64,000 nt of DNA, taken from positions 14,063 through 78,062 of the forward strand of contig NZ_NEUF01000194.1 of the NCBI RefSeq assembly GCF_002910915.1, written 5' to 3'. The position numbers and the translations under genes were made by a program. Shown here piece after piece: positions 1 to 64,000 of the stretch. The notes under the pieces are model-generated. The model saw only the letters and a list, made by a program, of their open reading frames with translations. It was not told the DNA's origin and made no database searches. Source of the stretch: Streptomyces sp. SM10 (lineage in GTDB: Bacteria > Actinomycetota > Actinomycetes > Streptomycetales > Streptomycetaceae). The stretch's first letter is position 1. The number at the start of each line of letters is the position of its first letter.

Positions 1-493
1 CGCCGTTGCGGTAGAGCTCGCCGAAGACCATGGCGGTCTCCGTCGAGGCGTCCTCGCTCAGGTCGTAGCGCGCGAGCTCGCTGTTGTCCGCCTGGTTCAC
101 CACGCGGATGTACGCGTTGCGCACCTGGCCGAAGCTCTGCTGCCGGCTCTCGGCCTCGTAGATCGAGACCGGGAAGACGATCTTGTCGACGTCGGCCGGG
201 ATACCGGCCAGGTTGACCTTGATGACCTCGTCGTCGCCCTCGCCCTCACCGGTGAGGTTGTCACCGGTGTGCTCGACCGAGCCGTCGGGGCTCTTGAGGT
301 TGTTGAAGAAGACGAAATTCCCGTCGCTGCCGACCTTGCCCTCGGCGTTCGTCAGCAGCGCGCTGGCGTCGAGGTCGAAGTCACCGCCGGTGGTCGTACG
401 GGCATCCCAGCCCAGACCGACGATGACCGCGGTCAGGTTCGGCGCGGCCTTGGTCAGCGAGACGTTGCCGCCCTTGCTGAGGCTGACTCCCAC
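1..493 (-). CDS. terD: TerD family tellurium-resistance/calcium-binding protein (3' end outside window)
   Basis: Partial gene: 164 codons are visible and no stop is reached before the window edge. The start is GTG at 493, preceded at 6 nt by a good ribosome binding site (GGAGG). The protein begins [13 protein letters not shown] and carries the TerD signature GLGWDAR followed by FDLDASA, then a conserved FFNNL and an acidic segment around the GEGEGDDE motif, which in the family forms calcium sites. TerD-type proteins are about 190 residues, so some 27 residues lie outside. They are cytoplasmic and abundant in Streptomyces; their molecular role in stress and development is not settled. A TAGGAT -10-like hexamer sits on the minus strand at 570-575. 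Confidence 0.93.
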
Positions 494-586
494 GAGTCCT
501 CCAAACGTTTTGAGAGGGCCGGCAGACGCCGGCGCCCCCGTCGTGCTGTGGCATCGGATCAACGATTGGATCCTAGTGACCGGTTC

Positions 587-611
587 CCGGCCAAAACAGG
601 CTTTTGGCCGG
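587..611 (-). terminator. Hairpin between peroxiredoxin and terD
   Basis: A perfect 10-bp inverted repeat (CCGGCCAAAA / TTTTGGCCGG) with a 5-nt loop lies 112 nt beyond the peroxiredoxin stop codon and just upstream of the candidate terD -10 box. It could end peroxiredoxin transcripts before terD. There is no T tract, so the call rests on the stem only. Confidence 0.4.
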
Positions 612-722
612 TCGCCGCCAGGAGATCCCCGGATACGCCGTGTCACAAACCCCGGGATCCCGCACATCGCGGACCCCGGAACCGGTACGGCGGCCCCCGG
701 GGACCTCCTCGGACCGGCCGGA

Positions 723-1190
723 TCAGATCGAGTCGAGCGCCTTGATGTAGTCGTTCAGGTCACGCGCGTCCGGCAGGCCGTTGACCACGGACCAGCGGAC
801 CACGCCCTCCTTGTCGATGACGAAGGTGCCGCGCACCGCGCAGCCCTTGTCCTCGTCGAAGACGCCGTACGCCCGCGAGGTCTCGCCGTGCGGCCAGAAG
901 TCCGAGAGCAGCGGGTACTCGAGGCCCTCCTGCTCGGCGAAGACGCGCAGGGTGTGGATCGAGTCGTTGGAGACGGCGAGCAGCTGCGTGTCGTCGTTCT
1001 CGAACTTCGGGAGCTCGTCGCGGAGCGCGCACAGCTCGCCCGTGCAGACACCGGTGAAGGCGAAGGGGTAGAAGAGCAGCACCACGTTCTTGGCGCCGTC
1101 GGAACCCTGGAAGTCGGAGAGCCTCACGGTCCGCCCGTGGTTGTCCTTCAGCTCAAAATCCGGAGCCTTCGTGCCGACCTCGATCGCCAT
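723..1190 (-). CDS. Thiol peroxidase / peroxiredoxin (AhpE or BCP-like)
   Basis: 155-residue thioredoxin-fold peroxidase expected to reduce hydroperoxides in the cytoplasm. The start is set at ATG 1190 ([14 protein letters not shown]), where the family begins; an upstream in-frame codon would add ten unconserved residues. The peroxidatic cysteine is Cys49 in the [10 protein letters not shown] motif, with a second cysteine at 54 as in AhpE-like enzymes, followed by the NDS segment. Length matches the AhpE/BCP family (about 153-160). It is monocistronic between DUF3052 and terD, transcribed in the same direction. The ribosome binding site is weak (AAGGGA). Confidence 0.95.
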
Positions 1191-1305
1191 GTAAAACGCA
1201 TCCCTTCGCAAACGTCGCACGTCCCGGCCTGGGCCGTCCGGGTGACACCCACCCTACGCAGCGTCCCCCACGAACCCCGGGCAGGCCCGCGGGGGCACGT
1301 GAGAA

Positions 1306-1337
1306 GGCCCCCGGCGGCGTGATGCCGTCCGGGGGCC
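1306..1337 (-). terminator. Hairpin terminator of the DUF3052 gene
   Basis: Inverted repeat GGCCCCCGG...CCGGGGGCC with an inner CGGC/GCCG pair, 22 nt past the DUF3052 stop on the minus strand. It separates that gene from the peroxiredoxin gene downstream. Confidence 0.7.
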
Positions 1338-1358
1338 CCTCGGGTGATGAAGGAGCTC

Positions 1359-1796
1359 TCAGCGCTTGGCCGGGGCCCCCTTGGGGGTGACCAGACGGCT
1401 GCCCGTCCAGTCCTTGCCCGCGCTGATGCTCTTGGTCTGGGCGAGACCAGCTGTCTGGGCAGCCTCGTTGATGTCGCTCGGCTCGACGTATCCGTCGCGG
1501 CCGGTCTTGGGCGTCAGCAGCCAGACCGCCCCACCGTCCTCGATCAGACCAATGGCATCCACCAGCGCGTCCGTAAGGTCGCCGTCCTCGTCGCGGAACC
1601 AGAGCAGGACGACGTCAGCGACGTCGTCGTACTCCTCGTCGACGAGATCCTGGCCGATTGTGGCCTCAATGCCCTCACGGAGCTCCTGCTCGACGTCGTC
1701 GTCGTAGCCGATCTCCTGGACCACCTGTCCGGGTTCGAACCCAAGCCTTGCGGCCGTGTTGGTCCGTTCCTCCGCGTGGTCCGCGGTCGCGCTCAC
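1359..1796 (-). CDS. DUF3052 domain protein
   Basis: 145-residue acidic cytoplasmic protein of the actinobacterial DUF3052 family; no function is established. GTG 1796 is chosen over the upstream ATG because AGGAGG stands 6 nt before it and the upstream six residues are not part of the domain. Visible landmarks are the N-terminal GFEPGQVVQEIGYDDD segment, the central ADVVLLWFRDEDGDL strand and the C-terminal KDWTGSRLVTPK tail, spanning almost the whole chain. The gene is divergent from aceE, a neighbourhood that I recall as conserved in Streptomyces. Confidence 0.9.
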   Translation of the reverse strand: MSATADHAEERTNTAARLGFEPGQVVQEIGYDDDVEQELREGIEATIGQDLVDEEYDDVADVVLLWFRDEDGDLTDALVDAIGLIEDGGAVWLLTPKTGRDGYVEPSDINEAAQTAGLAQTKSISAGKDWTGSRLVTPKGAPAKR

Positions 1797-2277
1797 GGGT
1801 TGCCTCCTGATCATGTTTCGGAAAATGCTTCAGCCACGCGCGTGCGCGGGGCGTTGGCCGTAGTCCACACGGGCTCGGCGAATCGCGCAAGTACCCGGCG
1901 TCCGAGACCGCCTAAACGGTGACGTTCCCTGCCACGTCACCGCAACGTCCGGCATGTCTCCCGCGGGGCCGGAAATGGTGTCCGGACCCTTTACGTCCTT
2001 CCTCAGCTTATGCCGTTTCGCTCCGCCATTCGGATTCGAACGGGCTTTGGGAACGCTTGGCCGGGTTGGGCGTATGGTTGCGGTTTGGGCAGGACCGCCC
2101 TCGCGCTGCTGGTACTCGTGCCCGGACACGGCGTCCGGGAACCTCGTGTTACCTCACAGTAGAGATGACGGTCGCGACTCTCGCGGTACACGATGGAGGC
2201 GGCGCAGAGCAGCCACCCGGGGGTACGTTGCCCGCAACCAGGCCCCGAAGTGCACCACCGAACAGCGAAGGAACAGC
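1797..2277. promoter_or_regulatory. Intergenic control region between DUF3052 and aceE
   Basis: 480 bp without a supportable gene, between divergently transcribed DUF3052 (minus) and aceE (plus). Candidate -10 elements on the plus strand are TATGGT near 2072-2077 and TAGAGA at 2160-2165, the latter about 113 nt before the aceE start. Weak self-complementary stretches occur but no clear operator was found. Confidence 0.35.
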
Positions 2278-5019
2278 GTGGCTTCCGGATCCGATCGCAA
2301 CCCGATCATCATTGGCGGCCTTCCGAGCCAGGTCCCGGACTTCGATCCAGAAGAGACCCAGGAATGGCTGGACTCCCTCGACGCCGCCGTCGACGAGCGT
2401 GGCCGTGAGCGGGCCCGCTACCTGATGCTCCGGCTCATCGAGCGGGCGCGCGAGAAGCGCGTGGCCGTGCCCGAGATGCGCAGCACCGACTACGTCAACA
2501 CGATCGCCACGAAGGACGAGCCGTTCTTCCCCGGCGACGAGGAGATCGAGCGCAAGGTCCTCAACGCGACCCGGTGGAACGCCGCGGTGATGGTCTCCCG
2601 CGCCCAGCGCCCCGGGATCGGCGTCGGCGGCCACATCGCCACCTTCGCCTCCTCCGCCTCGCTGTACGACGTGGGCTTCAACCACTTCTTCCGTGGCAAG
2701 GACGACGGTCTGGGTGGTGACCAGATCTTCTTCCAGGGGCACGCGTCCCCGGGCATCTACGCCCGCGCCTTCCTGCTCGACCGGCTGAGCGAGGCGCAGC
2801 TCGACGGATTCCGTCAGGAGAAGTCGAAGGCCGGGCACGCACTGTCCAGCTATCCTCACCCGCGGTCGATGCCGGACTTCTGGGAGTTCCCGACCGTCTC
2901 GATGGGCCTCGGCCCGCTCGGTGCGATCTACCAGGCGCGGATGAACCGCTACATGGAGGCCCGCGGCATCGCCGACACCTCCACGTCGCACGTCTGGGCC
3001 TATCTCGGCGACGGCGAGATGGACGAGCCCGAGTCGCTCGGCCAGCTCTCCATCGCCGCACGCGAGGGCCTGGACAACCTCACCTTCGTGGTCAACTGCA
3101 ACCTGCAGCGCCTGGACGGACCGGTCCGCGGCAACGGCAAGATCATCCAGGAGCTGGAGTCCCAGTTCCGCGGTGCCGGCTGGAACGTCATCAAGCTGGT
3201 CTGGGACCGGACCTGGGACCCGCTGCTCGCGCAGGACCGCACGGGCATCCTGGTCAACAAGCTGAACACCACGCCGGACGGTCAGTTCCAGACGTACGCC
3301 ACCGAGACCGGGGCGTACATCCGGGACCACTTCTTCGGTGACGACCCGCGCCTGCGCGACATGGTCAAGGACATGTCCGACGACCAGATCCTGCACCTGG
3401 GCCGCGGCGGCCACGACCACCGCAAGGTCTACGCGGCGTACGCGGCGGCCAAGGCACACAAGGGCCAGCCGACGGTGATCCTCGCGCAGACGGTCAAGGG
3501 CTGGACGCTCGGGCCGAACTTCGAGGGCCGCAACGCCACCCACCAGATGAAGAAGCTCACGGCGGACGACCTCAAGCGCTTCCGTGACCGCCTGCACATC
3601 CCGATCGCGGACAAGCAGCTGGAGGACGGCAACCCGCCGTACTACCACCCGGGCCGCGACTCGGAGGAGATCCAGTACATGCACGACCGCCGCCAGGGTC
3701 TGGGCGGCTACGTCCCGACCCGCGTGGTGCGTGCGAAGCCGCTGCCCCTCCCTGACGAGAAGGCGTACGCGACCGCGAAGAAGGGTTCGGGCCAGCAGTC
3801 GATCGCCACGACCATGGCGTTCGTCCGCGTCCTCAAGGATCTCATGCGGGACAAGGAGATCGGCAAGCGTTTCGTGCTGATCGCCCCCGATGAGTACCGC
3901 ACCTTCGGGATGGACGCGTTCTTCCCGAGCGCGAAGATCTACAACCCGCTCGGCCAGCAGTACGAGGCCGTGGACCGTGAGCTGCTCCTCGCGTACAAGG
4001 AGTCGCCGACCGGCCAGATGCTGCACGACGGCATCTCCGAGGCGGGCTGCACGGCCTCGCTGATCGCCGCGGGTTCGGCGTACGCCACGCACGGCGAGCC
4101 GCTGATCCCGGTGTACGTCTTCTACTCGATGTTCGGTTTCCAGCGCACCGGCGACCAGTTCTGGCAGATGGCCGACCAGCTCTCCCGCGGTTTCGTCCTG
4201 GGCGCGACCGCCGGGCGTACGACGCTGACCGGCGAGGGCCTCCAGCACGCGGACGGCCACTCGCAGCTCCTCGCCTCGACGAACCCGGCCTGCGTCTCCT
4301 ACGACCCGGCGTTCGGTTACGAGATCGCGCACATCGTCAAGGACGGTCTGCGCAGGATGTACGGCGGGTCCCCCGACGAGAACGAGGACGTCTTCTACTA
4401 CCTCACCGTCTACAACGAGCCGATCCAGCACCCGGCGGAGCCCGCCGACGTGGACGTCGAGGGCATCCTCAAGGGCGTGCACCGCTACAGCGCCGGCGAG
4501 AAGGGCCGGATCCCGGCCCAGATCATGGCCTCCGGTGTGGCGGTCCCGTGGGCGGTGGAGGCCCAGCGGATCCTCGCCGACGAGTGGGACGTGAAGGCGG
4601 ACGTCTGGTCGGCGACCTCCTGGAACGAGCTGCGCCGCGAGGCCGTCGAGGTGGAGCGCCACAACCTGCTCCACCCGGAGGAGGAGCAGCGCGTCCCGTA
4701 CGTGACGCAGAAGCTCTCCGGCTCCGAGGGCCCGTTCGTGGCGGTGTCGGACTGGATGCGTTCCGTGCCGGACCAGATCGCGCGCTGGGTACCGGGCGCC
4801 TACCAGTCGCTGGGTGCGGACGGCTTCGGCTTCGCCGACACCCGGGGTGCGGCTCGCCGCTTCTTCCACATCGACGCGCAGTCGATCGTGCTGGCGGTGC
4901 TGACCGAGCTGGCGAAGGAAGGCAAGATCGACCGTTCGGCGCTGAAGACGGCGCTCGACCGTTACGAGCTGCTGGACGTGGCCGCCGCGGGCCCCGGCCC
5001 GGCCGGCGGTGACGCGTAA
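2278..5019 (+). CDS. aceE: Pyruvate dehydrogenase E1 component, homodimeric type
   Basis: 913-residue thiamine-diphosphate enzyme that decarboxylates pyruvate and transfers the acetyl group to the E2 lipoyl domain of the pyruvate dehydrogenase complex. GTG 2278 is chosen because the family sequence ([22 protein letters not shown]) begins right after it and a GAAGGAA site precedes; the long upstream in-frame extension has no family resemblance. The TPP motif [10 protein letters not shown]...[14 protein letters not shown] lies at about residues 244-290, the N-terminal histidine region [13 protein letters not shown] at about 117-130, and the pyrimidine-domain and C-terminal domains follow. Full length for the E. 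coli-type AceE family (about 890-915). Monocistronic. Confidence 0.98.
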
Positions 5020-5038
5020 GGAACGCGAGTTCCGGAAG

Positions 5039-5070
5039 AAGGGCGGCGGACCCCTGGGCCCGCCGCCCTT
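5039..5070 (+). terminator. aceE terminator
   Basis: Perfect stem AAGGGCGGCG / CGCCGCCCTT around a 12-nt loop, 19 nt after the aceE stop. Its right arm is also the first part of the tandem repeat that follows. Confidence 0.75.
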
Positions 5071-5149
5071 CGGCGTCCCCGCGCGAATCCGCCGCCCTTC
5101 GGCGTCCCCGCGCGAATCCGCCACCCTTCGGCGTCCCCGCGTGAGCCCG
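5063..5149. repeat. Three tandem copies of a 29-bp repeat
   Basis: Copies at 5063-5091, 5092-5120 and 5121-5149, followed by the beginning of a fourth. The first two are identical and the third differs at a few positions. Each unit contains CCGCCCTTCGGCGTCCCC, which repeats the right arm of the aceE terminator, so the array looks like amplified terminator-arm sequence lying between aceE and the convergent gene at 5186. Confidence 0.85.
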
Positions 5150-5185
5150 CCGCCCCTGGGCCCGGACCTCGAAGGCGCCGTCGGC

Positions 5186-5614
5186 TCAGTTCTCCCAGAT
5201 CTTGAAGGCCCTGACCGTATACGGCGACCGCGGCACCCAGGTGCCGCCGCCCGGATACGTCTCGAACTCCCCGGTCTCGGCGCACTCGGCCGACTGGTAG
5301 GTGGTGACGGGCCGGCCCGTGCGGTTCACCAGGGCCTGGGCGGAGCTGCCCGACGGCAGCGGGACGCAGCTCTCGATGTCGACGGTGGACAGCTCATGGA
5401 CCTGCGCGGCCCCGGCGAAGTCGGGCTTCGCCCAGAGGCAGAGCTGCCCCGCCCCGCAGGGCGCGAGCCCCGCCGGCGCGGCCTGCGGGGCGGGGCGCGA
5501 GCGCTCCGCCCCGGTGGTGCCGTCGTGGGCGGCGGGTGCGGCGCCCGAGGACAGGGCCGTGGCCGGGACGAGCGCGGTGGCCGCCAGGGTGGCGGCGAGA
5601 ACGGTCGTACGCAT
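5186..5614 (-). CDS. Secreted peptidase-inhibitor family I36-like protein
   Basis: 142-residue exported protein. A classical signal peptide spans about residues 1-26 (MRTTVLAATLAATALVPATA). The mature part contains C-G-A-G-Q-L-C-L-W, a motif pair typical of small beta/gamma-crystallin-like peptidase inhibitors (I36, SMPI type), and four cysteines (C-APCG, LCLW, IESC, AEC) that could form two disulfides. It ends in TVRAFKIWEN, a usual last strand. Assignment to I36 is by motif only; the target protease is unknown. Convergent with aceE; the gene upstream on the same strand is an exporter separated by a strong hairpin. Confidence 0.75.
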   Translation of the reverse strand: MRTTVLAATLAATALVPATALSSGAAPAAHDGTTGAERSRPAPQAAPAGLAPCGAGQLCLWAKPDFAGAAQVHELSTVDIESCVPLPSGSSAQALVNRTGRPVTTYQSAECAETGEFETYPGGGTWVPRSPYTVRAFKIWEN

Positions 5615-5723
5615 GGTGGATCAACCCCCGTGGTCGAGCGAGCCGGGCGGCTCGCCATGTCCGCACTCTGACCTGCGCGGGTTCGGGCCGGGAAGGGGTC
5701 GGGCGGTGGACCACCCTGATAGG

Positions 5724-5759
5724 CGACAGCCCCGCCGGAACCGTCCGGCGGGGCTGTCG
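5724..5759 (-). terminator. Strong hairpin downstream of the DHA2 exporter
   Basis: Perfect 15-bp stem CGACAGCCCCGCCGG / CCGGCGGGGCTGTCG with a 6-nt loop (16 bp if the closing A-T is counted), 64 nt beyond the exporter stop on the minus strand. No T run, as is common in Streptomyces. Confidence 0.8.
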
Positions 5760-5822
5760 GGTGCGCTGTGTTGACGTCCTGGGCTCCCGGAGGGCACCGG
5801 GAGGGTCAGGAGCCGTGGACGG

Positions 5823-7433
5823 TCAGATGTGCCCGGCTCCCATGCCGGCCTCGGCGTTCGTGCCGCGCTTGGTGAGCGTGGCGACGAGGGCGGCCATCAC
5901 CGCGACGATGCCCGCGACCATGAAGGCGGTGCTCATGCCCGACACGAACGTGTCATGGGCGACGCCCGCGATCTTCGCCGCGACCTCGGGCGGGGTGCCC
6001 GGGGCGACCGGCGGCATGCCGACCTTGACGGCGGAGGATGCCTGGTCGAGCTGGGCCGGGTCGACAGGCGGGAGGCCGGCGGCCTTCCAGTTGTCGCCGA
6101 GCTTCGCGTCGACCTGGGACGCCATGATGGCGCCCAGGACGGCGGTGCCGAGGCTGCCGCCGACCTGCATGGCGGACTGCTGCAGCCCGCCGGCGACACC
6201 GGAGAGCTCCATCGGGGCGTTGCCCACGATGACCTCGGTGGCCCCGACCATGACCGGCGCGAGACCGAATCCCAGCAGTGCGAACCAGAGCGACATGATC
6301 AGCGTGCCGGTGCCGACGGTCAGCTGCGACATCCCGAACATGGCGACGGCGACGGACACCATGCCGCCGACCAGCGGCACGCGCGGCCCGAACCTGGTGA
6401 TCGCGGCCCCGGCGAGCGGAGAACCGACGATCATCATTCCGGTCAGCGGCAGCAGGTGCAGCCCGCTGTCGACCGGGCTCATGCCGTGGACGTTCTGCAG
6501 GTAGAAGGTGACGAAGAACAGGCCGCCCATGAAGGCGAACGCCATCAGCACCATCAGGACCACGCCGGCCGACAGCGGCACGGAGCGGAACATGGCGAGC
6601 GGGATCAGCGGCTCGCGGACGCGGGTCTGGACGAACGCGAACAGGCCGAACAGCACCAGGGACGCCAGGAGGAAGCCCAGCGTCTTCGGGTCGCCCCAGC
6701 CCCACTCGGAGCCCTTGATCAGGGACCAGATGAGGCAGAACATCGCCAGCGACAGCAGGACGATGCCGCCGATGTCGAAGGACCTCGGTGCGTTCAGCGC
6801 CCGGTGGTCCCTGAGGATCACGAGACCGAAGACCAGCGCGATCACACCGACCGGCACGTTGATGAAGAAGACGGACTGCCAGCTGACGTGCTCGACGAGC
6901 ACACCGCCGAGGATGGGGCCTCCGGCGGTCGAGGCGCCGATGACCATGCCCCAGATGCCGATCGCCATGTTCAGCTTCTCGGCGGGGAAGGTGGCGCGCA
7001 GCAGACCGAGGGCCGCCGGCATCAGCAGGGCACCGAAGAGGCCCTGGAGCACGCGGAAGAGGATCACCAGGGTGACGCTGCCGGAGAGGCCGATGGCCGC
7101 CGAGGCCGCGGCGAATCCGGCGATGCCTATCAGGAAGGTCTGGCGGTGGCCGAAGCGGTCACCGAGCTTGCCCGCGGTGATCAGGGAGACCGCGAGGGCG
7201 AGCATGTAGCCGTTGGTGATCCACTGGACGTCGGCGAGCGAGGCCTTGAGGTCCTGCTGGATGGCGGGGTTGGCGATCGCGACGATCGTGCCGTCCAGCG
7301 CCACCATCATCACGCCGATGGCGACGGCGAAGAGCGTCAGCCAGGGGTGGCCACGCAGCCCCTTCACCGGTACGGCAACAGGGGTGTCCTCAGGCTCCCG
7401 CGGTGCCTTCTCGACACTGGTCTGACTAGTCAT
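5823..7433 (-). CDS. DHA2-family drug:H+ antiporter (MFS, 14 TM)
   Basis: 536-residue polytopic membrane protein. Start at ATG 7433 (MTSQTSVEK); the longer reading adds twelve residues with no ribosome binding site. The family signatures are present: G-D-R-F-G-H-R after TM2, the DGTIVAIANPAIQQDL segment of TM1 and the antiporter motif C region GPILGGVLVEHVSWQSVFFINVPVG in TM5. Such proteins export antibiotics, dyes or other amphiphiles using proton motive force; the substrate cannot be read from sequence. A long hydrophobic loop near the C terminus before the last TM is rich in P and A. No regulator gene is adjacent. Confidence 0.92.
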   Translation of the reverse strand: MTSQTSVEKAPREPEDTPVAVPVKGLRGHPWLTLFAVAIGVMMVALDGTIVAIANPAIQQDLKASLADVQWITNGYMLALAVSLITAGKLGDRFGHRQTFLIGIAGFAAASAAIGLSGSVTLVILFRVLQGLFGALLMPAALGLLRATFPAEKLNMAIGIWGMVIGASTAGGPILGGVLVEHVSWQSVFFINVPVGVIALVFGLVILRDHRALNAPRSFDIGGIVLLSLAMFCLIWSLIKGSEWGWGDPKTLGFLLASLVLFGLFAFVQTRVREPLIPLAMFRSVPLSAGVVLMVLMAFAFMGGLFFVTFYLQNVHGMSPVDSGLHLLPLTGMMIVGSPLAGAAITRFGPRVPLVGGMVSVAVAMFGMSQLTVGTGTLIMSLWFALLGFGLAPVMVGATEVIVGNAPMELSGVAGGLQQSAMQVGGSLGTAVLGAIMASQVDAKLGDNWKAAGLPPVDPAQLDQASSAVKVGMPPVAPGTPPEVAAKIAGVAHDTFVSGMSTAFMVAGIVAVMAALVATLTKRGTNAEAGMGAGHI

Positions 7434-8178
7434 GCGCTGGACATTATGGCGGCCACTGCCAGGAGACAAACCAATTCACCGGACATTGACTGTCACGTAG
7501 CTCACAGGGTGGCGGCGCAGGGCGAAACCGCTGATTTGCGTCCGGCGGGTGGCATGAGGGAGGCCGTGAGGGAGCCCCGTCAACGTCACTCCGGCGCGTC
7601 CCCCTAGAGGGGCGATGTGCCGAGCCGTTCCTGAAGCCCTGGCCGTGATCGCCGGGACGGGGCCGGCCGACGACACGACGGCACACCTGCCGGAAGGCAG
7701 AAACCGAAGGCAGCGAGGGGGCGGCCGAACCCCCGGACGCCCACCTGCCGAATGATCACGGAGCGTGAGAGTTGGCCCGGGGAGCGGATCCGCGCCCTCA
7801 GACGGCGGATTCGCCGCCCTCCCCGGGATCACGCCACCGACCGGACAGGGCCGGGACGGCGGGAGCGAGTGGGCCGGGAAGCCTCGGCCGGCGGCTCGAT
7901 CGCGGTCGGACCTGCGCTCCCAGGGAGCGGTGCGCCACGGACGTATGTCCTTACGCGAACCGCACAGTTGTGCCGGACCCCTCATCGCGACCGCATGGCC
8001 GAACTCACAACGGCTCCGCATCCCAGGCCTTTTCACGCATCCGGCGGCCATCCGGCGCGTCGGAGAGTGAACCGGGCACACACGGAGCGTAGGAGAGGAG
8101 GGATCAATTCCTCACGTGTGGGTGATCCGTGTCACCCCTGCGACGACGTCACGGGCGCGTCTCCTAGGGTGGGGCGCA
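7434..8178. promoter_or_regulatory. 745-bp divergent intergenic region
   Basis: No convincing coding sequence: reading frames here lack the third-position G+C bias of the neighbours. At the right end TAGGGT (8165-8170) is an extended Streptomyces -10 hexamer placed 8 nt before the GTG of the hydrolase gene, predicting a nearly leaderless mRNA. On the minus strand CATAAT lies 9 nt before the exporter start. The middle (about 7500-8090) holds nothing I can identify. Confidence 0.45.
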
Positions 8179-9390
8179 GTGACTTCCTTCGACACCTCCC
8201 CCACTCTCACCGCAGGGCGCGCGCTGGCCGCCGTGGCGGTCGTGTTCGTGATGCTGGCGACCACCGGCTGGACCGCCGTGCGTCACCAGCACGCCGCCGG
8301 ACCGCGCGAGACCGCGCTCGCCTCATGGGCCAAGGACCGCATAGCGGGCCACGCCCTCCCCGACGTGGGCGCCCCGGCGTACCGGCTGGCCCACTTCTTC
8401 GCCACGCTCACGGCGGGGCAGCAGGTCGCACTGGCCGACACGTACCCGCTGGTGGTGGGGAATCTGAACGGGGCTCCGGTCACCTTGCGCTACCGGGCCA
8501 ACCGGCATGCGCTGGTGCAGGCGGAGACGGCCGAGGAACAGCGGACACAGGACACACGGCTCTCCCCGGACGGCCGCCATCAGGCCACGGCCCGGCTGGA
8601 CCGCTTCCGCTCCCTGCTCGCCGGTGACCGGCAGATCCTCTCCTTCGACCCGTCGGGCCGCGGCCGGGCGGCCGAGGTCTTCGGCGACCTCGACCGGGCC
8701 GAGCGGGTCTCGGTCGTCGTGCCCGGGGTCGACACGAACCTTCTGACGCTGGAGCGCACCGGCGCGAAGACGAACGCGGCGCCCGTCGGCATGGCGCGGT
8801 CGCTGTACGGCGCCGAGCGGTCGGCGCGCCCCGGTTCGCGTACGGCGGTCATCGCGTGGGCGGACTACACCGCGCCCGCCGGGATCGGCATGGACGCCGC
8901 GCTGGGCGGGCTCGCGAAGGAGGGGGCGGTGCGGCTGAGCGCCCTCGTGGAGTCGCTCCCCGGCGCGTCGGACGTCTCGCTGTTCTGCCACAGCTACGGC
9001 TCCGTGCTCTGCGGTGTGGCCGCGCACGACCTGCCGCCCAGGGTGTCCGACATCGCGGTCGCGGGCAGTCCCGGGATGCGGGCGGACAACGCCGGGGCGC
9101 TGCACACCCGGGCCAGGGTGTGGGCGATGCGGGACGGCGACGACTGGATCGAGGACGTGCCGAACATGGAGGTCGGCGGCCTCGGCCACGGTGCCGACCC
9201 GGTCGACCCGGCCTTCGGCGCGCGGATCGTGTCGGCGAACGGCGCGATCGGTCACAGCGGCTATTTCGAGCCGGGCACCGAGAGTCTCAGCAATTTCGCC
9301 GCGATCGGCGTGGGCGCCTACGACTCGGTCAGTTGCGCACGTGCCGACGCCGCGTGTCACCGGGATATTTCCGGCGGACAGGAGGCCTGA
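8179..9390 (+). CDS. Secreted or membrane-anchored alpha/beta hydrolase, DUF1023 type (paralogue of 13194)
   Basis: 403-residue protein with an N-terminal membrane anchor or signal (about residues 14-31, LAAVAVVFVMLATTGW). The C-terminal half is the DUF1023 alpha/beta-hydrolase domain: nucleophile elbow CHSYGS with Ser272, then GSPGMRAD, the acidic D-G-D-D-W-I-E-D segment and G-L-G-H-G-A-D-P with the probable catalytic histidine. The N-terminal half (VVGNLNGAPVTLRYRANR) is a substrate-side or lid region shared with the paralogue. GTG 8179 is preferred because a TAGGGT -10 box stands right before it. Substrate unknown; a lipid ester or peptidoglycan-related ester is possible. An 11-residue-spaced cysteine pair lies near the C terminus. 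Confidence 0.82.
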   Translation: MTSFDTSPTLTAGRALAAVAVVFVMLATTGWTAVRHQHAAGPRETALASWAKDRIAGHALPDVGAPAYRLAHFFATLTAGQQVALADTYPLVVGNLNGAPVTLRYRANRHALVQAETAEEQRTQDTRLSPDGRHQATARLDRFRSLLAGDRQILSFDPSGRGRAAEVFGDLDRAERVSVVVPGVDTNLLTLERTGAKTNAAPVGMARSLYGAERSARPGSRTAVIAWADYTAPAGIGMDAALGGLAKEGAVRLSALVESLPGASDVSLFCHSYGSVLCGVAAHDLPPRVSDIAVAGSPGMRADNAGALHTRARVWAMRDGDDWIEDVPNMEVGGLGHGADPVDPAFGARIVSANGAIGHSGYFEPGTESLSNFAAIGVGAYDSVSCARADAACHRDISGGQEA

Positions 9391-9421
9391 CGCGCGTAGA
9401 AGGGCGTCTGACGCGCGTAGA
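9387..9421. repeat. 14-bp direct repeat over a stop codon
   Basis: CTGACGCGCGTAGA occurs at 9387-9400, overlapping the hydrolase stop codon, and again at 9408-9421, 21 bp apart centre to centre (two helical turns). It lies 77 nt before the DUF4429 gene and could bind a regulator on one DNA face. Confidence 0.6.
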
Positions 9422-9497
9422 GAACGGCGAACGGCCTGCCCGATTTCGCCAGTACCGAAGGGGGACGTGCGGGCCTGTGCCACATACGATGAGGCAC

Positions 9498-10424
9498 ATG
9501 GGTGATGTGCTGGCCGGAATTCATGCCACCTGGGAGTTCGACACCGACTCCGTGCTCATCCGCTTCGAACGGGGAATCCGCACGCCGAGGCTCTTCCAGA
9601 GCCTGCGTGAGCGCCGCATTCCGTACGCGGCCTTGTCGTCGGTGACGCTGACCCCGGGCAAGCGGGGCACGGTGGTCCTGCACGCGGTGCCGAGACCCGG
9701 TGCCGATCCGCTGCTGGCGGCTGCGGCCGGCCAGCTCAAGGAGGGCATCGACCCCTACCGCCTGGTCCTGCCGGCAGAGCGCGAGACGCTCGCCGAGTAC
9801 TACGCCGACGAGCTCCGCGCCCTGCTCGGCCCTGAGGCCGGCCTGCCCGCGGAGCAGTTCATGGTGACGGCCCCCGAGGCGCCCATGCACTTCAAGGCGT
9901 ACGACGGCCGGGCGGGCTTCGACGGGGCCCTGGTCTCCTTCCGGTGGTTCTGGACGGGGGCGTCGAGCGCCAAGTGGAAGGCCGGTGACCAGACGTTCCC
10001 CGTGGCGGAGCTAGGTGGGATCGAGTGGCGTTCGCCCGAGGCGTTCGAGGGCTATCTCCGGCTGGTGCCGCGTGGCGCGGCGGCGGCCTCCGAGGCCGGC
10101 GGCCCCGGGGCGGAGCCGATCACCGGGGTGGGCTCCCCCGTCGTGGAGCGCGTCCAGCCGGACCAGGATCCGGCGGCCGTCGTGTTCGGTCTGGGCTACG
10201 GCCCGGTGCACGAGTCGCTTCCCTTCGCCGCAGGGGTCCTGGAGTCGGTGCGCCGCACCCAGTCGGTGCCCGTCGCGACCGCACCCGTCCCGGTGGGCGG
10301 TGCGCGGCGCGACCCGGCGGACATCGCCGAGCGGATACGCCACCTCGGCGATCTCCATCAGGCGGGCCTGGTGACCGACGCCGAGTACAGCGCGAAGAAG
10401 GCGGAGCTGCTCGCCGAGCTGTGA
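9498..10424 (+). CDS. DUF4429 protein with C-terminal SHOCT domain
   Basis: 308-residue cytoplasmic protein. ATG 9498 follows GAGG by 5 nt; another in-frame ATG at 9489 lacks a site. A TACGAT -10-like hexamer (9485-9490) ends 7 nt before the start. Two DUF4429 beta-rich repeats are visible: residues about 1-125 (ATWEFDTDSVLIRFERG...) and about 135-195 (FKAYDGRAGFDGALVSFRWFW). The last 35 residues (ADIAERIRHLGDLHQAGLVTDAEYSAKKAELL) are a SHOCT domain, a short helical oligomerisation or targeting module. Family function unknown; such proteins recur in Streptomyces. Confidence 0.88.
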   Translation: MGDVLAGIHATWEFDTDSVLIRFERGIRTPRLFQSLRERRIPYAALSSVTLTPGKRGTVVLHAVPRPGADPLLAAAAGQLKEGIDPYRLVLPAERETLAEYYADELRALLGPEAGLPAEQFMVTAPEAPMHFKAYDGRAGFDGALVSFRWFWTGASSAKWKAGDQTFPVAELGGIEWRSPEAFEGYLRLVPRGAAAASEAGGPGAEPITGVGSPVVERVQPDQDPAAVVFGLGYGPVHESLPFAAGVLESVRRTQSVPVATAPVPVGGARRDPADIAERIRHLGDLHQAGLVTDAEYSAKKAELLAEL

Positions 10425-10594
10425 GGTCTCCGGCGGCCGGGCCCGGACCGCACGCCGCGCACCCGCCCGCTCGAGGACGCCCGAGGTGACGGCCGTAGCC
10501 TCCGGTCCCCTGCCCGGGTACGGGCGGGAGGGCCGCCGGCCCACCCCTGGGTATGACGCCACCCGGCGCACTCCGCGCCTACGCTGACCCGATC

Positions 10595-11941
10595 ATGCCC
10601 ACCTCTCCCGCCGGGCCGCCCACGCCCGCCGACGGTCTGCTGAGCGCCGCCCGCCGCAATCTGCGCGAGCTCGCCCACGGGCTGTCCCACGCGTCCCACT
10701 CGTCGGCCCCTCCGTTCGCCGGGTCCCCGAAGCTTTGGCTGCGGCTCCTGCCGTACGCCGTCGTGCTCGCGCTCACCGCCGTCTTCGTCCCCACCACGAT
10801 CCAGGTCCTGGCCAACGACTACGGGGTGCCCGGCGGGCTCGCGGCCGCCCTGGCCGTCGGCCAGGCCGCGCCCCTGCTGATGCTGGCGCACCGGCCGCTG
10901 CAGGCCTGGTGGATCGTCTTCGCCGCCGACGTCGCGGGTGCGCTGGTCCTGCTCGGTACGGCCGAGCAGCCGCAGGGCACCATCTGGCCGTGGACGCCGC
11001 CGGTCATCGTCGGCTATCTCTTCGTGCTGCTCGCTCTCGGTCTGCGCGAGAGCCGGAGGACCGTGATCGGCGTCTGGCTGGTGACGGGCGCGGCCGGTCT
11101 GGCCCTGCACCTCGTGGCGCCGGCGCGCAGCGGCGGCGGCGCACTCCTGCTGGTCGTCCTCGGCGCGCTGGTGCTGGTGATCGGGCAGGCGGTGCGGGAG
11201 CGGGGCGAGGCCCAGCGCCGGCTCGTCGAGCAGGAGACGATCAGCGAGGCGGAGCGGGCGCAGCGGACGTTGCTGGAGGAGCGCACCCGGATCGCACGGG
11301 AGCTCCACGACGTGGTCGCGCACCACATGTCGGTGATCACCGTGCAGGCCGACTCGGCTCCGTACCGGATCGGCGGGCTCTCCGAGGAGGCGCGGTCGGA
11401 GTTTGCGGCGATCGCGGCGGGGGCCCGGGAGTCGCTGGCCGAGATGCGCCGGCTGCTGTCGGTGCTGCGCAGTGACGGAACCCGGGGGGAGCTGGCTCCG
11501 CAGCCCGGTCTCGACCGGCTGCAGCAGCTGGTGGAGGCGACGGTGCGGGCGGGGCTCCCGGCCGAGCTGTCGCTGGCGGGGGACGTGGGGGAGGCGGTGG
11601 AGCGGGGCGGCGTACCGCCGACGGTGGATCTGTCGGCGTACCGCATCGTGCAGGAGTCGCTGGCGAACGTGGTGCGGCACGCGCCGGGTGCCCGGACCCG
11701 GGTGTCGGTGACGGCGCTCGACGGCCATCTGACGGTGCTGGTGGTCAACGACCCCGCGGTCCGGCCGGGTTCACCGCTCGAGGCGTCGGGGACGGGACAC
11801 GGGCTGGTCGGTATGCGGGAGCGCGTACGGTTGACCGGCGGCACACTCGACACCGGCCCGCTGCCGGACGGGGGTTTCCGGGTCTCCGCGAGGCTCCCGC
11901 TGCAGCCGCCCTCGGCGTCCCTGAATCCGGAGGATCTGTGA
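10595..11941 (+). CDS. Sensor histidine kinase (NarL/DesK type)
   Basis: 448-residue membrane kinase paired with the regulator that starts 4 nt before its stop (GTGA overlap). ATG 10595 has no clear Shine-Dalgarno but begins the conserved N terminus. About four to six transmembrane helices occupy residues 45-205, then a coiled segment (EAQRRLVEQETISEAERAQRTLLEERTRIA). The HisKA_3 dimerisation helix carries the phosphorylated His238 in ARELHDVVAHH. The ATPase domain has the N box (E-S-L-A-N-V-V-R-H-A) and G box (GTGHGLVGMRERV). The signal is unknown; there is no extracellular loop long enough for a classic sensor domain. Confidence 0.95.
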   Translation: MPTSPAGPPTPADGLLSAARRNLRELAHGLSHASHSSAPPFAGSPKLWLRLLPYAVVLALTAVFVPTTIQVLANDYGVPGGLAAALAVGQAAPLLMLAHRPLQAWWIVFAADVAGALVLLGTAEQPQGTIWPWTPPVIVGYLFVLLALGLRESRRTVIGVWLVTGAAGLALHLVAPARSGGGALLLVVLGALVLVIGQAVRERGEAQRRLVEQETISEAERAQRTLLEERTRIARELHDVVAHHMSVITVQADSAPYRIGGLSEEARSEFAAIAAGARESLAEMRRLLSVLRSDGTRGELAPQPGLDRLQQLVEATVRAGLPAELSLAGDVGEAVERGGVPPTVDLSAYRIVQESLANVVRHAPGARTRVSVTALDGHLTVLVVNDPAVRPGSPLEASGTGHGLVGMRERVRLTGGTLDTGPLPDGGFRVSARLPLQPPSASLNPEDL

Positions 11942-12618
11942 CCATCCGCGTGATCATCGTCGACGACCAGGCCATGGTGCGGGCCGGGTTCGCCGCACTG
12001 CTGGCCGCCCAGAGCGACATCGACGTGGTGGGCGAGGCACCGGACGGGCGCAAGGGCGTCGAGGTCAGCAGGGCGGCGCATCCGGACGTCGTCCTGATGG
12101 ATGTCCGGATGCCGGAGATGGACGGACTGGCCGCCGCCCGCGAGCTGTTGGACCCGCCGGTGGGGGTGGTCCACCGGCCGCGGGTGCTGATGCTCACCAC
12201 CTTCGACGTCGACGACTACGTCTACGAGGCGCTGCGCGCCGGGGCGTCCGGGTTCCTGCTGAAGGATGCCCCGCCGGGCGACCTGATCTCGGCGGTGCGG
12301 GTCGTGGCGGCCGGGGACGCGCTGCTCGCGCCGTCCGTGACGCGGCGGCTCATCGCGGACTTCGCCCGTCAGCGGCCGGCGGCGCCGTCCGGCGGACCGG
12401 CTCTGCGGCTGAACGGTCTGACACCGCGTGAGAGGGAGGTCCTGGAGCTGATCGCCCGGGGGCTGTCGAACCAGGAGATCGCGGCCCGGCTGGTCCTGGC
12501 CGAACAGACGGTGAAGACGCACATCGGCCGGGTGCTGGCCAAGCTCGGCCTGCGGGACCGGGCGCAGGCGGTGATCTTCGCGTACGAGTCGGGGCTGGTG
12601 GCCCCGGGAGAGGCCTGA
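11938..12618 (+). CDS. LuxR/NarL-family response regulator
   Basis: 226-residue partner of the kinase at 10595, translationally coupled through the GTGA overlap. The receiver domain has the acidic pair DD at residues 9-10 region (IIVDDQAM), phospho-acceptor Asp55 in VVLMDVRMPEMDG, the conserved T in LMLTTFD and K in LLKDAPP. The C-terminal LuxR helix-turn-helix (L-T-P-R-E-R-E-V-L...NQEIAARLVLAEQTVKTHIGRVLAKL) is complete. It presumably controls transcription of nearby genes, among which the hydrolases at 8179 and 13194 are candidates, but no target site is demonstrated. Confidence 0.96.
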   Translation: MTIRVIIVDDQAMVRAGFAALLAAQSDIDVVGEAPDGRKGVEVSRAAHPDVVLMDVRMPEMDGLAAARELLDPPVGVVHRPRVLMLTTFDVDDYVYEALRAGASGFLLKDAPPGDLISAVRVVAAGDALLAPSVTRRLIADFARQRPAAPSGGPALRLNGLTPREREVLELIARGLSNQEIAARLVLAEQTVKTHIGRVLAKLGLRDRAQAVIFAYESGLVAPGEA

Positions 12619-12678
12619 GGCCCTGGCCCCGCCGGACGCTTGGCTCCGGCACCGGTGTGAGGGTTTGGCTTCACCGGC

Positions 12679-13000
12679 ATGACCACGGAACACGCGCCCC
12701 TCGACTCCGGCCTCGACGTCCTCGTCCAGGGGCAGCGGCCCCGCCCTGCTGCTCGCCCACGGTGCCGGCGGCGGCATCGAGGGCAACTTCGGCCTCGTCC
12801 TGGACGATCTCGCCCGGGACCACACCCTGATCGGGCCGCACTACCCGGGGACGGGCCGCAGCCCCGTGGCCTCCGGCCCCCTGGATCCGGACGAACTCGC
12901 CGACCGACTGTTCGCCTCCGCACGGGCGTCGGGGCAGGAGTCGTTCGCCGTAGTCGGTGAGTCGCTCGGCAGCGCCGTGGCCGTCCGCCGCCCCGTCCCG
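12679..13000 (+). pseudogene. Alpha/beta hydrolase pseudogene (frameshifted, C-terminally truncated)
   Basis: The reading starts at ATG 12679 (MTTEHAPLDSGLDVLVQG) and continues only after a shift by one base into LLLAHGAGGGIEGNFGLV...IGPHYPGTGRS...FAVVGESLGSAVAVR. The four-G run at 12729-12732 holds one G too many for the family reading, which would be VQGSGPA. The chain is lost directly after the nucleophile elbow G-E-S-L-G-S (about 12957-12990); the remaining two thirds of an ordinary 250-270 residue hydrolase, including the acid and histidine, are missing. The single-base lesion might be a sequencing error, the truncation is not. Confidence 0.8.
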
Positions 13001-13154
13001 GCACCCGGGGTGACCGCTTCCCCCGCGACGTACGGCGGGCACCCGGCCGGCGGTAGGGCTTTCCCCCCGTACACCCCCTACCCCGGTGCGACAGGGGAGT
13101 TGGCTCCGCGGGGTGACGCCCTGTCACCGGTCGCCCTCCTACCTTCCTCCCCTG

Positions 13155-13170
13155 CACACCGAACGGTGTG
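13155..13170. promoter_or_regulatory. Palindrome upstream of the second DUF1023 hydrolase
   Basis: CACACCGAACGGTGTG is a perfect inverted repeat (6-bp arms, 4-nt centre) 23 nt before the hydrolase start, just ahead of its GGGGAGGG ribosome binding site. It could be an operator or a small RNA hairpin. Confidence 0.5.
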
Positions 13171-13193
13171 GACGGACGTAAGGGGAGGGCACG

Positions 13194-14237
13194 ATGCGCC
13201 GATTCGCGAGGACCTTGGCCGCGGTCGCAGTGGCGACCACCGTGGTGGCGGGGACGGCGGGCTGGGCGGCCGGGAACACCCAGCGGGCGGTGACCGGTCC
13301 GCCACCCGGCAGCGCGTCGTGGCGCGCCGACGGGGCTCTGGGCAGGGAGCTGCCCGACCCCGGCCGCGCGTCCCCGGCCGAGGTCCGGCGGTTCTTCCGC
13401 GGGCTGACCGGTGCCCAGCAGCGGGAGCTGCTGGAGCGGCACCCGTCGGTGGTCGGCAATCTGGACGGGGTGCCGCTGGAGCTCCGCTACCGCGCCAACG
13501 CCCGTGCGCTACGGGCCTCCCACGATCCCCGGTACGCCTCCCTCGCGGCGCCGGGCCGGCAGATCCTCGCGTTCGACCCTCGGGGGCGCGGGCAGGTCGC
13601 CGAGGTGTTCGGGAATCTCCGCTCCGCACGTCATGTGTCGGTCGTCGTGCCCGGGTCGGACATCGACGCCGGGACCTTCGACCGGCGCGGCGACGTGTAC
13701 GGCACCCCGGCGGGCATGGCGAGGTCGCTGTACGCCGAGACGGGCGCGGGCAGCGCGGTGATCGCCTGGGCCGGGTACACGACCCCGGTCGGCCTCGGAC
13801 TGGACGCGGCGACCGGATCCCTGGCCGAGGCGGGGGCGGAGCGGCTGGCCCGGTTCACAGCGGGCCTGGCCGCCGACGGGCTGCCCGCACCCGTCGTGTT
13901 CTGCCACAGCTACGGCTCCGTGGTGTGCGGACTGGCGGCCTCCGGGCTCGGCGCCACGGACCTGGTCGTGCTCGGCTCCCCCGGGATGCGCGCCGACGAC
14001 GTCTCCGGTCTGCACACCCGGGCGCGGGTCTGGGCGGCCAAGGACGCCACCGACTGGATCGACGGCGTACCGCACGTCGAGGTGGCGGGACTCGGCCACG
14101 GCGCCGACCCGGCCGGCGAGGAGTTCGGGGCGCGCCGGGTGCCGGCGCAGGACGCCGAGGGCCACACCGGCTACTTCGCTCCGGGCACCGACTCGCTCCG
14201 CGCCTTCGCGGCCATCGCCGAGGGGGCCTCCCGATGA
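13194..14237 (+). CDS. Secreted alpha/beta hydrolase, DUF1023 type (paralogue of 8179)
   Basis: 347-residue exported protein with a signal peptide (residues 1-26, RRFARTLAAVAVATTVVAGTAGWA). It shares with the gene at 8179 the blocks SVVGNLDG, ELRYRANARAL, RQILAFDPRGRG, VSVVVPG, GMARSLY, FCHSYGSVVCG (nucleophile Ser239), GSPGMRAD, LHTRARVWA, DWIDG and GLGHGADP. It is shorter because a 30-residue linker and the cysteine-bearing tail are absent. ATG 13194 has a strong GGGGAGGG site. The stop overlaps the start of the acyltransferase gene by 4 nt, suggesting joint action on a cell-surface acyl substrate (inference). Confidence 0.87.
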   Translation: MRRFARTLAAVAVATTVVAGTAGWAAGNTQRAVTGPPPGSASWRADGALGRELPDPGRASPAEVRRFFRGLTGAQQRELLERHPSVVGNLDGVPLELRYRANARALRASHDPRYASLAAPGRQILAFDPRGRGQVAEVFGNLRSARHVSVVVPGSDIDAGTFDRRGDVYGTPAGMARSLYAETGAGSAVIAWAGYTTPVGLGLDAATGSLAEAGAERLARFTAGLAADGLPAPVVFCHSYGSVVCGLAASGLGATDLVVLGSPGMRADDVSGLHTRARVWAAKDATDWIDGVPHVEVAGLGHGADPAGEEFGARRVPAQDAEGHTGYFAPGTDSLRAFAAIAEGASR

Positions 14238-15442
14238 GCGTGCGCCGACTGGTCTCCCGCATCGACGCGAGCACCCCCGCCCACCGGGACCGCGCGGTCG
14301 ACGGGCTGCGTGCCCTGGCGCTGCTGGCCGTCCCCACCGGTCACTGGCTGCTCGGCGGATTCACCACGGGCGGGGAGGGCGCCCTGCACAACGCCAGCCC
14401 GCTCTCCGCGTTCGCCGTGTTCTCCCCGGTGAGCTGGGTGCTCCAGATGCTGGGCGTGTTCTTCCTGGTCGGGGGATACGCCTCCGTCCGCTCCTACCAC
14501 CGAAGGCCCTCCACCACAGGGGCCTGGCTGCGCGGCCGGGTCGTCCGCCTCGGCAGGCCGGTGCTCGGTGTGACCGCCGTGTGGGCGCTGATGATCCCGG
14601 TGCTGTACGCCGCCGGTGTGCCCGAGGACACCCTGCGCACGGGAGCGAAGCTGGTGATCCAGCCGCTCTGGTTCGTCGGGGTGTACGCCGTGGTCACGGC
14701 GCTCACGCCGTACTGCGTACGTGCGGCCGGGCGGCTCGGGATGTGGGCGGCGGCCCCGCTGATCGGCTCGGTCGCCCTGGTCGACCTGGTGCGCTACGGG
14801 CCGTACGCGGATGCCGTGCCGTCCTGGCTGTCCGTGCTGAACATCCTGCCCGGCTGGCTGTTCGCGTATCAGCTCGGTGTCTCCTGGGGGCTGGGCCGCC
14901 TCTCCCGGAGAGGTGCCGGGCTCCTGCTCGTGGGCGGCACGGCCCTGTTCGCCGTGCTGCTGCTCGCCTTCCACTACCCGGCGTCGATGGTCGGCGTCCC
15001 GGGCGAGGCGCGCACCAACTCGCACCCGCCGTCGCTGCTGGTCCTGGCCCTGGCCTCCGCGCAGAGCGGTGCGGCGGTCCTGCTGCACGGCCGGATCGGC
15101 CGGGCCCTGCGCCGCCCCGCCCTGTGGGCCCCCGTCGTGGTGGTCAACCTGTCGGCGATGACCATCCTGTGCTGGCACCAGACGGCGATGCTGGCGGCCG
15201 CCGTCCCGGCCTCCTTCGCCGGCGCGGTCCCCGGGCTGACCACGGCACCGGACACCGTCGGCTGGATCCTGGCCCGGCTCGCCTGGATGCCGCTGTTCGC
15301 CGCGCTGCTGGTGCTGATCGCGCGGTACGCCCGCCGCTTCGAGGCGCCCTGGGAGGCGGCCGGTGGCGCCGGAACCGCCCGCCGGGCAGCGGCCGGGCTG
15401 CTGGCGGCGGGGTTCGCGGTGTTCGCGCTCCGGCCGGCCTGA
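14234..15442 (+). CDS. Membrane acyltransferase (acyltransferase 3 family)
   Basis: 402-residue integral membrane protein with about ten hydrophobic helices. The early motif DRAVDGLRALALLAVPTGHW matches the acyltransferase-3 signature (R-x10-H in the first helices). Such enzymes move acetyl or longer acyl groups onto sugars, peptidoglycan or secondary metabolites across the membrane. Start ATG 14234 overlaps the stop of the upstream hydrolase (ATGA), so the two are co-translated: one enzyme that could add and one that could remove acyl groups. The last 25 residues form a separate hydrophobic segment ending in ALRPA. Confidence 0.85.
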   Translation: MSVRRLVSRIDASTPAHRDRAVDGLRALALLAVPTGHWLLGGFTTGGEGALHNASPLSAFAVFSPVSWVLQMLGVFFLVGGYASVRSYHRRPSTTGAWLRGRVVRLGRPVLGVTAVWALMIPVLYAAGVPEDTLRTGAKLVIQPLWFVGVYAVVTALTPYCVRAAGRLGMWAAAPLIGSVALVDLVRYGPYADAVPSWLSVLNILPGWLFAYQLGVSWGLGRLSRRGAGLLLVGGTALFAVLLLAFHYPASMVGVPGEARTNSHPPSLLVLALASAQSGAAVLLHGRIGRALRRPALWAPVVVVNLSAMTILCWHQTAMLAAAVPASFAGAVPGLTTAPDTVGWILARLAWMPLFAALLVLIARYARRFEAPWEAAGGAGTARRAAAGLLAAGFAVFALRPA

Positions 15443-15467
15443 GAGCGGGCTCCCCGCCGCGCCCCCT

Positions 15468-16484
15468 CTACTCGCGCGCCGCCGAGGTGCTGCTCATGTC
15501 CGGGTAGCGGTCGCCCGCCACCTGCGCCCCGATCGGCTCCAGCTGCTCCAGCTCCTGATCGCTGAGGACCAGCCGGGTCGCGCCGACGTTCTCCAGCAGA
15601 CGGCTCCGCTTACGGGTGCCGGGGATCGGCACCACGGTCAGGCCGTGCACCTGCGCCCGCTGCTGCACCCAGGCCAGGGCGACCTGTGCGGCCGTCGCCC
15701 CGTGAGCCGCGGCGATCTTGTGCACGGGCTCCAGCAGGGCGGCGTTGGTCTTCGCGTTCTCGCCGGTGAAACGCGGCTGGTGGGCGCGGAAGTCGTCCTG
15801 TCCCAGCTCCTTGCCCGCGTCCGCGAAGGACCCGGTCAGGAATCCGCGCCCGAGCGGCGAGTACGGCACGAACGTCACCCCGAGCTCGACGGCCGCGGGC
15901 ACGGCGCTGCGCTCCACGTCCCGGCTGAAGAGCGACCACTCGGACTGGAGGGCCGCGATCGGGTGCACGGCGTGCGCCTCGCGGAGCTCGTCCCCGGTCA
16001 CCTCGCTCAGGCCGAGCTGCTTCACCTTGCCCTGCTGGACGAGTTCCGCCATCGCGCCGACGGACTCGGAGAAGGGGACGAGCGGGTCGCGGCGGTGCAT
16101 GTAGTACAGGTCGATGACGTCGGTGTTCAGCCGCCGGAGGCTGGCCTCGACGGCCTCCCGGATGTACGCGGCGTCGTTGCGGACACCCCGGTAGTGCGGG
16201 TCGTCGGTGCGCTCTACGGCGAACTTCGTCGCCAGCACCATCTCGTCCCGGTGCGCCCCGACGAACGGCGCGAGGAACGTCTCGTTGGCGCCCCGGCCGT
16301 AGATGTCGGCGGTGTCGAAGAGGGTGACGCCGGCTTCGAGGGCCGCCTCCAGGGTGTCGCGGGCCGCCGCCTCGTCGGTGTCCCCGTAGAACTCGCTGAT
16401 CCCCATGCAGCCGAGGCCCTGCACGCCGACCTGCGGGCCTCCGGTGCCGAGCTGTGCTGTCGCGATCTTGGTGGTGTCGCTCAT
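15468..16484 (-). CDS. Aldo/keto reductase
   Basis: 338-residue TIM-barrel NADPH-dependent oxidoreductase. The catalytic tetrad is complete: Asp57, Tyr62 (FDTADIYGRG), Lys87 and His130 (LYYMHRRD). The cofactor-binding end shows the usual P-I-P-G-T-R-K-R-S motif near residue 290. Closest in style to the YakC/AKR13 group of aldehyde reductases. Starts at ATG 16484, 6 nt after the stop of the MerR gene on the same strand, so they form an operon under the palindromic promoter at 16961-16991; the context suggests a response to aldehydes or other electrophiles. Confidence 0.94.
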   Translation of the reverse strand: MSDTTKIATAQLGTGGPQVGVQGLGCMGISEFYGDTDEAAARDTLEAALEAGVTLFDTADIYGRGANETFLAPFVGAHRDEMVLATKFAVERTDDPHYRGVRNDAAYIREAVEASLRRLNTDVIDLYYMHRRDPLVPFSESVGAMAELVQQGKVKQLGLSEVTGDELREAHAVHPIAALQSEWSLFSRDVERSAVPAAVELGVTFVPYSPLGRGFLTGSFADAGKELGQDDFRAHQPRFTGENAKTNAALLEPVHKIAAAHGATAAQVALAWVQQRAQVHGLTVVPIPGTRKRSRLLENVGATRLVLSDQELEQLEPIGAQVAGDRYPDMSSTSAARE

Positions 16485-16489
16485 GTGCG

Positions 16490-16954
16490 TCAGACCCCTT
16501 CAGGCGCCGTGCGGGCGCCGCTGTAAAAGTCGATCTTGAAGTCGAGTACGGCGAGGGTGCCCTGGAGCTCCGCGATCCGCGTCCTCACGTCGCGCCGGGT
16601 CGCCTCCAGCAGTTCCTGCCGTTCGGCGAAGGTGTGGTCGCCCTCGCGGAGCAGTTCGGCGTACCTGACCATGTCGGCGACCGGCATCCCGGTCAGCCGC
16701 AGCTTGCCGACGAAGGCCAGCCAGTCCAGGTCGCGGTTGCTGAAGCGGCGCTGGCCCGTGTGGGAGCGGTCGACGTGCGGCATCAGCCCGATCCGCTCGT
16801 ACCAGCGCAGCGTGTGGGCGGTGAGTCCGCTGAAGGCGACGACCTCGCTGATGGTGTAGCGGTCCTGGCCCTCGGGGCGCGGGTGCGCCTTCGGGGCCGA
16901 GGCGCAGGTCTCGGTCCGTGCGGTAACGCTCTCCGTGCTCTCCATCACCGTCAT
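16490..16954 (-). CDS. MerR-family regulator of the aldo/keto reductase operon
   Basis: 154-residue regulator with the winged MerR DNA-binding domain at residues about 33-105 (YTISEVVAFSGLTAHTLRWYERIGLMPHVDRS...RRFSNRDLDWLAF) and a coiled-coil dimerisation helix up to the C terminus. The effector region has no cysteine, so it is not a metal-binding type; it resembles the NmlR/AdhR branch that senses reactive carbonyls. It precedes the aldo/keto reductase by 6 nt. The first Met (16954) coincides with the transcription start predicted from the promoter; a second Met three codons later is the alternative start and has GGAGG 10 nt upstream. Confidence 0.93.
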   Translation of the reverse strand: MTVMESTESVTARTETCASAPKAHPRPEGQDRYTISEVVAFSGLTAHTLRWYERIGLMPHVDRSHTGQRRFSNRDLDWLAFVGKLRLTGMPVADMVRYAELLREGDHTFAERQELLEATRRDVRTRIAELQGTLAVLDFKIDFYSGARTAPEGV

Positions 16955-16960
16955 GCCTCC

Positions 16961-16991
16961 ACGCTAGAACCTTGGAGTGCACTCCAAGCAA
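16961..16991 (-). promoter_or_regulatory. MerR-type promoter with 19-bp spacer and 18-bp palindrome
   Basis: On the minus strand TTGCTT (-35, 16986-16991) and TAGCGT (-10, 16961-16966) are 19 bp apart. The spacer contains most of the perfect palindrome CTTGGAGTGCACTCCAAG (16971-16988). A 19-bp spacer with a centred dyad is the hallmark of promoters that MerR regulators activate by untwisting DNA. Confidence 0.85.
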
Positions 16992-17062
16992 GCGTATCCC
17001 GGTGGCGATCTCGGATTCGGGCGCCGGTCGAGCTCGTACGGGCTTTCGTTAGGCTCGTACGC

Positions 17063-17884
17063 ATGCAGAGCCTGGCGATGATCGAGAACTGGCCCGTACC
17101 CACCGCGGCAGCCGCCGTCGTCACTTCGGACGGCACGCTCCTGGGTGCCCATGGTCCCACCGCGCACCGCTTCCCGCTGGCCTCGGTGACCAAGCCGCTC
17201 GCGGCCTACGCGGCGCTGGTGGCCTACGAGGAGGGGGCCGTCGAGCTGGACGAGCCGGCGGGCCCCGAAGGCTCCACCGTCCGCCACCTCCTCGCGCACA
17301 CCAGCGGTCTCGCCTTCGACGAGCACCGGATCACGGCGCCCCCCGGCACCCGCAGGCTGTATTCCAACGCGGGCTTCGAAGTGCTCGGCGACCACATCGC
17401 GAAGGCCACCGAGATCCCCTTCGCGGAGTACGCACGCCAGGCGGTCCTGGAGCCCCTGGGCATGACGTCGACGACCCTGGAGGGCTCACCGGCCAAGGAC
17501 GGCGTCTCGACGGTGGACGACCTGGTGCGGTTCGCGGCGGAGGTGCAGGCCCCCCGGCTCCTGGACCCGCGCACGGTCCTGGAGGCCCAGACCGCGGTCC
17601 ACCCGGGCCTCAAGGGCGTACTCCCCGGGTACGGCCATCAGAACCCCAACGACTGGGGGCTCGGCTTCGAGATCCGCGACTCCAAGTCGCCGCACTGGAC
17701 CGGGAATTCCTCCTCCCCCGCGACCTTCGGCCACTTCGGCCAGTCCGGCACGTTCCTCTGGATCGACCCGGCGGCGGGCGCGGCCTGCGTCGCCCTGACG
17801 GACCGGGACTTCGGCCCGTGGGCGTCCGAGGTCTGGACGCCGTTCACCGACGCGGTGCTGGCGGAGCTCGGCACCTCCCGCTGA
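17063..17884 (+). CDS. Serine beta-lactamase-like hydrolase (class C / PBP fold)
   Basis: 273-residue soluble protein without a signal peptide, so a cytoplasmic esterase or peptidase rather than a true beta-lactamase. Motif 1 is S-V-T-K with Ser41 and Lys44, motif 2 is Y-S-N with Tyr100 and Asn102, motif 3 is replaced by H-F-G-Q-S-G near residue 230, as in esterase-like members. ATG 17063 follows a TTAGGCT -10-like element by 7 nt; ATG 17078 is an alternative. The final 247 bp lie antisense inside the coding frame of the ATP-binding protein at 17638-18306. Confidence 0.9.
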   Translation: MQSLAMIENWPVPTAAAAVVTSDGTLLGAHGPTAHRFPLASVTKPLAAYAALVAYEEGAVELDEPAGPEGSTVRHLLAHTSGLAFDEHRITAPPGTRRLYSNAGFEVLGDHIAKATEIPFAEYARQAVLEPLGMTSTTLEGSPAKDGVSTVDDLVRFAAEVQAPRLLDPRTVLEAQTAVHPGLKGVLPGYGHQNPNDWGLGFEIRDSKSPHWTGNSSSPATFGHFGQSGTFLWIDPAAGAACVALTDRDFGPWASEVWTPFTDAVLAELGTSR

Positions 17885-18306
17885 GAGCGCTGCCCGCACT
17901 CGAACCAGACCGTCTTCCCCCGGCCGCCGCCGCGCGCCTCGACACCCCAGCGGTCGGTGACGGCGTCCACCAGCAGCAGCCCCCGCCCGCCTTCGTCGAG
18001 CGCGTCGCCCGCGACCGCGTGGGGCAGGCGGGGCGACGCGTCGGCGACCTCGACCCGCACACCCCGGTCCGGGAGCAGATAGATCAGGGTCTGGCAGCGA
18101 CGGCCGGGGGCGTGCCGCACGACGTTGGCGATCAGCTCGGTCAGCGCGAGCTCCGCCGCGTCGGCCACGGCGAGCAGGCCCCAGCCGGTGAGGTACAGCC
18201 GCAGGATGCGGCGCAGGTGACGCGCGGAGTGCTCGCCTTTCGCCAGGTCGGCGCGGTAGCCCGCTTCCTCCGCGTCACCGGTCCGGGTGTCGGATACGTG
18301 AGTCAT
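17638..18306 (-). CDS. ATP-binding protein, RsbW/anti-sigma-like HATPase, with antisense C-terminal extension
   Basis: 222-residue reading. Residues 1-140 are a single HATPase_c domain: N box AELALTELIANVVRHAPG at about 50-67, G1 box VADASPRLPHAV, G2 box GGRGLLLVDAVTDRWGV, ending at GKTVWFEC where family members normally stop. Here no stop codon follows and the frame runs 247 bp into the complementary strand of the beta-lactamase-like gene, giving about 80 extra residues of no family resemblance. Such proteins in Streptomyces are usually next to Scr1/whiJ-type regulators, as here. Either the native stop was lost or the extra tail is translated. Confidence 0.8.
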   Translation of the reverse strand: MTHVSDTRTGDAEEAGYRADLAKGEHSARHLRRILRLYLTGWGLLAVADAAELALTELIANVVRHAPGRRCQTLIYLLPDRGVRVEVADASPRLPHAVAGDALDEGGRGLLLVDAVTDRWGVEARGGGRGKTVWFECGQRSQREVPSSASTASVNGVQTSDAHGPKSRSVRATQAAPAAGSIQRNVPDWPKWPKVAGEEEFPVQCGDLESRISKPSPQSLGF

Positions 18307-18390
18307 GCCACCAGCGTGCAGCGCGGTGACTACTCTCGGCTACGACCTGAATCCAACGCCCTCGGGCGTTGAAGCGAGAGGCACCCCGCC

Positions 18391-19174
18391 GTGACCAACG
18401 TGCAGTCGCTCGACCCCGGCGCTTCCCCGTTGGACTACTACCGCTGGGAGCTCCGCCGCCAGTGGGAGGCCCACGGCCTGCGGCAGGGACAGCTCGGCGA
18501 GATCATCTTCTGCACGGGCTCGCTGATCGGCCAGATCGAGACGACGCGGAAGGTCCCGACGCGACTTCCCGGAACGCCTGGACGCCGCGCTCGGCACGGA
18601 CGGGGTGTTCTCGCGGCTGGTCGGCCTGGTCCTGCGCAGCCAGCTGCCGACGTGGTTCCAGCCGTACGCGGAGACGGAGGCACGGGCGACGTACATCTCC
18701 ACGTAGCAGGCGCAGTTGGTGTACGGGCTGCTGCAGACGGAGGAGTACGCGCGGGCGGTGCTGGCCACCGGCATGCCCGATGACCTGGAGGGCCTGGTCG
18801 CGGCCAGGATGGAGCGCCAGCGCATCCTGCAGCGCGAACAGCCGCCGCTGGCCTGGGCGATCCTGGACGAGGCGGTGCTGCACCGGCCGGTCGGGGGCCG
18901 CGAGGTCATGCGAAACCAACTCGCGCGGCTGTTGGATCTCACCTCCCACAGATGGATGCGGATCCAGGTGCTGCCCTTCGTCGCGGGTGAACACTCAAGC
19001 CTGGCCGGGTCGTTCAACATGCTCCGATTCGACGACGATCCGGATCTGATCTACACGGAGGACCTCATCTCCGGCCACATGACCGCCAACCCCGAGACCA
19101 TCCGAGAGGCCTCGCGCCGTTACGCTCACGTGCAGGCCGCAGCCCTCTCCGTCTTGGAGCGTCCGACGACCTGA
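18391..19174 (+). pseudogene. Scr1/WhiJ-type helix-turn-helix regulator, broken twice
   Basis: GTG 18391 opens an XRE helix-turn-helix (LRRQWEAHGLRQGQLGEI...TGSLIGQIETTRKVPT). At 18562 one extra base shifts the frame; after it the family sequence resumes (DFPERLDAALGTDGVFSRLV...). An in-frame TAG at 18704-18706 then interrupts the DUF5753 effector domain, which continues QAQLVYGLLQTEEYARAVL to RRYAHVQAAALSVLE and a normal stop at 19174. Two independent lesions make this a genuine pseudogene unless both are sequencing errors. Intact relatives are about 280 residues and act with ATP-binding and DUF397 proteins in development and antibiotic control. Confidence 0.88.
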
Positions 19175-19305
19175 GGGCCCTGATCGCCCTGGCGCCGGAG
19201 GTCGCGGACACCGGCTACCGGAACCTGCTGATCGACTACGCGTGTGCGGGACCGAACCTGCCCGACCGGCTCGTGGCCGAGGCTCAGCGCATCCGCGAGA
19301 ACTGA
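19171..19305 (+). pseudogene. Coding-like fragment, unidentified C-terminal remnant
   Basis: In the frame of 19171 about 45 codons with strong Streptomyces codon bias read LRALIALAPEVADTGYRNLL...LPDRLVAEAQRIREN and end with TGA. There is no start codon with a ribosome binding site. It looks like the tail of a lost gene. I do not recognise the family. Confidence 0.35.
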
Positions 19306-19392
19306 AACCGGGCTCTCCGCGCGAGAACGGCCGACCGGGAGGCCGCCCGCGCACACCGCAACGGGAAGCACGGTGCGGGGTCTCCCCTGCGG

Positions 19393-20169
19393 CTACGCCG
19401 ACTTCGGCAAGGTGAGGATCTCCGCTCCGTCCTCGGTGATGGCGATCGTGTGCTCACTGTGGGCCGTCCGGCAGCCCGTCGCGCTCCGGAGGGTCCAGCC
19501 GTCGGCGTCGGTGACGAGCTTGGCGGTGTCCGCCATGACCCAGGGCTCCAACGCCAGCAGCAGGCCGGGGCGCAGTGTGTATCCACGGCCCGGACGTCCG
19601 GTGTTCGCGACGTGCGGGTCCTGGTGCATCGTCGACCCGATGCCGTGCCCGCCGAATTCGGTGTTGATCTCGTACCCGGCCTGACCGAGGACCGTGCCGA
19701 TGGCGTGGGAGATGTCGCCGATACGCGCTCCGGGTCCGGCGGCGGCGATCCCCGCGGCCAGGGCGCGTTCGGTCGCCTCGATCATCGCGACGCTCTCCGG
19801 GGGCCGCGCACTGCCCACGACGAAGCTGATGGCGGAGTCCGCGGCGATTCCGCGCTTGGAGACGGCGAGGTCGAGGGTGAGCAGATCGCCGTCGGCGAGC
19901 GCGTACTCGTGGGGCAGCCCGTGGAGCACGGCGTCGTTGACCGCCGTGCAGATGTAGTGGCCGAACGGGCCGCGCCCGAAGGACGGCGCGTAGTCCACGT
20001 AGCAGGACTGCGCCCCCGCCTCGGTGATCATGGCCTTGGTCCACCGGTCGATGTCCAGGAGGCTCGTGCCGACCGTGACCCGACCCTTCAGCGTCTGCAG
20101 GATCTCTGCGACCAGGGCGCCCGTGTCTTTCGCGCGGGCCAGCAGGGCGGTATTCAGGATCTCGATCAT
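19393..20169 (-). CDS. map: Type I methionine aminopeptidase (accessory copy)
   Basis: 258-residue metallopeptidase that removes N-terminal methionine from nascent proteins. The pita-bread metal ligands are visible: Asp in LLTLDLAV, Asp in AADSAISF, His in GGHGIGSTMHQ, Glu in LLALEPWV and Glu in AHSEHTIAI; the substrate histidine is in GPFGHYIC. No N-terminal zinc-finger extension. The housekeeping map of Streptomyces normally lies in the secY-adk ribosomal cluster, so this copy paired divergently with an XRE regulator is probably a second, regulated enzyme. ATG 20169 is preceded by GAGGAAAG. Confidence 0.95.
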   Translation of the reverse strand: MIEILNTALLARAKDTGALVAEILQTLKGRVTVGTSLLDIDRWTKAMITEAGAQSCYVDYAPSFGRGPFGHYICTAVNDAVLHGLPHEYALADGDLLTLDLAVSKRGIAADSAISFVVGSARPPESVAMIEATERALAAGIAAAGPGARIGDISHAIGTVLGQAGYEINTEFGGHGIGSTMHQDPHVANTGRPGRGYTLRPGLLLALEPWVMADTAKLVTDADGWTLRSATGCRTAHSEHTIAITEDGAEILTLPKSA

Positions 20170-20186
20170 GTGCCACTTTCCTCATG

Positions 20187-20240
20187 GAACCAACAACTGA
20201 ACCAACAACTATACCGGTCAAACTATACCGGTACTAGAAT
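20187..20240. promoter_or_regulatory. Divergent promoter/operator between map and XRE regulator
   Basis: AT-rich island with two sets of perfect direct repeats: GAACCAACAACT at 20187-20198 and 20199-20210, and AACTATACCGGT at 20207-20218 and 20221-20232 (14 bp apart). The second pair gives two TATAGT -10-like boxes toward map on the minus strand and lies just before TAGAAT (20235-20240), a -10 box 7 nt before the regulator ATG. The arrangement suits autoregulation by the XRE protein. Confidence 0.7.
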
Positions 20241-20247
20241 CGGGGCC

Positions 20248-20556
20248 ATGGTCAGACTGCCGCTCACTCCCGCAGAGGTCGCACGCGGCCGCCGCCTCGG
20301 CGTCCTCCTGCGCCGGGCACGGGGCGATCGCTCGATGCTCGAGATCGCGCTCGCCGCCCGCGTCTCCCCCGAGACACTCAGGAAGATCGAGTCGGGCCGC
20401 GTGGCCACCCCGGCCTTCCCGACCATCGCGGCGATCACCGATGTGCTCGGCCTCTCCCTCGACGCGGTGTGGACCGAGATCAGCCGGTCCGACAGTGACG
20501 GTGACGCCGTACCGGTGGAGGCCGACCACCGCGCGGTCGAGCGGCTGACCGCCTGA
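20248..20556 (+). CDS. Small XRE-family regulator divergent from map
   Basis: 102-residue DNA-binding protein consisting almost only of a helix-turn-helix (RRLGVLLRRARGDRSMLEIALAARVSPETLRKIESGRVATPAFPTIAAITDVLGLSLDAVW, residues 15-77) and an acidic tail. ATG 20248 is fixed by the TAGAAT -10 box ending 7 nt upstream, which predicts a leaderless transcript. It very likely controls the divergent methionine aminopeptidase through the repeats in between. Confidence 0.92.
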   Translation: MVRLPLTPAEVARGRRLGVLLRRARGDRSMLEIALAARVSPETLRKIESGRVATPAFPTIAAITDVLGLSLDAVWTEISRSDSDGDAVPVEADHRAVERLTA

Positions 20557-20627
20557 GCCACCGCGCCCCGGCCGTGCGGCGGCGGTTTCGCGGTGCACCG
20601 GGGGCCGGACGTCGCTAGCGTGCAGGC

Positions 20628-21149
20628 GTGACCGGTTCCGCGCTGCCCCTCCTCTTCCTCGATGTCGACGGGCCCCTCCTCCCCTTCGGCGCGACCCGCC
20701 GGCAGCTCCCGGACGGTTATCCGACCTACGGGAGTGGGCACGCACCCCAGGAGGCCTGGGCGAATCCGCTGACCGCCAGGATCGATCCCGCCCACGGCCC
20801 CCGCCTGCTGGCCCTGCCCTGCGAGCTGGTGTGGGCCACGACGTGGATGTCCGAGGCGAACGACTGCATCGCTCCGTGGCTCGGACTGCCCCGACTTCCC
20901 CTGGTCGACTGGCCGGACCCGGCCCCCGAGGAGCCGAAGGGGCTGCACTGGAAGACCTCCGGACTCGTCGGATGGGCCACCGGACGCCCGTTCGCCTGGG
21001 TCGACGACGAGATCACGGACTTCGACCGCGCGTGGGTGGAGGCGCATCACCCGGGGCGCGCCCTCCTCCACCACGTCGAGGCCTGGCAGGGCCTGACCGG
21101 AGCGGACTTCGCCACTCTGGACGCGTGGCTGCGGGGCGCGGGGCGCTGA
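20628..21149 (+). CDS. HAD-like hydrolase domain protein
   Basis: 173-residue soluble protein. HAD motif I is L-F-L-D-V-D-G-P (residues 9-16), motif II is the T in VWATTWM, and motif IV is VDDEITDFD near residue 125. No cap domain is apparent. It belongs to the Streptomyces group usually annotated as HAD domain protein; substrate unknown. GTG 20628 stands 6 nt after TAGCGT (20616-20621), so the transcript is probably leaderless. Confidence 0.88.
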   Translation: MTGSALPLLFLDVDGPLLPFGATRRQLPDGYPTYGSGHAPQEAWANPLTARIDPAHGPRLLALPCELVWATTWMSEANDCIAPWLGLPRLPLVDWPDPAPEEPKGLHWKTSGLVGWATGRPFAWVDDEITDFDRAWVEAHHPGRALLHHVEAWQGLTGADFATLDAWLRGAGR

Positions 21150-21193
21150 CCGGCCCGGCAGGCTCCGCTCACGCTCCGCTAGATTGGGCCGCT

Positions 21194-21592
21194 ATGCGAT
21201 CACGCGACTTCGACCTCGACTTCCGCTACCAGGCCGAGAAGACACGCAAGTGGGGACTTGCCCTGCTGTCCCTGGCCGGGCTGTTCTGGATCTGGTGCGC
21301 CGTCCTGCTCATCCTGCCGTACCAGGCCGAGAGCGAGCCCGACGACGACACTCCCGCCACCTGTGAGTCACGCCTGTTCACGGACGCGGGTACGGCCAAC
21401 ACGCGGGAATCGGGAGAGACCTGCGCCGAGGAGCGCGACTGGCCCGAGGCCCTCGCCGTGCTCGGGGTCTCCATACCGGTCTCGGTCGTCGGAGCATCGA
21501 TCTTCACCATCGGGACGGTCTCCCGCCGGATGAGCGCCCACGGCCAGGCGATACGCGAACTGGACAAGCTGACGGAGAAGACGCGGGACTGA
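21194..21592 (+). CDS. Small membrane protein with two TM helices
   Basis: 132 residues. Helices at about 21-43 (WGLALLSLAGLFWIWCAVLLIL) and 86-108 (ALAVLGVSIPVSVVGASIFTIG) flank an acidic extracytoplasmic or cytoplasmic loop with two cysteines (TCESR and TCAEE) that could pair. The C terminus is a charged helix (RMSAHGQAIRELDKLTEKTRD). No family recognised. TAGATT at 21180-21185 precedes the ATG by 8 nt. Confidence 0.75.
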   Translation: MRSRDFDLDFRYQAEKTRKWGLALLSLAGLFWIWCAVLLILPYQAESEPDDDTPATCESRLFTDAGTANTRESGETCAEERDWPEALAVLGVSIPVSVVGASIFTIGTVSRRMSAHGQAIRELDKLTEKTRD

Positions 21593-22008
21593 CCCGCACC
21601 CCGGCCGCGGCCCGGCGCCCCTCCGGGCCGCGGGTGACCGGTGACCGCACCGCCCCGGGGGAATCGCGTACGTCGCCGCGCGCACGTCGGGGGTTGAGGA
21701 ACATCCGAACGAAGACCGGCGCCAAGCCTTCGTCGTCCCTGGTGGGTGGCTGACGGGGTGCCGGCTCATGGTCCGACGTCGTTCCACAGATATCGCCCTG
21801 TTGTCTGCGGCACGGCTGACCGCGACCTGCGGCGACGCCCACAAGCCGCTGCGCGAAGCGGCCCTGTTGTCCGTGCCAAGGGGGAAGCGGTGGCCACCGT
21901 CGCACAACTTCCGGTCAGCTTTCGAAGTCGTCCGCACTCGCTGATGGCGGATTGAGTGGGGCCGGCCAGGGGAGCCTGGCCGGCCCTTCTTCGTGTCAGC
22001 CCTTCGTG
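21593..22008. other. Intergenic stretch with terminator and only doubtful short ORFs
   Basis: 416 bp without a confident gene. A GTG at 21890 with GGGGAA before it opens a 21-codon frame ending at 21955, which may be a peptide or a gene tail. A second frame from ATG 21769 to 21943 has weaker codon bias. Neither has recognisable similarity. Confidence 0.3.
21959..21990. terminator. Bidirectional hairpin near the MerR/GyrI gene end
   Basis: Perfect 12-bp stem GGGCCGGCCAGG / CCTGGCCGGCCC with a GGAG loop, followed on the plus strand by TTCTT. It lies 19 nt past the stop of the minus-strand MerR gene and would also stop plus-strand transcripts. Confidence 0.8.
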
Positions 22009-22821
22009 TCAGGCCTTGTTCACGGGTTCTTGGAGTTCGGTGACCCATTCGCCGTGGTTGTCGGGGCATTCCAGGTTGATCTCTCGGGGGTGGCCGACCG
22101 AGCGGTAGCCGTTGGCGTCGATCCAGCGGCCAAGAGTCTGAACGGTGGGCAGGACGGTCTCCATCGAGCCGCGGTGCATGACGGTCGCCGCCTGCTCGAC
22201 GGGCGGCAGGTCCACGATCTGCAGCCCGTCGTGGTCACTGAGGGGCACTGAGACCTCGACACCCGCGTGGATGAGGATCCCGCCGTCCTGCGCGTCCTCG
22301 TAGTAGGCGACCCCGGGCCCGGAGGGGGCGATGCCTGCCGCCTCCAGACGCCGGAACAGCTCGCCGTAAAGCGGCTCGACGACCGGGCCGATCGTGTCGA
22401 AGTCTGGTGCCACTGCGGTAAGTTCGGCCAGACGCACGCTCGGCAGGCTCTTCAGTACGACATCGTTGCTGGGCATCTGCCCCTCGCTCTCGATCGAGCG
22501 GAGCCTCGCCTCGACTTGGGTCAGCCGGGCCGCTGCGGCTGTCATCGTCGCCTCCAGCTCGGCGTGCCGCAGCCGGAGCATGGCGCGCAGTTCCTCGGTG
22601 GTCACCTTCTCGTCCAGGATCGCCTGGACCTTCTGGAGGGTGAAGCCGAGGTCCTTGAGTGCGATGACGCGGTTGAGGCGGGCCAGCTGGGCGGCGGTGT
22701 AGTAGCGGTAGCCGGTGGTCGGGTCGACGTGAGCCGGGCGCAGCAGGCCGGTCGCGTCGTAATGACGCAGCATCCGGACCGAGACGCGACCATGTCGGGC
22801 GAAGTCTCCGATGGTGAACAT
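22009..22821 (-). CDS. MerR-family regulator with GyrI-like effector-binding domain
   Basis: 270 residues. ATG 22821 ([33 protein letters not shown]) has GGAGA upstream and starts the MerR domain directly. A coiled coil spans about residues 75-115 and the C-terminal 145 residues form a GyrI/SOUL-like ligand pocket of the BmrR/TipA type, with the acidic residue in [15 protein letters not shown] at the end. Such proteins bind hydrophobic cations or drugs and activate exporters; the adjacent MFS gene is, however, a pseudogene, so the natural target may be gone. Confidence 0.92.
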
Positions 22822-22930
22822 GATGTCTCCGAGTTGACCGCCTGACACGGTGTGAGGGTCAAGAACACTGCTCGGATCCCTGGAAAGGGCCGTGAGCGGG
22901 ATCGGTGACGGCTCCCCCTGGTGCCGCGGT

Positions 22931-23482
22931 TCACTCTTGCAGACATCGGTGCAGGGAGGTCTTCGGGATGCCGGTCTTGGCGCTGATCTCGCCGCAGGCG
23001 GCGCCCCGGGCTTTCAGCAGGCGCGCGTACTCGATCTTGTCGGCGGGGTGGGCGTCCGGTCGGCCGATGCGGCGGCTTCGGCGACGGTGCGGGCGTGGGC
23101 GGCGCGTTCGGCGGTGAAGGTGCGTTCCATCTCGGCGAACAGGGCCAGAAGGAGGAAGGCGATGCGGGCCATGCCTTCGTCGGCGGTGTTGATCGGCAGG
23201 GGTCTGCAAGGGATCGCACGCCGATCTGTTGCTTGTCGAGGTCGTGGACGAGGTTGAGGACTTCGCGCAGGTTGCGGCCGATCCGGTCGAGGGTGTGCAC
23301 GACGACGGTGTCCCCTTGCGGGCGTAGGCGAGCAGGTCGGCCGGGCCGGGGCGCACGACGCTGGCTCCGCTCTTCCTGTCCACGTGGATCCGGTCGTCGG
23401 GGATGCCAGCAGCTTCGAGTGCGTCGAGTCGGTGTTCCAGGCTCTGTTTGGTGGTCGGGACCCTCGCGTACCCCAGGGCGGG
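22931..23482 (-). pseudogene. Serine recombinase (resolvase/invertase) remnant
   Basis: Read on the minus strand from about 23482: [19 protein letters not shown] then [11 protein letters not shown], a shift, [23 protein letters not shown], another shift, [19 protein letters not shown], a third shift, then the helix-turn-helix tail [22 protein letters not shown] ending at 22931. This is the order of a Tn3-type resolvase (catalytic region, DRIGR motif, E helix, Hin-type HTH). The catalytic serine expected in the first strand is not present in the visible part. At least three frame changes make it non-functional. It is the only sign of a past mobile element in the window. Confidence 0.85.
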
Positions 23483-23491
23483 CCCGCTCGA

Positions 23492-24185
23492 TCAGCTCCC
23501 GGTCCGCGTCGTCCAGGAAGAAGCTGCCGCCGACGGCAGGGCCCGCACGGACGGAAGCGCCCGTCCCAGGCGCGCCAGCGGGGACAGAGCCATCACCACC
23601 GGGGACGCCATCATGGCCGCGGCCGCCACCAGGAGGCTGGTGCGCAGCCCCCACTCCGTCGCGAGGAGCCCGCCGAGCAGGGAGCCGAGCGGAGCCGTCC
23701 CCATGCCGACGAACGTGATCGTCGCGGCCACACGGCCCTGCATCCCGTCCGGAGTGACCGCCTGCCGCACGGCCATGACCGTGACATTCACCAACTGGCC
23801 GGCGGACGGCGAAGGTGGCCACGAACAGCGCGGGCAGGCCGAACAGCCCGAGGAGGCCGGCCGCGGCGGTGGCGCCCAGGACCAGGGTCCGGCCGGCGTC
23901 CGTCACCACCATCACCGTGCGCGTCCTCCATCCGTCCACCCAGGCACCGACGAACAGCGAGAGGAACAGGACGGGTGCCTGCCCCACCGCGCGGAGGAGG
24001 CCCAGTTGGCCGGCGCCGGCGTGCAGCGTCAGGACGGCGAAGAGCGGGAGGACGGTCAGAGCGGTCTGTTCCCCGAGTTGGGAGGCCGTCTGGCCCACCC
24101 AGAATCTGCGGAACTCACGATCCCGCCAGAGGCCCCGCGGAACACGACGAACTGACACAGGTACAGCGGAGGAAGGGGAGGGCAC
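23492..24185 (-). pseudogene. MFS exporter pseudogene with internal deletion
   Basis: GTG 24185 starts a typical MFS N terminus ([36 protein letters not shown], then the A-D/D-G-W-R-T-R-T motif A region). After TM3 (LFVATFAV) the frame changes and the sequence jumps to a late helix, [41 protein letters not shown], so about six helices are missing. It ends at 23492 just where the recombinase remnant begins. An intact relative would be about 400 residues. Confidence 0.87.
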
Positions 24186-24857
24186 GGAGATCCCTCGGAT
24201 TGCCGACGGCGAGGCCCGTCGCCCGGCGCACACCTGGTGCGCCCGCGATCCGGGCAGGGGAAGGCTCGCTCTGCCGCACCCTCAGGGGCAGCACGCGATG
24301 ACGGGCCGGTCACGGCCCCGACGTCAACGCGCGCTCGGACGACCGGGCATGTCTCCACTCCTCATGAGCACTCGCTGCCCGCACCCTAATCCTCGACGGG
24401 TGAGCCGGAAAGCGGATTTCCGGCGGGGTGAGCACGGCGACGGGCTCTCCCCGGAGCAAGGCGGAAGCGGTGTGCGGCGGGTGAAGAGAGTGTGCCGCCG
24501 ATGATGTTCAAGGGGTGGCGGGTCACGGGCCTGTCCCAGCCCGCGCGGGCCGGGGAGGTCCGTTCCGAACCCTGCCGGAACCGGTGGATCCGGCGAGCGG
24601 CTGCGGTCGACGGCCACTGCCCACCGGGGTGCCCAGGCCCTGAATTCCGGGCCTGACGGGCAGTGCGGAGCGAGGGCCCCGCCCCCGGCCCGGGTGGCGT
24701 GCGCGCTGCCACGGCACCCCTGCTCCCCGCACTCGCATGTAACGGGCATGTATGAGAGGGCGGTCGGACGGAACGCACCCCGGGCGGAACCGGGTCCTCA
24801 TGATCAGTAACGCTCGCTCCCGCCGAGCGGACGGAACCGACCACGAAGGACGAAACG
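24186..24857. other. Non-coding stretch with nested hairpin
   Basis: About 670 bp with no supportable gene and without third-position bias in any frame. A nested inverted repeat sits at 24615-24665: outer arms CACTGCCC/GGGCAGTG and inner arms AGGCCC/GGGCCT. The right end carries the leader of the DUF4232 lipoprotein. Confidence 0.5.
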
Positions 24858-25496
24858 ATGCGCGTCAAGAAGCTCACCCTCACCGCCCTGGCCCTCGCCG
24901 CAGGCCTCTCGCTCACCGCCTGCCAGGGGAACGAGGACTCGGCCGCGGACACGAGCGGCTCCGGGGCCTCCTCGTCGTCCTCGGCCGCGGCCTCCGGCGA
25001 CAGCGGCACGTCCGACCAGAGCGCTGCGGCCTCCGGCCACGACGCCACCGCCTCGGAGTCCGCCCAGGGCAGCGGCAACGGGCAGGTCACCACCGGTACC
25101 TGCATGACGTCGAACCTCGAATTCGGCACCGCTCACGGCATGGGCGAGGGCGACCTCCTCGTCAGCCTCAAGAACACCGGAGACGCCTGCACCCTCAAGG
25201 GCTTCCCCGGAGTCGACCTGAGGTCCCAGGACGCCTCCGGGCCCCTGAGCGCCGAGCGCAGCGAACTCGACGCGCCGGTCGTCGACCTCGGCAACGGCGA
25301 GACCACCCGCTTCACCCTCCACTACCCGCCGAACAACACCGGCGGTTCGGGCGTGTACGTCACCGCCATCGAGGTCACCCCGCCCGACGAGACGCACTCC
25401 AAGGCGCTGTCGGTCGACCTCCGCCTCCCGGTCGGCGCCGACGGCGACGGCGACGGCGGGGTCGTGGTGGACCCGGTCGGCACCGGCAAGCAGTGA
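24858..25496 (+). CDS. DUF4232 lipoprotein
   Basis: 212-residue exported lipoprotein. Signal peptide with lipobox L-T-A-C (Cys22), then a low-complexity Ser/Ala/Gly/Asp linker to about residue 75, then the DUF4232 beta-sandwich with its invariant cysteine pair (GTCMTSNLEF and DACTLKGFPGVDL) and the P-P-N-N-T-G-G loop. Acidic D-G-D-G-D-G repeats end the chain and might bind calcium. RBS AAGGACG. The family is common on Streptomyces surfaces; function unknown. Confidence 0.92.
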   Translation: MRVKKLTLTALALAAGLSLTACQGNEDSAADTSGSGASSSSSAAASGDSGTSDQSAAASGHDATASESAQGSGNGQVTTGTCMTSNLEFGTAHGMGEGDLLVSLKNTGDACTLKGFPGVDLRSQDASGPLSAERSELDAPVVDLGNGETTRFTLHYPPNNTGGSGVYVTAIEVTPPDETHSKALSVDLRLPVGADGDGDGGVVVDPVGTGKQ

Positions 25497-25501
25497 GACC
25501 A

Positions 25502-25693
25502 CTACACCGCGGTCAGGCCGGCGCAACGGCGGCAGGCGCGGGCCGAGGACACCACGACGGCGTGCGAGGCCGCCGAGAGGGCGCCTGCCAGAGCGAGCAG
25601 CGGCCGGTCCGCGGTGAGCGCCGCGGCGACGGCGAGCGCGGGCGTCGCGACCGCCACGGCGACACTGGTCGTGGTGCCGGCCCAGGCGACCAC
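25502..25693 (-). pseudogene. Hydrophobic coding-like fragment
   Basis: 63 codons with strong G/C third positions read as two hydrophobic helices followed by A-R-A-C-R-R-C-A-G-L. The same codon bias continues upstream of the first possible start (GTG 25693) for at least 20 codons with no start codon, so the 5' part seems lost. No family recognised; it might also be a small membrane protein. Confidence 0.35.
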
Positions 25694-25776
25694 CGAGGGA
25701 AGCCGGTGGGCGAGTACGGCGCAGAACCTCGCCGAGGCGCGCGCACTCGTCGGTTCGGCCCCGCAGAGCGTATGGC

Positions 25777-25890
25777 CCCCGGCTGCGTGGTGGCCACCCT
25801 GTGCCGGACCCTGGACCGCTTCACCGAGGACACGGGGATCGCGGTCAACTCCGAACTGCCGGACGTCGCCTGCGACCAGCGCGGTCAGGA
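25777..25890 (+). pseudogene. Probable sensor histidine kinase remnant
   Basis: About 38 codons read ATLCRTLDRFTEDTGIAV then NSELPDVACDQ. This resembles the linker between the DHp helices and the ATPase domain of NarL-type kinases (L-x-E-L-V-E-R-F-x-x-x-T-G-I-x-V-x-x-x-L-P). Nothing else of the kinase remains. Call rests on this short stretch only. Confidence 0.4.
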
Positions 25891-26673
25891 CCCTCCGGCC
25901 TCCTTCACCTTCTCCACCAGCGCCGCGATCATCCGCTCGTCCGGTCCCGGTTCCGGCGTGAGCTCTTCCAGTTGCCCGGAGGGGAGCGGCCCGAGGACTG
26001 CACCGGTCTCGACCGAGGCCATGACGCCTCCCACACGTACGACGGTGACCAGGCTGTAGGCGTAGTGGTCCGCTTTCCCCGGGTCCACCTCCATGCGGCT
26101 CAGCATGCGGTAGCGCACGGCCTCTTCGCCGAGACGCGGGACCGAGAGCGTCTCGGTCGTGACGGACGAAGGCCCGTAGGCGCCGTTCACGTCGAACCGG
26201 CCGCAGGTGCCCACAGCTCGGCGCAACTCCGCCATGCGGGCGCGGGCGGTGCCCGCCGGGAAGCTGGTGAGCACGGTCTTCCTGGGCGACAGGGTGTCGT
26301 CGCCGAGGTACATGACCGCATAGGCCATGGCCGACTCACCGCGATCCGGCACGTTCTCGCTGCGCACGCGTCGCAGTGCCAGGCACTGCGACGGCTCGGA
26401 GCTCTCCTTGCCGAGATCACGCGTGGCCGCGCCCTCCCGGGCGTCCCCGCCCGTGACGGTGAAGCCCGTCGCCTCCACTTCGGTGAGCAAGGCGGCCTCG
26501 AGCGCGTCGGCGGTGAGGGGCGTCGAGCGGACCGCCATGCCCTCCGCCGCCGGCTCCCGCTCCGAGACCTCGGGCGCACCGGCCGATGTCCCGCCTTCGG
26601 AGCAGGCCACGGCCAGACCGAGCAGGGGCAGCAGAGCGATTCCCGACAGCCGTCGCGCACGCGTGTGACGCAT
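25885..26673 (-). CDS. Exported lipoprotein of unknown function
   Basis: 262 residues. The start at ATG 26673 gives a signal peptide with lipobox G-L-A-V-A-C (Cys24). The longer in-frame reading upstream runs through the endonuclease-family remnant and is not real. The mature part contains two lone cysteines (S-Q-C-L-A-L and G-T-C-G-R-F) and a middle strand YAVMYLGDDTLSP; it resembles sensor-domain lipoproteins of mycobacteria and streptomycetes only in layout. The stop codon lies within the histidine kinase remnant on the other strand. Confidence 0.75.
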   Translation of the reverse strand: MRHTRARRLSGIALLPLLGLAVACSEGGTSAGAPEVSEREPAAEGMAVRSTPLTADALEAALLTEVEATGFTVTGGDAREGAATRDLGKESSEPSQCLALRRVRSENVPDRGESAMAYAVMYLGDDTLSPRKTVLTSFPAGTARARMAELRRAVGTCGRFDVNGAYGPSSVTTETLSVPRLGEEAVRYRMLSRMEVDPGKADHYAYSLVTVVRVGGVMASVETGAVLGPLPSGQLEELTPEPGPDERMIAALVEKVKEAGGS

Positions 26674-26675
26674 CG

Positions 26676-26964
26676 TCAATTCAGGGCGTTGAAGTCGCCC
26701 ACCAGGATCCCGGGCTTCCTCGCGCCGATCAGGTCCACGACCTGGGCGGTCTGCCGGAGCCGGTCGGTCCGCGCTGCTCCTGGTCCGGTGGCTTGACCAG
26801 CCAGGTGCTGTCCGACGCGGTGATCGGGTAGCGGGAGAGGATCGCGGTGCCGTACTGCACGCGGTGCTCGCTCCCGACCGGCGGGTCGTTGTCGATGTTC
26901 GCGCCGAACACGACGTGGTAACCCAGCGCTTCGGCGAGCTCGGCGGACTGGTCGGCCCACTCGC
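26676..26964 (-). pseudogene. Endonuclease/exonuclease/phosphatase-family remnant
   Basis: Minus-strand reading from about 26964: E-L-A-E-A-L-G-Y-H-V-V-F-G-A-N-I-D then VQYGTAILSRYPI, a frameshift near 26775, and TAQVVDLIGARKPGILVGDFNAL with a premature stop at 26676. The G-D-F-N-A motif and the Y-G-T-A-I-L-S segment are diagnostic of the EEP fold. Both ends are missing: the metal-binding N-terminal glutamate region and the C-terminal S-D-H motif. It sits between the lipoprotein start and the pirin stop. Confidence 0.87.
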
Positions 26965-26992
26965 TAGATCCGCCCCCGGCCGGATGCCGGGA

Positions 26993-27661
26993 TCACACCC
27001 CGGCGAGCTCCCAGAGCAGGACCTCGGCCCGCTCCAGCGCCTCGACCTCCAGCCCACGGGGCTCCGTGATCCGCGCGGAGTCGCCCGCCGCCAGCTCCTC
27101 GCCGTCGAGGAGCACCCGGCCCCGCACGACGTGGACGTAGACGCCCGCCGCGTCCGGTACGGCGGTGCGCTCGCCCTCGAAGACGCGGCGGACGTGGAGC
27201 ATCGCCCCGGCCTCGGGGAGGGCGTAGGGCGTGGAGTCGGCGATCCCGGCGACGTGCGTGTAGGAGGGCTCCCCGCCCGGCTCCAGCGGGGCCAGCCACA
27301 TCTGGATGAACGTCAGCGGGGCCTGACCGTCGTTGCGCTCGACATGCCGGACCCCGGCGGCCGAGCTGAGGTGCTGGACGTCACCGGCCCGTACGACGGT
27401 GGCGTGCGCGGCGGAGTCGCGGTGGGTGAGCTCGCCCTCCACCACCCAGGTGACGATCTCGGTGTGGCTGTGCGGATGCTCGTCGAAGCCGGCGCCCGGG
27501 GCGAGACGCTCCTCGTTGCAGGCCAGGATCGGCCCGAACCGCAGATTGTCCGGGTCGTAGAACCGCCCGAAGGAGAAGGCGTGCAGCGTCTCGATGCCCG
27601 CGGAGTCACCCGTGGCCGGGTCCCCGCCGCGGAAGCGGTCCCCGGAGCGGCGTACGTCCAT
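26993..27661 (-). CDS. Pirin family protein
   Basis: 222-residue bicupin. ATG 27661 follows GGGGGTG by 3-8 nt. The N-terminal cupin holds the metal ligands H-P-H-S-H and the later E/H pair (DEHPHSHTEIVTWV..ELTHRDS, and VRHVERN). The C-terminal cupin is degenerate. Pirins are iron proteins, some with quercetin dioxygenase activity; role here unknown. Divergent from fasR with 75 bp between starts. Confidence 0.93.
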   Translation of the reverse strand: MDVRRSGDRFRGGDPATGDSAGIETLHAFSFGRFYDPDNLRFGPILACNEERLAPGAGFDEHPHSHTEIVTWVVEGELTHRDSAAHATVVRAGDVQHLSSAAGVRHVERNDGQAPLTFIQMWLAPLEPGGEPSYTHVAGIADSTPYALPEAGAMLHVRRVFEGERTAVPDAAGVYVHVVRGRVLLDGEELAAGDSARITEPRGLEVEALERAEVLLWELAGV

Positions 27662-27736
27662 CACACCCCCAAGGTATCCCCGCCGGGCGACCTTCCGCCC
27701 CGCCCCTCCGGGCACCTGTCCCGATAAGGCAGTCTT

Positions 27737-28942
27737 GTGTGCGTGCCCCGACCCGATCCTGAGCAGCCCGCCACGCATGACGCCCACCTCCACGCCGCGA
27801 CCCTGAAACGGCTGGAGCAGTCCTCCGGCCGGCTGGCCGCCAACGCCATCGCCCGCATGGACGAGACGCTGCCGTGGTACCGGGCGATGCCACCGGAGAA
27901 CCGGTCCTGGATCGGCCTGGTCGCCCAGGCCGGTATCGCCGCGTTCACCGAGTGGTTCCGGCACCCGGAGACGCCGCAGGCGATCTCGACCGACGTGTTC
28001 GGCACGGCTCCGCGCGAACTGACCAGGGCGATCACCCTGCGGCAGACCGTCGAGATGGTGCGGACGACGATCGAGGTGATGGAGACCGCGATCGAGGAGG
28101 TCGCGGCCCCGGGTGACGAGTCGGTGCTGCGCGAGGCGCTGCTCGTCTACGCCCGCGAGATCGCCTTCGCGACCGCCCAGGTCTACGCGCAGGCCGCCGA
28201 GGCCCGGGGGGCGTGGGACGCCCGTCTGGAGTCGCTCGTCGTGAACGCGGTGCTCTCCGGCGAGGCGGACGAGGGCGCCGTGTCCCGCGCCGCCGCCCTC
28301 GGCTGGAACTCCCCCGAGCACGTGTGCGTCATCCTCGGCACGGCCCCCGAGGGGGACAGCGAGCTCACCGTGGAGGCGATCCGGCGGGCGGCGAGGCACG
28401 CCAAGCTCCAGGTCCTGACCGGGGTCCTCGGACACCGTCTGGTCGTGATCGCGGGCGGCAGCGACAACCCCCTGAACGTCGCGAAGTCGCTGATCGGACC
28501 GTATGCGGCCGGTCCGGTCGTCGCCGGTCCCGTGGTGCCCGACCTGCTCGCGGCCACCCGCTCCGCGCAGGCCGCGGCTGCCGGTCTCAAGGCCTGCTCG
28601 GCGTGGCAGGACGCTCCGAGGCCCGTCCTGTCGGACGATCTCCTTCCAGAGCGCGCGATGGCGGGTGACCCCGCCGCACGCGATCAACTGGTGGAGGAGA
28701 TCTACAGACCGCTCGAAGAAGCGGGTTCGGCACTTCTGGAGACCCTGAGTGTGTATCTGGAGCAGGCGAGCAGTCTGGAGGGCGCGGCACGGATGCTGTT
28801 CGTGCACCCCAATACCGTGCGCTACCGGCTGCGACGTGTGACCGACGTCACCGGGTGGTCACCCTCCGATGTGCGATCCGCGTTCACTCTGCGGATCGCC
28901 CTCATCCTGGGACGCTTGGCCGACGGCGATACTCAGTCCTAG
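27737..28942 (+). CDS. fasR: FasR, PucR-type activator of fatty-acid synthesis genes
   Basis: 401 residues. N-terminal GGDEF-like/PucR sensory part (RLEQSSGRLAANAIARMDETLPWYR...) and a C-terminal PucR helix-turn-helix at about 335-395 (TLSVYLEQASSLEGAARMLFVHPNTVRYRLRRVTDVTG). Position immediately upstream of fabD matches FasR of S. coelicolor, known to bind in front of fabD and activate the fabDHPF operon. GTG 27737 and GTG 27743 are both possible starts. Its TAG stop codon forms part of the fabD -10 box. Confidence 0.93.
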   Translation: MCVPRPDPEQPATHDAHLHAATLKRLEQSSGRLAANAIARMDETLPWYRAMPPENRSWIGLVAQAGIAAFTEWFRHPETPQAISTDVFGTAPRELTRAITLRQTVEMVRTTIEVMETAIEEVAAPGDESVLREALLVYAREIAFATAQVYAQAAEARGAWDARLESLVVNAVLSGEADEGAVSRAAALGWNSPEHVCVILGTAPEGDSELTVEAIRRAARHAKLQVLTGVLGHRLVVIAGGSDNPLNVAKSLIGPYAAGPVVAGPVVPDLLAATRSAQAAAAGLKACSAWQDAPRPVLSDDLLPERAMAGDPAARDQLVEEIYRPLEEAGSALLETLSVYLEQASSLEGAARMLFVHPNTVRYRLRRVTDVTGWSPSDVRSAFTLRIALILGRLADGDTQS

Positions 28943-28963
28943 ACTTTTGTCGAACTTCAACAA
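28916..28963 (+). promoter_or_regulatory. fabD promoter and probable FasR operator
   Basis: TTGGCC (28916-28921), 18-bp spacer, TAGACT (28940-28945): a good vegetative promoter whose -10 box overlaps the fasR stop codon. Directly after it lies TTGTCGAA-C-TTCAACAA (28947-28963), an inverted repeat with one mismatch, placed at the expected transcription start. It is the best candidate for the FasR site. Confidence 0.75.
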
Positions 28964-29031
28964 TTCCCCTGACGGTTCTTCGTCCTTGTCCCCACGGGCG
29001 TCCGGGGCCGTCCACAAGAGAGAGTGTGAGG

Positions 29032-29946
29032 GTGCTCGTACTCGTCGCTCCCGGCCAAGGCGCTCAGACGCCCGGCTTCCTGACTCCCTGGCTCGAACTC
29101 CCCGGTGCCGCCGCCCGCATCGCGGGATGGTCCGACGCCATCGGGCTCGACCTTGCCCACTACGGCACGAAGGCCGACGCGGACGAGATCCGCGACACGG
29201 CGGTGGCTCAGCCGCTGCTGGTCGCCGCGGGTCTGCTCTCGGCCGACGCCCTGGACGCCTCGCCCGGCGTCGTCGCGGGACACAGCGTCGGTGAGATCAC
29301 CGCCGCCGCGCTCGCCGGCGTCATCGAGGACGAGGCGGCGCTCCGCCTCGTCCGCACCCGGGGGCTCGGCATGGCCGAGGCCGCCGCGGTCACCGAGACG
29401 GGCATGGCCGCGCTCCTCGGCGGAGACCTCGAGGTCACCGTCGCTCACCTGGAGAAGCTGGGGCTCACCCCGGCCAACGTCAACGGCGGCGGGCAGGTCG
29501 TCGCCGCCGGCACCGCGGCCCAGATCGCCGCGCTGACCGAGGACAAGCCCGAAGGCGTGCGCCGCGTGGTGCCGCTGAAGGTCGCCGGTGCGTTCCACAC
29601 GCGCCACATGGCTCCGGCCGTGGACAAGCTGCGTGCGGCGGCGACCACCCTGACGGTCACCGACCCGAAGGTCACGTACGTGTCGAACGCGGACGGGAAG
29701 ACGGTCGCCGACGGCGCCGAGGTCATCTCCCGGCTCGTCGGCCAGGTCGCCAACCCGGTCCGCTGGGACCTGTGCATGGAGACCTTCGCCGAGCTCGGTG
29801 TCACGGCTCTCATCGAGGCCGCACCCGGCGGGACCCTGGTCGGGCTCGCCAAGCGCGCGCTGCCCGGTGTGAAGACCCTCGCGCTCAAGACCCCCGACGA
29901 CCTCGACGCGGCCCGCGCGCTCATCTCCGAGCACGCAGGCGCCTAA
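29032..29946 (+). CDS. fabD: Malonyl-CoA:ACP transacylase
   Basis: 304 residues; loads malonyl units on AcpP for fatty-acid synthesis and, in Streptomyces, also serves polyketide synthases. GTG 29032 gives LVLVAPGQGAQTPGF, the conserved N terminus; GTG 29026 is two codons upstream. Catalytic Ser85 in G-H-S-V-G, partner His189 in A-G-A-F-H-T-R-H, and the Q-P-L-L motif are present. First gene of the fab operon; 13 nt before fabH. Confidence 0.97.
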   Translation: MLVLVAPGQGAQTPGFLTPWLELPGAAARIAGWSDAIGLDLAHYGTKADADEIRDTAVAQPLLVAAGLLSADALDASPGVVAGHSVGEITAAALAGVIEDEAALRLVRTRGLGMAEAAAVTETGMAALLGGDLEVTVAHLEKLGLTPANVNGGGQVVAAGTAAQIAALTEDKPEGVRRVVPLKVAGAFHTRHMAPAVDKLRAAATTLTVTDPKVTYVSNADGKTVADGAEVISRLVGQVANPVRWDLCMETFAELGVTALIEAAPGGTLVGLAKRALPGVKTLALKTPDDLDAARALISEHAGA

Positions 29947-29959
29947 GGAGCCCGAGAGC

Positions 29960-30991
29960 ATGTCGAAGATCAAGCCCAGCAAGGGCGCCCCGTACGCACG
30001 GATCATGGGTGTCGGCGGTTACCGCCCCCTCCGTGTCGTGCCCAACGAGGTGATCCTCGAGACGATCGACTCGTCCGACGAGTGGATCCGCTCCCGCTCC
30101 GGTATCGCCACCCGCCACTGGGCCTCCGACGAGGAGACCGTGTCGATGATGTCCGTGGAGGCCTCCGGCAAGGCGATCGCCGACGCCGGGATCACTCCCG
30201 AACAGATCGGCGGAGTCATCGTCTCCACCGTCTCGCACTTCAAGCAGACTCCCGCCGTCGCGACCGACATCGCGCACCGGATCGGCGCGGGCAAGCCCGC
30301 CGCCTTCGACATCTCGGCCGGCTGCGCGGGCTTCGGCTACGGACTCACGCTCGCCAAGGGCATGATCGTCGAGGGCTCGGCGGAGTACGTACTCGTCATC
30401 GGCGTCGAGCGTCTCAGCGACCTCACCGACCTGGAGGACCGCGCGACGGCCTTCCTCTTCGGCGACGGAGCGGGCGCGGTCGTCGTGGGCCCGTCCCAGG
30501 AGCCGGCCATCGGCCCCACCGTCTGGGGCTCCGAGGGCGACAAGTCCGAGACGATCAAGCAGACCGTCTCGTGGAACGACTTCCACATCGGCGACGTCTC
30601 GAACCTGCCGCTCAACGAGCGGGGCGAGGTCAAGTTCCCGGCCATCACGCAGGAGGGCCAGGCGGTCTTCCGCTGGGCCGTCTTCGAGATGGCCAAGGTC
30701 GCCCAGCAGGCGCTGGAAGCGGCCGGGATCGCCCCGGAAGACCTGGATGTCTTCATTCCGCACCAGGCCAACATGCGGATCATCGACTCGATGGTGAAGA
30801 CGCTCAAGCTGCCGGAGCACGTCACGGTCGCCCGTGACGTGGAAACCACCGGCAACACGTCGGCCGCCTCGATCCCGCTCGCAATGGAGCGGCTTCTGGC
30901 GACCGGTCAGGCCAAGAGCGGCGACACGGCGCTCATCATCGGCTTCGGGGCGGGTCTCGTCTACGCCGCGTCGGTCGTTACCCTCCCCTAG
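29960..30991 (+). CDS. fabH: Beta-ketoacyl-ACP synthase III
   Basis: 343-residue initiating condensing enzyme; in Streptomyces it accepts branched acyl-CoA starters, which gives iso/anteiso lipids. Catalytic triad Cys122 (ISAGCAGFGYG), His268 (IPHQANMRI) and Asn299 (TTGNTSAAS). RBS AAGGAG 9 nt before ATG 29960. Second gene of the operon; a 63-nt gap to acpP contains its GAAGGAG site. Confidence 0.98.
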   Translation: MSKIKPSKGAPYARIMGVGGYRPLRVVPNEVILETIDSSDEWIRSRSGIATRHWASDEETVSMMSVEASGKAIADAGITPEQIGGVIVSTVSHFKQTPAVATDIAHRIGAGKPAAFDISAGCAGFGYGLTLAKGMIVEGSAEYVLVIGVERLSDLTDLEDRATAFLFGDGAGAVVVGPSQEPAIGPTVWGSEGDKSETIKQTVSWNDFHIGDVSNLPLNERGEVKFPAITQEGQAVFRWAVFEMAKVAQQALEAAGIAPEDLDVFIPHQANMRIIDSMVKTLKLPEHVTVARDVETTGNTSAASIPLAMERLLATGQAKSGDTALIIGFGAGLVYAASVVTLP

Positions 30992-31054
30992 GCACACCGG
31001 ACCTTTCGGTCCGCACGCCCGAACCCTGCAGAAACATATCGAAGGAGCGCCAAC

Positions 31055-31303
31055 ATGGCCGCCACTCAGGAAGAGATCGTCACCGGTCTCGCCGAGATCG
31101 TCAACGAGATCGCCGGTATCCCGGTCGAGGACGTCCAGCTGGACAAGTCCTTCACCGACGACCTGGACGTCGACTCGCTGTCCATGGTCGAGGTCGTCGT
31201 CGCCGCCGAAGAGCGCTTCGACGTCAAGATCCCCGACGAGGACGTCAAGAACCTCAAGACGGTCGGCGACGCCGCCGACTACATCCTGAAGCACCAGGGC
31301 TGA
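31055..31303 (+). CDS. acpP: Acyl carrier protein
   Basis: 82 residues, acidic. The phosphopantetheine attachment residue is Ser41 in D-V-D-S-L-S-M-V-E. Carries all intermediates of fatty-acid synthesis; the operon position between fabH and fabF fixes it as the primary-metabolism ACP. GAAGGAG lies 8 nt upstream of ATG 31055. Confidence 0.99.
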   Translation: MAATQEEIVTGLAEIVNEIAGIPVEDVQLDKSFTDDLDVDSLSMVEVVVAAEERFDVKIPDEDVKNLKTVGDAADYILKHQG

Positions 31304-31382
31304 TCCCAGCCCGTCCCGTGTGTCGCCACCCGGCGGTGGCGCCGCTGATTCACGACCCTCTACACGTGGAGAAGATTTTCCA

Positions 31383-32645
31383 GTGAGCCCGACCAATCGC
31401 ACCGTGGTCGTCACCGGTATCGGCGCAACCACTCCGCTGGGTGGCGACTCCGCATCGACCTGGGAAGGTCTGATGGCCGGCCGTTCCGGCGTCAAGCCTC
31501 TCGAGGGCGAACGTTTCGCCGAACTGCCCGTCCGGATCGCCGCCCTCGCGGCCGTCGACCCGGGCGAGGTTCTGCCCCGGCCGCTCGCCCGCAAGCTGGA
31601 CCGCTCGGCGCAGTTCGCGCTGATCGCGGCCCGCGAAGCCTGGGCGGACGCCGGCTTCACCGGCAAGGCCGGTGAGGACGAGAAGATCCAGCCCGAGCGT
31701 CTGGGCTCGGTCATCGCCTCCGGCATCGGCGGCGTGATCACCCTGCTCGACCAGTACGACGTGCTGAAGGAGAAGGGCGTACGCCGCGTCTCCCCGCACA
31801 CCGTTCCCATGCTCATGCCCAACGGCCCGGCGGCCAACGTCGGTCTCGAGGTCAACGCCCAGGCCGGTGTCCACACCCCGGTCTCCGCCTGCGCGTCGGG
31901 TGCCGAGGCCATCGGGTACGCCGTCGAGATGATCCGCACCGGCCGTGCCGACGTGGTCGTCGCCGGCGGTACGGAGGCGGCCATCCACCCGCTGCCGATC
32001 GCCGCGTTCGCCAACATGATGGCGATGTCGAAGAGCAACGACGAGCCCGAGAAGGCCTCGCGGCCGTACGACACCGCCCGGGACGGGTTCGTCCTCGGCG
32101 AGGGCGCCGGCGTCGTGATCCTGGAGTCCGCGGAGCACGCGGCCGCGCGCGGCGCCAGGGTCTACTGCGAGGTGCTGGGCCAGGGTCTGTCCGCGGACGC
32201 CCACCACATCGCGCAGCCCGAGCCCACCGGGCGCGGGATCGCCGCGGCGATGCAGAACCTGCTGGACTCCACCGACCTGAAGCCGTCGGAGGTCGTGCAC
32301 CTGAACGCGCACGCCACGTCCACGCCGCAGGGCGACGTCGCGGAGATCAAGGCGCTGCGTGCGGTGCTGGGCGACGACCTGGACCACGTCGCGATCTCCG
32401 CCACGAAGTCGATGACGGGCCACCTGCTGGGTGGCGCGGGCGGCATCGAGACCGTGGCGACCGTGCTGGCGCTGCACAACCGCATGGCGCCGCCCACCAT
32501 CAACATCGACGACCTCGACGAGGCCGTCGAGGCGGACGTCGTGCGCGGTGAGCCTCGGGCGCTGCCCGAGGGCCCGATCGCCGCGATCAACAACTCGTTC
32601 GGCTTCGGTGGCCACAACGTGGTGCTGGCGTTCCGCTCGGTCTGA
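31383..32645 (+). CDS. fabF: Beta-ketoacyl-ACP synthase II
   Basis: 420-residue elongating condensing enzyme. Catalytic Cys170 (VSACASGAEA), His310 (NAHATSTPQGD) and His347 (KSMTGHLLGG), with the C-terminal NNSFGFGGHN loop. GTG 31383 is set by GTGGAGAAG upstream and the family start (TNRTVVVTGIGATTPLGG). Last gene of the fab operon, followed by a hairpin. Confidence 0.98.
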   Translation: MSPTNRTVVVTGIGATTPLGGDSASTWEGLMAGRSGVKPLEGERFAELPVRIAALAAVDPGEVLPRPLARKLDRSAQFALIAAREAWADAGFTGKAGEDEKIQPERLGSVIASGIGGVITLLDQYDVLKEKGVRRVSPHTVPMLMPNGPAANVGLEVNAQAGVHTPVSACASGAEAIGYAVEMIRTGRADVVVAGGTEAAIHPLPIAAFANMMAMSKSNDEPEKASRPYDTARDGFVLGEGAGVVILESAEHAAARGARVYCEVLGQGLSADAHHIAQPEPTGRGIAAAMQNLLDSTDLKPSEVVHLNAHATSTPQGDVAEIKALRAVLGDDLDHVAISATKSMTGHLLGGAGGIETVATVLALHNRMAPPTINIDDLDEAVEADVVRGEPRALPEGPIAAINNSFGFGGHNVVLAFRSV

Positions 32646-32664
32646 TCCGCCGGTTCTGCCGAGG

Positions 32665-32694
32665 AGGCCCGCTTCCCGCGAGGGAGGCGGGCCT
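32665..32694 (+). terminator. fab operon terminator
   Basis: AGGCCCGC / GCGGGCCT stem with an inner TCCC/GGGA pair and T-T after it, 20 nt beyond the fabF stop. Confidence 0.8.
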
Positions 32695-32891
32695 TCCGCA
32701 TGCCGGGCGCCGTTCCGAGGGGGCCGCCCGGGGCCCGAGGCATGTCGCTTCGAGCACGCGGCTTCGAGGCATGCGGGAGAGCGTGCTCACGCCCGCTACG
32801 AAGGCCGTCCGCGTGGGCCCTGCGGGTCCCGCCCGCGAGGGAACGTTTCAGCACGGCCGGAGAACGGAGCGGTACAGGGCAGAGGGCCCGG

Positions 32892-33386
32892 TCAGACCAC
32901 CTGGTGCAGCCACCGCACGGGCGCGCCTTCTCCCGCGTGGCGGAAGGACTCGAGTTCGTCGTCCCAGGGCTTGCCCAGGAGCCCCGCGACCTCGGTCTCC
33001 AGGTCCGTCTCGCCGCGCACGGAGCGGGCCAGCGCGGCCCGCAGACGGTCCTCCGGGACCAGGATGTCGCCGTGCATGCCGGTGACGGCGTGGAAGATGC
33101 CGAGGCCAGGCGTGGAGCTGTAGCGCTCGCCCTCCGCCGTGGGGCAGGGCTCCGCCGTCACCTCGAAGCGCAGCAGGTCCCAGCCGCGGAGGGCGGAGGC
33201 CAGCTCCGACGCCGTACCCGCCCGGCCCTGCCAGGAGAATTCGGAGCGCCATGTGCCGGGGGCGGCCGGCTGTCTGATCCAGTCGAGCTGGACCCGCACA
33301 CCGAGCACACCCGCCACCGCCCATTCGACATGCGGGCACAGCGCGCGCGGTGCGGAGTGTACGTACAGGACTCCACGTGTCGTCAC
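32892..33386 (-). CDS. DUF3145 protein
   Basis: 164 residues; actinobacterial DUF3145 family with the conserved start RGVLYVHSAPRALCPHVEWA and the middle WRSEFSWQGRAGTASELASALRGW. No catalytic motif is evident. Convergent with the fab operon, an association I recall as conserved in Streptomyces. The end (RHAGEGAPVRWLHQVV) is intact. Function unknown. Confidence 0.92.
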   Translation of the reverse strand: MTTRGVLYVHSAPRALCPHVEWAVAGVLGVRVQLDWIRQPAAPGTWRSEFSWQGRAGTASELASALRGWDLLRFEVTAEPCPTAEGERYSSTPGLGIFHAVTGMHGDILVPEDRLRAALARSVRGETDLETEVAGLLGKPWDDELESFRHAGEGAPVRWLHQVV

Positions 33387-33747
33387 CGGGACCTCCAGTG
33401 TGGGACGAGGTTCGCCTTCCCCAGGGGCCTCGCGCCCGTACCGCCTCTTCCCGGCCGGCTCCCGAGGTTGTCATCAGTAAACAGCATCGGGAGTGAATCT
33501 CCTGAAAAGGGACAGTATGTGACGTGAGATAACTTACCGGACCCGCTCATGCGCAGGCGGGCCGGTCGGCGCCACTGGTTCGACGGGGAAAAGCTACCGT
33601 GCGCCGGGGCCGGGTGTGTGACGTACCGTCGGTCCCGGGCCCGTGATTCGCTCAGCATTCACCCGCGAGGGCGTGGGGGCCCGCCACCTGGGGCTGTCCG
33701 GTTGTGCCAGGGGCACAATCACCCGTGTGAGCGGAGGGGAATCAGGG
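33387..33747. promoter_or_regulatory. Divergent intergenic region between DUF3145 and GDSL lipoprotein genes
   Basis: 361 bp holding no gene. Includes an A/T-richer block at 33470-33535 that probably carries the DUF3145 promoter. GGAGGGG at 33731-33737 is the ribosome binding site of the lipoprotein gene. No repeat or operator recognised. Confidence 0.4.
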
Positions 33748-34662
33748 ATGGCCGAGCGTTCGTCACGTCGTCGCGTCCAGGGTGCCGGGGCCACTCTGAC
33801 GGCGGTCGCGCTCGCCGGTGCCGCCGTGCTCGCCGGGTGCACCTCCGACGGCCGCCCGGCCGCGCGGAGCGGCTCGGGCGCCGCGGTCCCCTCCCCCGCG
33901 CCGACACCGGCGTGGGACGCGAGCCCCGCCTCGGTGGCCGCGGTCGGGGACTCCATCACCCGGGGGTTCGACGCCTGCTCGGTCCTGGCCGACTGCCCCG
34001 AGGTGTCCTGGGCGACGGGGAGCGACGGCGGGGTGCGGAGCCTGGCCGTGCGCCTGCTGGGGGCGTCGAAGGCGGCGTCGCACAGCTGGAACCACGCCGT
34101 GTCGGGTGCCAGGATGGCGCAGCTCCCGGAGCAGATGGCGCGCGCGGCGAAGGACGGGCCGGAGCTGGTCACGGTGATGATCGGCGCGAACGACGCCTGC
34201 CGGGACTCGGTGCGGCTGATGACCCCGGTGGCGGACTTCCGGACCTCCTTCGAGGCGTCGATGCGGCAGTTGCGCGCCTCGGCCCCGACGTCGCAGGTCT
34301 ACGTGTCGAGCGTGCCCGATCTCAAGCGGCTCTGGTCGACCGGGCGGGAGAATCCGCTGGGCAAGCAGATCTGGAAGCTGGGGATCTGCCGGTCGATGCT
34401 GGGCGACGCGGACGACATGGGCGCGGCGGCGGTCGCGCGCCGCGACGCCGTGCGGGAGCGCGTCGTCGCCTACAACGAGGTCCTGCGGGAGGTCTGCGCA
34501 CGCGACGAACGCTGCCGCTACGACGGCGGGGCGGTGTTCGACTACCGCTTCACCGGTGAGCAGCTCAGCGAGTGGGACTGGTTCCACCCGGGGCGCAACG
34601 GCCAGGCCAGGCTGGCGGAGATCGCCTACCGCAATGTCACGGCGGCCGGGCCTCCGGCGTAA
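33748..34662 (+). CDS. SGNH/GDSL hydrolase lipoprotein
   Basis: 304-residue exported esterase. Lipobox A-V-L-A-G-C at about residue 30, Ser/Pro linker, then SGNH blocks: GDSITRG with Ser69, the block II/III region with GAND (MIGANDAC) and the C-terminal D-W-F-H-P-G-R-N-G with catalytic Asp/His. Six further cysteines probably form disulfides. ATG 33748 chosen for its GGAGGGG; GTG 33727 would precede the site. Five nt before galM, so co-transcribed. Confidence 0.9.
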   Translation: MAERSSRRRVQGAGATLTAVALAGAAVLAGCTSDGRPAARSGSGAAVPSPAPTPAWDASPASVAAVGDSITRGFDACSVLADCPEVSWATGSDGGVRSLAVRLLGASKAASHSWNHAVSGARMAQLPEQMARAAKDGPELVTVMIGANDACRDSVRLMTPVADFRTSFEASMRQLRASAPTSQVYVSSVPDLKRLWSTGRENPLGKQIWKLGICRSMLGDADDMGAAAVARRDAVRERVVAYNEVLREVCARDERCRYDGGAVFDYRFTGEQLSEWDWFHPGRNGQARLAEIAYRNVTAAGPPA

Positions 34663-34667
34663 GGTCC

Positions 34668-35666
34668 ATGATCGTGACGACGGGTACAACGGTACGCAGC
34701 GAGGACTTCTCCACCCGCACGGACGGTACGCCGGTCCGGCGCTGGACCCTGGAACGCGGGGACACCCGGGTGCGGGTGCTGACGTACGGCGCCGTGGTGC
34801 AGTCCGTCGTGGTGCCCGGGAGGGACGGTGCCCGCGCCGAGGTGGCCCTGGGGCTGCCGGACGTCAAGGGGTACGAGGCGCAGCCCGGCCCGTACTTCGG
34901 CGCCGTGGTCGGCCGGTACGCGAACCGGATCGGCGGCGGGTCGTTCGTCCTGGACGGGCGTACGCACCGGGTGACGCGGAACGAGGGCCGCAACACCCTG
35001 CACGGCGGTGAGCGGGGCTTCGACAAGCGCGTCTGGGACGCCGAGGAGGTGCCGGGCGGAGTGCGGCTCCGCCTGGTGTCCGAGGACGGCGAGGAGGGCT
35101 TCCCGGGGCGGCTGGCGGTGTCGGTGACGTACACCCTGGACGAGGACGGAGCGCTGCGGATCGCCTACCGGGCGACGACGGACGCACCGACCGTGGTGAA
35201 CCTGACGAATCACACGTACTGGAATCTGGCAGGCGCCGGGAGCGGGAGCGCGCTGGGTCACGAGCTGCGGCTCGCGGCGGGGCGGATCACCCCGGGGGAC
35301 GAGAAGTCGATCCCCACGGGGGAGTTCCTTCCGGTGGACGGCACCCGGTACGACTTCCGGGAGCCGAAGCCGGTGGGTCCCGGCTACGACACGAACTACG
35401 AGCTGGAGGAGACCGGCGGGGAGCCGGTCGCCGAGCTGTACGACCCGGCGTCCGGACGCCTGCTGACGGTCCGCACGACGGAGCCGGGGCTCCAGCTCTA
35501 CACCGCCGACCACCTCGGCGGGGATCCCTTCGTGCCGTGCGCCGGGATCGCCCTGGAGACGCAGCACTTCCCCGACGCGCCGAACCGCCCGGAGTTCCCG
35601 GGCACGGTGCTGCGCCCGGGCGAGGAGTTCGCCTCGACGACGGTGTACGGCTTCTCCGTGCGCTGA
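34668..35666 (+). CDS. galM: Aldose 1-epimerase (cytoplasmic mutarotase)
   Basis: 332 residues, no signal peptide. Landmarks: active-site Arg in VVGRYANRI, His in NLTNHTYWNL, Asp in the Y-D-T-N-Y region (usually D-H-x-Y/F) and the catalytic Glu in ALETQHFPDAPN. It interconverts alpha and beta aldoses. Starts 5 nt after the GDSL gene. A Tat-exported relative lies at 46036. In this copy the residue usually written as D-H-N-Y reads D-T-N-Y, a change that may alter substrate preference. Confidence 0.93.
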   Translation: MIVTTGTTVRSEDFSTRTDGTPVRRWTLERGDTRVRVLTYGAVVQSVVVPGRDGARAEVALGLPDVKGYEAQPGPYFGAVVGRYANRIGGGSFVLDGRTHRVTRNEGRNTLHGGERGFDKRVWDAEEVPGGVRLRLVSEDGEEGFPGRLAVSVTYTLDEDGALRIAYRATTDAPTVVNLTNHTYWNLAGAGSGSALGHELRLAAGRITPGDEKSIPTGEFLPVDGTRYDFREPKPVGPGYDTNYELEETGGEPVAELYDPASGRLLTVRTTEPGLQLYTADHLGGDPFVPCAGIALETQHFPDAPNRPEFPGTVLRPGEEFASTTVYGFSVR

Positions 35667-35791
35667 GACCCAACTCCCCCTGTTCCGGCTCGTGTCAACA
35701 CCGGACGACCAAGATCACCAGCGGGTGAATCAGGGCGGTGGGCGCGCGTCCGCGACGCTCCCGGCCGGTCCCGCACAGCAGGGTGATCACC

Positions 35792-37723
35792 ATGATTTCA
35801 CCTGTTGACGAACCGTCACCCGCCCTGCCGTCCCGCCGGTCCCTGATCGCGGGCGCCACCGCCGGAGCTGCGGCGCTCGCCGTGACCGCCGCCGCCCCGT
35901 CCTCGAGGGCGGCGGCGCCACGGGCCGCCGCCGCGCCGGGGGCGGCGCCCGGCTCCGACTGGGACGCCTGCCTCACCGTCGCCCGCGCCATCCTCGTACG
36001 CGACGGGAACGACAAGGACCTGGTGCCCGGTTACCGCGAGGTCCTCCTGGACAAGGGCCTGCCCCGTACCCGTGCCGCGCGCAAGAAGGTGCTGGTCGTC
36101 GGTGCGGGGCCGGCCGGACTCACTGCGGCGCGACTCCTCCACGAGGCCGGCCACACCGTCACCGTGATCGAGGCCAACGGCAACCGTGTCGGCGGACGGA
36201 TCAAGACCTTCCGGGCAGGCGGCCACGAGCAGTCCGACCCGCCCTTCGCCGATCCGAAGCAGTACGCCGAGGCCGGCGCGATGCGCATCCCGGACAGCCA
36301 CCCGCTGGTCACCGGGCTCATGGCCGGTCTCGGGCTGAAGACCCGCCGCTTCCACCTGGTCGACGTCGATGCCGATGGGCGTCCCGCCAACCGCACCTGG
36401 ATCCACGTCAACGGCGTCCGGGTCCGCCGCACCGACTACGCCGCGAAGCCTCAGGCGGTCAACCGCTCCTTCGGCGTGCCCGCCGCCTACGAGAACACGC
36501 CCGCCTCGCAGATCGTGCGGGACGCGTTCGCCCCCGTGCGCAAGGAGATCGAGGGCAAGGAGGGGACGGCCCTGGTCGAGGGCTGGGCGACGGTGCTCCA
36601 GCGGTACGGGCACTTCTCGATGTTCCGGTACATGACCGAGGTGGCCAAGCTGGACGAGCGCACCGTCGACCTCATCGGCACCGTCGAGAACATGACCTCG
36701 CGCCTCCATCTCGCTTTCCTGCACAGCTTCATCGGAGCTTCGCTGATCAGCCCGGCGACCTCCTTCTTCGAACTGCCCGACGGCACCGCGACCCTGGTCG
36801 ACGCCATGTACGCGCAGGTGAAGGACCTGGTGCACCTGGATCGCCGGGCCACCCGGATCAGCCACACCGAGGACGGGGTGAGCGTCGAGACGGTCTCCGA
36901 GGGCCGGGGCGGCCCCGTCGTCCGGGAGACGTTCACCGGCGACCGGGCGATCATCACGGTGCCCTTCTCCGGGTTGCGGCACCTCCCGGTGACGCCCGCT
37001 CTCTCGTACCGCAAGCGCCGGGCGATCACCGAGGTGCACTACGACGCGGCGACCAAGGTGCTGCTCGAATTCAGCCGCCGCTGGTGGGAGTTCGACGAGA
37101 CGGACTGGAGGCGTGAACTGGGGGCGGTGCGGCCGGGGCTGTACGAGGAGTACCGGACGGGCAAGGCCCCGGCCGACGGTTCGCTGCTGGGCGCGCACCC
37201 TTCCGTCCCGCGCGGCCACATCCCGCCCGACCAGCGGGTGCACTACGCGGCCTTCCGCTCCACCGACCGCGACCAGCCCGAGGCGGCCCACGTCATCGGC
37301 GGCGGCTCGGTGACCGACAACGCCAACCGCTTCATCTACCAGCCCTCGCATCCGGTCGAGGGCAGCGAGGGCGGGGTACTGCTCGCCTCCTACAGCTGGG
37401 CCGACGACGCCCTGAAGTGGGACTCGCTGGACGACGACGAGCGCTACCCGCACACCCTGGGCGGCGTCCAGGACGTGTACGGGCAGCGCGTCGAGGTGTT
37501 CTACACGGGCGTCGGCCGCACCCAGTCCTGGATGCGTGACCCCTACGCGTACGGGGAGGCGTCGGTGCTCCTGCCCGGCCAGCACACCGAGCTCTTCCCT
37601 GATGTCCGCACCCCTGAGGGGCCGCTGCACTTCGCCGGCTGCCACACGTCCGTCAAGCCCGCCTGGATCGAGGGCGCGCTGGAGTCGGCGGTCAGGACCG
37701 CGCTGGAGGTCCACAGCGGCTGA
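35792..37723 (+). CDS. Tat-exported flavin L-amino-acid oxidase, L-glutamate-oxidase-like
   Basis: 643 residues. Twin-arginine signal S-R-R-S-L-I-A-G with hydrophobic stretch (residues 14-38), then a Pro/Ala linker and the FAD site [17 protein letters not shown] plus [10 protein letters not shown]. Several stretches match what I remember of Streptomyces L-glutamate oxidase: [49 protein letters not shown] and the FAD-binding end [19 protein letters not shown]. It would deaminate an L-amino acid with release of hydrogen peroxide outside the cell. Glutamate specificity is not proven by sequence. ATG 35792 preceded by GGGTGA. Confidence 0.9.
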
Positions 37724-37729
37724 CCCCGG

Positions 37730-37761
37730 CGGGCTGCCGGACCGGCCGGTCCGGCAGCCCG
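37730..37761. terminator. Perfect 32-bp palindrome between convergent genes
   Basis: CGGGCTGCCGGACCGG followed directly by its reverse complement; fills the 39-bp gap between the oxidase stop and the EI24 protein stop. Serves both genes as terminator. Confidence 0.85.
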
Positions 37762-37762
37762 C

Positions 37763-38554
37763 TCAGTCCTTGTGCAGGGTGTACGGCGAGGACGGGACCG
37801 GCTCCGGGCCGGCCACGGGAGGCGCGGTGAGCTCGCGCGCCATCAGCGTGGCCCCCGCGACGGCACCCGGCATCAGGAGCACGGCGACGAACGGCACGAG
37901 GAAGGCCAGCGCGAGGGGGACGCCGAAGCCCAGGACCATCGAGCGCCGGCCCCGAAGCAGCGTGAGCCGGTCCTTCAGGACCATGCCCCGGCGCTGGAGG
38001 GCGACGGCGGTGAGCTCCTCGGAGAGGAAGTAGCCGGAGACGCAAAAACCGAGGACGGGGACCACGGTCTGCCCGATGACGGGGACGAAGCCGAGGGCGA
38101 AGAGCAGGATGCCGTAGACCGCGACGCGCAGCAGGATGCGGACGGAGTCGCGGGCGGAGATCCACAGCTCGCGCCAGAAGGGCAGGCCCGACTCGGGTAC
38201 CTCGCCGCCCTCGGTGCGGTCGACCTCCTCGGAGAGCGACTCGTAGAACGGCTGGCCGACCAGCAGGGTCACCGCGGTGAAGGTGATGACCGCGAGGAAT
38301 ATCCCGAGCACGAAGGTCAGGACGACCAGGGTGTTGCGGAGCAGTCCGAGCCAGGGCGAGGACCAGTCGTCGGCGAACGGGGTCGCCCAGCCGACGAAGT
38401 CGTCGGCGCCGTAGCCCAGGCCGACGAGCGCGCCCGCGTAGACGACGAGGGTGATCAGTGCGGGCAGCAGGCCGAATCCGAACCACCTGCCGTGCCCGAA
38501 GGCCCAGCGCTGGCCCTTGACCAAGTAACCGAAACCCGCCCCGAGATCACTCAT
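37763..38554 (-). CDS. EI24/CysZ-like membrane protein
   Basis: 263 residues with about five to six helices. Family start SDLGAGFGYLVKGQRWAFGHGRWFGFGLLPALI and the central GQPFYESLSEEVDR signature identify the EI24/CysZ domain, in E. coli a sulfate importer. In Streptomyces the physiological role is not established and there are no sulfur genes around. Start at ATG 38554, the first Met of the domain; a longer reading has no RBS. Confidence 0.88.
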   Translation of the reverse strand: MSDLGAGFGYLVKGQRWAFGHGRWFGFGLLPALITLVVYAGALVGLGYGADDFVGWATPFADDWSSPWLGLLRNTLVVLTFVLGIFLAVITFTAVTLLVGQPFYESLSEEVDRTEGGEVPESGLPFWRELWISARDSVRILLRVAVYGILLFALGFVPVIGQTVVPVLGFCVSGYFLSEELTAVALQRRGMVLKDRLTLLRGRRSMVLGFGVPLALAFLVPFVAVLLMPGAVAGATLMARELTAPPVAGPEPVPSSPYTLHKD

Positions 38555-38616
38555 GACCTCAGCGTACTTGCGCGAACCATTGACACGTCCCCGGGCCCGA
38601 ATTACGGTCACGCCAG

Positions 38617-38658
38617 CATTTCGAACGAGTGACGAAATACCGAACACGAAATACGGAA
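38617..38658 (+). promoter_or_regulatory. Operator cluster of the sugar island (two CGAAATACSGAA copies)
   Basis: CGAAATACCGAA at 38633-38644 and CGAAATACGGAA at 38647-38658, 14 bp apart, next to the inverted repeat ATTTCG-N9-CGAAAT (38618-38638). The left part CATTTCGAACGAGTGA is nearly repeated in front of the arabinofuranosidase gene (49791-49806, minus strand). Lies 21 nt before the dehydratase start. Confidence 0.75.
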
Positions 38659-38678
38659 CACGTGGAGAGGCAACACCC

Positions 38679-39833
38679 GTGCGCATCACCGGAATCAGCA
38701 CGCATGTCGTCGGCACGCCCTGGCGCAATCTCACCTACGTCCAGGTGCACACCGACGAGGGCCTCACCGGGGTCGGCGAGACCCGGATGCTGGGCCGCAC
38801 GGACGCGCTGCTCGGCTATCTGCGGGAAGCGTCGGCCAACCACATCAACGGCTCCGACCCGTTCGCGATCGAGGACCTCGTCCGCCGGATGAAGTACGGC
38901 GACTACGGGCGGGCCGGGGAGATCGTGATGTCCGGCATCGCGGTCATCGAGATGGCCTGCTGGGACATCAAGGGCAAGGCGCTCGGTGTCCCCGTCTGGC
39001 AGCTGCTCGGCGGGAAGGTCACCGACCGGGTCAAGGCCTACGCCAACGGCTGGTACACCACCGAACGCACCCCGGAGGCCTACCACAAGGCGGCCCAGGG
39101 AGTCGTGGAGCGCGGCTACCGGGCCCTGAAGATCGACCCCTTCGGTACGGGCCACTTCGAGCTCGGCCACGAGGAGACCCGCTACGCCGTCTCCCTCATC
39201 GAGGCCGTGCGGGACGCCATCGGCCCCGACACCGAGCTGATGCTGGAGATGCACGGGCGGTTCAGCCCGTCGACCGCGGTGCGGATCGCCCGCGAGATGG
39301 CGCCGTTCAAGCCGGCGTGGCTGGAGGAGCCGGTGCCGCCGGAGAACCTCAAGGCGCTGAGCAGGGTGGCGGACAAGGTCGACCTGCCGATCGCGACGGG
39401 TGAGCGCATCCACGACCGGATCGAGTTCCGTGAGCTCTTCGAGTCGGGCGCCGCCGACATCATCCAGCCGGACGTCGGCCACATCGGCGGCATCCTGGAG
39501 ACCCGCAAGCTCGCGGCGACCGCGGAGACCCACTACACGCTGATCGCCCCGCACAACGTGGGCGGTTCGGTGCTGACCGCGGCCAGCCTCCAGGTCGCCG
39601 GCTGCACCCCGAACTTCAAGATCCTTGAACACTTCAACGACTTCGCGGACGCGGACATCAAGAAGGTCGTCAAGGGCGCCCCGGCCGTCGACCCCGCCAC
39701 CGGCTGCTTCGAGCTCTCCGACGCCCCCGGGCTCGGCGTGGAGCTGGACGTGGACGCGGCGGCGGAGTTCCCGCAGCAGCAGGCGCGGTTCGACCTGTGG
39801 GCGGACGGCTGGGAGAAGAGGCAGCCCAAGTGA
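38679..39833 (+). CDS. Enolase-superfamily sugar-acid dehydratase (mandelate racemase/muconate lactonizing type)
   Basis: 384 residues. Capping domain N-terminal, then the barrel with K-I-D after strand 2 (LKIDPFG), metal ligands E/D in LMLEMHGRFS, E-E-P in AWLEEPVPP and E in TGERIHDR, then D-V-G-H-I-G-G and the late His in APHNVGGS. The H-G-R and A-P-H-N arrangement resembles galactonate/gluconate-type dehydratases. It would turn an aldonic acid into a 2-keto-3-deoxy acid. GTG 38679 follows GTGGAGAGG. Overlaps the next gene by 4 nt. Confidence 0.88.
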   Translation: MRITGISTHVVGTPWRNLTYVQVHTDEGLTGVGETRMLGRTDALLGYLREASANHINGSDPFAIEDLVRRMKYGDYGRAGEIVMSGIAVIEMACWDIKGKALGVPVWQLLGGKVTDRVKAYANGWYTTERTPEAYHKAAQGVVERGYRALKIDPFGTGHFELGHEETRYAVSLIEAVRDAIGPDTELMLEMHGRFSPSTAVRIAREMAPFKPAWLEEPVPPENLKALSRVADKVDLPIATGERIHDRIEFRELFESGAADIIQPDVGHIGGILETRKLAATAETHYTLIAPHNVGGSVLTAASLQVAGCTPNFKILEHFNDFADADIKKVVKGAPAVDPATGCFELSDAPGLGVELDVDAAAEFPQQQARFDLWADGWEKRQPK

Positions 39834-40849
39834 GCACCCACTCCCGCTCGTTGAACGTCGAGCGCCCCGGCATTCACCGGCTGACCGAGGGGCCGGTCCC
39901 GGAGCCGGGCCCCGGCGAGGTCAGGGTGCGGGTCGCCGCGGCCGGGATCTGCATGAGCGACCGCGAGGTGTACGACGGCCACCGCGACGCCGCCTACGTG
40001 CGCTACCCCGTCGTGCCGGGTCACGAGTGGTCGGGAACCGTCGACGCGGTGGGCGAGGGCGTCGATCCGGCGCTGACCGGCCGCCGCACGGTCGCCGAGG
40101 GCTTCCGGGCGTGCGGGCGCTGCGAGCGGTGCAGGTCCGGGGAGACCTCCCTGTGCACGGCGGGCTACGACGAGACGGGGTTCACCCGCCCCGGGGCCTT
40201 CGCCGACCACCTGGTGATCCCGGCGCGGCTGCTGCACCCGCTGGCCGACGACGCCGACCTGCGGGCCGCGGCCCTGCTGGAGCCGGCCGCGGTGATCGCG
40301 GCGGCCGTACGGGCGGGGGCTCCCGAGCCCGGCGAGCGGATCGCGGTGGTGGGGGCGGGCACCCTCGGCCTGCTCGCGGTCCAGTTGCTGGCGGCGGTGT
40401 CGCCCGCGGAGCTCACCGTGATCGACCCGAGGCGGGAACGCGCCTCGCTGGCCCTGGGCTTCGGGGCGGACGAGGCCAGGGTCCCGGAGGAGGCCGAGAA
40501 GGTGCGGGGCCGCTACGACCTGGTCGTGGAGACGGCCGGAGCGCCGTCCACCGCGGCGGACGCGTGCCTGCTGGCGCGGCGCGGCGGACGGGTGGTGCTG
40601 ACCGGGATGTTCGCCCCGGGCGCCGTGGGCATCGACCCGGTGCATCTGTCGCTGAGCCAGCTCACCGTGCGCAGCGTATTCGGCGCGTCCTCGGCGGCCT
40701 GGTCCTACGCCGTGCGGGCGTTCACGGCCGGGCTGCTCGATCCGGCGCCGCTGGTCACCCACGAGTTCCCGCTGGAGCGGTTCGCCGAGGCGGTGGCGCT
40801 GGTGGGGTCCGGGAATCCGGAGACCGGGAAGGTGCTGCTGCGGCCGTGA
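39830..40849 (+). CDS. Zinc-dependent sugar/alcohol dehydrogenase (MDR)
   Basis: 339 residues, coupled to the dehydratase by a GTGA overlap. Catalytic zinc ligands: Cys in GICMSD, His-Glu in VPGHEWSG and Glu in LEPAAV; structural zinc cysteines in C-G-R-C-E-R-C-(x)7-C. NAD-binding loop V-V-G-A-G-T-L-G. Probably oxidises the sugar (or a downstream hydroxy acid) in the pathway of the dehydratase. Sorbitol/threonine dehydrogenase-like; the exact substrate is open. Confidence 0.92.
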   Translation: MSTHSRSLNVERPGIHRLTEGPVPEPGPGEVRVRVAAAGICMSDREVYDGHRDAAYVRYPVVPGHEWSGTVDAVGEGVDPALTGRRTVAEGFRACGRCERCRSGETSLCTAGYDETGFTRPGAFADHLVIPARLLHPLADDADLRAAALLEPAAVIAAAVRAGAPEPGERIAVVGAGTLGLLAVQLLAAVSPAELTVIDPRRERASLALGFGADEARVPEEAEKVRGRYDLVVETAGAPSTAADACLLARRGGRVVLTGMFAPGAVGIDPVHLSLSQLTVRSVFGASSAAWSYAVRAFTAGLLDPAPLVTHEFPLERFAEAVALVGSGNPETGKVLLRP

Positions 40850-40933
40850 CGGGCCCGCCCTGATCCGTGCGCCGGCACGGCGGCGCCCTGACCGCCTCCG
40901 CACCGGTGCACGCCCAATGATCCGAATGTCGTC

Positions 40934-40945
40934 CGAAATACCGAA
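40934..40945 (+). promoter_or_regulatory. Third copy of the sugar-island motif
   Basis: CGAAATACCGAA, identical to 38633-38644, followed by CATGAA where the first has CACGAA (16 of 17 positions agree). Located 16-27 nt before the GTG of the gene at 40961, probably over its promoter. Confidence 0.8.
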
Positions 40946-40960
40946 CATGAAGGACCAGTC

Positions 40961-41944
40961 GTGAACGACGCCCCTGTCTCCTCCTCCGGTGCCGCCGGCG
41001 CCCGCCGTCCGGGTGACGCCGCGCTCACCGCGCTCGGTCTCGGCCCGGCACCCCTGTCCCCGGCCGACACCTCCCCGCACTCCTTCCCCGGCGGGGGAAG
41101 CTGGCGCACCGAGGTGCCGTCCGTGGAGGGCCCGGAAGCCCTCGGTGTCGTGCTCAAGGAGTCCGCGAGGCTCGACGTCCCGGTCCACCGGATCAGCCAG
41201 GGCAGCGGCATCTGGATGCTGACCGACGCGGAGATCACCGAGATGGTGGAGGGCTGCGCCGAACGGGACATCGAGCTCTGTCTGTTCACGGGGCCGCGCG
41301 GCACCTGGGACACCGGCGCATCGGTCCGCACCGACTCCGGCGGCGCCGGGCTGCGCGCCCGCGGCCAGGACGCCCTGGCCGGCTGCGTGGAGGACGCGCT
41401 GCGCGCCACGGGACTGGGGGTGAAGTGCCTGCTCGTGGCCGACGAGGGCGTGCTCTGGACCCTGCACCGGCTGCGCGCGCAGGGCGCGCTGCCCGCGGAC
41501 ACCACCTTCAAGGTGTCGGCGCTCATCGGGCCGGTGAACCCGGCCTCGTACGCCGTCTTCGAGCAGCTCGGCGCCGACTCGATCAATATCCCCTCCGACC
41601 TGACGCTCGCTCAGTTCACCGAGATACGGCGGGTGTCGAGGGCCCCGATGGATCTCTACATCGAGGCGCCGGACGATCTCGGCGGCTACGTGCGGATGTA
41701 CGAGGTCGCCGAACTGATCCGGCGCGGCGCACCGCTCTACCTGAAGTTCGGCCTCTCCAAGTCGCCCGGGATCTATCCGTACGGCCAGCACCTGCGGGAG
41801 CTGGCCCTGTCCACCGCCAAGGAGCGGGTGCGGCGCGGGCGGCTCGCACTGGACCTCCTCGCACGGCACGGGGCGGACGGGGGCATGGCCCCTCTCGGCA
41901 GCCGACTGCCGGGCCCGCTCGGCCGGTTCGAGATCTCGTCATAA
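40961..41944 (+). CDS. Uncharacterised protein, U32-peptidase-like barrel, in sugar island
   Basis: 327 residues, no signal peptide, no TM. After a Pro/Ala-rich 60-residue lead the chain shows alternating strands and helices: VHRISQGSGIWMLTDAEI, IELCLFTGPRGTWDTG, GVKCLLVADEGVLWTL, FKVSALIGPVNPASYAVFEQLGADSIN, MDLYIEAPDDLGGYVRMYE and LYLKFGLSKS, as expected for a TIM barrel with acidic residues at strand ends. This layout recalls peptidase U32 domains and some aldolases; similarity is weak. It has its own copy of the island motif in front and is followed by the sugar-importer operon, so an enzyme for a sugar-acid intermediate is plausible. GTG 40961 with AAGGA. Confidence 0.72.
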   Translation: MNDAPVSSSGAAGARRPGDAALTALGLGPAPLSPADTSPHSFPGGGSWRTEVPSVEGPEALGVVLKESARLDVPVHRISQGSGIWMLTDAEITEMVEGCAERDIELCLFTGPRGTWDTGASVRTDSGGAGLRARGQDALAGCVEDALRATGLGVKCLLVADEGVLWTLHRLRAQGALPADTTFKVSALIGPVNPASYAVFEQLGADSINIPSDLTLAQFTEIRRVSRAPMDLYIEAPDDLGGYVRMYEVAELIRRGAPLYLKFGLSKSPGIYPYGQHLRELALSTAKERVRRGRLALDLLARHGADGGMAPLGSRLPGPLGRFEISS

Positions 41945-42074
41945 CGTTCCGGAAACAGCCTCCCCAAAAGAAGACAGAGCCGCGCAGAATCCCACACACC
42001 TGTTCTCGGTCGAGCCGCCCCCAGCATTCCGGCGTCGACGGACCGAGCCATGACACACATCAAGGATGATGACC

Positions 42075-43184
42075 ATGCGCAACCGCAGAGCCGCACTCGC
42101 CGCCATAGCCTCCACCGCCACGCTCGCCCTCGCCCTGACCGCCTGCGGCCAGAACAGCGAAGGCGGCGGCGAGGAGAAGAAGGGAGGCAGCGAAGGCGCC
42201 ACCATCGGCGTCGCCATGCCGACCAAGTCCTCCGAGCGCTGGATATCCGACGGCGCCAACGTCGTGAAGGAGCTCAAGGCCAAGGGCTACAAGACCAAGC
42301 TGGTCTACGGTGAGGACGACCCGGACCAGCAGGTCTCGCAGATCGAGAACATGATCACGCAGGGCGTGGACGCCCTGATCGTCGCGGCGATCGACAACAA
42401 GTCGCTCAACAACGTGATGCAGCAGGCGAAGGACGCCGACATCCCGGTCATCTCCTACGACCGGCTGATCCTCGGCACCGAGAACGTCGACTACTACGCC
42501 TCGTTCGACAACGAGAAGGTCGGCGAGCTCCAGGGCGGCTACATCGCGGAGAAGCTCGGCCTGAAGGAGGGCAAGAAGGGCCCCTTCAACATCGAGCTGT
42601 TCGCCGGATCCAACGACGACAACAACACCAAGTACTTCTTCCAGGGCGCGATGAACGTCCTCCAGCCGTACATCGACAAGGGCGAGCTGGTCGTCAGGTC
42701 CAAGCAGACCGCCCTCAACCAGGTCACCACCCTGCGCTGGGACGGCGGCACCGCGCAGAAGCGCATGGACGACCTGCTGACCTCCAGCTACCGCAGCGCC
42801 CGGGTCGACGCGGTGCTCTCGCCGTACGACGGCATCTCCATCGGCATCCTGTCCGCCCTGAAGTCGGACGGCTACGGCACCGCGGCGAAGGCGATGCCGG
42901 TGGTCACGGGCCAGGACGCGGAGCTCGCCTCCGTGAAGTCGATCATCGCGGGTGAGCAGACGCAGACCGTCTACAAGGACCTGCGCAAGCTCGCCAAGGT
43001 CGCCACGAACATGGTCGACGCGGCGCTGAACGACAAGAAGCCCGAACTCAACGACACCAAGTCGTACGACAACGGCTCCAAGGTCGTCCCCGCCTTCCTG
43101 CTGCAGCCGGTCAGCGTCGACAAGGCGAACTACAAGGAGGCCCTCATCGACGACGGCTACTACAGCGAGAACGACCTCAAGTAA
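42075..43184 (+). CDS. chvE: Sugar-binding lipoprotein of a ChvE-type ABC importer
   Basis: 369 residues. ATG 42075 has AAGGA 8 nt upstream, better than ATG 42066 that overlaps it. Lipobox L-A-L-T-A-C (Cys27). The periplasmic-binding fold of the ChvE/multiple-monosaccharide family is evident: [69 protein letters not shown] and [14 protein letters not shown]. First of three importer genes, followed by ATPase and permease. ChvE proteins bind galactose, arabinose, glucose, xylose and galacturonate. Confidence 0.94.
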
Positions 43185-43216
43185 CCGGGCCCCCTCAAGG
43201 ATTGGAAGGCGAGACC

Positions 43217-44763
<1,547 letters not shown>

Positions 44764-44767
<4 letters not shown>

Positions 44768-46008
44768 GCACGGACGTGACCGACAGGACCCCGGCCCCCG
44801 CGCCGTCGGGCGGAGGCAAACCGGCCGCCGGCGGCGGACTGCTGCAGCTGATGCTGGACGGCATGCGCCGCAACATGCGGCAGTACGGCATGCTGATGGC
44901 CCTCGGCCTGATCGTGGTGCTGTTCGCGGTGTGGTCGGGCGGTGACCTGCTGCTGCCGCGCAACGTCTCCAACCTGGTGCTGCAGAACAGCTACATCCTG
45001 ATCCTGGCGATCGGCATGATGCTGGTCATCATCGCCGGGCACATCGACCTCTCCGTAGGGTCGCTGACCGCGTTCATCGGCGCGATGTCCGCCGTGCTGA
45101 TGGTCGAGCACGATCTCTCCTGGCCGCTCGCGGTGGTGCTGTGCCTGGCCATCGGCGCGGTCGCGGGCTCCGTGCAGGGCTTCTTCATCGCCTACCTCGG
45201 CATACCGTCCTTCATCGTCACCCTCGCGGGCATGCTGCTCTTCCGCGGTCTGACCGAGATCGTCCTGAAGGGCCAGACCCTCGGCCCGTTCCCGAAGGGC
45301 CTGCAGAAGGTCGCCAACGGCTTCCTGCCCGAGGTCGGCCCGAACACGAACTACCACAACCTCACCCTCCTGCTGGGCTTCGCCCTGATCGCCTTCGTGG
45401 TGATCCAGGAGATCCGCGACCGCAAGCGGCAGCAGGAGTTCGCCCTCGACGTGCCGCCGGCCAAGCTGTTCCTGCTGAAGCTGGTCGCGCTCGTCTCGGC
45501 GATCCTCGTCGTCACGCTGCTGCTCGCCAGCTACAAGGGCGCGCCGGTCGTGCTGCTGATCCTCGGTGTGCTGGTCGTCGGGTTCGGCTACCTGATGCGC
45601 AACGCGATCATCGGCCGCCACATCTACGCCATCGGCGGCAACCTTCCCGCGGCGAAGCTGTCGGGCGTGAAGGACAAGAAGGTCACCTTCCTGGTCTTCC
45701 TGAACATGGGCATGCTCGCGGCCCTGGCGGGCCTGGTCTTCGCCGCCCGCTTCAACGCGGCCTCGCCCAAGGCCGGCCTCAACTTCGAGCTGGAGGCCAT
45801 CGCCGCCTCGTTCATCGGCGGCGCGTCGATGAGCGGCGGCGTCGGCACGGTCCTCGGCGCGATCATCGGTGGCCTGGTCCTGGGCGTGCTGAACAACGGA
45901 ATGAACCTCGTCGGCATCGGCACCGACTGGCAGCAGGTCATCAAGGGAGCGGTGCTGCTGGCCGCGGTCGGCTTCGACGTCTGGAACAAGCGCAAGGTCG
46001 GTTCGTAA
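44764..46008 (+). CDS. mmsB: Sugar ABC importer permease (GguB/MmsB type)
   Basis: 414 residues, about ten helices. Contains the BPD_transp_2 signature: [38 protein letters not shown], and [56 protein letters not shown] near the end. Coupled to the ATPase by ATGA overlap. A 27-nt gap leads to the exported mutarotase. Length is that of the GguB/XylH-like subfamily. Confidence 0.96.
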
Positions 46009-46035
46009 CACCCCTTCCCACGACAGGAGTTGTTC

Positions 46036-47202
46036 ATGACCTTCATGACCGGAACCAGCAGACGCACCGTCCTGGCGGCCACGGCCGCCGCCGGGGTGGC
46101 CGTGGCGGCGGGCGCACCGTCCGCACAGGCCGCGACCCGCGGGCGCACCCCGTCCAGAGAGCTCTTCGGCACGCTCGCCGACGGGACGAAGGTGCACCGC
46201 TGGACCCTCGCCAACGGCGGGACCCGGCTGAAGGTCCTGTCGTGGGGCGGCGTCGTCCACTCCCTGGAGACGCCGGACCGCAGGGGCCGGACGGTGAACG
46301 TCGCGCTCGGCTTCGACAACCTCGCGGACTACGTGGCGAAGTCCCCGTACTTCGGCGGGCTGATCGGCCGGTACGGCAACCGCATCGCCGAGGGGCGCTT
46401 CACCCTCGACGGTGTCACGCACCGACTGCCCGTCAACGACGGCCCGAACAGCCTGCACGGCGGCGACCAGGGCTTCGACAAGCGGGTCTGGGACGTGCGG
46501 CCGTTCACCGAGCGCGGTGACGTCGGGCTGGTCCTGACCCGGACCAGCCCGGACGGCGAGGCCGGCTATCCGGGCACGCTCGCCGTCCGTGTCGTCTACA
46601 CGCTCACCCCGCGGGGCGAGTGGCGCATCGACTACTCGGCGACGACGGACCGCGCGACGGTCCTCAACCTGACCAGCCACACGTACTTCAACCTGGCGGG
46701 CGAGGGCAGCGGCAGCGTCGACGGGCATCTGCTGGAGCTGGCGGCTTCCCGCTACACGCCGGTCGGCGCGACGCTCATCCCGACGGGTGAGCTCGCCCCG
46801 GTGGCGCGTACGCCGTTCGACTTCCGGCGGTCCCGGGCCCTCGGGGACGCGGTCCGCACCCCGCACGAGCAGATCGGCTTCGGGCAGGGGATCGACCACA
46901 ACTACGTCCTGGACAAGGGGATATCGGCCCGCCCGGAGTACGCGCTGACGGTGACGGACCCCGGCTCGGGCCGGGTGATGAAGATGTACACGACGGAGCC
47001 CGGCATGCAGGTCTACACGGGCAACTTCCTCGACGGCACCCTGACCGGCACCTCGGGGCGGGTCTACCGTCAGGGCGACGCGTTCTGCCTGGAGTCCCAG
47101 CACTTCCCGGACTCCCCCAACCAGCCGTCGTTCCCCTCGACGGTGCTGCGGCCGGGCGACACCTACCGTTCGACGACGGTGCACGCCTTCTCGGCCCGCT
47201 GA
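46036..47202 (+). CDS. Tat-exported aldose 1-epimerase
   Basis: 388 residues with a twin-arginine leader (SRRTVLAATAAAGVAVAAGAPSAQA, cleaved about residue 33). Active-site blocks: LIGRYGNRI, LNLTSHTYFNL with the catalytic His, G-I-D-H-N-Y-V-L with Asp and the catalytic Glu in LESQHFPDSPN. It supplies the preferred anomer outside the membrane for the importer encoded just upstream. ATG 46036 with AGGAG 6 nt before. Followed by a strong hairpin that ends the operon. Confidence 0.95.
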   Translation: MTFMTGTSRRTVLAATAAAGVAVAAGAPSAQAATRGRTPSRELFGTLADGTKVHRWTLANGGTRLKVLSWGGVVHSLETPDRRGRTVNVALGFDNLADYVAKSPYFGGLIGRYGNRIAEGRFTLDGVTHRLPVNDGPNSLHGGDQGFDKRVWDVRPFTERGDVGLVLTRTSPDGEAGYPGTLAVRVVYTLTPRGEWRIDYSATTDRATVLNLTSHTYFNLAGEGSGSVDGHLLELAASRYTPVGATLIPTGELAPVARTPFDFRRSRALGDAVRTPHEQIGFGQGIDHNYVLDKGISARPEYALTVTDPGSGRVMKMYTTEPGMQVYTGNFLDGTLTGTSGRVYRQGDAFCLESQHFPDSPNQPSFPSTVLRPGDTYRSTTVHAFSAR

Positions 47203-47211
47203 ACCGCCGTC

Positions 47212-47259
47212 ATGACGGAAGGCGCCCACCCCCTGGCCGGGGTGGGCTCCTTCCGTCAT
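47212..47259 (+). terminator. Importer operon terminator
   Basis: Inverted repeat of about 21-bp arms (ATGACGGAAGG..CCCACCCC / GGGGTGGG..CCTTCCGTCAT) with one internal mismatch and a 6-nt loop, 10 nt after the mutarotase stop. Confidence 0.9.
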
Positions 47260-47344
47260 CAGGGCCGCCGATATCGCTTCGAACCGGCCCCGCCGCTCTG
47301 TTAGCCTGCCGGAGGCCGTGCGAGAGGGACAGGAGGTGGTACCC

Positions 47345-47422
47345 GTGGACGCAGTATCGACATGGGTGCTCCCCTGCGGAGTCATGGCCGGGCGACAGGT
47401 CGTCCGGGAGCGCCGTTCCTGA
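47345..47422 (+). CDS. 25-codon upstream ORF (leader peptide candidate)
   Basis: GTG 47345 with a near-perfect AGGAGG (47331-47336) 8 nt upstream opens a 25-codon frame: VDAVSTWVLPCG, then VMAGRQVVRERRS and TGA. TAGCCT at 47302-47307 is a convincing -10 box, so a mRNA starting near 47314 would meet this frame first. It ends 21 nt before the hydrolase ATG, whose own ribosome binding site (AAAGG) is weaker. Position and strength suggest a leader peptide that controls downstream translation or transcription. One Trp and one Cys; no run of a single amino acid. Confidence 0.6.
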   Translation: MDAVSTWVLPCGVMAGRQVVRERRS

Positions 47423-47443
47423 GCCCTCCCGAAAGGCATATCC

Positions 47444-48187
47444 ATGCGTTTCACCTCCGAACACCGCCTCGGCGACGACATCCTCGAACGCCGGTTCCTG
47501 CTCGGCGAGATCCCCGGCATCCTGTGGACGCCCGCGTCCGCACCCGCGTCGGCGCCGGCGCCGCTGATCCTGCTCGGCCACCCTCCGCTCGGGCTGCACA
47601 GGATGTACCCCCGGCTCGCGGAGCGGGCCCGGCAGGCCGGGGCGGACGGCTTCGCCGCGGCCACCGTCGAACTCCCCGGGAGCGGCGAACGGCCCCGATG
47701 GCCCGCCCTCGACCGGGCGCGCGCGGACATGCGCCGGGCCGTGGAGGCCGGCGAGCCCGTCGGCGACGAGATCGTCGACGCCCTCGTCCTCCCTCTGGTC
47801 GACAGGGCTGTCCCGGAATGGCAGGCCGCCCTCGACGCCCTCCTCGCCCTGCCCGGGATCGGCGGGCCGGTCGGGTACTCGGGGGGAGTGATCTCCGTCG
47901 GCACCCGGCTGGCGGCGGTGGAGCCGCGTGTCGCGGCCGCCGTCCTGTTCGCGGGAAGCCTCGTCCCTCGCGTCATCTTCGAGGAGGCGCGCCAGGTCAC
48001 CGTCCCGCTGCACGTCCTGCTGCAGTGGGACGACGAGGGCAACGACCGGCAGGCGGCACTGGACCTGTTCGACGCCTTCGGCTCCGAGGAGAAGACGTTG
48101 CACGCCAACATGGGCGGGCACACCGGCGTTCCGCAGTTCGCCGGGGACGCAGCCGCCCGTTTCCTCACCCGGCACCTGCGGCCCTGA
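47444..48187 (+). CDS. Dienelactone-hydrolase-like alpha/beta hydrolase
   Basis: 247 residues. Strand-loop L-I-L-L-G-H-P-P-L-G near residue 42 (oxyanion side), nucleophile elbow G-Y-S-G-G with Ser146, probable acid D in L-Q-W-D-D-E-G and His in N-M-G-G-H-T-G-V. Layout is that of small cytoplasmic esterases annotated as dienelactone hydrolase or alpha/beta hydrolase. Preceded by the upstream ORF at 47345. Substrate unknown. Confidence 0.85.
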   Translation: MRFTSEHRLGDDILERRFLLGEIPGILWTPASAPASAPAPLILLGHPPLGLHRMYPRLAERARQAGADGFAAATVELPGSGERPRWPALDRARADMRRAVEAGEPVGDEIVDALVLPLVDRAVPEWQAALDALLALPGIGGPVGYSGGVISVGTRLAAVEPRVAAAVLFAGSLVPRVIFEEARQVTVPLHVLLQWDDEGNDRQAALDLFDAFGSEEKTLHANMGGHTGVPQFAGDAAARFLTRHLRP

Positions 48188-48202
48188 GGAAGAGCCCGTG
48201 AT

Positions 48203-48227
48203 GGGGCCGGGGCCGGAGCCCGGCCCC
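48203..48227. terminator. Hairpin between convergent hydrolase and arabinofuranosidase genes
   Basis: GGGGCCGGG / CCCGGCCCC stem of 9 bp with a 7-nt loop, 15 nt after the hydrolase stop and 38 nt past the arabinofuranosidase stop on the other strand. Confidence 0.7.
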
Positions 48228-48265
48228 ACCGCGGGCCACCTGGAGCGGGTACCCGTACGTCCGGA

Positions 48266-49783
48266 CTACACCAGCCGGATCATGTTCCAGGACATCGGCG
48301 CCAGCACGGCCTTCAGGGTGCCGTCGGCGAGCTCGGTGCCCTCGGCCGCGTGCGGGAGCACCCGCTCGGGCTCGGCGAGGGTGTTGCGCGCCTCCGGGTC
48401 GGCGTCGGCGATGACCAGGTGCTCGGCCACCCGGCCCAGGTCCAGCCCCGGCAGGGCGACTTCGAGCGGCAGTTCGGCGTCCTGGCTCCGGTTCACGGCG
48501 AAGACCGTGACGGCCCCCGTCCCCGGGTCCCGCACGGCGGTGGCGTGCAGCAGGTCGGCCTCGCCGTACTTCGCCGTCGGGTAGGTGGGCGAGTCCACCC
48601 GTACGTCCAGGACCTGGCCCCGCCCGTACCGCGCGGCCTGCGCGAAGGGGAAGAAGGTCGTCTGCCGCCAGGCGGGCCCGCCGGGCTCGGTCATGATCGG
48701 CGCGATGACGTTGACCAGCTGGGCGAGACAGGCGACGGCCACCCGGTCCGCGTGACGCAGCAGGGCGATGAGCAGGCTTCCGAAGACGACGGCGTCGGTG
48801 ACGGTGTAGTTGTCCTCCAGCAGCCGGGGCGCCTCGGGCCAGTCGAGCGGATTCTCCTCCGTCTCCTGCTGGAAGCGCTTCTGGTACCAGACGTTCCACT
48901 CGTCGAAGGAGAGGTTGATCCTCTTCGTGGACTTGAGCCGCGCTCCCACGTGGTCGCAGGTCGCGACGACGCTCTCGATGAAGGACTCCATGTCGACGGC
49001 CGAGGCCAGGAAGGAGTCGCGGTCGCCGTCGGTCTCCTCGTAATAGGCGTGCAGCGAGACGTGGTCGACGAGGTCGTACGTCTCGGCGAGGACCGTCGCC
49101 TCCCAGGCCGCGAAGGTCTCCATGGCACGGCTGGAGGACCCGCAGGCGACGAGCTGTACGGACGGGTCGATCTGGCGCATCGCACGGGCCGTCTCGGCCG
49201 CGAGCCGGCCGTACTCCTCGGCGGTCTTGTGGCCGGTCTGCCAGGGGCCGTCCATCTCGTTGCCCAGGCACCACAGCCTGATCCCGAAGGGGTCCTTGTC
49301 GCCGTGGGCGGCGCGGAGGTCGGAGAGCGCGGTACCGGACGGGTGGTTGGCGTACTCCTGGAGCTGGATGGCCTCCTGGACGCCGCGGGTGCCGAGGTTG
49401 ACCGCGAGCATCGGTTGGGCCTCCGGGCCGACCTTCCTGAGGAAGGCCATGTACTCGGAGAGGCCGAAACGATTCGTCTCGGTGGAACGCCAGGCGAGGT
49501 CGAGACGGCGGGGGCGCTCGTCGACGGGGCCGACGCCGTCCTCCCAGCGGTAGCCGGAGACGAAGTTACCGCCGGGGTAGCGGATGACGGTGACGCCGAG
49601 TTCGCGGACGAGATCCAGCACGTCGGTGCGCAGTCCGGCCTCGTCGGCCGAGGGGTGGCCGGGTTCGAGTATCCCGTCGTAGACACAGCGGCCGAGGTGC
49701 TCGACGAAGGAGCCGAAGAGCCGTGGGTCGACGTCGCCGACGGTGAAGGCAGGGTCGAGGGTGAAGCGCGCGGTACGGGTCAT
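48266..49783 (-). CDS. Alpha-L-arabinofuranosidase, glycoside hydrolase family 51
   Basis: 505 residues without a signal peptide, so intracellular. Start ATG 49783 with AAGGAAG upstream. TIM barrel with acid/base Glu176 in C-L-G-N-E-M-D-G and nucleophile Glu295 in F-D-E-W-N-V-W-Y, then a C-terminal beta-sandwich. It removes arabinofuranosyl ends from imported arabino-oligosaccharides. Its promoter region carries the same motif as the sugar operon, which links the island to arabinose or arabinan-derived sugars. Confidence 0.97.
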   Translation of the reverse strand: MTRTARFTLDPAFTVGDVDPRLFGSFVEHLGRCVYDGILEPGHPSADEAGLRTDVLDLVRELGVTVIRYPGGNFVSGYRWEDGVGPVDERPRRLDLAWRSTETNRFGLSEYMAFLRKVGPEAQPMLAVNLGTRGVQEAIQLQEYANHPSGTALSDLRAAHGDKDPFGIRLWCLGNEMDGPWQTGHKTAEEYGRLAAETARAMRQIDPSVQLVACGSSSRAMETFAAWEATVLAETYDLVDHVSLHAYYEETDGDRDSFLASAVDMESFIESVVATCDHVGARLKSTKRINLSFDEWNVWYQKRFQQETEENPLDWPEAPRLLEDNYTVTDAVVFGSLLIALLRHADRVAVACLAQLVNVIAPIMTEPGGPAWRQTTFFPFAQAARYGRGQVLDVRVDSPTYPTAKYGEADLLHATAVRDPGTGAVTVFAVNRSQDAELPLEVALPGLDLGRVAEHLVIADADPEARNTLAEPERVLPHAAEGTELADGTLKAVLAPMSWNMIRLV

Positions 49784-49790
49784 GGCTTCC

Positions 49791-49811
49791 TTACTCGTTC
49801 GATATGCCGAA
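49791..49811 (-). promoter_or_regulatory. Sugar-island motif upstream of the arabinofuranosidase gene
   Basis: On the plus strand CGATATGCCGAA (49800-49811) matches the motif CGAwATrCCGAA; on the minus strand CATATCGAACGAGTAA (49806-49791) matches 14 of 16 positions of 38617-38632. Located 8-28 nt before the start codon. Confidence 0.75.
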
Positions 49812-49903
49812 TGCTGCTCGTAACCTCGAACGGGACCGTAGAGTTCCGCCTCCGCGGCCGTCAATGCCCGTGCGCGCGCCTTTTGCGGAGCCGCGCGGGC
49901 GCA

Positions 49904-49949
49904 CGGCCGAGGGCCGCACCCCCATGTGACGGGATGCGGCCCTCGGTCG
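49904..49949 (-). terminator. ohr terminator
   Basis: Long inverted repeat CGGCCGAGGGCCGCA..CCC / GGG..TGCGGCCCTCGGTCG with a 7-nt loop and one G-T pair, 20 nt past the ohr stop. Confidence 0.85.
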
Positions 49950-49968
49950 TACGCGATCGGGTGCGGTC

Positions 49969-50397
49969 TCAGGCGACCGACAGCTCGACCTTGATGTTGC
50001 CCCGGGTGGCGTTCGAGTACGGGCACACCTGATGCGCCTTCTCGACGAGCGCCTGGGCGGTGGCCGTGTCGACGTTCGGGATGGAGGCGCTGATCGCGAC
50101 CTCCAGGCCGAAGCCGCCCGCCTCGGTCTTGCCGATGGAGACCGAAGCGGTCACCGTCGAACCGGAGATGTCGGCCTTCTCCTGGCGGGCGACCACACCG
50201 AGCGCGCCCTGGAAGCAGGCGCTGTAGCCCGCCGCGAAGAGCTGCTCGGGGTTGGTGCCCGCGCCGCTGCCGCCCATCACCTTCGGCGGGTTGACGACGA
50301 CGTCGAGGTTGCCGTCGTCGGAGGAGACGCGGCCGTCGCGGCCGTTCTCGGCGGTGGCGACGGCGGTGTAGGCGACGTCGATGTTCTGGATGGTCAT
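49969..50397 (-). CDS. ohr: Organic hydroperoxide resistance protein (Ohr/OsmC)
   Basis: 142 residues. Reactive cysteines Cys61 (YSACFQGA) and Cys125 (HQVCPYSNAT), the P-E-Q-L-F-A-A-G motif and the catalytic Arg in the N-terminal strand identify the Ohr subgroup, which reduces organic hydroperoxides using lipoyl partners. ATG 50397 with AGGAGG 8-13 nt before. No OhrR-type MarR gene is directly adjacent; the MarR gene at 51734 is next to an oxidoreductase instead. Confidence 0.95.
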   Translation of the reverse strand: MTIQNIDVAYTAVATAENGRDGRVSSDDGNLDVVVNPPKVMGGSGAGTNPEQLFAAGYSACFQGALGVVARQEKADISGSTVTASVSIGKTEAGGFGLEVAISASIPNVDTATAQALVEKAHQVCPYSNATRGNIKVELSVA

Positions 50398-50560
50398 GCG
50401 GGTGATTCCTCCTGCTGATGCGCCGCGACTCGCGCCCACGACCGCGACGGCCTTGGCCCGAGCCTAACCGGTGGCCTCCCGGGCACTCCGATCGCCCGCC
50501 GTCCGGGACTCCGGCAGGCCGTACGTCCGGCCGGCCTCGGACCACGAAGGGCGGTGGCGC

Positions 50561-50587
50561 CCGCCGGGGCCGTGACGGCCCCGGCGG
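50561..50587 (-). terminator. Terminator of the NADP-dependent oxidoreductase gene
   Basis: Perfect 12-bp stem CCGCCGGGGCCG / CGGCCCCGGCGG with a TGA loop, 14 nt past the stop on the minus strand. Confidence 0.85.
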
Positions 50588-50600
50588 CTGCCGGATCCGC

Positions 50601-51620
50601 TCAGGCGTCCAGCGAGACGATCATCTTGCCGGTGTTCTCGCCGCGCAGCAGGCCGACGAACGCGTCGTAGGCGTGCTCGATGCCCTGGACCTTCGTCTCG
50701 TTGTACTTGAGCTCGCCCGAGGCCAGCCAGCCGGCCACGTCCTGGACGAACTGCGGCTGGAGCGCGGCGTGGTCGCCGACGAGGATGCCCTGGAGGCGCA
50801 GCCGCTTGCCGATGACGAGGGCGAGGTTGCGCGGCCCCGGGGCGGGCTCCGTGGCGTTGTACTGGGCGATCATTCCGCAGATGGTGGCGCGGCCGTGGAC
50901 GTTGAGCGCGGAGATCGCGGCCTCCAGGTGCTCACCGCCGACGTTGTCGAAGTAGACGTCGATGCCGTCGGGGGCGGCCTCGGCGAGCTGCTCCCGGACG
51001 GGGCCGTTCTTGTAGTTGAAGGCCGCGTCGAAGCCGTACTCCTCGACGAGGAGCTTGACCTTCTCGTCGGATCCCGCCGAGCCGATGACGCGGGAGGCAC
51101 CCTTGATCTTCGCCATCTGACCGACCTGGCTGCCGACCGCGCCGGCCGCGCCGGAGACGAAGACGGCGTCGCCCTCCTTGAAGGAGGCGACCTCGAACAG
51201 CCCGGCGTAGGCGGTGAGTCCGGGCATGCCGAGCACGCCGAGGTAGGACGAGAGCGGGGCGATCGAGCCGTCGACCTTGACCGCGTGCTTGGCGGGGACG
51301 TCGGCGTACTCGCGCCAGCCGAGGCCGTGCAGGACGTGGTCTCCGACGGCGAAGCCCTCGGCGTTCGACGCGACGACCTCGCCGACCGCGCCGCCGTCCA
51401 TGGGGTGGTCGAGCTTGAAGGGCGGGGTGTAGGACTTCACGTCGTTCATCCGGCCGCGCATGTAGGGGTCGACCGAGAAGTGGAGGTTGCGGACGAGGAC
51501 ACGGCCCTCACCGGGAGCCGTCACCGGCGCCTCGCGCAGGGCGAAGTCCGTGGCCGCGGGCCAGCCGTGGGGACGGGCTACGAGGTGCCATTCGCGGCTG
51601 GACGTGGGAAGTGCGGACAT
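50601..51620 (-). CDS. NADP-dependent medium-chain oxidoreductase (leukotriene B4 dehydrogenase/CurA type)
   Basis: 339 residues without zinc ligands. Start ATG 51620 (MSALPTSSREWHL) with GAGGAG upstream; a longer frame begins in the promoter. Motifs: FSVDPYMRGRMND, GMPGLTAYAGLFEV, nucleotide loop V-S-G-A-A-G-A-V-G-S, and YFDNVGGEHL. These enzymes reduce alpha,beta-unsaturated ketones. Divergent from a MarR regulator with 113 bp between starts, so it is probably its target and responds to electrophiles. Confidence 0.94.
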   Translation of the reverse strand: MSALPTSSREWHLVARPHGWPAATDFALREAPVTAPGEGRVLVRNLHFSVDPYMRGRMNDVKSYTPPFKLDHPMDGGAVGEVVASNAEGFAVGDHVLHGLGWREYADVPAKHAVKVDGSIAPLSSYLGVLGMPGLTAYAGLFEVASFKEGDAVFVSGAAGAVGSQVGQMAKIKGASRVIGSAGSDEKVKLLVEEYGFDAAFNYKNGPVREQLAEAAPDGIDVYFDNVGGEHLEAAISALNVHGRATICGMIAQYNATEPAPGPRNLALVIGKRLRLQGILVGDHAALQPQFVQDVAGWLASGELKYNETKVQGIEHAYDAFVGLLRGENTGKMIVSLDA

Positions 51621-51697
51621 GGGCTCGGGTCTCCTCGATGTCGTGCCGGGGGAAGCGGGAAAAGCTTCAGTACATGAAACAACCATGCGTCCAGATA

Positions 51698-51726
51698 TTT
51701 CACCTTGTCAAGTAATTCGGTACGCT
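51698..51726 (+). promoter_or_regulatory. marR promoter with overlapping divergent promoter
   Basis: TTTCAC (51698-51703), 17-bp spacer, TACGCT (51721-51726), 7 nt before the marR ATG: a leaderless-type promoter. TTGACA on the minus strand (51706-51711) is the -35 of the oxidoreductase gene, so both overlap. The short dyad CTTGTCAAG (51704-51712) sits in the shared part, where a MarR repressor could block both directions. Confidence 0.6.
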
Positions 51727-51733
51727 GGGTGTC

Positions 51734-52171
51734 ATGGCCACCTCGCGCACCGACCCGCTGACCCTCGATGTCATCCAGCTCATCGGCGGGGTCGTGGCGC
51801 GCTACCACGAGGAGTACGACCGGGCCGCGTCCGCGCACGCGCTGACCGGCGCCCAGGCCAGGGTTCTCGGACTGCTCTCGCTGGAGCCGATGCCCATGCG
51901 CAAGGTTGCCCGGAAACTGAAGTGCGAACCGTCCAACATCACGGGCATAGTCGACCGGCTGGAGCTTCGTGGCCTGGTGGAACGCCGCCCGGACCCGGCC
52001 GACCGGCGCGTGAAGCTCGCCGCCCCGACCGAGGAGGGCGTCCGGACGGCCCGGCAGCTGCGGGACGCGCTGGACTTCGCCCGGGAGCCGCTCGCCGAGC
52101 TGTCGGAGGCCGAGCGGACAGTGCTGCGCGACCTGCTGCGCCGGATGCTCGGCGAGGACGACAACGCCTAG
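51734..52171 (+). CDS. MarR-family repressor
   Basis: 145 residues. Winged helix at about 48-110 (QARVLGLLSLEPMPMRKVARKLKCEPSNITGIVDRLELRGLVERRPDPADRRVKLAAPTEEG). One cysteine, in K-L-K-C-E-P, lies in the recognition helix region, not in the N-terminal OhrR position. Likely represses itself and the divergent oxidoreductase. Confidence 0.94.
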   Translation: MATSRTDPLTLDVIQLIGGVVARYHEEYDRAASAHALTGAQARVLGLLSLEPMPMRKVARKLKCEPSNITGIVDRLELRGLVERRPDPADRRVKLAAPTEEGVRTARQLRDALDFAREPLAELSEAERTVLRDLLRRMLGEDDNA

Positions 52172-52184
52172 AACGTCTGCCGCG

Positions 52185-52880
52185 TCAGAAGCAGAAGATC
52201 CACAAGTGACAGGTCTCCGTCGGCGACGGAGTGGGCGCCGGAACGTCCGACGGCTCCGGCGGGGTCGGGTCCGCGGTCGGACTCCCGGAGCCCGAGGGCT
52301 CGGCCGGCGCTTCCGTTTCCTCCGGGTCACCGGACTCGGAGGCGGACGGAGAGACCTCCCCGGGGGCGGACGGCGACGGGGGCACTCCGGGCGCCGTGGT
52401 GCTGCGGGCCGGACCACTCGTCGCGGTCGCGGAGTGGGAATCGGTGACCGGGACGACGGTGGGCACCTCCACCGGGCCGGGATCGTCGGGCTCCGTGCTG
52501 GACGGCGCGGACGGGACAGGCTCCGTGGCGGAGGACGTGGCCTCGCTCACGTACTCCGAGGCGCCGCTGCCCCCGTCGGGCTCCAGTGCCAGCTCGGCAA
52601 GGCTCAGCGCCCCCAGCGCCAGCACCACGCCCACGGCCGTCAGCAGCAGCGCACGCCCCCGCCTCCGGTGGGTACGGCGCCCCCGCCTGCGGGATGCGCC
52701 CCGGGCACGGCGGCGGTGACCTGCGGCCCCGGAGGCGTCCAGGGTCTCGCCGGGGGGTTCCGGCTCACGGCCGGCGTGGTCAGCGACGGCGTAGGGGGCC
52801 AGCGCGTCGGCGGGGGTCCCGCAACCGGCGCAGGCCAGCGCCCCGTTGAGGTGCCGTTGGCACGGGTGGCAGTAATCCAT
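52185..52880 (-). CDS. SCO2400-family membrane protein with N-terminal zinc ribbon
   Basis: 231 residues. The N terminus M-D-Y-C-H-P-C-Q-R-H...C-A-G-C-G is a four-cysteine zinc ribbon facing the cytoplasm, followed by an Arg-rich stretch, one TM helix at about 78-97 (LLLTAVGVVLALGALSLAEL) and a 120-residue extracellular tail of Ser, Pro, Thr, Glu and Asp, closed by TETCHLWIFCF. I recall this composition as the SCO2400 family. A cysteine pair in the last seven residues may form a disulfide. Convergent with marR, 13 bp between stops. Confidence 0.85.
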   Translation of the reverse strand: MDYCHPCQRHLNGALACAGCGTPADALAPYAVADHAGREPEPPGETLDASGAAGHRRRARGASRRRGRRTHRRRGRALLLTAVGVVLALGALSLAELALEPDGGSGASEYVSEATSSATEPVPSAPSSTEPDDPGPVEVPTVVPVTDSHSATATSGPARSTTAPGVPPSPSAPGEVSPSASESGDPEETEAPAEPSGSGSPTADPTPPEPSDVPAPTPSPTETCHLWIFCF

Positions 52881-53001
52881 GGCGCCCGCAGACTAGACGC
52901 GCCAGGAACAGCTCAGGAAGGCGCACAGGTGAGGATCCTGTGTGGAATCAGGAACTCCGGGGCCGCCGCCCCGATCGCCGCCCGCGCGGCAGGATGGGGT
53001 C

Positions 53002-53574
53002 ATGACCGCTCCCGCCCCGTTCGGGCCGCTCCAGTTCCAGCTCGTCCTGCTGCGCCGGATGGCCGACCACCAGCCGGACCTCGTCGAGGACGCCCGTCAT
53101 GAACTGAGCGCCTCCCTCGCCGAGATGAGGGAGGCGAACCGGCGCTGGCAGGCCATGCTGCGCGCGCCGCGCGGCCGGGGCGCGCTGCGCCGCTACCGCT
53201 CCGTCCTGGGCGCGCCCGAGTCGTCCGTACGCCGCACGGTCGGCGATCTGGAGTGCGACGCGCTGCTGTGGCCGCTGCCCCTCTGGCCGGACCTGCGCTT
53301 CGAGGTCATGGCGGGTCCCGGCGGAGCCGTGTGGAACGAGTGGCTGGTGCGGGCCCCCGGTGCACCGGGCCCCGTGCTGGACACGGCCGCCGACCTGACC
53401 CCGTGGTCCTGCACCGTGAACGAGGTGGCCAGGGCCTTCACCCCCGCCCGCCCCATGGAGGGCAGCGCGCCGACCCGCTGGGCGCTGGCCTTCACCGACC
53501 CGGCGGACGGCGGTCCCCGCGTCGCCGAGTTCACCTGGGGACTGTTCCAGAGGCTGCTGCCCGGCGGCGCCTGA
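53002..53574 (+). CDS. Conserved protein of unknown function
   Basis: 190 residues, no signal or TM. Begins TAPAPFGPLQFQLVLLRRMADHQPDLVEDARHEL, with a helix rich in Arg (EANRRWQAMLRAPRGRG) and a beta-rich second half (LRFEVMAGPGGAVWNEWLVRAPG, WALAFTDPADGGPRVAEFTW). Codon bias is fully Streptomyces-like. ATG 53002 has only a weak AGGATGG upstream. No family recognised. Confidence 0.72.
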   Translation: MTAPAPFGPLQFQLVLLRRMADHQPDLVEDARHELSASLAEMREANRRWQAMLRAPRGRGALRRYRSVLGAPESSVRRTVGDLECDALLWPLPLWPDLRFEVMAGPGGAVWNEWLVRAPGAPGPVLDTAADLTPWSCTVNEVARAFTPARPMEGSAPTRWALAFTDPADGGPRVAEFTWGLFQRLLPGGA

Positions 53575-53752
53575 GATCTGTCGCAGCATTCCCGGCGGCT
53601 GCTTCCCGACGACGCCCGGCATCTGTCGCGCCGTCAGCTCCGGGTCCCCCCTACGGCTCACCCAGCGCGCGCCCCTCCCGCCCCGGCGCGACGATGCGAG
53701 GAGAGCCGGCTGCCGCCGGTACCCCCCGTCAGCGCTCTCGGGAGACCCTGCC

Positions 53753-54790
53753 GTGACCGTCAGTCTCGAACAGTTGCGCCGTTGCCATGTAGCCGTCGAT
53801 CTCGGGGCCGCGAGGACCCGTGTGTACATCAAGGGAGTGGGGCTCGTCGTCGACGAGCCCAGTGTCGCCGCCGTGAACACGCGCACCGGCTCGCTCATCG
53901 CGGTCGGCGCGCTCGCCGAACAGATGACCGGCCGTACGCCCGCGTACATCCGGGTGGCCCGCCCGGTCTCCGGCGGAACCGTCGTCGACATCGACATGGC
54001 CCAGCGCATGCTGCGCCACCTGCTCGGCGAGAAGCTCCGCCGCCAGCTGCGCCGGAAGCCCCGGCTGCGCGCCGCCGCCTGCGTCCCGCACGACGCCGAT
54101 CCGCTGGCCCAGCGGGCGGCCGTCGAGACCCTCGTGGGGCTCGGTGCGCGGCGGGTGGAGCTGGTCGACACCCTCATCGCGGCCGCCATCGGCTGCGGGC
54201 TGCCGGTGGAGCAGCCGACCGCCACCATGATCATGGTGTGCGGGGCGGCCACCACCCAGATCGCCGTGCTCTCGCTCGGCTCGATCGTGACGGCCGTACG
54301 CATCCCGATCGGCGGCGAGGCCATCGACCACGCGATCATCCAGCACCTGCGCCAGCACCATGAGCTGATGCTGCCCAGCCAGTCCGTACGCCCGCTGCAG
54401 CTGGCGCTGCGCGGCAACGGCCTCACACTCAAAGGCCCCGCGGTGACGGAGATCCACGGCCGTGACGTGGCCACGGGCCTGGCCCGGTCGGTCCAGGTCG
54501 ACACCGCCGCCGTGCGCCAGGCGATCCACACCCCGCTGACCGCGGTGCTCGACGGACTCGGCAAGGTGCTGCGCGACTGCCCGCCCGACCTGGTGGCCGA
54601 CATCGCGGACTCCGGGATCATGATGGTCGGCGGCAGCGCCCTGCTGCCGGGACTCGACCAGATGCTGCGCGACGCGACGGGCGTGCCGGTGCACATCGCC
54701 GAGCGGCCCGACGTGTGCTCGGTGCTGGGCCTCGGAGCGATGCTGGACGGCACGGTCCAGCCCCTCGTCCTCGCCCCGCTCGTCGGCTGA
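53753..54790 (+). CDS. mbl: MreB/Mbl-like actin homologue
   Basis: 345 residues. Phosphate-1 loop D-L-G-A-A-R-T-R-V-Y, phosphate-2 V-C-G-A-A-T-T-Q-I-A (MreB: D-I-G-G-G-T-T), connecting segment P-I-G-G-E-A-I-D and adenosine motif M-V-G-G-S-A-L-L-P-G. The strong departures in phosphate-2 mark it as the divergent Mbl-type protein that Streptomyces carries beside MreB and that contributes to the spore wall. GTG 53753 with GGGAG. Stops 17 nt before the kinase-like gene. Confidence 0.9.
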   Translation: MTVSLEQLRRCHVAVDLGAARTRVYIKGVGLVVDEPSVAAVNTRTGSLIAVGALAEQMTGRTPAYIRVARPVSGGTVVDIDMAQRMLRHLLGEKLRRQLRRKPRLRAAACVPHDADPLAQRAAVETLVGLGARRVELVDTLIAAAIGCGLPVEQPTATMIMVCGAATTQIAVLSLGSIVTAVRIPIGGEAIDHAIIQHLRQHHELMLPSQSVRPLQLALRGNGLTLKGPAVTEIHGRDVATGLARSVQVDTAAVRQAIHTPLTAVLDGLGKVLRDCPPDLVADIADSGIMMVGGSALLPGLDQMLRDATGVPVHIAERPDVCSVLGLGAMLDGTVQPLVLAPLVG

Positions 54791-54807
54791 GAGCCGCAGG
54801 GCTCCCG

Positions 54808-56307
54808 GTGGCGGGGACGGGTCTGGACCTGCGGGCCACCCTGCAGCACATCGTGGACACCGCCACGGCGCTGGCCGGGGCGCACCACGGCGCCCTGGCC
54901 CTCCTCCACGGGGAGGACCGCCGTGTCACCGACCTCTTCACGAGCGGAATGTCCGCCGGTGAGCGGAGCGCCGCGGGTCCGCTCCTGGACGGCCGCACGG
55001 GAGCCCTGGGGGTCCTCGTCGACGACGACCAGGCGGTGCGCGTCGACGATCTGACGGCCGGCCCGCGGAGCGCACCGCCCCCGCCCTTGCAGGTCCGTTC
55101 CTTCCTGGGGGCGCCGGTCCGGGTGCACACCGAGGTGCTCGGCGTCCTCTGCCTCACCGCGCGGGAGCCGGGGCGCTTCACCGACACCGAGCTGGCGCTG
55201 CTGCGGCTGCTCGCCTCCCAGGCCGCCGCCGCGATCGGCGGCGCACACCTGTACGAGGCGGCGCGGCAGCGGGAGCGCTGGATCGAGGGGGCGGCCGCCA
55301 TCACCCGGGCGCTGCTGGCCGGCGCGGGCACGACGGATGCGCTGACGACCGTCGCCGAGCGCGCGAGGGTGCTGTCCGGGGCGGTGGCGGGGGTCATCCT
55401 CCAGGCGACCCCGGGCGGGGGGATGGAGATCGTCGCCGCCTCCACCCCCGACGATCCGGCGGGCCTCGTCGGCACCGCCATCGAGCCTGGCGCCCCCGTC
55501 CTGGTCCAGCTGCTGGGCGGCGAGGACGTGCTCATCGAGGACTCCGCGACGGACGAACGGATGACGACGCCGGTACGGTCACGGTTCGGCCCCAGCATGA
55601 TGCTGCCCCTGCAGAGCGGGGGCAGGCTCATCGGCACGCTCGCGCTGCCCCGCCGGCGCGGCGACGCCCCGTACACGGAGACGGACCGGCTGCTCGCGTC
55701 CCAGTTCGCCTCCCAGGCCGCACTGGCCCTGGTGATGGCCGACGCGCAGCACTACCGGGAGCAGCTCGCGGTCTACGAGGACCGCGACCGCATCGCCCGT
55801 GACCTGCACGACCTCGTCGTACAGCGGCTGTTCGCGACGGAGATGATGCTGGAGTCGACCCGCCGCAAGGACACGGCGGGTGACAGCGGGACGGCCGAGC
55901 TGCTCGCGAGGGCGGTGGACGAACTGGACTCCACCATCCAGGAGGTCAGGACGGCGATCTTCGCCCTGCAGCAGCCGCCCGCCGAGGCCCCCACGACGTT
56001 CCGCGGCCGGGTACTGCGCGAGACGGGGGGCGCCGCGGCGGTGCTCGGCTTCCAGCCGTCCGTGCAGTTCACCGGCGCCGTCGACTCCCTGGTGGCGGAG
56101 CCCGTGGACGGCGAGCTGCTCGACGTGCTGCGCGGGGCCCTCGCCGCCGCGCACCGGCGGGAGGGGGTGTCGGCCGTCGAGGTGGAGGTGGACGCGACGG
56201 TACGGCTGCCCGACGGGGGTGCGGCGGTGCGGCTCGTGGTCGCGGACGACGGGCGTGCCGAGGACGGCAGCCGGTCGGCCACCGTCACCTGGCAGGCGCC
56301 GCTCTGA
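54808..56307 (+). CDS. GAF-domain sensor-kinase-like protein with degenerate ATPase domain
   Basis: 499 residues. GAF1 at about 5-150 (LQHIVDTATALAGAHHGALALL...), GAF2 at about 160-315, HisKA_3 with H-box A-R-D-L-H-D-L-V-V-Q-R-L-F (His334). The expected ATPase domain is reduced: the N box usually S-N-x-x-R-H-A reads R-G-A-L-A-A-A-H-R-R, the D-x-G box survives as VADDGRAED, but the G1/G2 segment with S-G-L-x-N-L is absent and the chain ends S-A-T-V-T-W-Q-A-P-L. The start GTG 54808 also lacks about 30 residues normal in relatives. It may be an inactive receptor. Confidence 0.82.
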   Translation: MAGTGLDLRATLQHIVDTATALAGAHHGALALLHGEDRRVTDLFTSGMSAGERSAAGPLLDGRTGALGVLVDDDQAVRVDDLTAGPRSAPPPPLQVRSFLGAPVRVHTEVLGVLCLTAREPGRFTDTELALLRLLASQAAAAIGGAHLYEAARQRERWIEGAAAITRALLAGAGTTDALTTVAERARVLSGAVAGVILQATPGGGMEIVAASTPDDPAGLVGTAIEPGAPVLVQLLGGEDVLIEDSATDERMTTPVRSRFGPSMMLPLQSGGRLIGTLALPRRRGDAPYTETDRLLASQFASQAALALVMADAQHYREQLAVYEDRDRIARDLHDLVVQRLFATEMMLESTRRKDTAGDSGTAELLARAVDELDSTIQEVRTAIFALQQPPAEAPTTFRGRVLRETGGAAAVLGFQPSVQFTGAVDSLVAEPVDGELLDVLRGALAAAHRREGVSAVEVEVDATVRLPDGGAAVRLVVADDGRAEDGSRSATVTWQAPL

Positions 56308-56716
56308 GCGCGATCCGGGTGTTGGAGTGGGCGACGCCCGCGTCCTTCTTCAGCCGGCGCAGCAGGGCGTCCAGGGAGCCGGGGTCCGCCGCCGTGGCGC
56401 GCACGAGGTAGTCGTGGCCGCCCGTCACGTGCACCACCTCGGTGATGCCGGGCAGAGTGAGCACCGAGCGTTCGAACTCCTCGTTCGTCGTGTCGAGGCG
56501 CAGCGAGACGTCGATGAAGACGACGAGGCCCGAACGGGTGTCGGCGGCCGGGTCGACAATGACCGTGAAGCCGCGGATCACCCCGTCGCGGCGCATGCGG
56601 CGCACACGGTCACCCGCCGCGTTGGCACTGAGCCCCACGCGTACGCCCAGATCACGGTACGAGATCCGGGCGTCCTCCTGGAGAATGCCGAGGATCTCTC
56701 TGTCCAACCGGTCCAT
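56285..56716 (-). CDS. Lrp/AsnC-family regulator
   Basis: 143 residues. Helix-turn-helix at about 1-50 (LDREILGILQEDARISYRDLGVRVGLSANAAGDRVRRMRRDGVIRGF) and RAM ligand domain with G-H-D-Y-L-V. The 3' end overlaps the kinase-like gene by 23 bp antisense. The divergent neighbour is only a remnant of a nitrate-transporter-like gene, which may have been its target. Confidence 0.94.
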   Translation of the reverse strand: MDRLDREILGILQEDARISYRDLGVRVGLSANAAGDRVRRMRRDGVIRGFTVIVDPAADTRSGLVVFIDVSLRLDTTNEEFERSVLTLPGITEVVHVTGGHDYLVRATAADPGSLDALLRRLKKDAGVAHSNTRIALRAAPAR

Positions 56717-56889
56717 AACGGCGATTGTCGCAGCACAGGGCCGGAAGCGGCGGGTGAGCGGCCTCGCGCCGGGCCCCTCGAAGGCCCGGGGCCCATGGGG
56801 CGCCTGCGGTCCGACGGCCTTACCCGGATGGCCCAGTCCGCCGCGCCCGGCCCGGCGCCCGCCCCCGACCGTGCCGTGCGGACACCACC

Positions 56890-57198
56890 GCCGAGCATGC
56901 CCCGGCTCCGGACCGGAAGCAGTCGGCCGCCGCCTACCGGAACCTGGTCATGGCCACGATCGGTTTCGCGCCTACCTCCTGGGCGTGGAGCCTGGTCTCC
57001 CCGCCGTCGGGTGAGGTCAGGGAACGGCTCGGCGTGAGCACCCGGCAGTCGATCCTGGTGGCGGTTCCCGTCCTCGTCGGTCCGCCGGGCTGCATACCGG
57101 CGGGCGCCCTGACCAGCGCGTACGGGCTGACGTTGCCCGTCGTCCCGGCCCTGCCGATCGCCCCGGTGCTGCTGCTCATCCGGGCCGTGGGTCCGTAA
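56890..57198 (+). pseudogene. NarK-type nitrate/nitrite transporter remnant
   Basis: In one frame: Y-R-N-L-V-M-A-T-I-G-F-A-P-T-S-W-A-W-S-L then GEVRERLGVS, LVAVPVLVG, C-I-P-A-G-A-L-T-S-A-Y-G and VLLLIRAVGP with a TAA. These are the first two helices and motif A loop (normally G-R-I-P-A-G-A-L-T-D-R-Y-G) of NarK. About 75% of the gene is missing and the motif is corrupted. No proper start with ribosome binding site. Confidence 0.82.
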
Positions 57199-57317
57199 CG
57201 CCCCGTGCAGGGACCCGTGGAGCCGTGAGGCCGGCGGTCGGTGCGGAGCCGTGGCGGGGTGGTGGATCCGGACGTGTGACGGACCGGTGGGCCCGGACGG
57301 CCTCCGGCGGTACCCCC

Positions 57318-57323
57318 TAGGCT
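57318..57323 (+). promoter_or_regulatory. -10 box of matB
   Basis: TAGGCT ends 7 nt before the matB GTG, so the transcript probably starts at the start codon. Confidence 0.6.
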
Positions 57324-57330
57324 TCACCGG

Positions 57331-58794
57331 GTGACCTCTCTTCTGCCCGCGCTGCGCGGAGCGTCCGGCCGGACGGACTCCCCCGAGGCCGTCCGGTTCG
57401 GCGAACACGTCCTGACCTACGCCCAGTTGGCCGAGGCCTCCGCCTCCCTCGCCGCCCGGATCGCGGGTGCGGGGCGCGTCGCCGTCTGGGCCACGTCCAC
57501 CCCGGAGACCGTGGTGGCCGTCGTGGCGGCCCTCAGGGCGGGAGTGCCCGCCGTACCCCTCAATCCGAGGACCGGGGAGCGGGAGCTCGCGCACATCGTC
57601 GCCGACAGCGAGCCGACGGTGGTGCTGGCCGGGGCCGGCGACGAACTGCCGCCCGCGCTCGACGGGCTGGAGCGCCTGGACGTCGGCGCCGGGGCGGTCC
57701 CCGGCCCCCCGGTGGCCGACGTCGCCGAGCCCTCCGAGGACTCGCCCGCCCTGGTCGTCTACACGTCCGGCACGACGGGCCCGCCCAAGGGCGCCGTCCT
57801 GCCCCGCCGTGCGATCGCCGCGTCGCTGGACGCGCTGGAGGACGCCTGGGGGTGGACGGGCGACGACGTCCTCGTCCACGCCCTTCCGCTCTTCCATGTG
57901 CACGGGCTGATCCTCGGCGTCCTGGGCCCCCTGCGCCGGGGCGGCTCCGTGCGCCACCTCGGCCGGTTCTCGGCCGAGGGAGTGGCCCGGGAGCTGCTCT
58001 CCGGGGGGACGATGCTGTTCGGCGTGCCCACGATGTACCACCGGCTGGCCGGCGCGCTGGCGGAGCCGGCCGGACCGGGGAACCTCGCGAAGGCCCTGAC
58101 GGGCGCCCGGCTGCTGGTGTCCGGTTCGGCGGCCCTGCCGGTCCACGACCACGAGCGGATCGCGGCGGCCACGGGACGCCGGGTGATCGAGCGGTACGGG
58201 ATGACGGAGACCCTGATGAACACCGGCGTACGGGCCGAGGGCGCGCCCCGTGCCGGGACGGTCGGCCCGCCGCTGTCGGGCGTGGAGCTCAGGCTCGTCG
58301 AGGAGGACGGCACCGTGCTCGCGGACACCGCGTCCATCGGTGAGATCCAGGTGCGCGGCCCGAACCTCTTCACCGGTTACCTGAACCGGCCGGACGCCAC
58401 GGCGGCCGCCTTCACCGAGGACGGCTTCTTCCGTACCGGCGACATGGCGACGATCGACCCCGACGGCTACGTGAGGATCGTCGGGCGCAAGGCCACGGAT
58501 CTCATCAAGAGCGGCGGTTACAAGATCGGTGCGGGTGAGATCGAGAACGCCCTGCTGGACCATCCCGGCGTGCGCGAGGCGGCCGTCACCGGCGAGCCGG
58601 ACGCGGATCTCGGCGAGCGGATCGTGGCCTGGGTGGTGCCGTCGGACGCCGGATCGCCGCCCGGCGAGCGGGAGTTGGCCGACCACGTGGCCGACCTCCT
58701 GGCACCCCACAAGCGCCCGCGGGTCGTCCGCTACCTCGATGTGCTGCCCCGCAACGAGCTGGGCAAGATCATGAAGAGGTCGCTCGGTGCCTGA
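57331..58794 (+). CDS. matB: Malonyl-CoA synthetase
   Basis: 487-residue AMP-forming acyl-CoA synthetase. Phosphate loop V-Y-T-S-G-T-T-G-P-P-K-G, A5 region R-Y-G-M-T-E-T-L-M-N-T, A7/A8 F-F-R-T-G-D-M-A and G-R-K-A-T-D-L-I-K-S-G-G-Y-K-I, and catalytic Lys in N-E-L-G-K-I-M-K. Close to my memory of S. coelicolor MatB over the whole length. Makes malonyl-CoA from malonate. Overlaps the downstream carboxyltransferase gene by 8 nt. Confidence 0.96.
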   Translation: MTSLLPALRGASGRTDSPEAVRFGEHVLTYAQLAEASASLAARIAGAGRVAVWATSTPETVVAVVAALRAGVPAVPLNPRTGERELAHIVADSEPTVVLAGAGDELPPALDGLERLDVGAGAVPGPPVADVAEPSEDSPALVVYTSGTTGPPKGAVLPRRAIAASLDALEDAWGWTGDDVLVHALPLFHVHGLILGVLGPLRRGGSVRHLGRFSAEGVARELLSGGTMLFGVPTMYHRLAGALAEPAGPGNLAKALTGARLLVSGSAALPVHDHERIAAATGRRVIERYGMTETLMNTGVRAEGAPRAGTVGPPLSGVELRLVEEDGTVLADTASIGEIQVRGPNLFTGYLNRPDATAAAFTEDGFFRTGDMATIDPDGYVRIVGRKATDLIKSGGYKIGAGEIENALLDHPGVREAAVTGEPDADLGERIVAWVVPSDAGSPPGERELADHVADLLAPHKRPRVVRYLDVLPRNELGKIMKRSLGA

Positions 58795-60145
58795 CGCCCG
58801 GTGCGCCCGCCTGTCCGCGCGGGAGGCGGCGGGGGCCGTCGCGGAGAGCTTCACGGAACACCGTCCGGCCGCCCGCCCCTTCCCTCCGGACGGCCCTCTG
58901 GGCTGGAGCGGTTACGGGGAGTCCCGGGAGCGCGCCTCGGCGCGGACCGGGGAGGAGGAGTCCGTCCTCTACGGGACCGCGGTGGTCGGCGGACGGGAGT
59001 GCGTCCTCGTCTCCTTCGAATTCGGCTTCCTGGGAGGCTCGTTGGGCCGCAGCGCCGGGGACCGGCTGGAGGCGGCGTACGCGCTGGCCGGTGAGCGGAG
59101 GCTGCCGCTCGTCTCCCTCGTGGCGACCGGGGGCAGCCGGATGCAGGAGGGCATGATCGCGCTGATACAGCTTCAGCGGGTGGCCCGGGCGTCCTCGCTG
59201 CTGAGGTCCCAGGGGCTGCCGCAGATCGCCGTACTGCGGGATCCGACGACCGGGGGCGGCTGGGCCACCGTGGGGGCGGGTGCCGATGTGGTGCTGGCGC
59301 TGCCCGGGGCGCAGATCGGGTTCGCGGGCTCCCGGGTGCGGCCGACGGGCGCCGACCCGTACGCGTACACCGCCGAGGGGCAGTTGGCGGCGGGCCAGAT
59401 CGACGCCGTCGTCACACCCGACGAGCTGACCGGGACGCTGGGCCGCTGGCTGGCCGCGCTGACGGTCACAGGTCCGGCGCAGGCGGCGCAGGTGCCGGAC
59501 GCCCTGTCCGCGGCGGAACTGCCGGAGACGGGCTGGGACGCGGTCGAGCAGGCACGGGCTGCGGAGCGGCCACGGGCCGGGGCCTACCTGGACGCGTACT
59601 TCGCACACCGGCTGCCGCTGAGCGGGGACCGCTGCGGCGGCAGGGACCCGGGGATGCTCTGCGGGGTGGGACTGCGCGACGGGCAGCCGGTGGCGTACGC
59701 CGCCCAGTGCGGCACCGCGACCCGCCCGGCGGGCTACCGCACGGCGGCCCGGGTGATCCGGCTCGCCGACCGGCTCGGCCTCCCCGTGCTGACCCTGATC
59801 GACACACCCGGCGCGGCCAACGACGCGGAGGCGGAACGCACGGGCGCGGGCGCGGCCATCGCCGACGCCTTCGCGGCCGTCGCCGCCGCCCGGGTCCCCG
59901 TGACGACCCTCGTGATCGGCGAGGGCGGCTCCGGCGGTGCACTGGCACTGGCCTCACCGGACAACACCCATGTCACCGCGGACAGTTATTTCTCGGTGAT
60001 CGCACCGGAACTGGCGGCGGCCATCCTGAAGCGCGGTCCGGACGCGGTGCGGTCCACCGCCGGCCAGCTCCGGCTCCGCCCCCAGGACCTGGTGGAGCTG
60101 GGTGTCGCCCGGTCGGTCGTCGGGCCCGCCTCGCCGGAGGGCTGA
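58787..60145 (+). CDS. Fused acetyl-CoA-carboxylase-type carboxyltransferase (beta-alpha)
   Basis: 452 residues with two crotonase-like halves. N half (about 60-215) has the AccD-like V-A-T-G-G-S-R-M-Q-E-G; the AccD zinc finger is missing. C half (about 265-440) has AccA-like L-I-D-T-P-G-A and G-E-G-G-S-G-G-A-L-A plus YFSVIAPELAAAILKR. No biotin carboxylase or BCCP gene is near. GTG 58787 overlaps matB, so the two are translated together and both concern malonyl-CoA. Whether it carboxylates acetyl-CoA with partners encoded elsewhere or does another transcarboxylation is open. Confidence 0.88.
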   Translation: MPDARCARLSAREAAGAVAESFTEHRPAARPFPPDGPLGWSGYGESRERASARTGEEESVLYGTAVVGGRECVLVSFEFGFLGGSLGRSAGDRLEAAYALAGERRLPLVSLVATGGSRMQEGMIALIQLQRVARASSLLRSQGLPQIAVLRDPTTGGGWATVGAGADVVLALPGAQIGFAGSRVRPTGADPYAYTAEGQLAAGQIDAVVTPDELTGTLGRWLAALTVTGPAQAAQVPDALSAAELPETGWDAVEQARAAERPRAGAYLDAYFAHRLPLSGDRCGGRDPGMLCGVGLRDGQPVAYAAQCGTATRPAGYRTAARVIRLADRLGLPVLTLIDTPGAANDAEAERTGAGAAIADAFAAVAAARVPVTTLVIGEGGSGGALALASPDNTHVTADSYFSVIAPELAAAILKRGPDAVRSTAGQLRLRPQDLVELGVARSVVGPASPEG

Positions 60146-60230
60146 GACGGGGATTCGGCGCGCCGCCCGGGCGACCGTTGGCTAGCGTGACGGGAAGGAC
60201 CGTCCGCCGACCGAAGAAAGGGTCCGAGCC

Positions 60231-61028
60231 ATGGCCGCACAATCCGAGGGCACCCCGTGCTGGGCCGACGGCACGTTCGGCGATCTCGAGGGGGCGAAGC
60301 GTTTCTACGGTGAGCTCCTGGGCTGGTCGTTCGGCGAGTCGATGCCCGAGTACGGCGAGTACACCCAGGCCCATGTGGACGGCAGGGCGGTCGCGGCGCT
60401 GTCGCCGCCCATGCCCGGCCAGGACGCGCCGAACGCCTGGTGCCTGTACCTCGCGTCCCCGGACGCCGCCGCCACCACCGCGAAGATCCGCGCGTGCGGG
60501 GGCGAGGTGCTGGTGGAGCCGATGCAGGTCGGCGACTTCGGGACGATGGTGCTGGCCACCGACCCCGGCGGGACCGCCTTCGGGGTGTGGCAGGCAGGCC
60601 GCCACGAGGGCTTCGAGGCGCGGACCGTGCCTGGTGCCTACGCCTGGGCCGAGGTCTACACACGGGAGCCGGAGAAGGCGGACCATTTCTTCGCGGCCGT
60701 CTTCGGGTACGGGGTGAAGCACCTGGACGACGACGCGATCGACTTCTCGCTCTACGACCTCGGCGCGGACCCGGTCCTCGGACGGATGAAGATGGGGGCG
60801 GAGTTCCCTCCCCAGGTGCCGGCCCACATGAACGTGTACTTCACCGTGGCGGACTGCGACGCGTCGGTGGAGAAGGCGACGTCGCTCGGCGCGGAGCTCC
60901 GGTTCGGTCCGATGACCATCCCGTTCGGGCGGTTCGCCACCCTGACGGACCCGCAGGGCGCGGTGTTCTCGCTCTTCGATCCCACGACGACCGGGGGCCG
61001 GATGCCTGACGTCTCGGAGGCGCCCTGA
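60231..61028 (+). CDS. VOC-superfamily protein with two glyoxalase-like domains
   Basis: 265 residues. Domain 1 residues about 8-125 (PCWADGTFGDLEGAKRFYGELLGW...), domain 2 about 130-255 (YAWAEVYTREPEKADHFFAAVFGY...). Resembles the Streptomyces CFP32/hydroxylase-type VOC proteins. Metal ligands are not complete in either half. TAGCGT at 60183-60188 gives a 40-nt leader with AAAGGG before the ATG. Confidence 0.92.
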   Translation: MAAQSEGTPCWADGTFGDLEGAKRFYGELLGWSFGESMPEYGEYTQAHVDGRAVAALSPPMPGQDAPNAWCLYLASPDAAATTAKIRACGGEVLVEPMQVGDFGTMVLATDPGGTAFGVWQAGRHEGFEARTVPGAYAWAEVYTREPEKADHFFAAVFGYGVKHLDDDAIDFSLYDLGADPVLGRMKMGAEFPPQVPAHMNVYFTVADCDASVEKATSLGAELRFGPMTIPFGRFATLTDPQGAVFSLFDPTTTGGRMPDVSEAP

Positions 61029-61211
61029 CCGGCGCTCCGGTCCCCTCCGCCAGGCCGGTGCCTGAGCCCACGGCGCACGGACCGGCGCGGCGAGTCCCAG
61101 TACCGCACGTGAGCCCGCGGGTACAGCGGTTCGCGCCTGGCCGATGATCACGGTTGAGGGCGCATCGGCCGGTTCAGAGGGATGCCGCGCGTGAACCACG
61201 GCACGCACGGA

Positions 61212-61258
61212 CGGGCCCGGCGGGTCCCGCGCGGAGCGCGTGGGACCCGCCGGGCCCG
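61212..61258. terminator. Strong bidirectional terminator
   Basis: 17-bp perfect stem CGGGCCCGGCGGGTCCC / GGGACCCGCCGGGCCCG, continued inward by GCGCG and CGCG, between the convergent VOC and MFS genes. The right arm ends at the MFS stop codon. Confidence 0.9.
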
Positions 61259-62527
61259 CTACGGTTGCGGGTCCCGCGCGTCGTAGCGGGCGAAACCTCG
61301 CCACCGCAGCCCCAGCAGGCACACCACCAGGACGCAGGCGAGCCCGCCGCCGGTCACCGCGACGGCCGGAGACGTCAGGTCGGCCACGGAACCGGCCACG
61401 AGGTCGCCGAGCCGGGGACCGCCCGCCACGACGACGATGAAGACGCCCTGGAGCCGGCCGCGCATGTCGTCGGGGACCGCTGCCTGGAGCATGGTGTTGC
61501 GGAAGACCATCGAGATGGAGTCCGCACAGCCGGCGAGCGCGAGCAGGACCAGCCCCGGCCACAGCTGCCGGGTCAGCCCGAACAGGGCGATGGCCCCGCC
61601 CCAGCAGGCCACGGCGACCAGGACGGCGAACCCGTGCCGGTTGATCCGGCCCAGCCAGCCGGAGAACACGCTGCCCAGCAGCGCGCCCAGCGCGGGGGCG
61701 GCGACGAGCAGTCCGGTGGTCTTGGCGTCGCCGCCGAACCAGACCACGGCGACCACGGGGAAGAGCGCGCGCGGATGGGCGAGCACCATGGCGCTGAGGT
61801 CGCTGAAGAACGTCATCCGCAGATTGGGCCGGCTGCCGAGGAAGCGCAGGCCGTCGAGGACGGAGGCCCGCTTGGCGGCCTTCTCCCCCTCGCCCCGGCC
61901 GGGCAGCATCGACGGCAGCCGCCACATCGCGTACAGCGAGGCGGTGAAGGTGACGGCGTCGACGGTGTAGGCCGCCTTGTAGCCCCACCAGCCGACGATC
62001 AGACCGCCGAGCATCGGCCCGGCCAGGCCGCCGGTGGTGGAGGTCATCGCGTTGAGCGCGTTGGCGGCGGGCAGCTGCTCCGCCGGGAGCAGCCGGGCGA
62101 TCATGGAACTGCGGGCCGGCGAGTTGAGCGCGAAGCAGACGGCCTGGAGGGCGACGACCGCGTAGAGCAGCCCCACGCGCTCGACCCCGGCGAAGGTGAC
62201 AGCGGCCAGCACCAGGGACAGCAGGAACGATCCTGTCGCGCTGAACAGCCCCAGTCTGCGCCGGTCGACGGTGTCGGCGACGGCTCCGCTGTAGAGCCCG
62301 AGGAGCACCAGCGGGACGAGGGAACAGAGACCGATCAGCCCGACGGAGAAGGCGGAGCCGGTGATGTCGTAGACCTGGAGGGAGACGGCGAGCGCCGTCA
62401 TGCCCTGCCCGGTCCAGGACACGGTGTTCCCGAACCAGAGCCGCCGGTAGTCGGGGGACGTACGCAGCGGCGTCAGGTCGGCGAGTATGCGTGTGCGGGA
62501 TACACCTTGTTTGGCTGTTTCGGTCAC
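61259..62527 (-). CDS. MFS exporter, DHA3/EntS-like
   Basis: 422 residues, twelve helices. N terminus DLTPLRTSPDYRRLWFGNTVSWTGQGMTALAVSLQVYDITGS and motif A G-A-V-A-D-T-V-D-R-R-R place it with EntS/macrolide-type exporters. GTG 62527 overlaps the stop of the upstream membrane gene (GTGA). Substrate unknown. Confidence 0.92.
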   Translation of the reverse strand: MTETAKQGVSRTRILADLTPLRTSPDYRRLWFGNTVSWTGQGMTALAVSLQVYDITGSAFSVGLIGLCSLVPLVLLGLYSGAVADTVDRRRLGLFSATGSFLLSLVLAAVTFAGVERVGLLYAVVALQAVCFALNSPARSSMIARLLPAEQLPAANALNAMTSTTGGLAGPMLGGLIVGWWGYKAAYTVDAVTFTASLYAMWRLPSMLPGRGEGEKAAKRASVLDGLRFLGSRPNLRMTFFSDLSAMVLAHPRALFPVVAVVWFGGDAKTTGLLVAAPALGALLGSVFSGWLGRINRHGFAVLVAVACWGGAIALFGLTRQLWPGLVLLALAGCADSISMVFRNTMLQAAVPDDMRGRLQGVFIVVVAGGPRLGDLVAGSVADLTSPAVAVTGGGLACVLVVCLLGLRWRGFARYDARDPQP

Positions 62528-62787
62528 ACGGGATGGTAACGACCCCGCCGGGGAGCCACACCCATGGTGGTGGCCGTGGCCAATCCGAGGACGGGGACGG
62601 CGATGCCGACGCCCGCGTAGACGCGGCAGATGCGCTGCAGCAGTCTCGGAGCCGTCAGGGGCTCACCGTCGCGGGGCTCGCCGTGGGCCTTGCGCAGTGC
62701 CTGGGGAAACATGCTCGCGTCGACGGTGACCGGGCCGATGGCCAGGACGGCGGCCAGGACGTGCAGGGACAGGAAGAGTTTCGTCAC
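62524..62787 (-). CDS. Truncated membrane protein (DUF2269-like)
   Basis: 87 residues. Helix 1 (LSLHVLAAVLAIGPVTVDASMF) and helix 2 (YAGVGIAVPVLGLATATTMGV) match the first half of four-helix proteins of about 150 residues; the frame ends early in APRRGRYHPV. Either a shortened gene or the result of a frameshift. GTG 62787 overlaps the upstream stop and its own stop overlaps the exporter start, so it is translationally coupled on both sides. Confidence 0.65.
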   Translation of the reverse strand: MTKLFLSLHVLAAVLAIGPVTVDASMFPQALRKAHGEPRDGEPLTAPRLLQRICRVYAGVGIAVPVLGLATATTMGVAPRRGRYHPV

Positions 62788-63110
62788 GGCCGGAGCTCCG
62801 TGGCCTGCGGACCGGGGCGGCGCCGGCCGGTGACCCGGGAGGCGGGCAGCCGTCCGGCCCTGGATGTCCCGGCCATCGTGTCGCCGGTGACCGTCACGGC
62901 GAATGCCAGGTTCAGGCGGAGGGGCCTGGTGACGGCCTGCTTCCAGGTGAGGTGGTCGCCGTCGAGGGCGACGTCGCCGAGCGGGACCTCCTCCCCCGAA
63001 CCGCGGGCGACGCCGGCCAGGGCACCGTTCGCGCGGCGGAGTTCGACGACGGCGTCGATCGTACCGATGGGGGTGGAGACGGAGAGGTCCCAGGTGCCTT
63101 CGACGGGCAT
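62784..63110 (-). CDS. Small beta-rich protein of unknown function
   Basis: 108 residues: EGTWDLSVSTPIGTIDAVVELRRANGALAGVARGSGEEVPLGDVALDGDHLTWKQ..., a barrel-like pattern of short strands that suggests a small lipocalin-like or DUF fold. C-terminal Arg-rich tail RVTGRRRPGPQATELRP. First of three coupled genes (GTGA overlap with the next). AAGGAC upstream. No family recognised with certainty. Confidence 0.7.
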   Translation of the reverse strand: MPVEGTWDLSVSTPIGTIDAVVELRRANGALAGVARGSGEEVPLGDVALDGDHLTWKQAVTRPLRLNLAFAVTVTGDTMAGTSRAGRLPASRVTGRRRPGPQATELRP

Positions 63111-63164
63111 GTCGGTATGTCCTTCGGTGGTGTGCGGGGAGGGGAGGAAGAGAGAGTGTGCCCG

Positions 63165-63854
63165 TCAGGAGGCGGTGACGGCCGGTCCCCGTTCGCGCCA
63201 GACGATGCCGCGCCGCTCATGGGCGAACAGTTCCTCGACGGCGTGGGCGACCCGGGGGCCCACCTCGCGCTCCAGGAGGTGGAGTGCCAGGTCGAGTCCG
63301 GAGGTGACCCCGGCACCGGTGACGACGTCCCCGTCGTCGACGACGCGCGCCCGCACCGCGTGGACCCCGGTGGCGTCGAGGACGTCCAGGCCCAGGTGGT
63401 GGGTGGTCGCGTGCCGGCCTTCCAGGAGGCCGGCCATCGCCAGGACGAGCGACCCTCCGCACACCGCGCCGACGATCACACCGGGGTCCTCCATCGCGGT
63501 CCTCAGCTGTGTGGGCAGCGCGGTGGTCAGGGTGCGGCCCAGCAGTACGGGGATGAACGCGTCCTGCTGCCACTCCTCGGCGCCCGCCTCGTGCCCGGGG
63601 ACCTCGCCGGGTTCGCCGACCCGCCCCGAGGCGCCGGGAACGAGGATCACTCCGGCCCGTGCGGGGTCGAGGACCGCCGTGGCGCGCAGCGCCAAGGCCC
63701 CGGTGCCGCTGATCACCTCGCGCGGCCCCTCGGCGGAGACGAGCTCCACGGTCACCAGGCCGCCGGAGGCGGTGCCGCCGGCGTAGAACACTTCGTACGG
63801 GGCGATGGCGTCGAGGGGGTCGAACCCGTCGAACAGGATGATCTGGACATGCAT
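63165..63854 (-). CDS. DJ-1/PfpI-family protein
   Basis: 229 residues. Nucleophile elbow G-A-V-C-G-G-S with Cys132, the conserved Glu near the N terminus replaced by the D-P-L-D segment (FDGFDPLDAIAPYEVF) as in isonitrile-hydratase-like members, and H in R-H-A-T-T-H-H after the elbow. Probably a hydratase or glyoxalase-like enzyme. 54 nt upstream of the small protein gene on the same strand, possibly one operon. The last 146 bp of the window (63855-64000) hold no gene. Confidence 0.92.
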   Translation of the reverse strand: MHVQIILFDGFDPLDAIAPYEVFYAGGTASGGLVTVELVSAEGPREVISGTGALALRATAVLDPARAGVILVPGASGRVGEPGEVPGHEAGAEEWQQDAFIPVLLGRTLTTALPTQLRTAMEDPGVIVGAVCGGSLVLAMAGLLEGRHATTHHLGLDVLDATGVHAVRARVVDDGDVVTGAGVTSGLDLALHLLEREVGPRVAHAVEELFAHERRGIVWRERGPAVTAS

Positions 63855-64000
63855 GGGGAGGGTCCTCAGGATCCGGACGGCCCGGTCCGCGCCGGGTTCG
63901 ATCCCGACGCTAACCGGCCGTACCGCCCCGGCCCAGAGGCGAGAATGCCAGGTATCAACGGGATAACGCCAAGCCCTGCACTGCCTTTCTGATCTGCGGA

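Follow-up and report, generated by a model that had tools for sequence, protein, structure and literature searches.

A conserved, cysteine-poor relative of U32 proteins in a Streptomyces sugar-acid island, with a candidate role in 2-keto-3-deoxy acid breakdown

The closest described relatives of the protein studied here are the U32 hydroxylases TrhP, RlhA, UbiU and UbiV, a group in which four cysteines bind a 4Fe-4S cluster. C170 and C177 of TrhP are essential (PMC6599085), and the cysteine motif for the cluster is present in most U32 families and absent from two of ten (PMC6747719); the same paper gives PepU32#5 as a U32 group without conserved cysteines. The metabolic setting of the protein recalls another set of enzymes. 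For 2-keto-3-deoxypentonate, PMC6336799 gives three known routes, namely aldol cleavage, dehydration and dehydrogenation, and the dehydratases known for this step belong to the DHDPS or the FAH superfamily (PMC9795676, PMC6336799, PMC13398020). The DHDPS/NAL-type L-2-keto-3-deoxyarabonate dehydratase is described as a barrel with a catalytic lysine (PMC9795676), while some FAH/MhpD-superfamily proteins are 2-keto-3-deoxypentonate dehydratases and some FAH-type enzymes accept both isomers (PMC6336799).

The protein, which we name U32L, is encoded in the window, the whole stretch of 64,000 nucleotides analysed here, which comes from a genome of 7.46 Mb that is 99.7% complete. Two plasmid records give the protein a name, "peptidase", which is misleading. 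Among the publications listed by searches of the open-access literature, none dealt with the gene.

The U32L island in the window and in Streptomyces

The U32L reading frame begins with GTG, with AAGGA upstream. The island runs on the forward strand throughout, from the MR/MLE dehydratase through the Zn-dehydrogenase, U32L, ChvE, GguA and GguB to the mutarotase; ORF and profile scans agree here with a sequence-only reading of the window, which had put the gene between a dehydratase/dehydrogenase pair and a ChvE-type importer. The features are as follows.

38613–38659, + strand: island motif in three inexact copies (3, 1 and 2 mismatches), ahead of the dehydratase gene
38679–39833, + strand: MR/MLE (enolase-superfamily) aldonate dehydratase; nearest model, galactonate dehydratase
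39830–40849, + strand: Zn-dependent medium-chain dehydrogenase; its start overlaps the dehydratase stop, and 39797 is a possible alternative start
40933–40946, + strand: island motif CCGAAATNNCGAAC, exact copy, its end 14 bases ahead of the U32L start codon
40961–41944, + strand: U32L, 327-aa ORF, the protein under study
41084–41875, + strand: predicted TIM-barrel domain of U32L, residues 42–305 (AlphaFold2 pLDDT 76.8, pTM 0.81)
41366–41668, + strand: U32-related stretch, about residues 136–236, with D161, K184, S186, N193, D213 and D231
42066–43184, + strand: ChvE-type sugar-binding protein (NF040907, 542.2 bits, cut-off 460)
43217–44767, + strand: GguA importer ATPase (NF040905, 880.5 bits, cut-off 810; scanned from 43202)
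44764–46008, + strand: GguB importer permease (NF040906, 566.6 bits, cut-off 450)
46036–47202, + strand: aldose 1-epimerase (mutarotase; PF01263, E 3.2e-91)
48266–49783, − strand: alpha-L-arabinofuranosidase, oriented towards the island (C-terminal domain PF06964)

The dehydratase scores 286.3 bits on the galactonate dehydratase model and does not reach its cut-off of 311; the profile scans read its ORF from 38553, and we placed the start at 38679. The Zn-dehydrogenase is a presumed sugar 1-dehydrogenase. Its identity is 81–93% in some Streptomyces loci and 56–61% in most, against more than about 70% for U32L and the importer, so it seems to have been exchanged within the conserved island. A loose motif-like site (49794–49811) lies upstream of the arabinofuranosidase gene. 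Between this gene and the mutarotase, a 247-aa ORF (47444–48187) matches nothing in Pfam at 1e-5 and nothing in 80 Streptomyces loci at E 1e-20.

These 80 loci are the best of at least 582 stretches confirmed in a scan of a species collection, and all are Streptomyces or close kin by title. The dehydratase and the dehydrogenase were each found in 76 of them, ChvE in 77, GguA and GguB in 76 each and the mutarotase in 74, and an arabinofuranosidase relative in 10; since the loci were selected by the presence of U32L, some being clipped by contig ends, these counts describe islands that have U32L and give no frequency for islands that lack it. Three loci (L087, L095 and L099) carry the dehydratase, the dehydrogenase and U32L without the importer, next to SMP-30 and IclR genes. 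Of 60 Streptomyces loci, 46 have a further gene 3′ of the mutarotase that by eye resembles a PLP aminotransferase; probably it is no more than a syntenic neighbour.

The motif was assigned to U32L by the earlier reading as well, and the exact copy of CCGAAATNNCGAAC at 40933–40946 confirms it. When three mismatches are allowed, the window holds 65 matches where 36 are expected, which leaves only the close ones informative. With one mismatch at most, 22 sites were counted in the genome and three for the reversed control, at least four of the 22 being one repeated sequence; two of the 22 are exact, where a plain base-composition estimate expects 0.26 per genome, and one of these precedes U32L. 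Among the Streptomyces loci, a strict form of the motif stands ahead of the dehydratase in 75/76 and ahead of U32L in 41/78, and was found ahead of ChvE in 0/77 and ahead of the mutarotase in 0/73. The other exact copy in the genome (L164, 8781–8876, contig C58) is upstream of an extracellular solute-binding protein gene (7386–8726, − strand), and from this copy a second transporter may belong to the island-motif regulon.

U32L was found in 19 of 41 relatives of the source genome, all of the same genus (19/25), and in 40 of 54 Streptomyces genomes when two samples were pooled. Within the class it occurs in 59/296 genomes and 17/105 genera, and within the phylum, at a stricter threshold, in 41/396 genomes and 19/240 genera. 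Five plasmid records also carry it, including those of Thermomicrobium roseum and Enterobacter chuandaensis; nine pattern matches in viral contigs included no relative. The closest relatives in named genomes, among the matches listed, are those of [Kitasatospora] papulosa and S. mutomycini (96% identity) and S. atroolivaceus (95%). Some Streptomyces have a second U32L (L161 in G242, L168 in G011) with 46–47% identity to the window protein, adjoining genes for a sugar-binding protein and a GguB-like permease. In the one-contig chromosome of genome G015 (L019), which has AraA, the U32L match is a 152-residue piece only, and the gene may be decaying there.

Relationship to U32 proteins and predicted fold

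For the window protein taken singly, PF01136 is the sole Pfam match, at 12.7 bits (gathering score 22.4), and NCBIfam gave no match. Of six relatives scanned singly, four pass the PF01136 gathering score, and at E ≤ 1 the model matches all 23 aligned family members (best 4.1e-10). The family profile aligns by hhalign with the four E. coli U32 proteins TrhP, UbiU, UbiV and RlhA with a probability of 96.3% (E 1.6e-9, 145 columns, residues 66–236), and with two further U32 sequences alone with one of 96.2%. These comparisons uphold the distant U32 relation that had been guessed, and on sequence grounds U32L is a distant, cysteine-poor relative of the "peptidase U32" proteins.

The likeness to TrhP, RlhA, UbiU and UbiV extends over about residues 66–236 and includes shared D-x-G-x-L, S and N positions (D161, S186 and N193), and the barrel-like order of strands and helices recalls PF01136 proteins in general. 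In contrast, U32L is shorter than TrhP, lacking the cysteine-rich second half and the U32 C-terminal domain, and the family has no conserved cysteine, with Cys present in at most 9 of 23 members at any alignment column. In the alignment H114, E162 and H166 of TrhP correspond to K184, D231 and E235, and the position of the essential E162 is Asp in 23/23 members. These differences bear on the reading that U32L, like TrhP, RlhA and UbiUV, hydroxylates or otherwise modifies its substrate and has a coincidental or regulatory link to the sugar-acid genes. The detectable homology speaks for it; U32L lacks the 4Fe-4S motif and the cysteines on which TrhP and RlhA depend (PMC6599085 and PMC6747719), Asp replaces the essential Glu, and the link to aldonate dehydratases is repeated across many genera, which together make it very improbable. 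Because the four 4Fe-4S cysteines are absent, we do not file U32L among these hydroxylases.

Twelve residues are invariant in 23/23 members, down to 32% identity: E51, R77, D161, K184, S186, N193, D213, R223, D231, R245, K262 and R291. All twelve are retained in the L157 and Enterobacter members, in which the loop 79–83 (SQGSG) is altered; perhaps these act on other substrates with the same chemistry.

The predicted fold of U32L is a TIM barrel, as the sequence-only reading had supposed. Eight beta-alpha units appear in both AlphaFold2 models, that of the domain and that of the whole protein (pLDDT 63.4, pTM 0.70), the latter with strands at residues 47–52, 77–80, 105–109, 156–159, 182–185, 207–210, 230–234 and 259–263, which places K184 in strand 5 and K262 in strand 8. 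The alignments behind both models consist of Streptomyces sequences only, 81–97% identical to the window protein. Barrels fill the rows of the fold search. The best VIA match is CutC (Z 16.1, rmsd 3.2, 202 residues), with other barrels close behind, and we abandoned reading a function from the fold, since Foldseek and VIA return unrelated barrels of many kinds and the predicted fold is thus uninformative on function. U32 entries were absent among the fold matches listed, which counts neither for nor against the kinship, and sequence searches of the PDB, whether by the window protein or by the family profile, brought up chance matches only.

Gene neighbourhoods and the proposed reaction

To place U32L in a pathway, we compared 47 loci, made up of 40 regions chosen by hand among the relative, class and phylum hits so as to spread over genera, a few second copies included, together with those of T. 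roseum, Enterobacter, Nonomuraea and four Streptomyces. Neighbours were labelled by tblastn with seeds taken from the first half of the loci, so an absent label is weak evidence. An aldonate dehydratase was found in 28 of the 47 (MR/MLE in 16, IlvD in 12, never both), a count that describes these hand-picked loci. In 13 loci the dehydratase gene adjoins U32L on the same strand, nine times an MR/MLE gene within 15 bases and four times an IlvD gene within 43 bases; unrelated dehydratase families swap places next to U32L, and the link recurs in many genera. The remaining 19 loci have neither MR/MLE nor IlvD, and several (L152, L163, L241, L244 and L033, from Nonomuraea) have no sugar-acid neighbour at all, the neighbours of L152 and L033 being seemingly unrelated and L163 adjoining, by eye, fatty-acid synthesis genes. 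The other labels were IclR (18 loci), SDR (17), Zn-dehydrogenase (15), SMP-30 (10), ALDH group c9 (9), KGSADH-like ALDH (7), KdaD-like FAH (7), APH-like kinase (6), KDG kinase (5), enolase (5), KDPG aldolase, second SDR, other FAH and DHDPS (4 each), and GH51, GH43, GntP and mutarotase (2 each).

Given the 28 loci with MR/MLE or IlvD, 13 of them with adjacent genes, U32L probably acts on the dehydratase product, a 2-keto-3-deoxy acid. The earlier reading had suggested that the gene could supply an aldolase or kinase missing after the dehydratase. The step itself is backed by the neighbourhoods, whereas a kinase is not supported, as Pfam and NCBIfam gave no kinase match; we hold a dehydratase somewhat likelier than an aldolase. 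From these neighbourhoods we tentatively infer that U32L is an L-2-keto-3-deoxyarabinonate dehydratase, forming alpha-ketoglutaric semialdehyde. The pathway would be an oxidative, non-phosphorylating sugar route with U32L next after the aldonate dehydratase. The island would import an aldose of L-arabino configuration, L-arabinose or perhaps D-galactose or D-fucose, which would be mutarotated and then oxidised at C1, and the aldonate would lose water to give the 2-keto-3-deoxy acid. U32L would then take off the C4 hydroxyl of L-2-keto-3-deoxyarabinonate, and an aldehyde dehydrogenase would convert the resulting alpha-ketoglutaric semialdehyde to alpha-ketoglutarate. The chemistry could proceed through an enamine or enolate at the barrel mouth, with K184 or K262 taking part, acids such as D161, D213 and D231 assisting and arginines holding the carboxylate.

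The proposed reaction is the one catalysed by the DHDPS/NAL-type L-2-keto-3-deoxyarabonate dehydratase (PDB 3FKK, 7C0C), but in DHDPS/NAL enzymes the catalytic lysine is on strand 6, not on strands 5 and 8 as in U32L, and no Pfam match to DHDPS (PF00701) was obtained at E ≤ 1. With FAH/MhpD enzymes U32L would share the reaction type, though these have another fold and family, and no Pfam match to FAH families was found at E ≤ 1. KdgA, the 2-keto-3-deoxygluconate aldolase of the DHDPS family, and KDPG aldolase occupy the same pathway position, after the aldonate dehydratase; neither gave a Pfam or NCBIfam sequence match to U32L.

Two kinds of locus favour dehydratase or hydratase chemistry. In L157 (G313, 5216–8096, − strand), a divergent U32L with 33% identity to the window protein is the first gene of an overlapping operon, followed by genes that clear the models for acetaldehyde dehydrogenase (437.5 bits against a cut-off of 282.25) and then 4-hydroxy-2-oxovalerate aldolase (520.5 against 286); the first junction is TGATG and the second ATGA. 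This order matches hsaEGF, in which hsaE is the 2-hydroxypentadienoate hydratase (PMC6498646), placing U32L in the hydratase position, and no FAH-type hydratase was found among the labelled genes of the 15-kb stretch, the labels covering part of its ORFs. Dehydration of 2-keto-3-deoxypentonate and the 2-hydroxypentadienoate hydratase reaction are alike. L146 and L153, which belong to two genera within one family, share the order U32L, MR/MLE, Zn-dehydrogenase, KGSADH-like ALDH and SMP-30 lactonase and had no tblastn match to KdaD, DHDPS or KDPG aldolase seeds, so that their labels include no enzyme known for the step. Against this, a xylose-isomerase-like TIM-barrel gene (AP_endonuc_2) also adjoins U32L in L146.

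On the other side stand the 19 loci without an aldonate dehydratase. Moreover, a KdaD-like FAH dehydratase is co-located with U32L in seven loci (L154, L155, L156, L228, L232, L236 and L240) and a DHDPS-family gene in four (L150, L151, L159 and L243), which weakens the dehydratase reading, as these enzymes are possibly redundant with U32L; a KdaD acting on the D isomer would excuse its presence, but some FAH-type enzymes, as noted above, accept both. The KdaD-like protein of L156 matches PDB 2Q18 at 2.7e-53. The DHDPS protein of L150 is weakly closest to L-2-keto-3-deoxyarabonate dehydratase (59 bits, dapA-type 53), and the other FAH of L149 is closest to L-2,4-diketo-3-deoxyrhamnonate hydrolase (1.5e-56). 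Two further observations favour the dehydratase reading: the L-arabinonate dehydratase model gives the IlvD partner of L149 a score of 865.8, near its cut-off of 882 without reaching it, and arabinofuranosidases lie near U32L in the window, L145 and L147.

The same seven loci can be accounted for if U32L is instead a non-phosphorylating 2-keto-3-deoxy-acid aldolase, in a pathway common to pentoses and hexoses in which pentoses are dehydrated and hexoses cleaved. 2-Keto-3-deoxyarabinonate or 2-keto-3-deoxygalactonate would then give pyruvate with glycolaldehyde or glyceraldehyde, an aldol cleavage of the kind catalysed by Sulfolobus KdgA. Adjacency to aldonate dehydratases fits this equally well, the island dehydratase is nearest to galactonate dehydratase, and the two invariant barrel lysines would suit a class I aldolase. 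However, the L157 operon has its own aldolase, the KGSADH-like genes of seven loci would be superfluous in a plain aldolase route, and the activity would be redundant in L148, L150, L154 and L159, where KDPG aldolase and KDG kinase seeds match. We therefore regard an aldolase as unlikely, if well worth weighing. L240 points elsewhere, as it already appears complete (mutarotase, Zn-dehydrogenase, IlvD, KdaD and a KGSADH-best ALDH) and yet has U32L, which would suit a helper of the isomerase type that acts on the aldonate or the 2-keto-3-deoxy acid, be it an epimerase, a tautomerase or a ring-opening enzyme. None of the established routes is known to call for a step of this kind between these enzymes, and it would leave the L157 operon unexplained, so that a helper is improbable. 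Whatever likelihood is not taken up by a dehydratase, an aldolase, an isomerase or tautomerase, or a hydroxylase falls to some other function.

The aldehyde dehydrogenases bear on the last step of the dehydratase route. For those of L228, L236 and L240 a KGSADH model is the best match, with scores of 556.1, 528.7 and 543.9 that stay below the cut-off (770); for those of L157 and L149 it is not. Group c9 is mixed, with three members KGSADH-best under the cut-off, two matching other ALDH models over their cut-offs and one further member best on succinic semialdehyde dehydrogenase, under the cut-off. The KGSADH-like label of group c6 is a lead; it draws on low scores with the models in L146 (71.7 of 750 at best) and on NADP-type ALDHs like PDB 1EYY and 3V4C, which we take to include known KGSADH isozymes.

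In five loci (L149, L150, L158, L159 and L032, the last at 11165–14852 of the Enterobacter plasmid pE20191216), U32L has a divergent enolase and an APH-like kinase among its neighbours. A role in converting glycerate through 2-phosphoglycerate to PEP, which the enolase suggests, was set aside as weakened: in 9/9 freshwater-type genomes tested the enolase neighbour is the divergent copy beside a stronger enolase match.

Sugar routes in the source genome and what U32L may mean

L-arabinose isomerase (AraA_N) was absent from the source genome, 99.7% complete, while the same search was positive in 5 of 14 control genomes; L-arabinose, if used, should therefore bypass the isomerase, and the island is a natural candidate. 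A complementary distribution of AraA and U32L was not significant among the Streptomyces of the two samples; AraA is rare in both groups, being present in 6/40 U32L-positive and 4/14 U32L-negative genomes (Fisher p 0.42). A KdaD-like protein was not found in the source genome by a search run without a positive control. The genome has four DHDPS-family genes; of the three scanned, one passes the dapA model, one passes the subfamily model for 5-dehydro-4-deoxyglucarate dehydratase and the third resembles the latter, under its cut-off.

The source genome's homologue of the KGSADH-like gene (49% identity) is found on another contig, where it diverges from an IclR gene and a site of loose similarity (score 9.7) lies upstream of it; a 5-dehydro-4-deoxyglucarate dehydratase-type gene may account for its presence. 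This location away from the island counts against the dehydratase reading, as do orthologues in 4 of 6 Streptomyces relatives that lack U32L. Membership of this gene in the island regulon was considered and rejected: the site corresponds in relatives to a GTTCAGNATANCGAAC palindrome, which is also clear in 2/4 genomes without U32L, so a shared regulon is not taken as proven. At L183 (9404–11849, contig C14 of the source genome), an NADP-type ALDH gene and an IclR gene form a divergent pair, and the GTTCAGNATANCGAAC-like palindrome at this pair is found again in Streptomyces relatives.

In summary, U32L is a conserved family of U32-related barrels without the iron-sulfur cysteines and tied to aldonate dehydratases. 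It is possible, if rather doubtful, that this cysteine-less U32 branch forms a third, unrelated family of 4-hydroxy-2-oxo-acid dehydratases/hydratases, replacing the DHDPS- and FAH-type 2-keto-3-deoxypentonate dehydratases in Actinomycetota and the MhpD/HsaE-type hydratase in at least one genome. If so, U32L would, to our knowledge, bring carbon catabolism for the first time to a superfamily known for hydroxylating RNA and quinones, and Streptomyces without the isomerase would have an oxidative L-arabinose route. Should U32L prove to be a sugar-acid lyase, it would supply a step so far lacking in the oxidative sugar use of many bacteria from soil and freshwater and provide a new enzyme family for pentose-to-alpha-ketoglutarate routes, and the chemistry of U32 barrels would not be limited to RNA and quinone hydroxylation.
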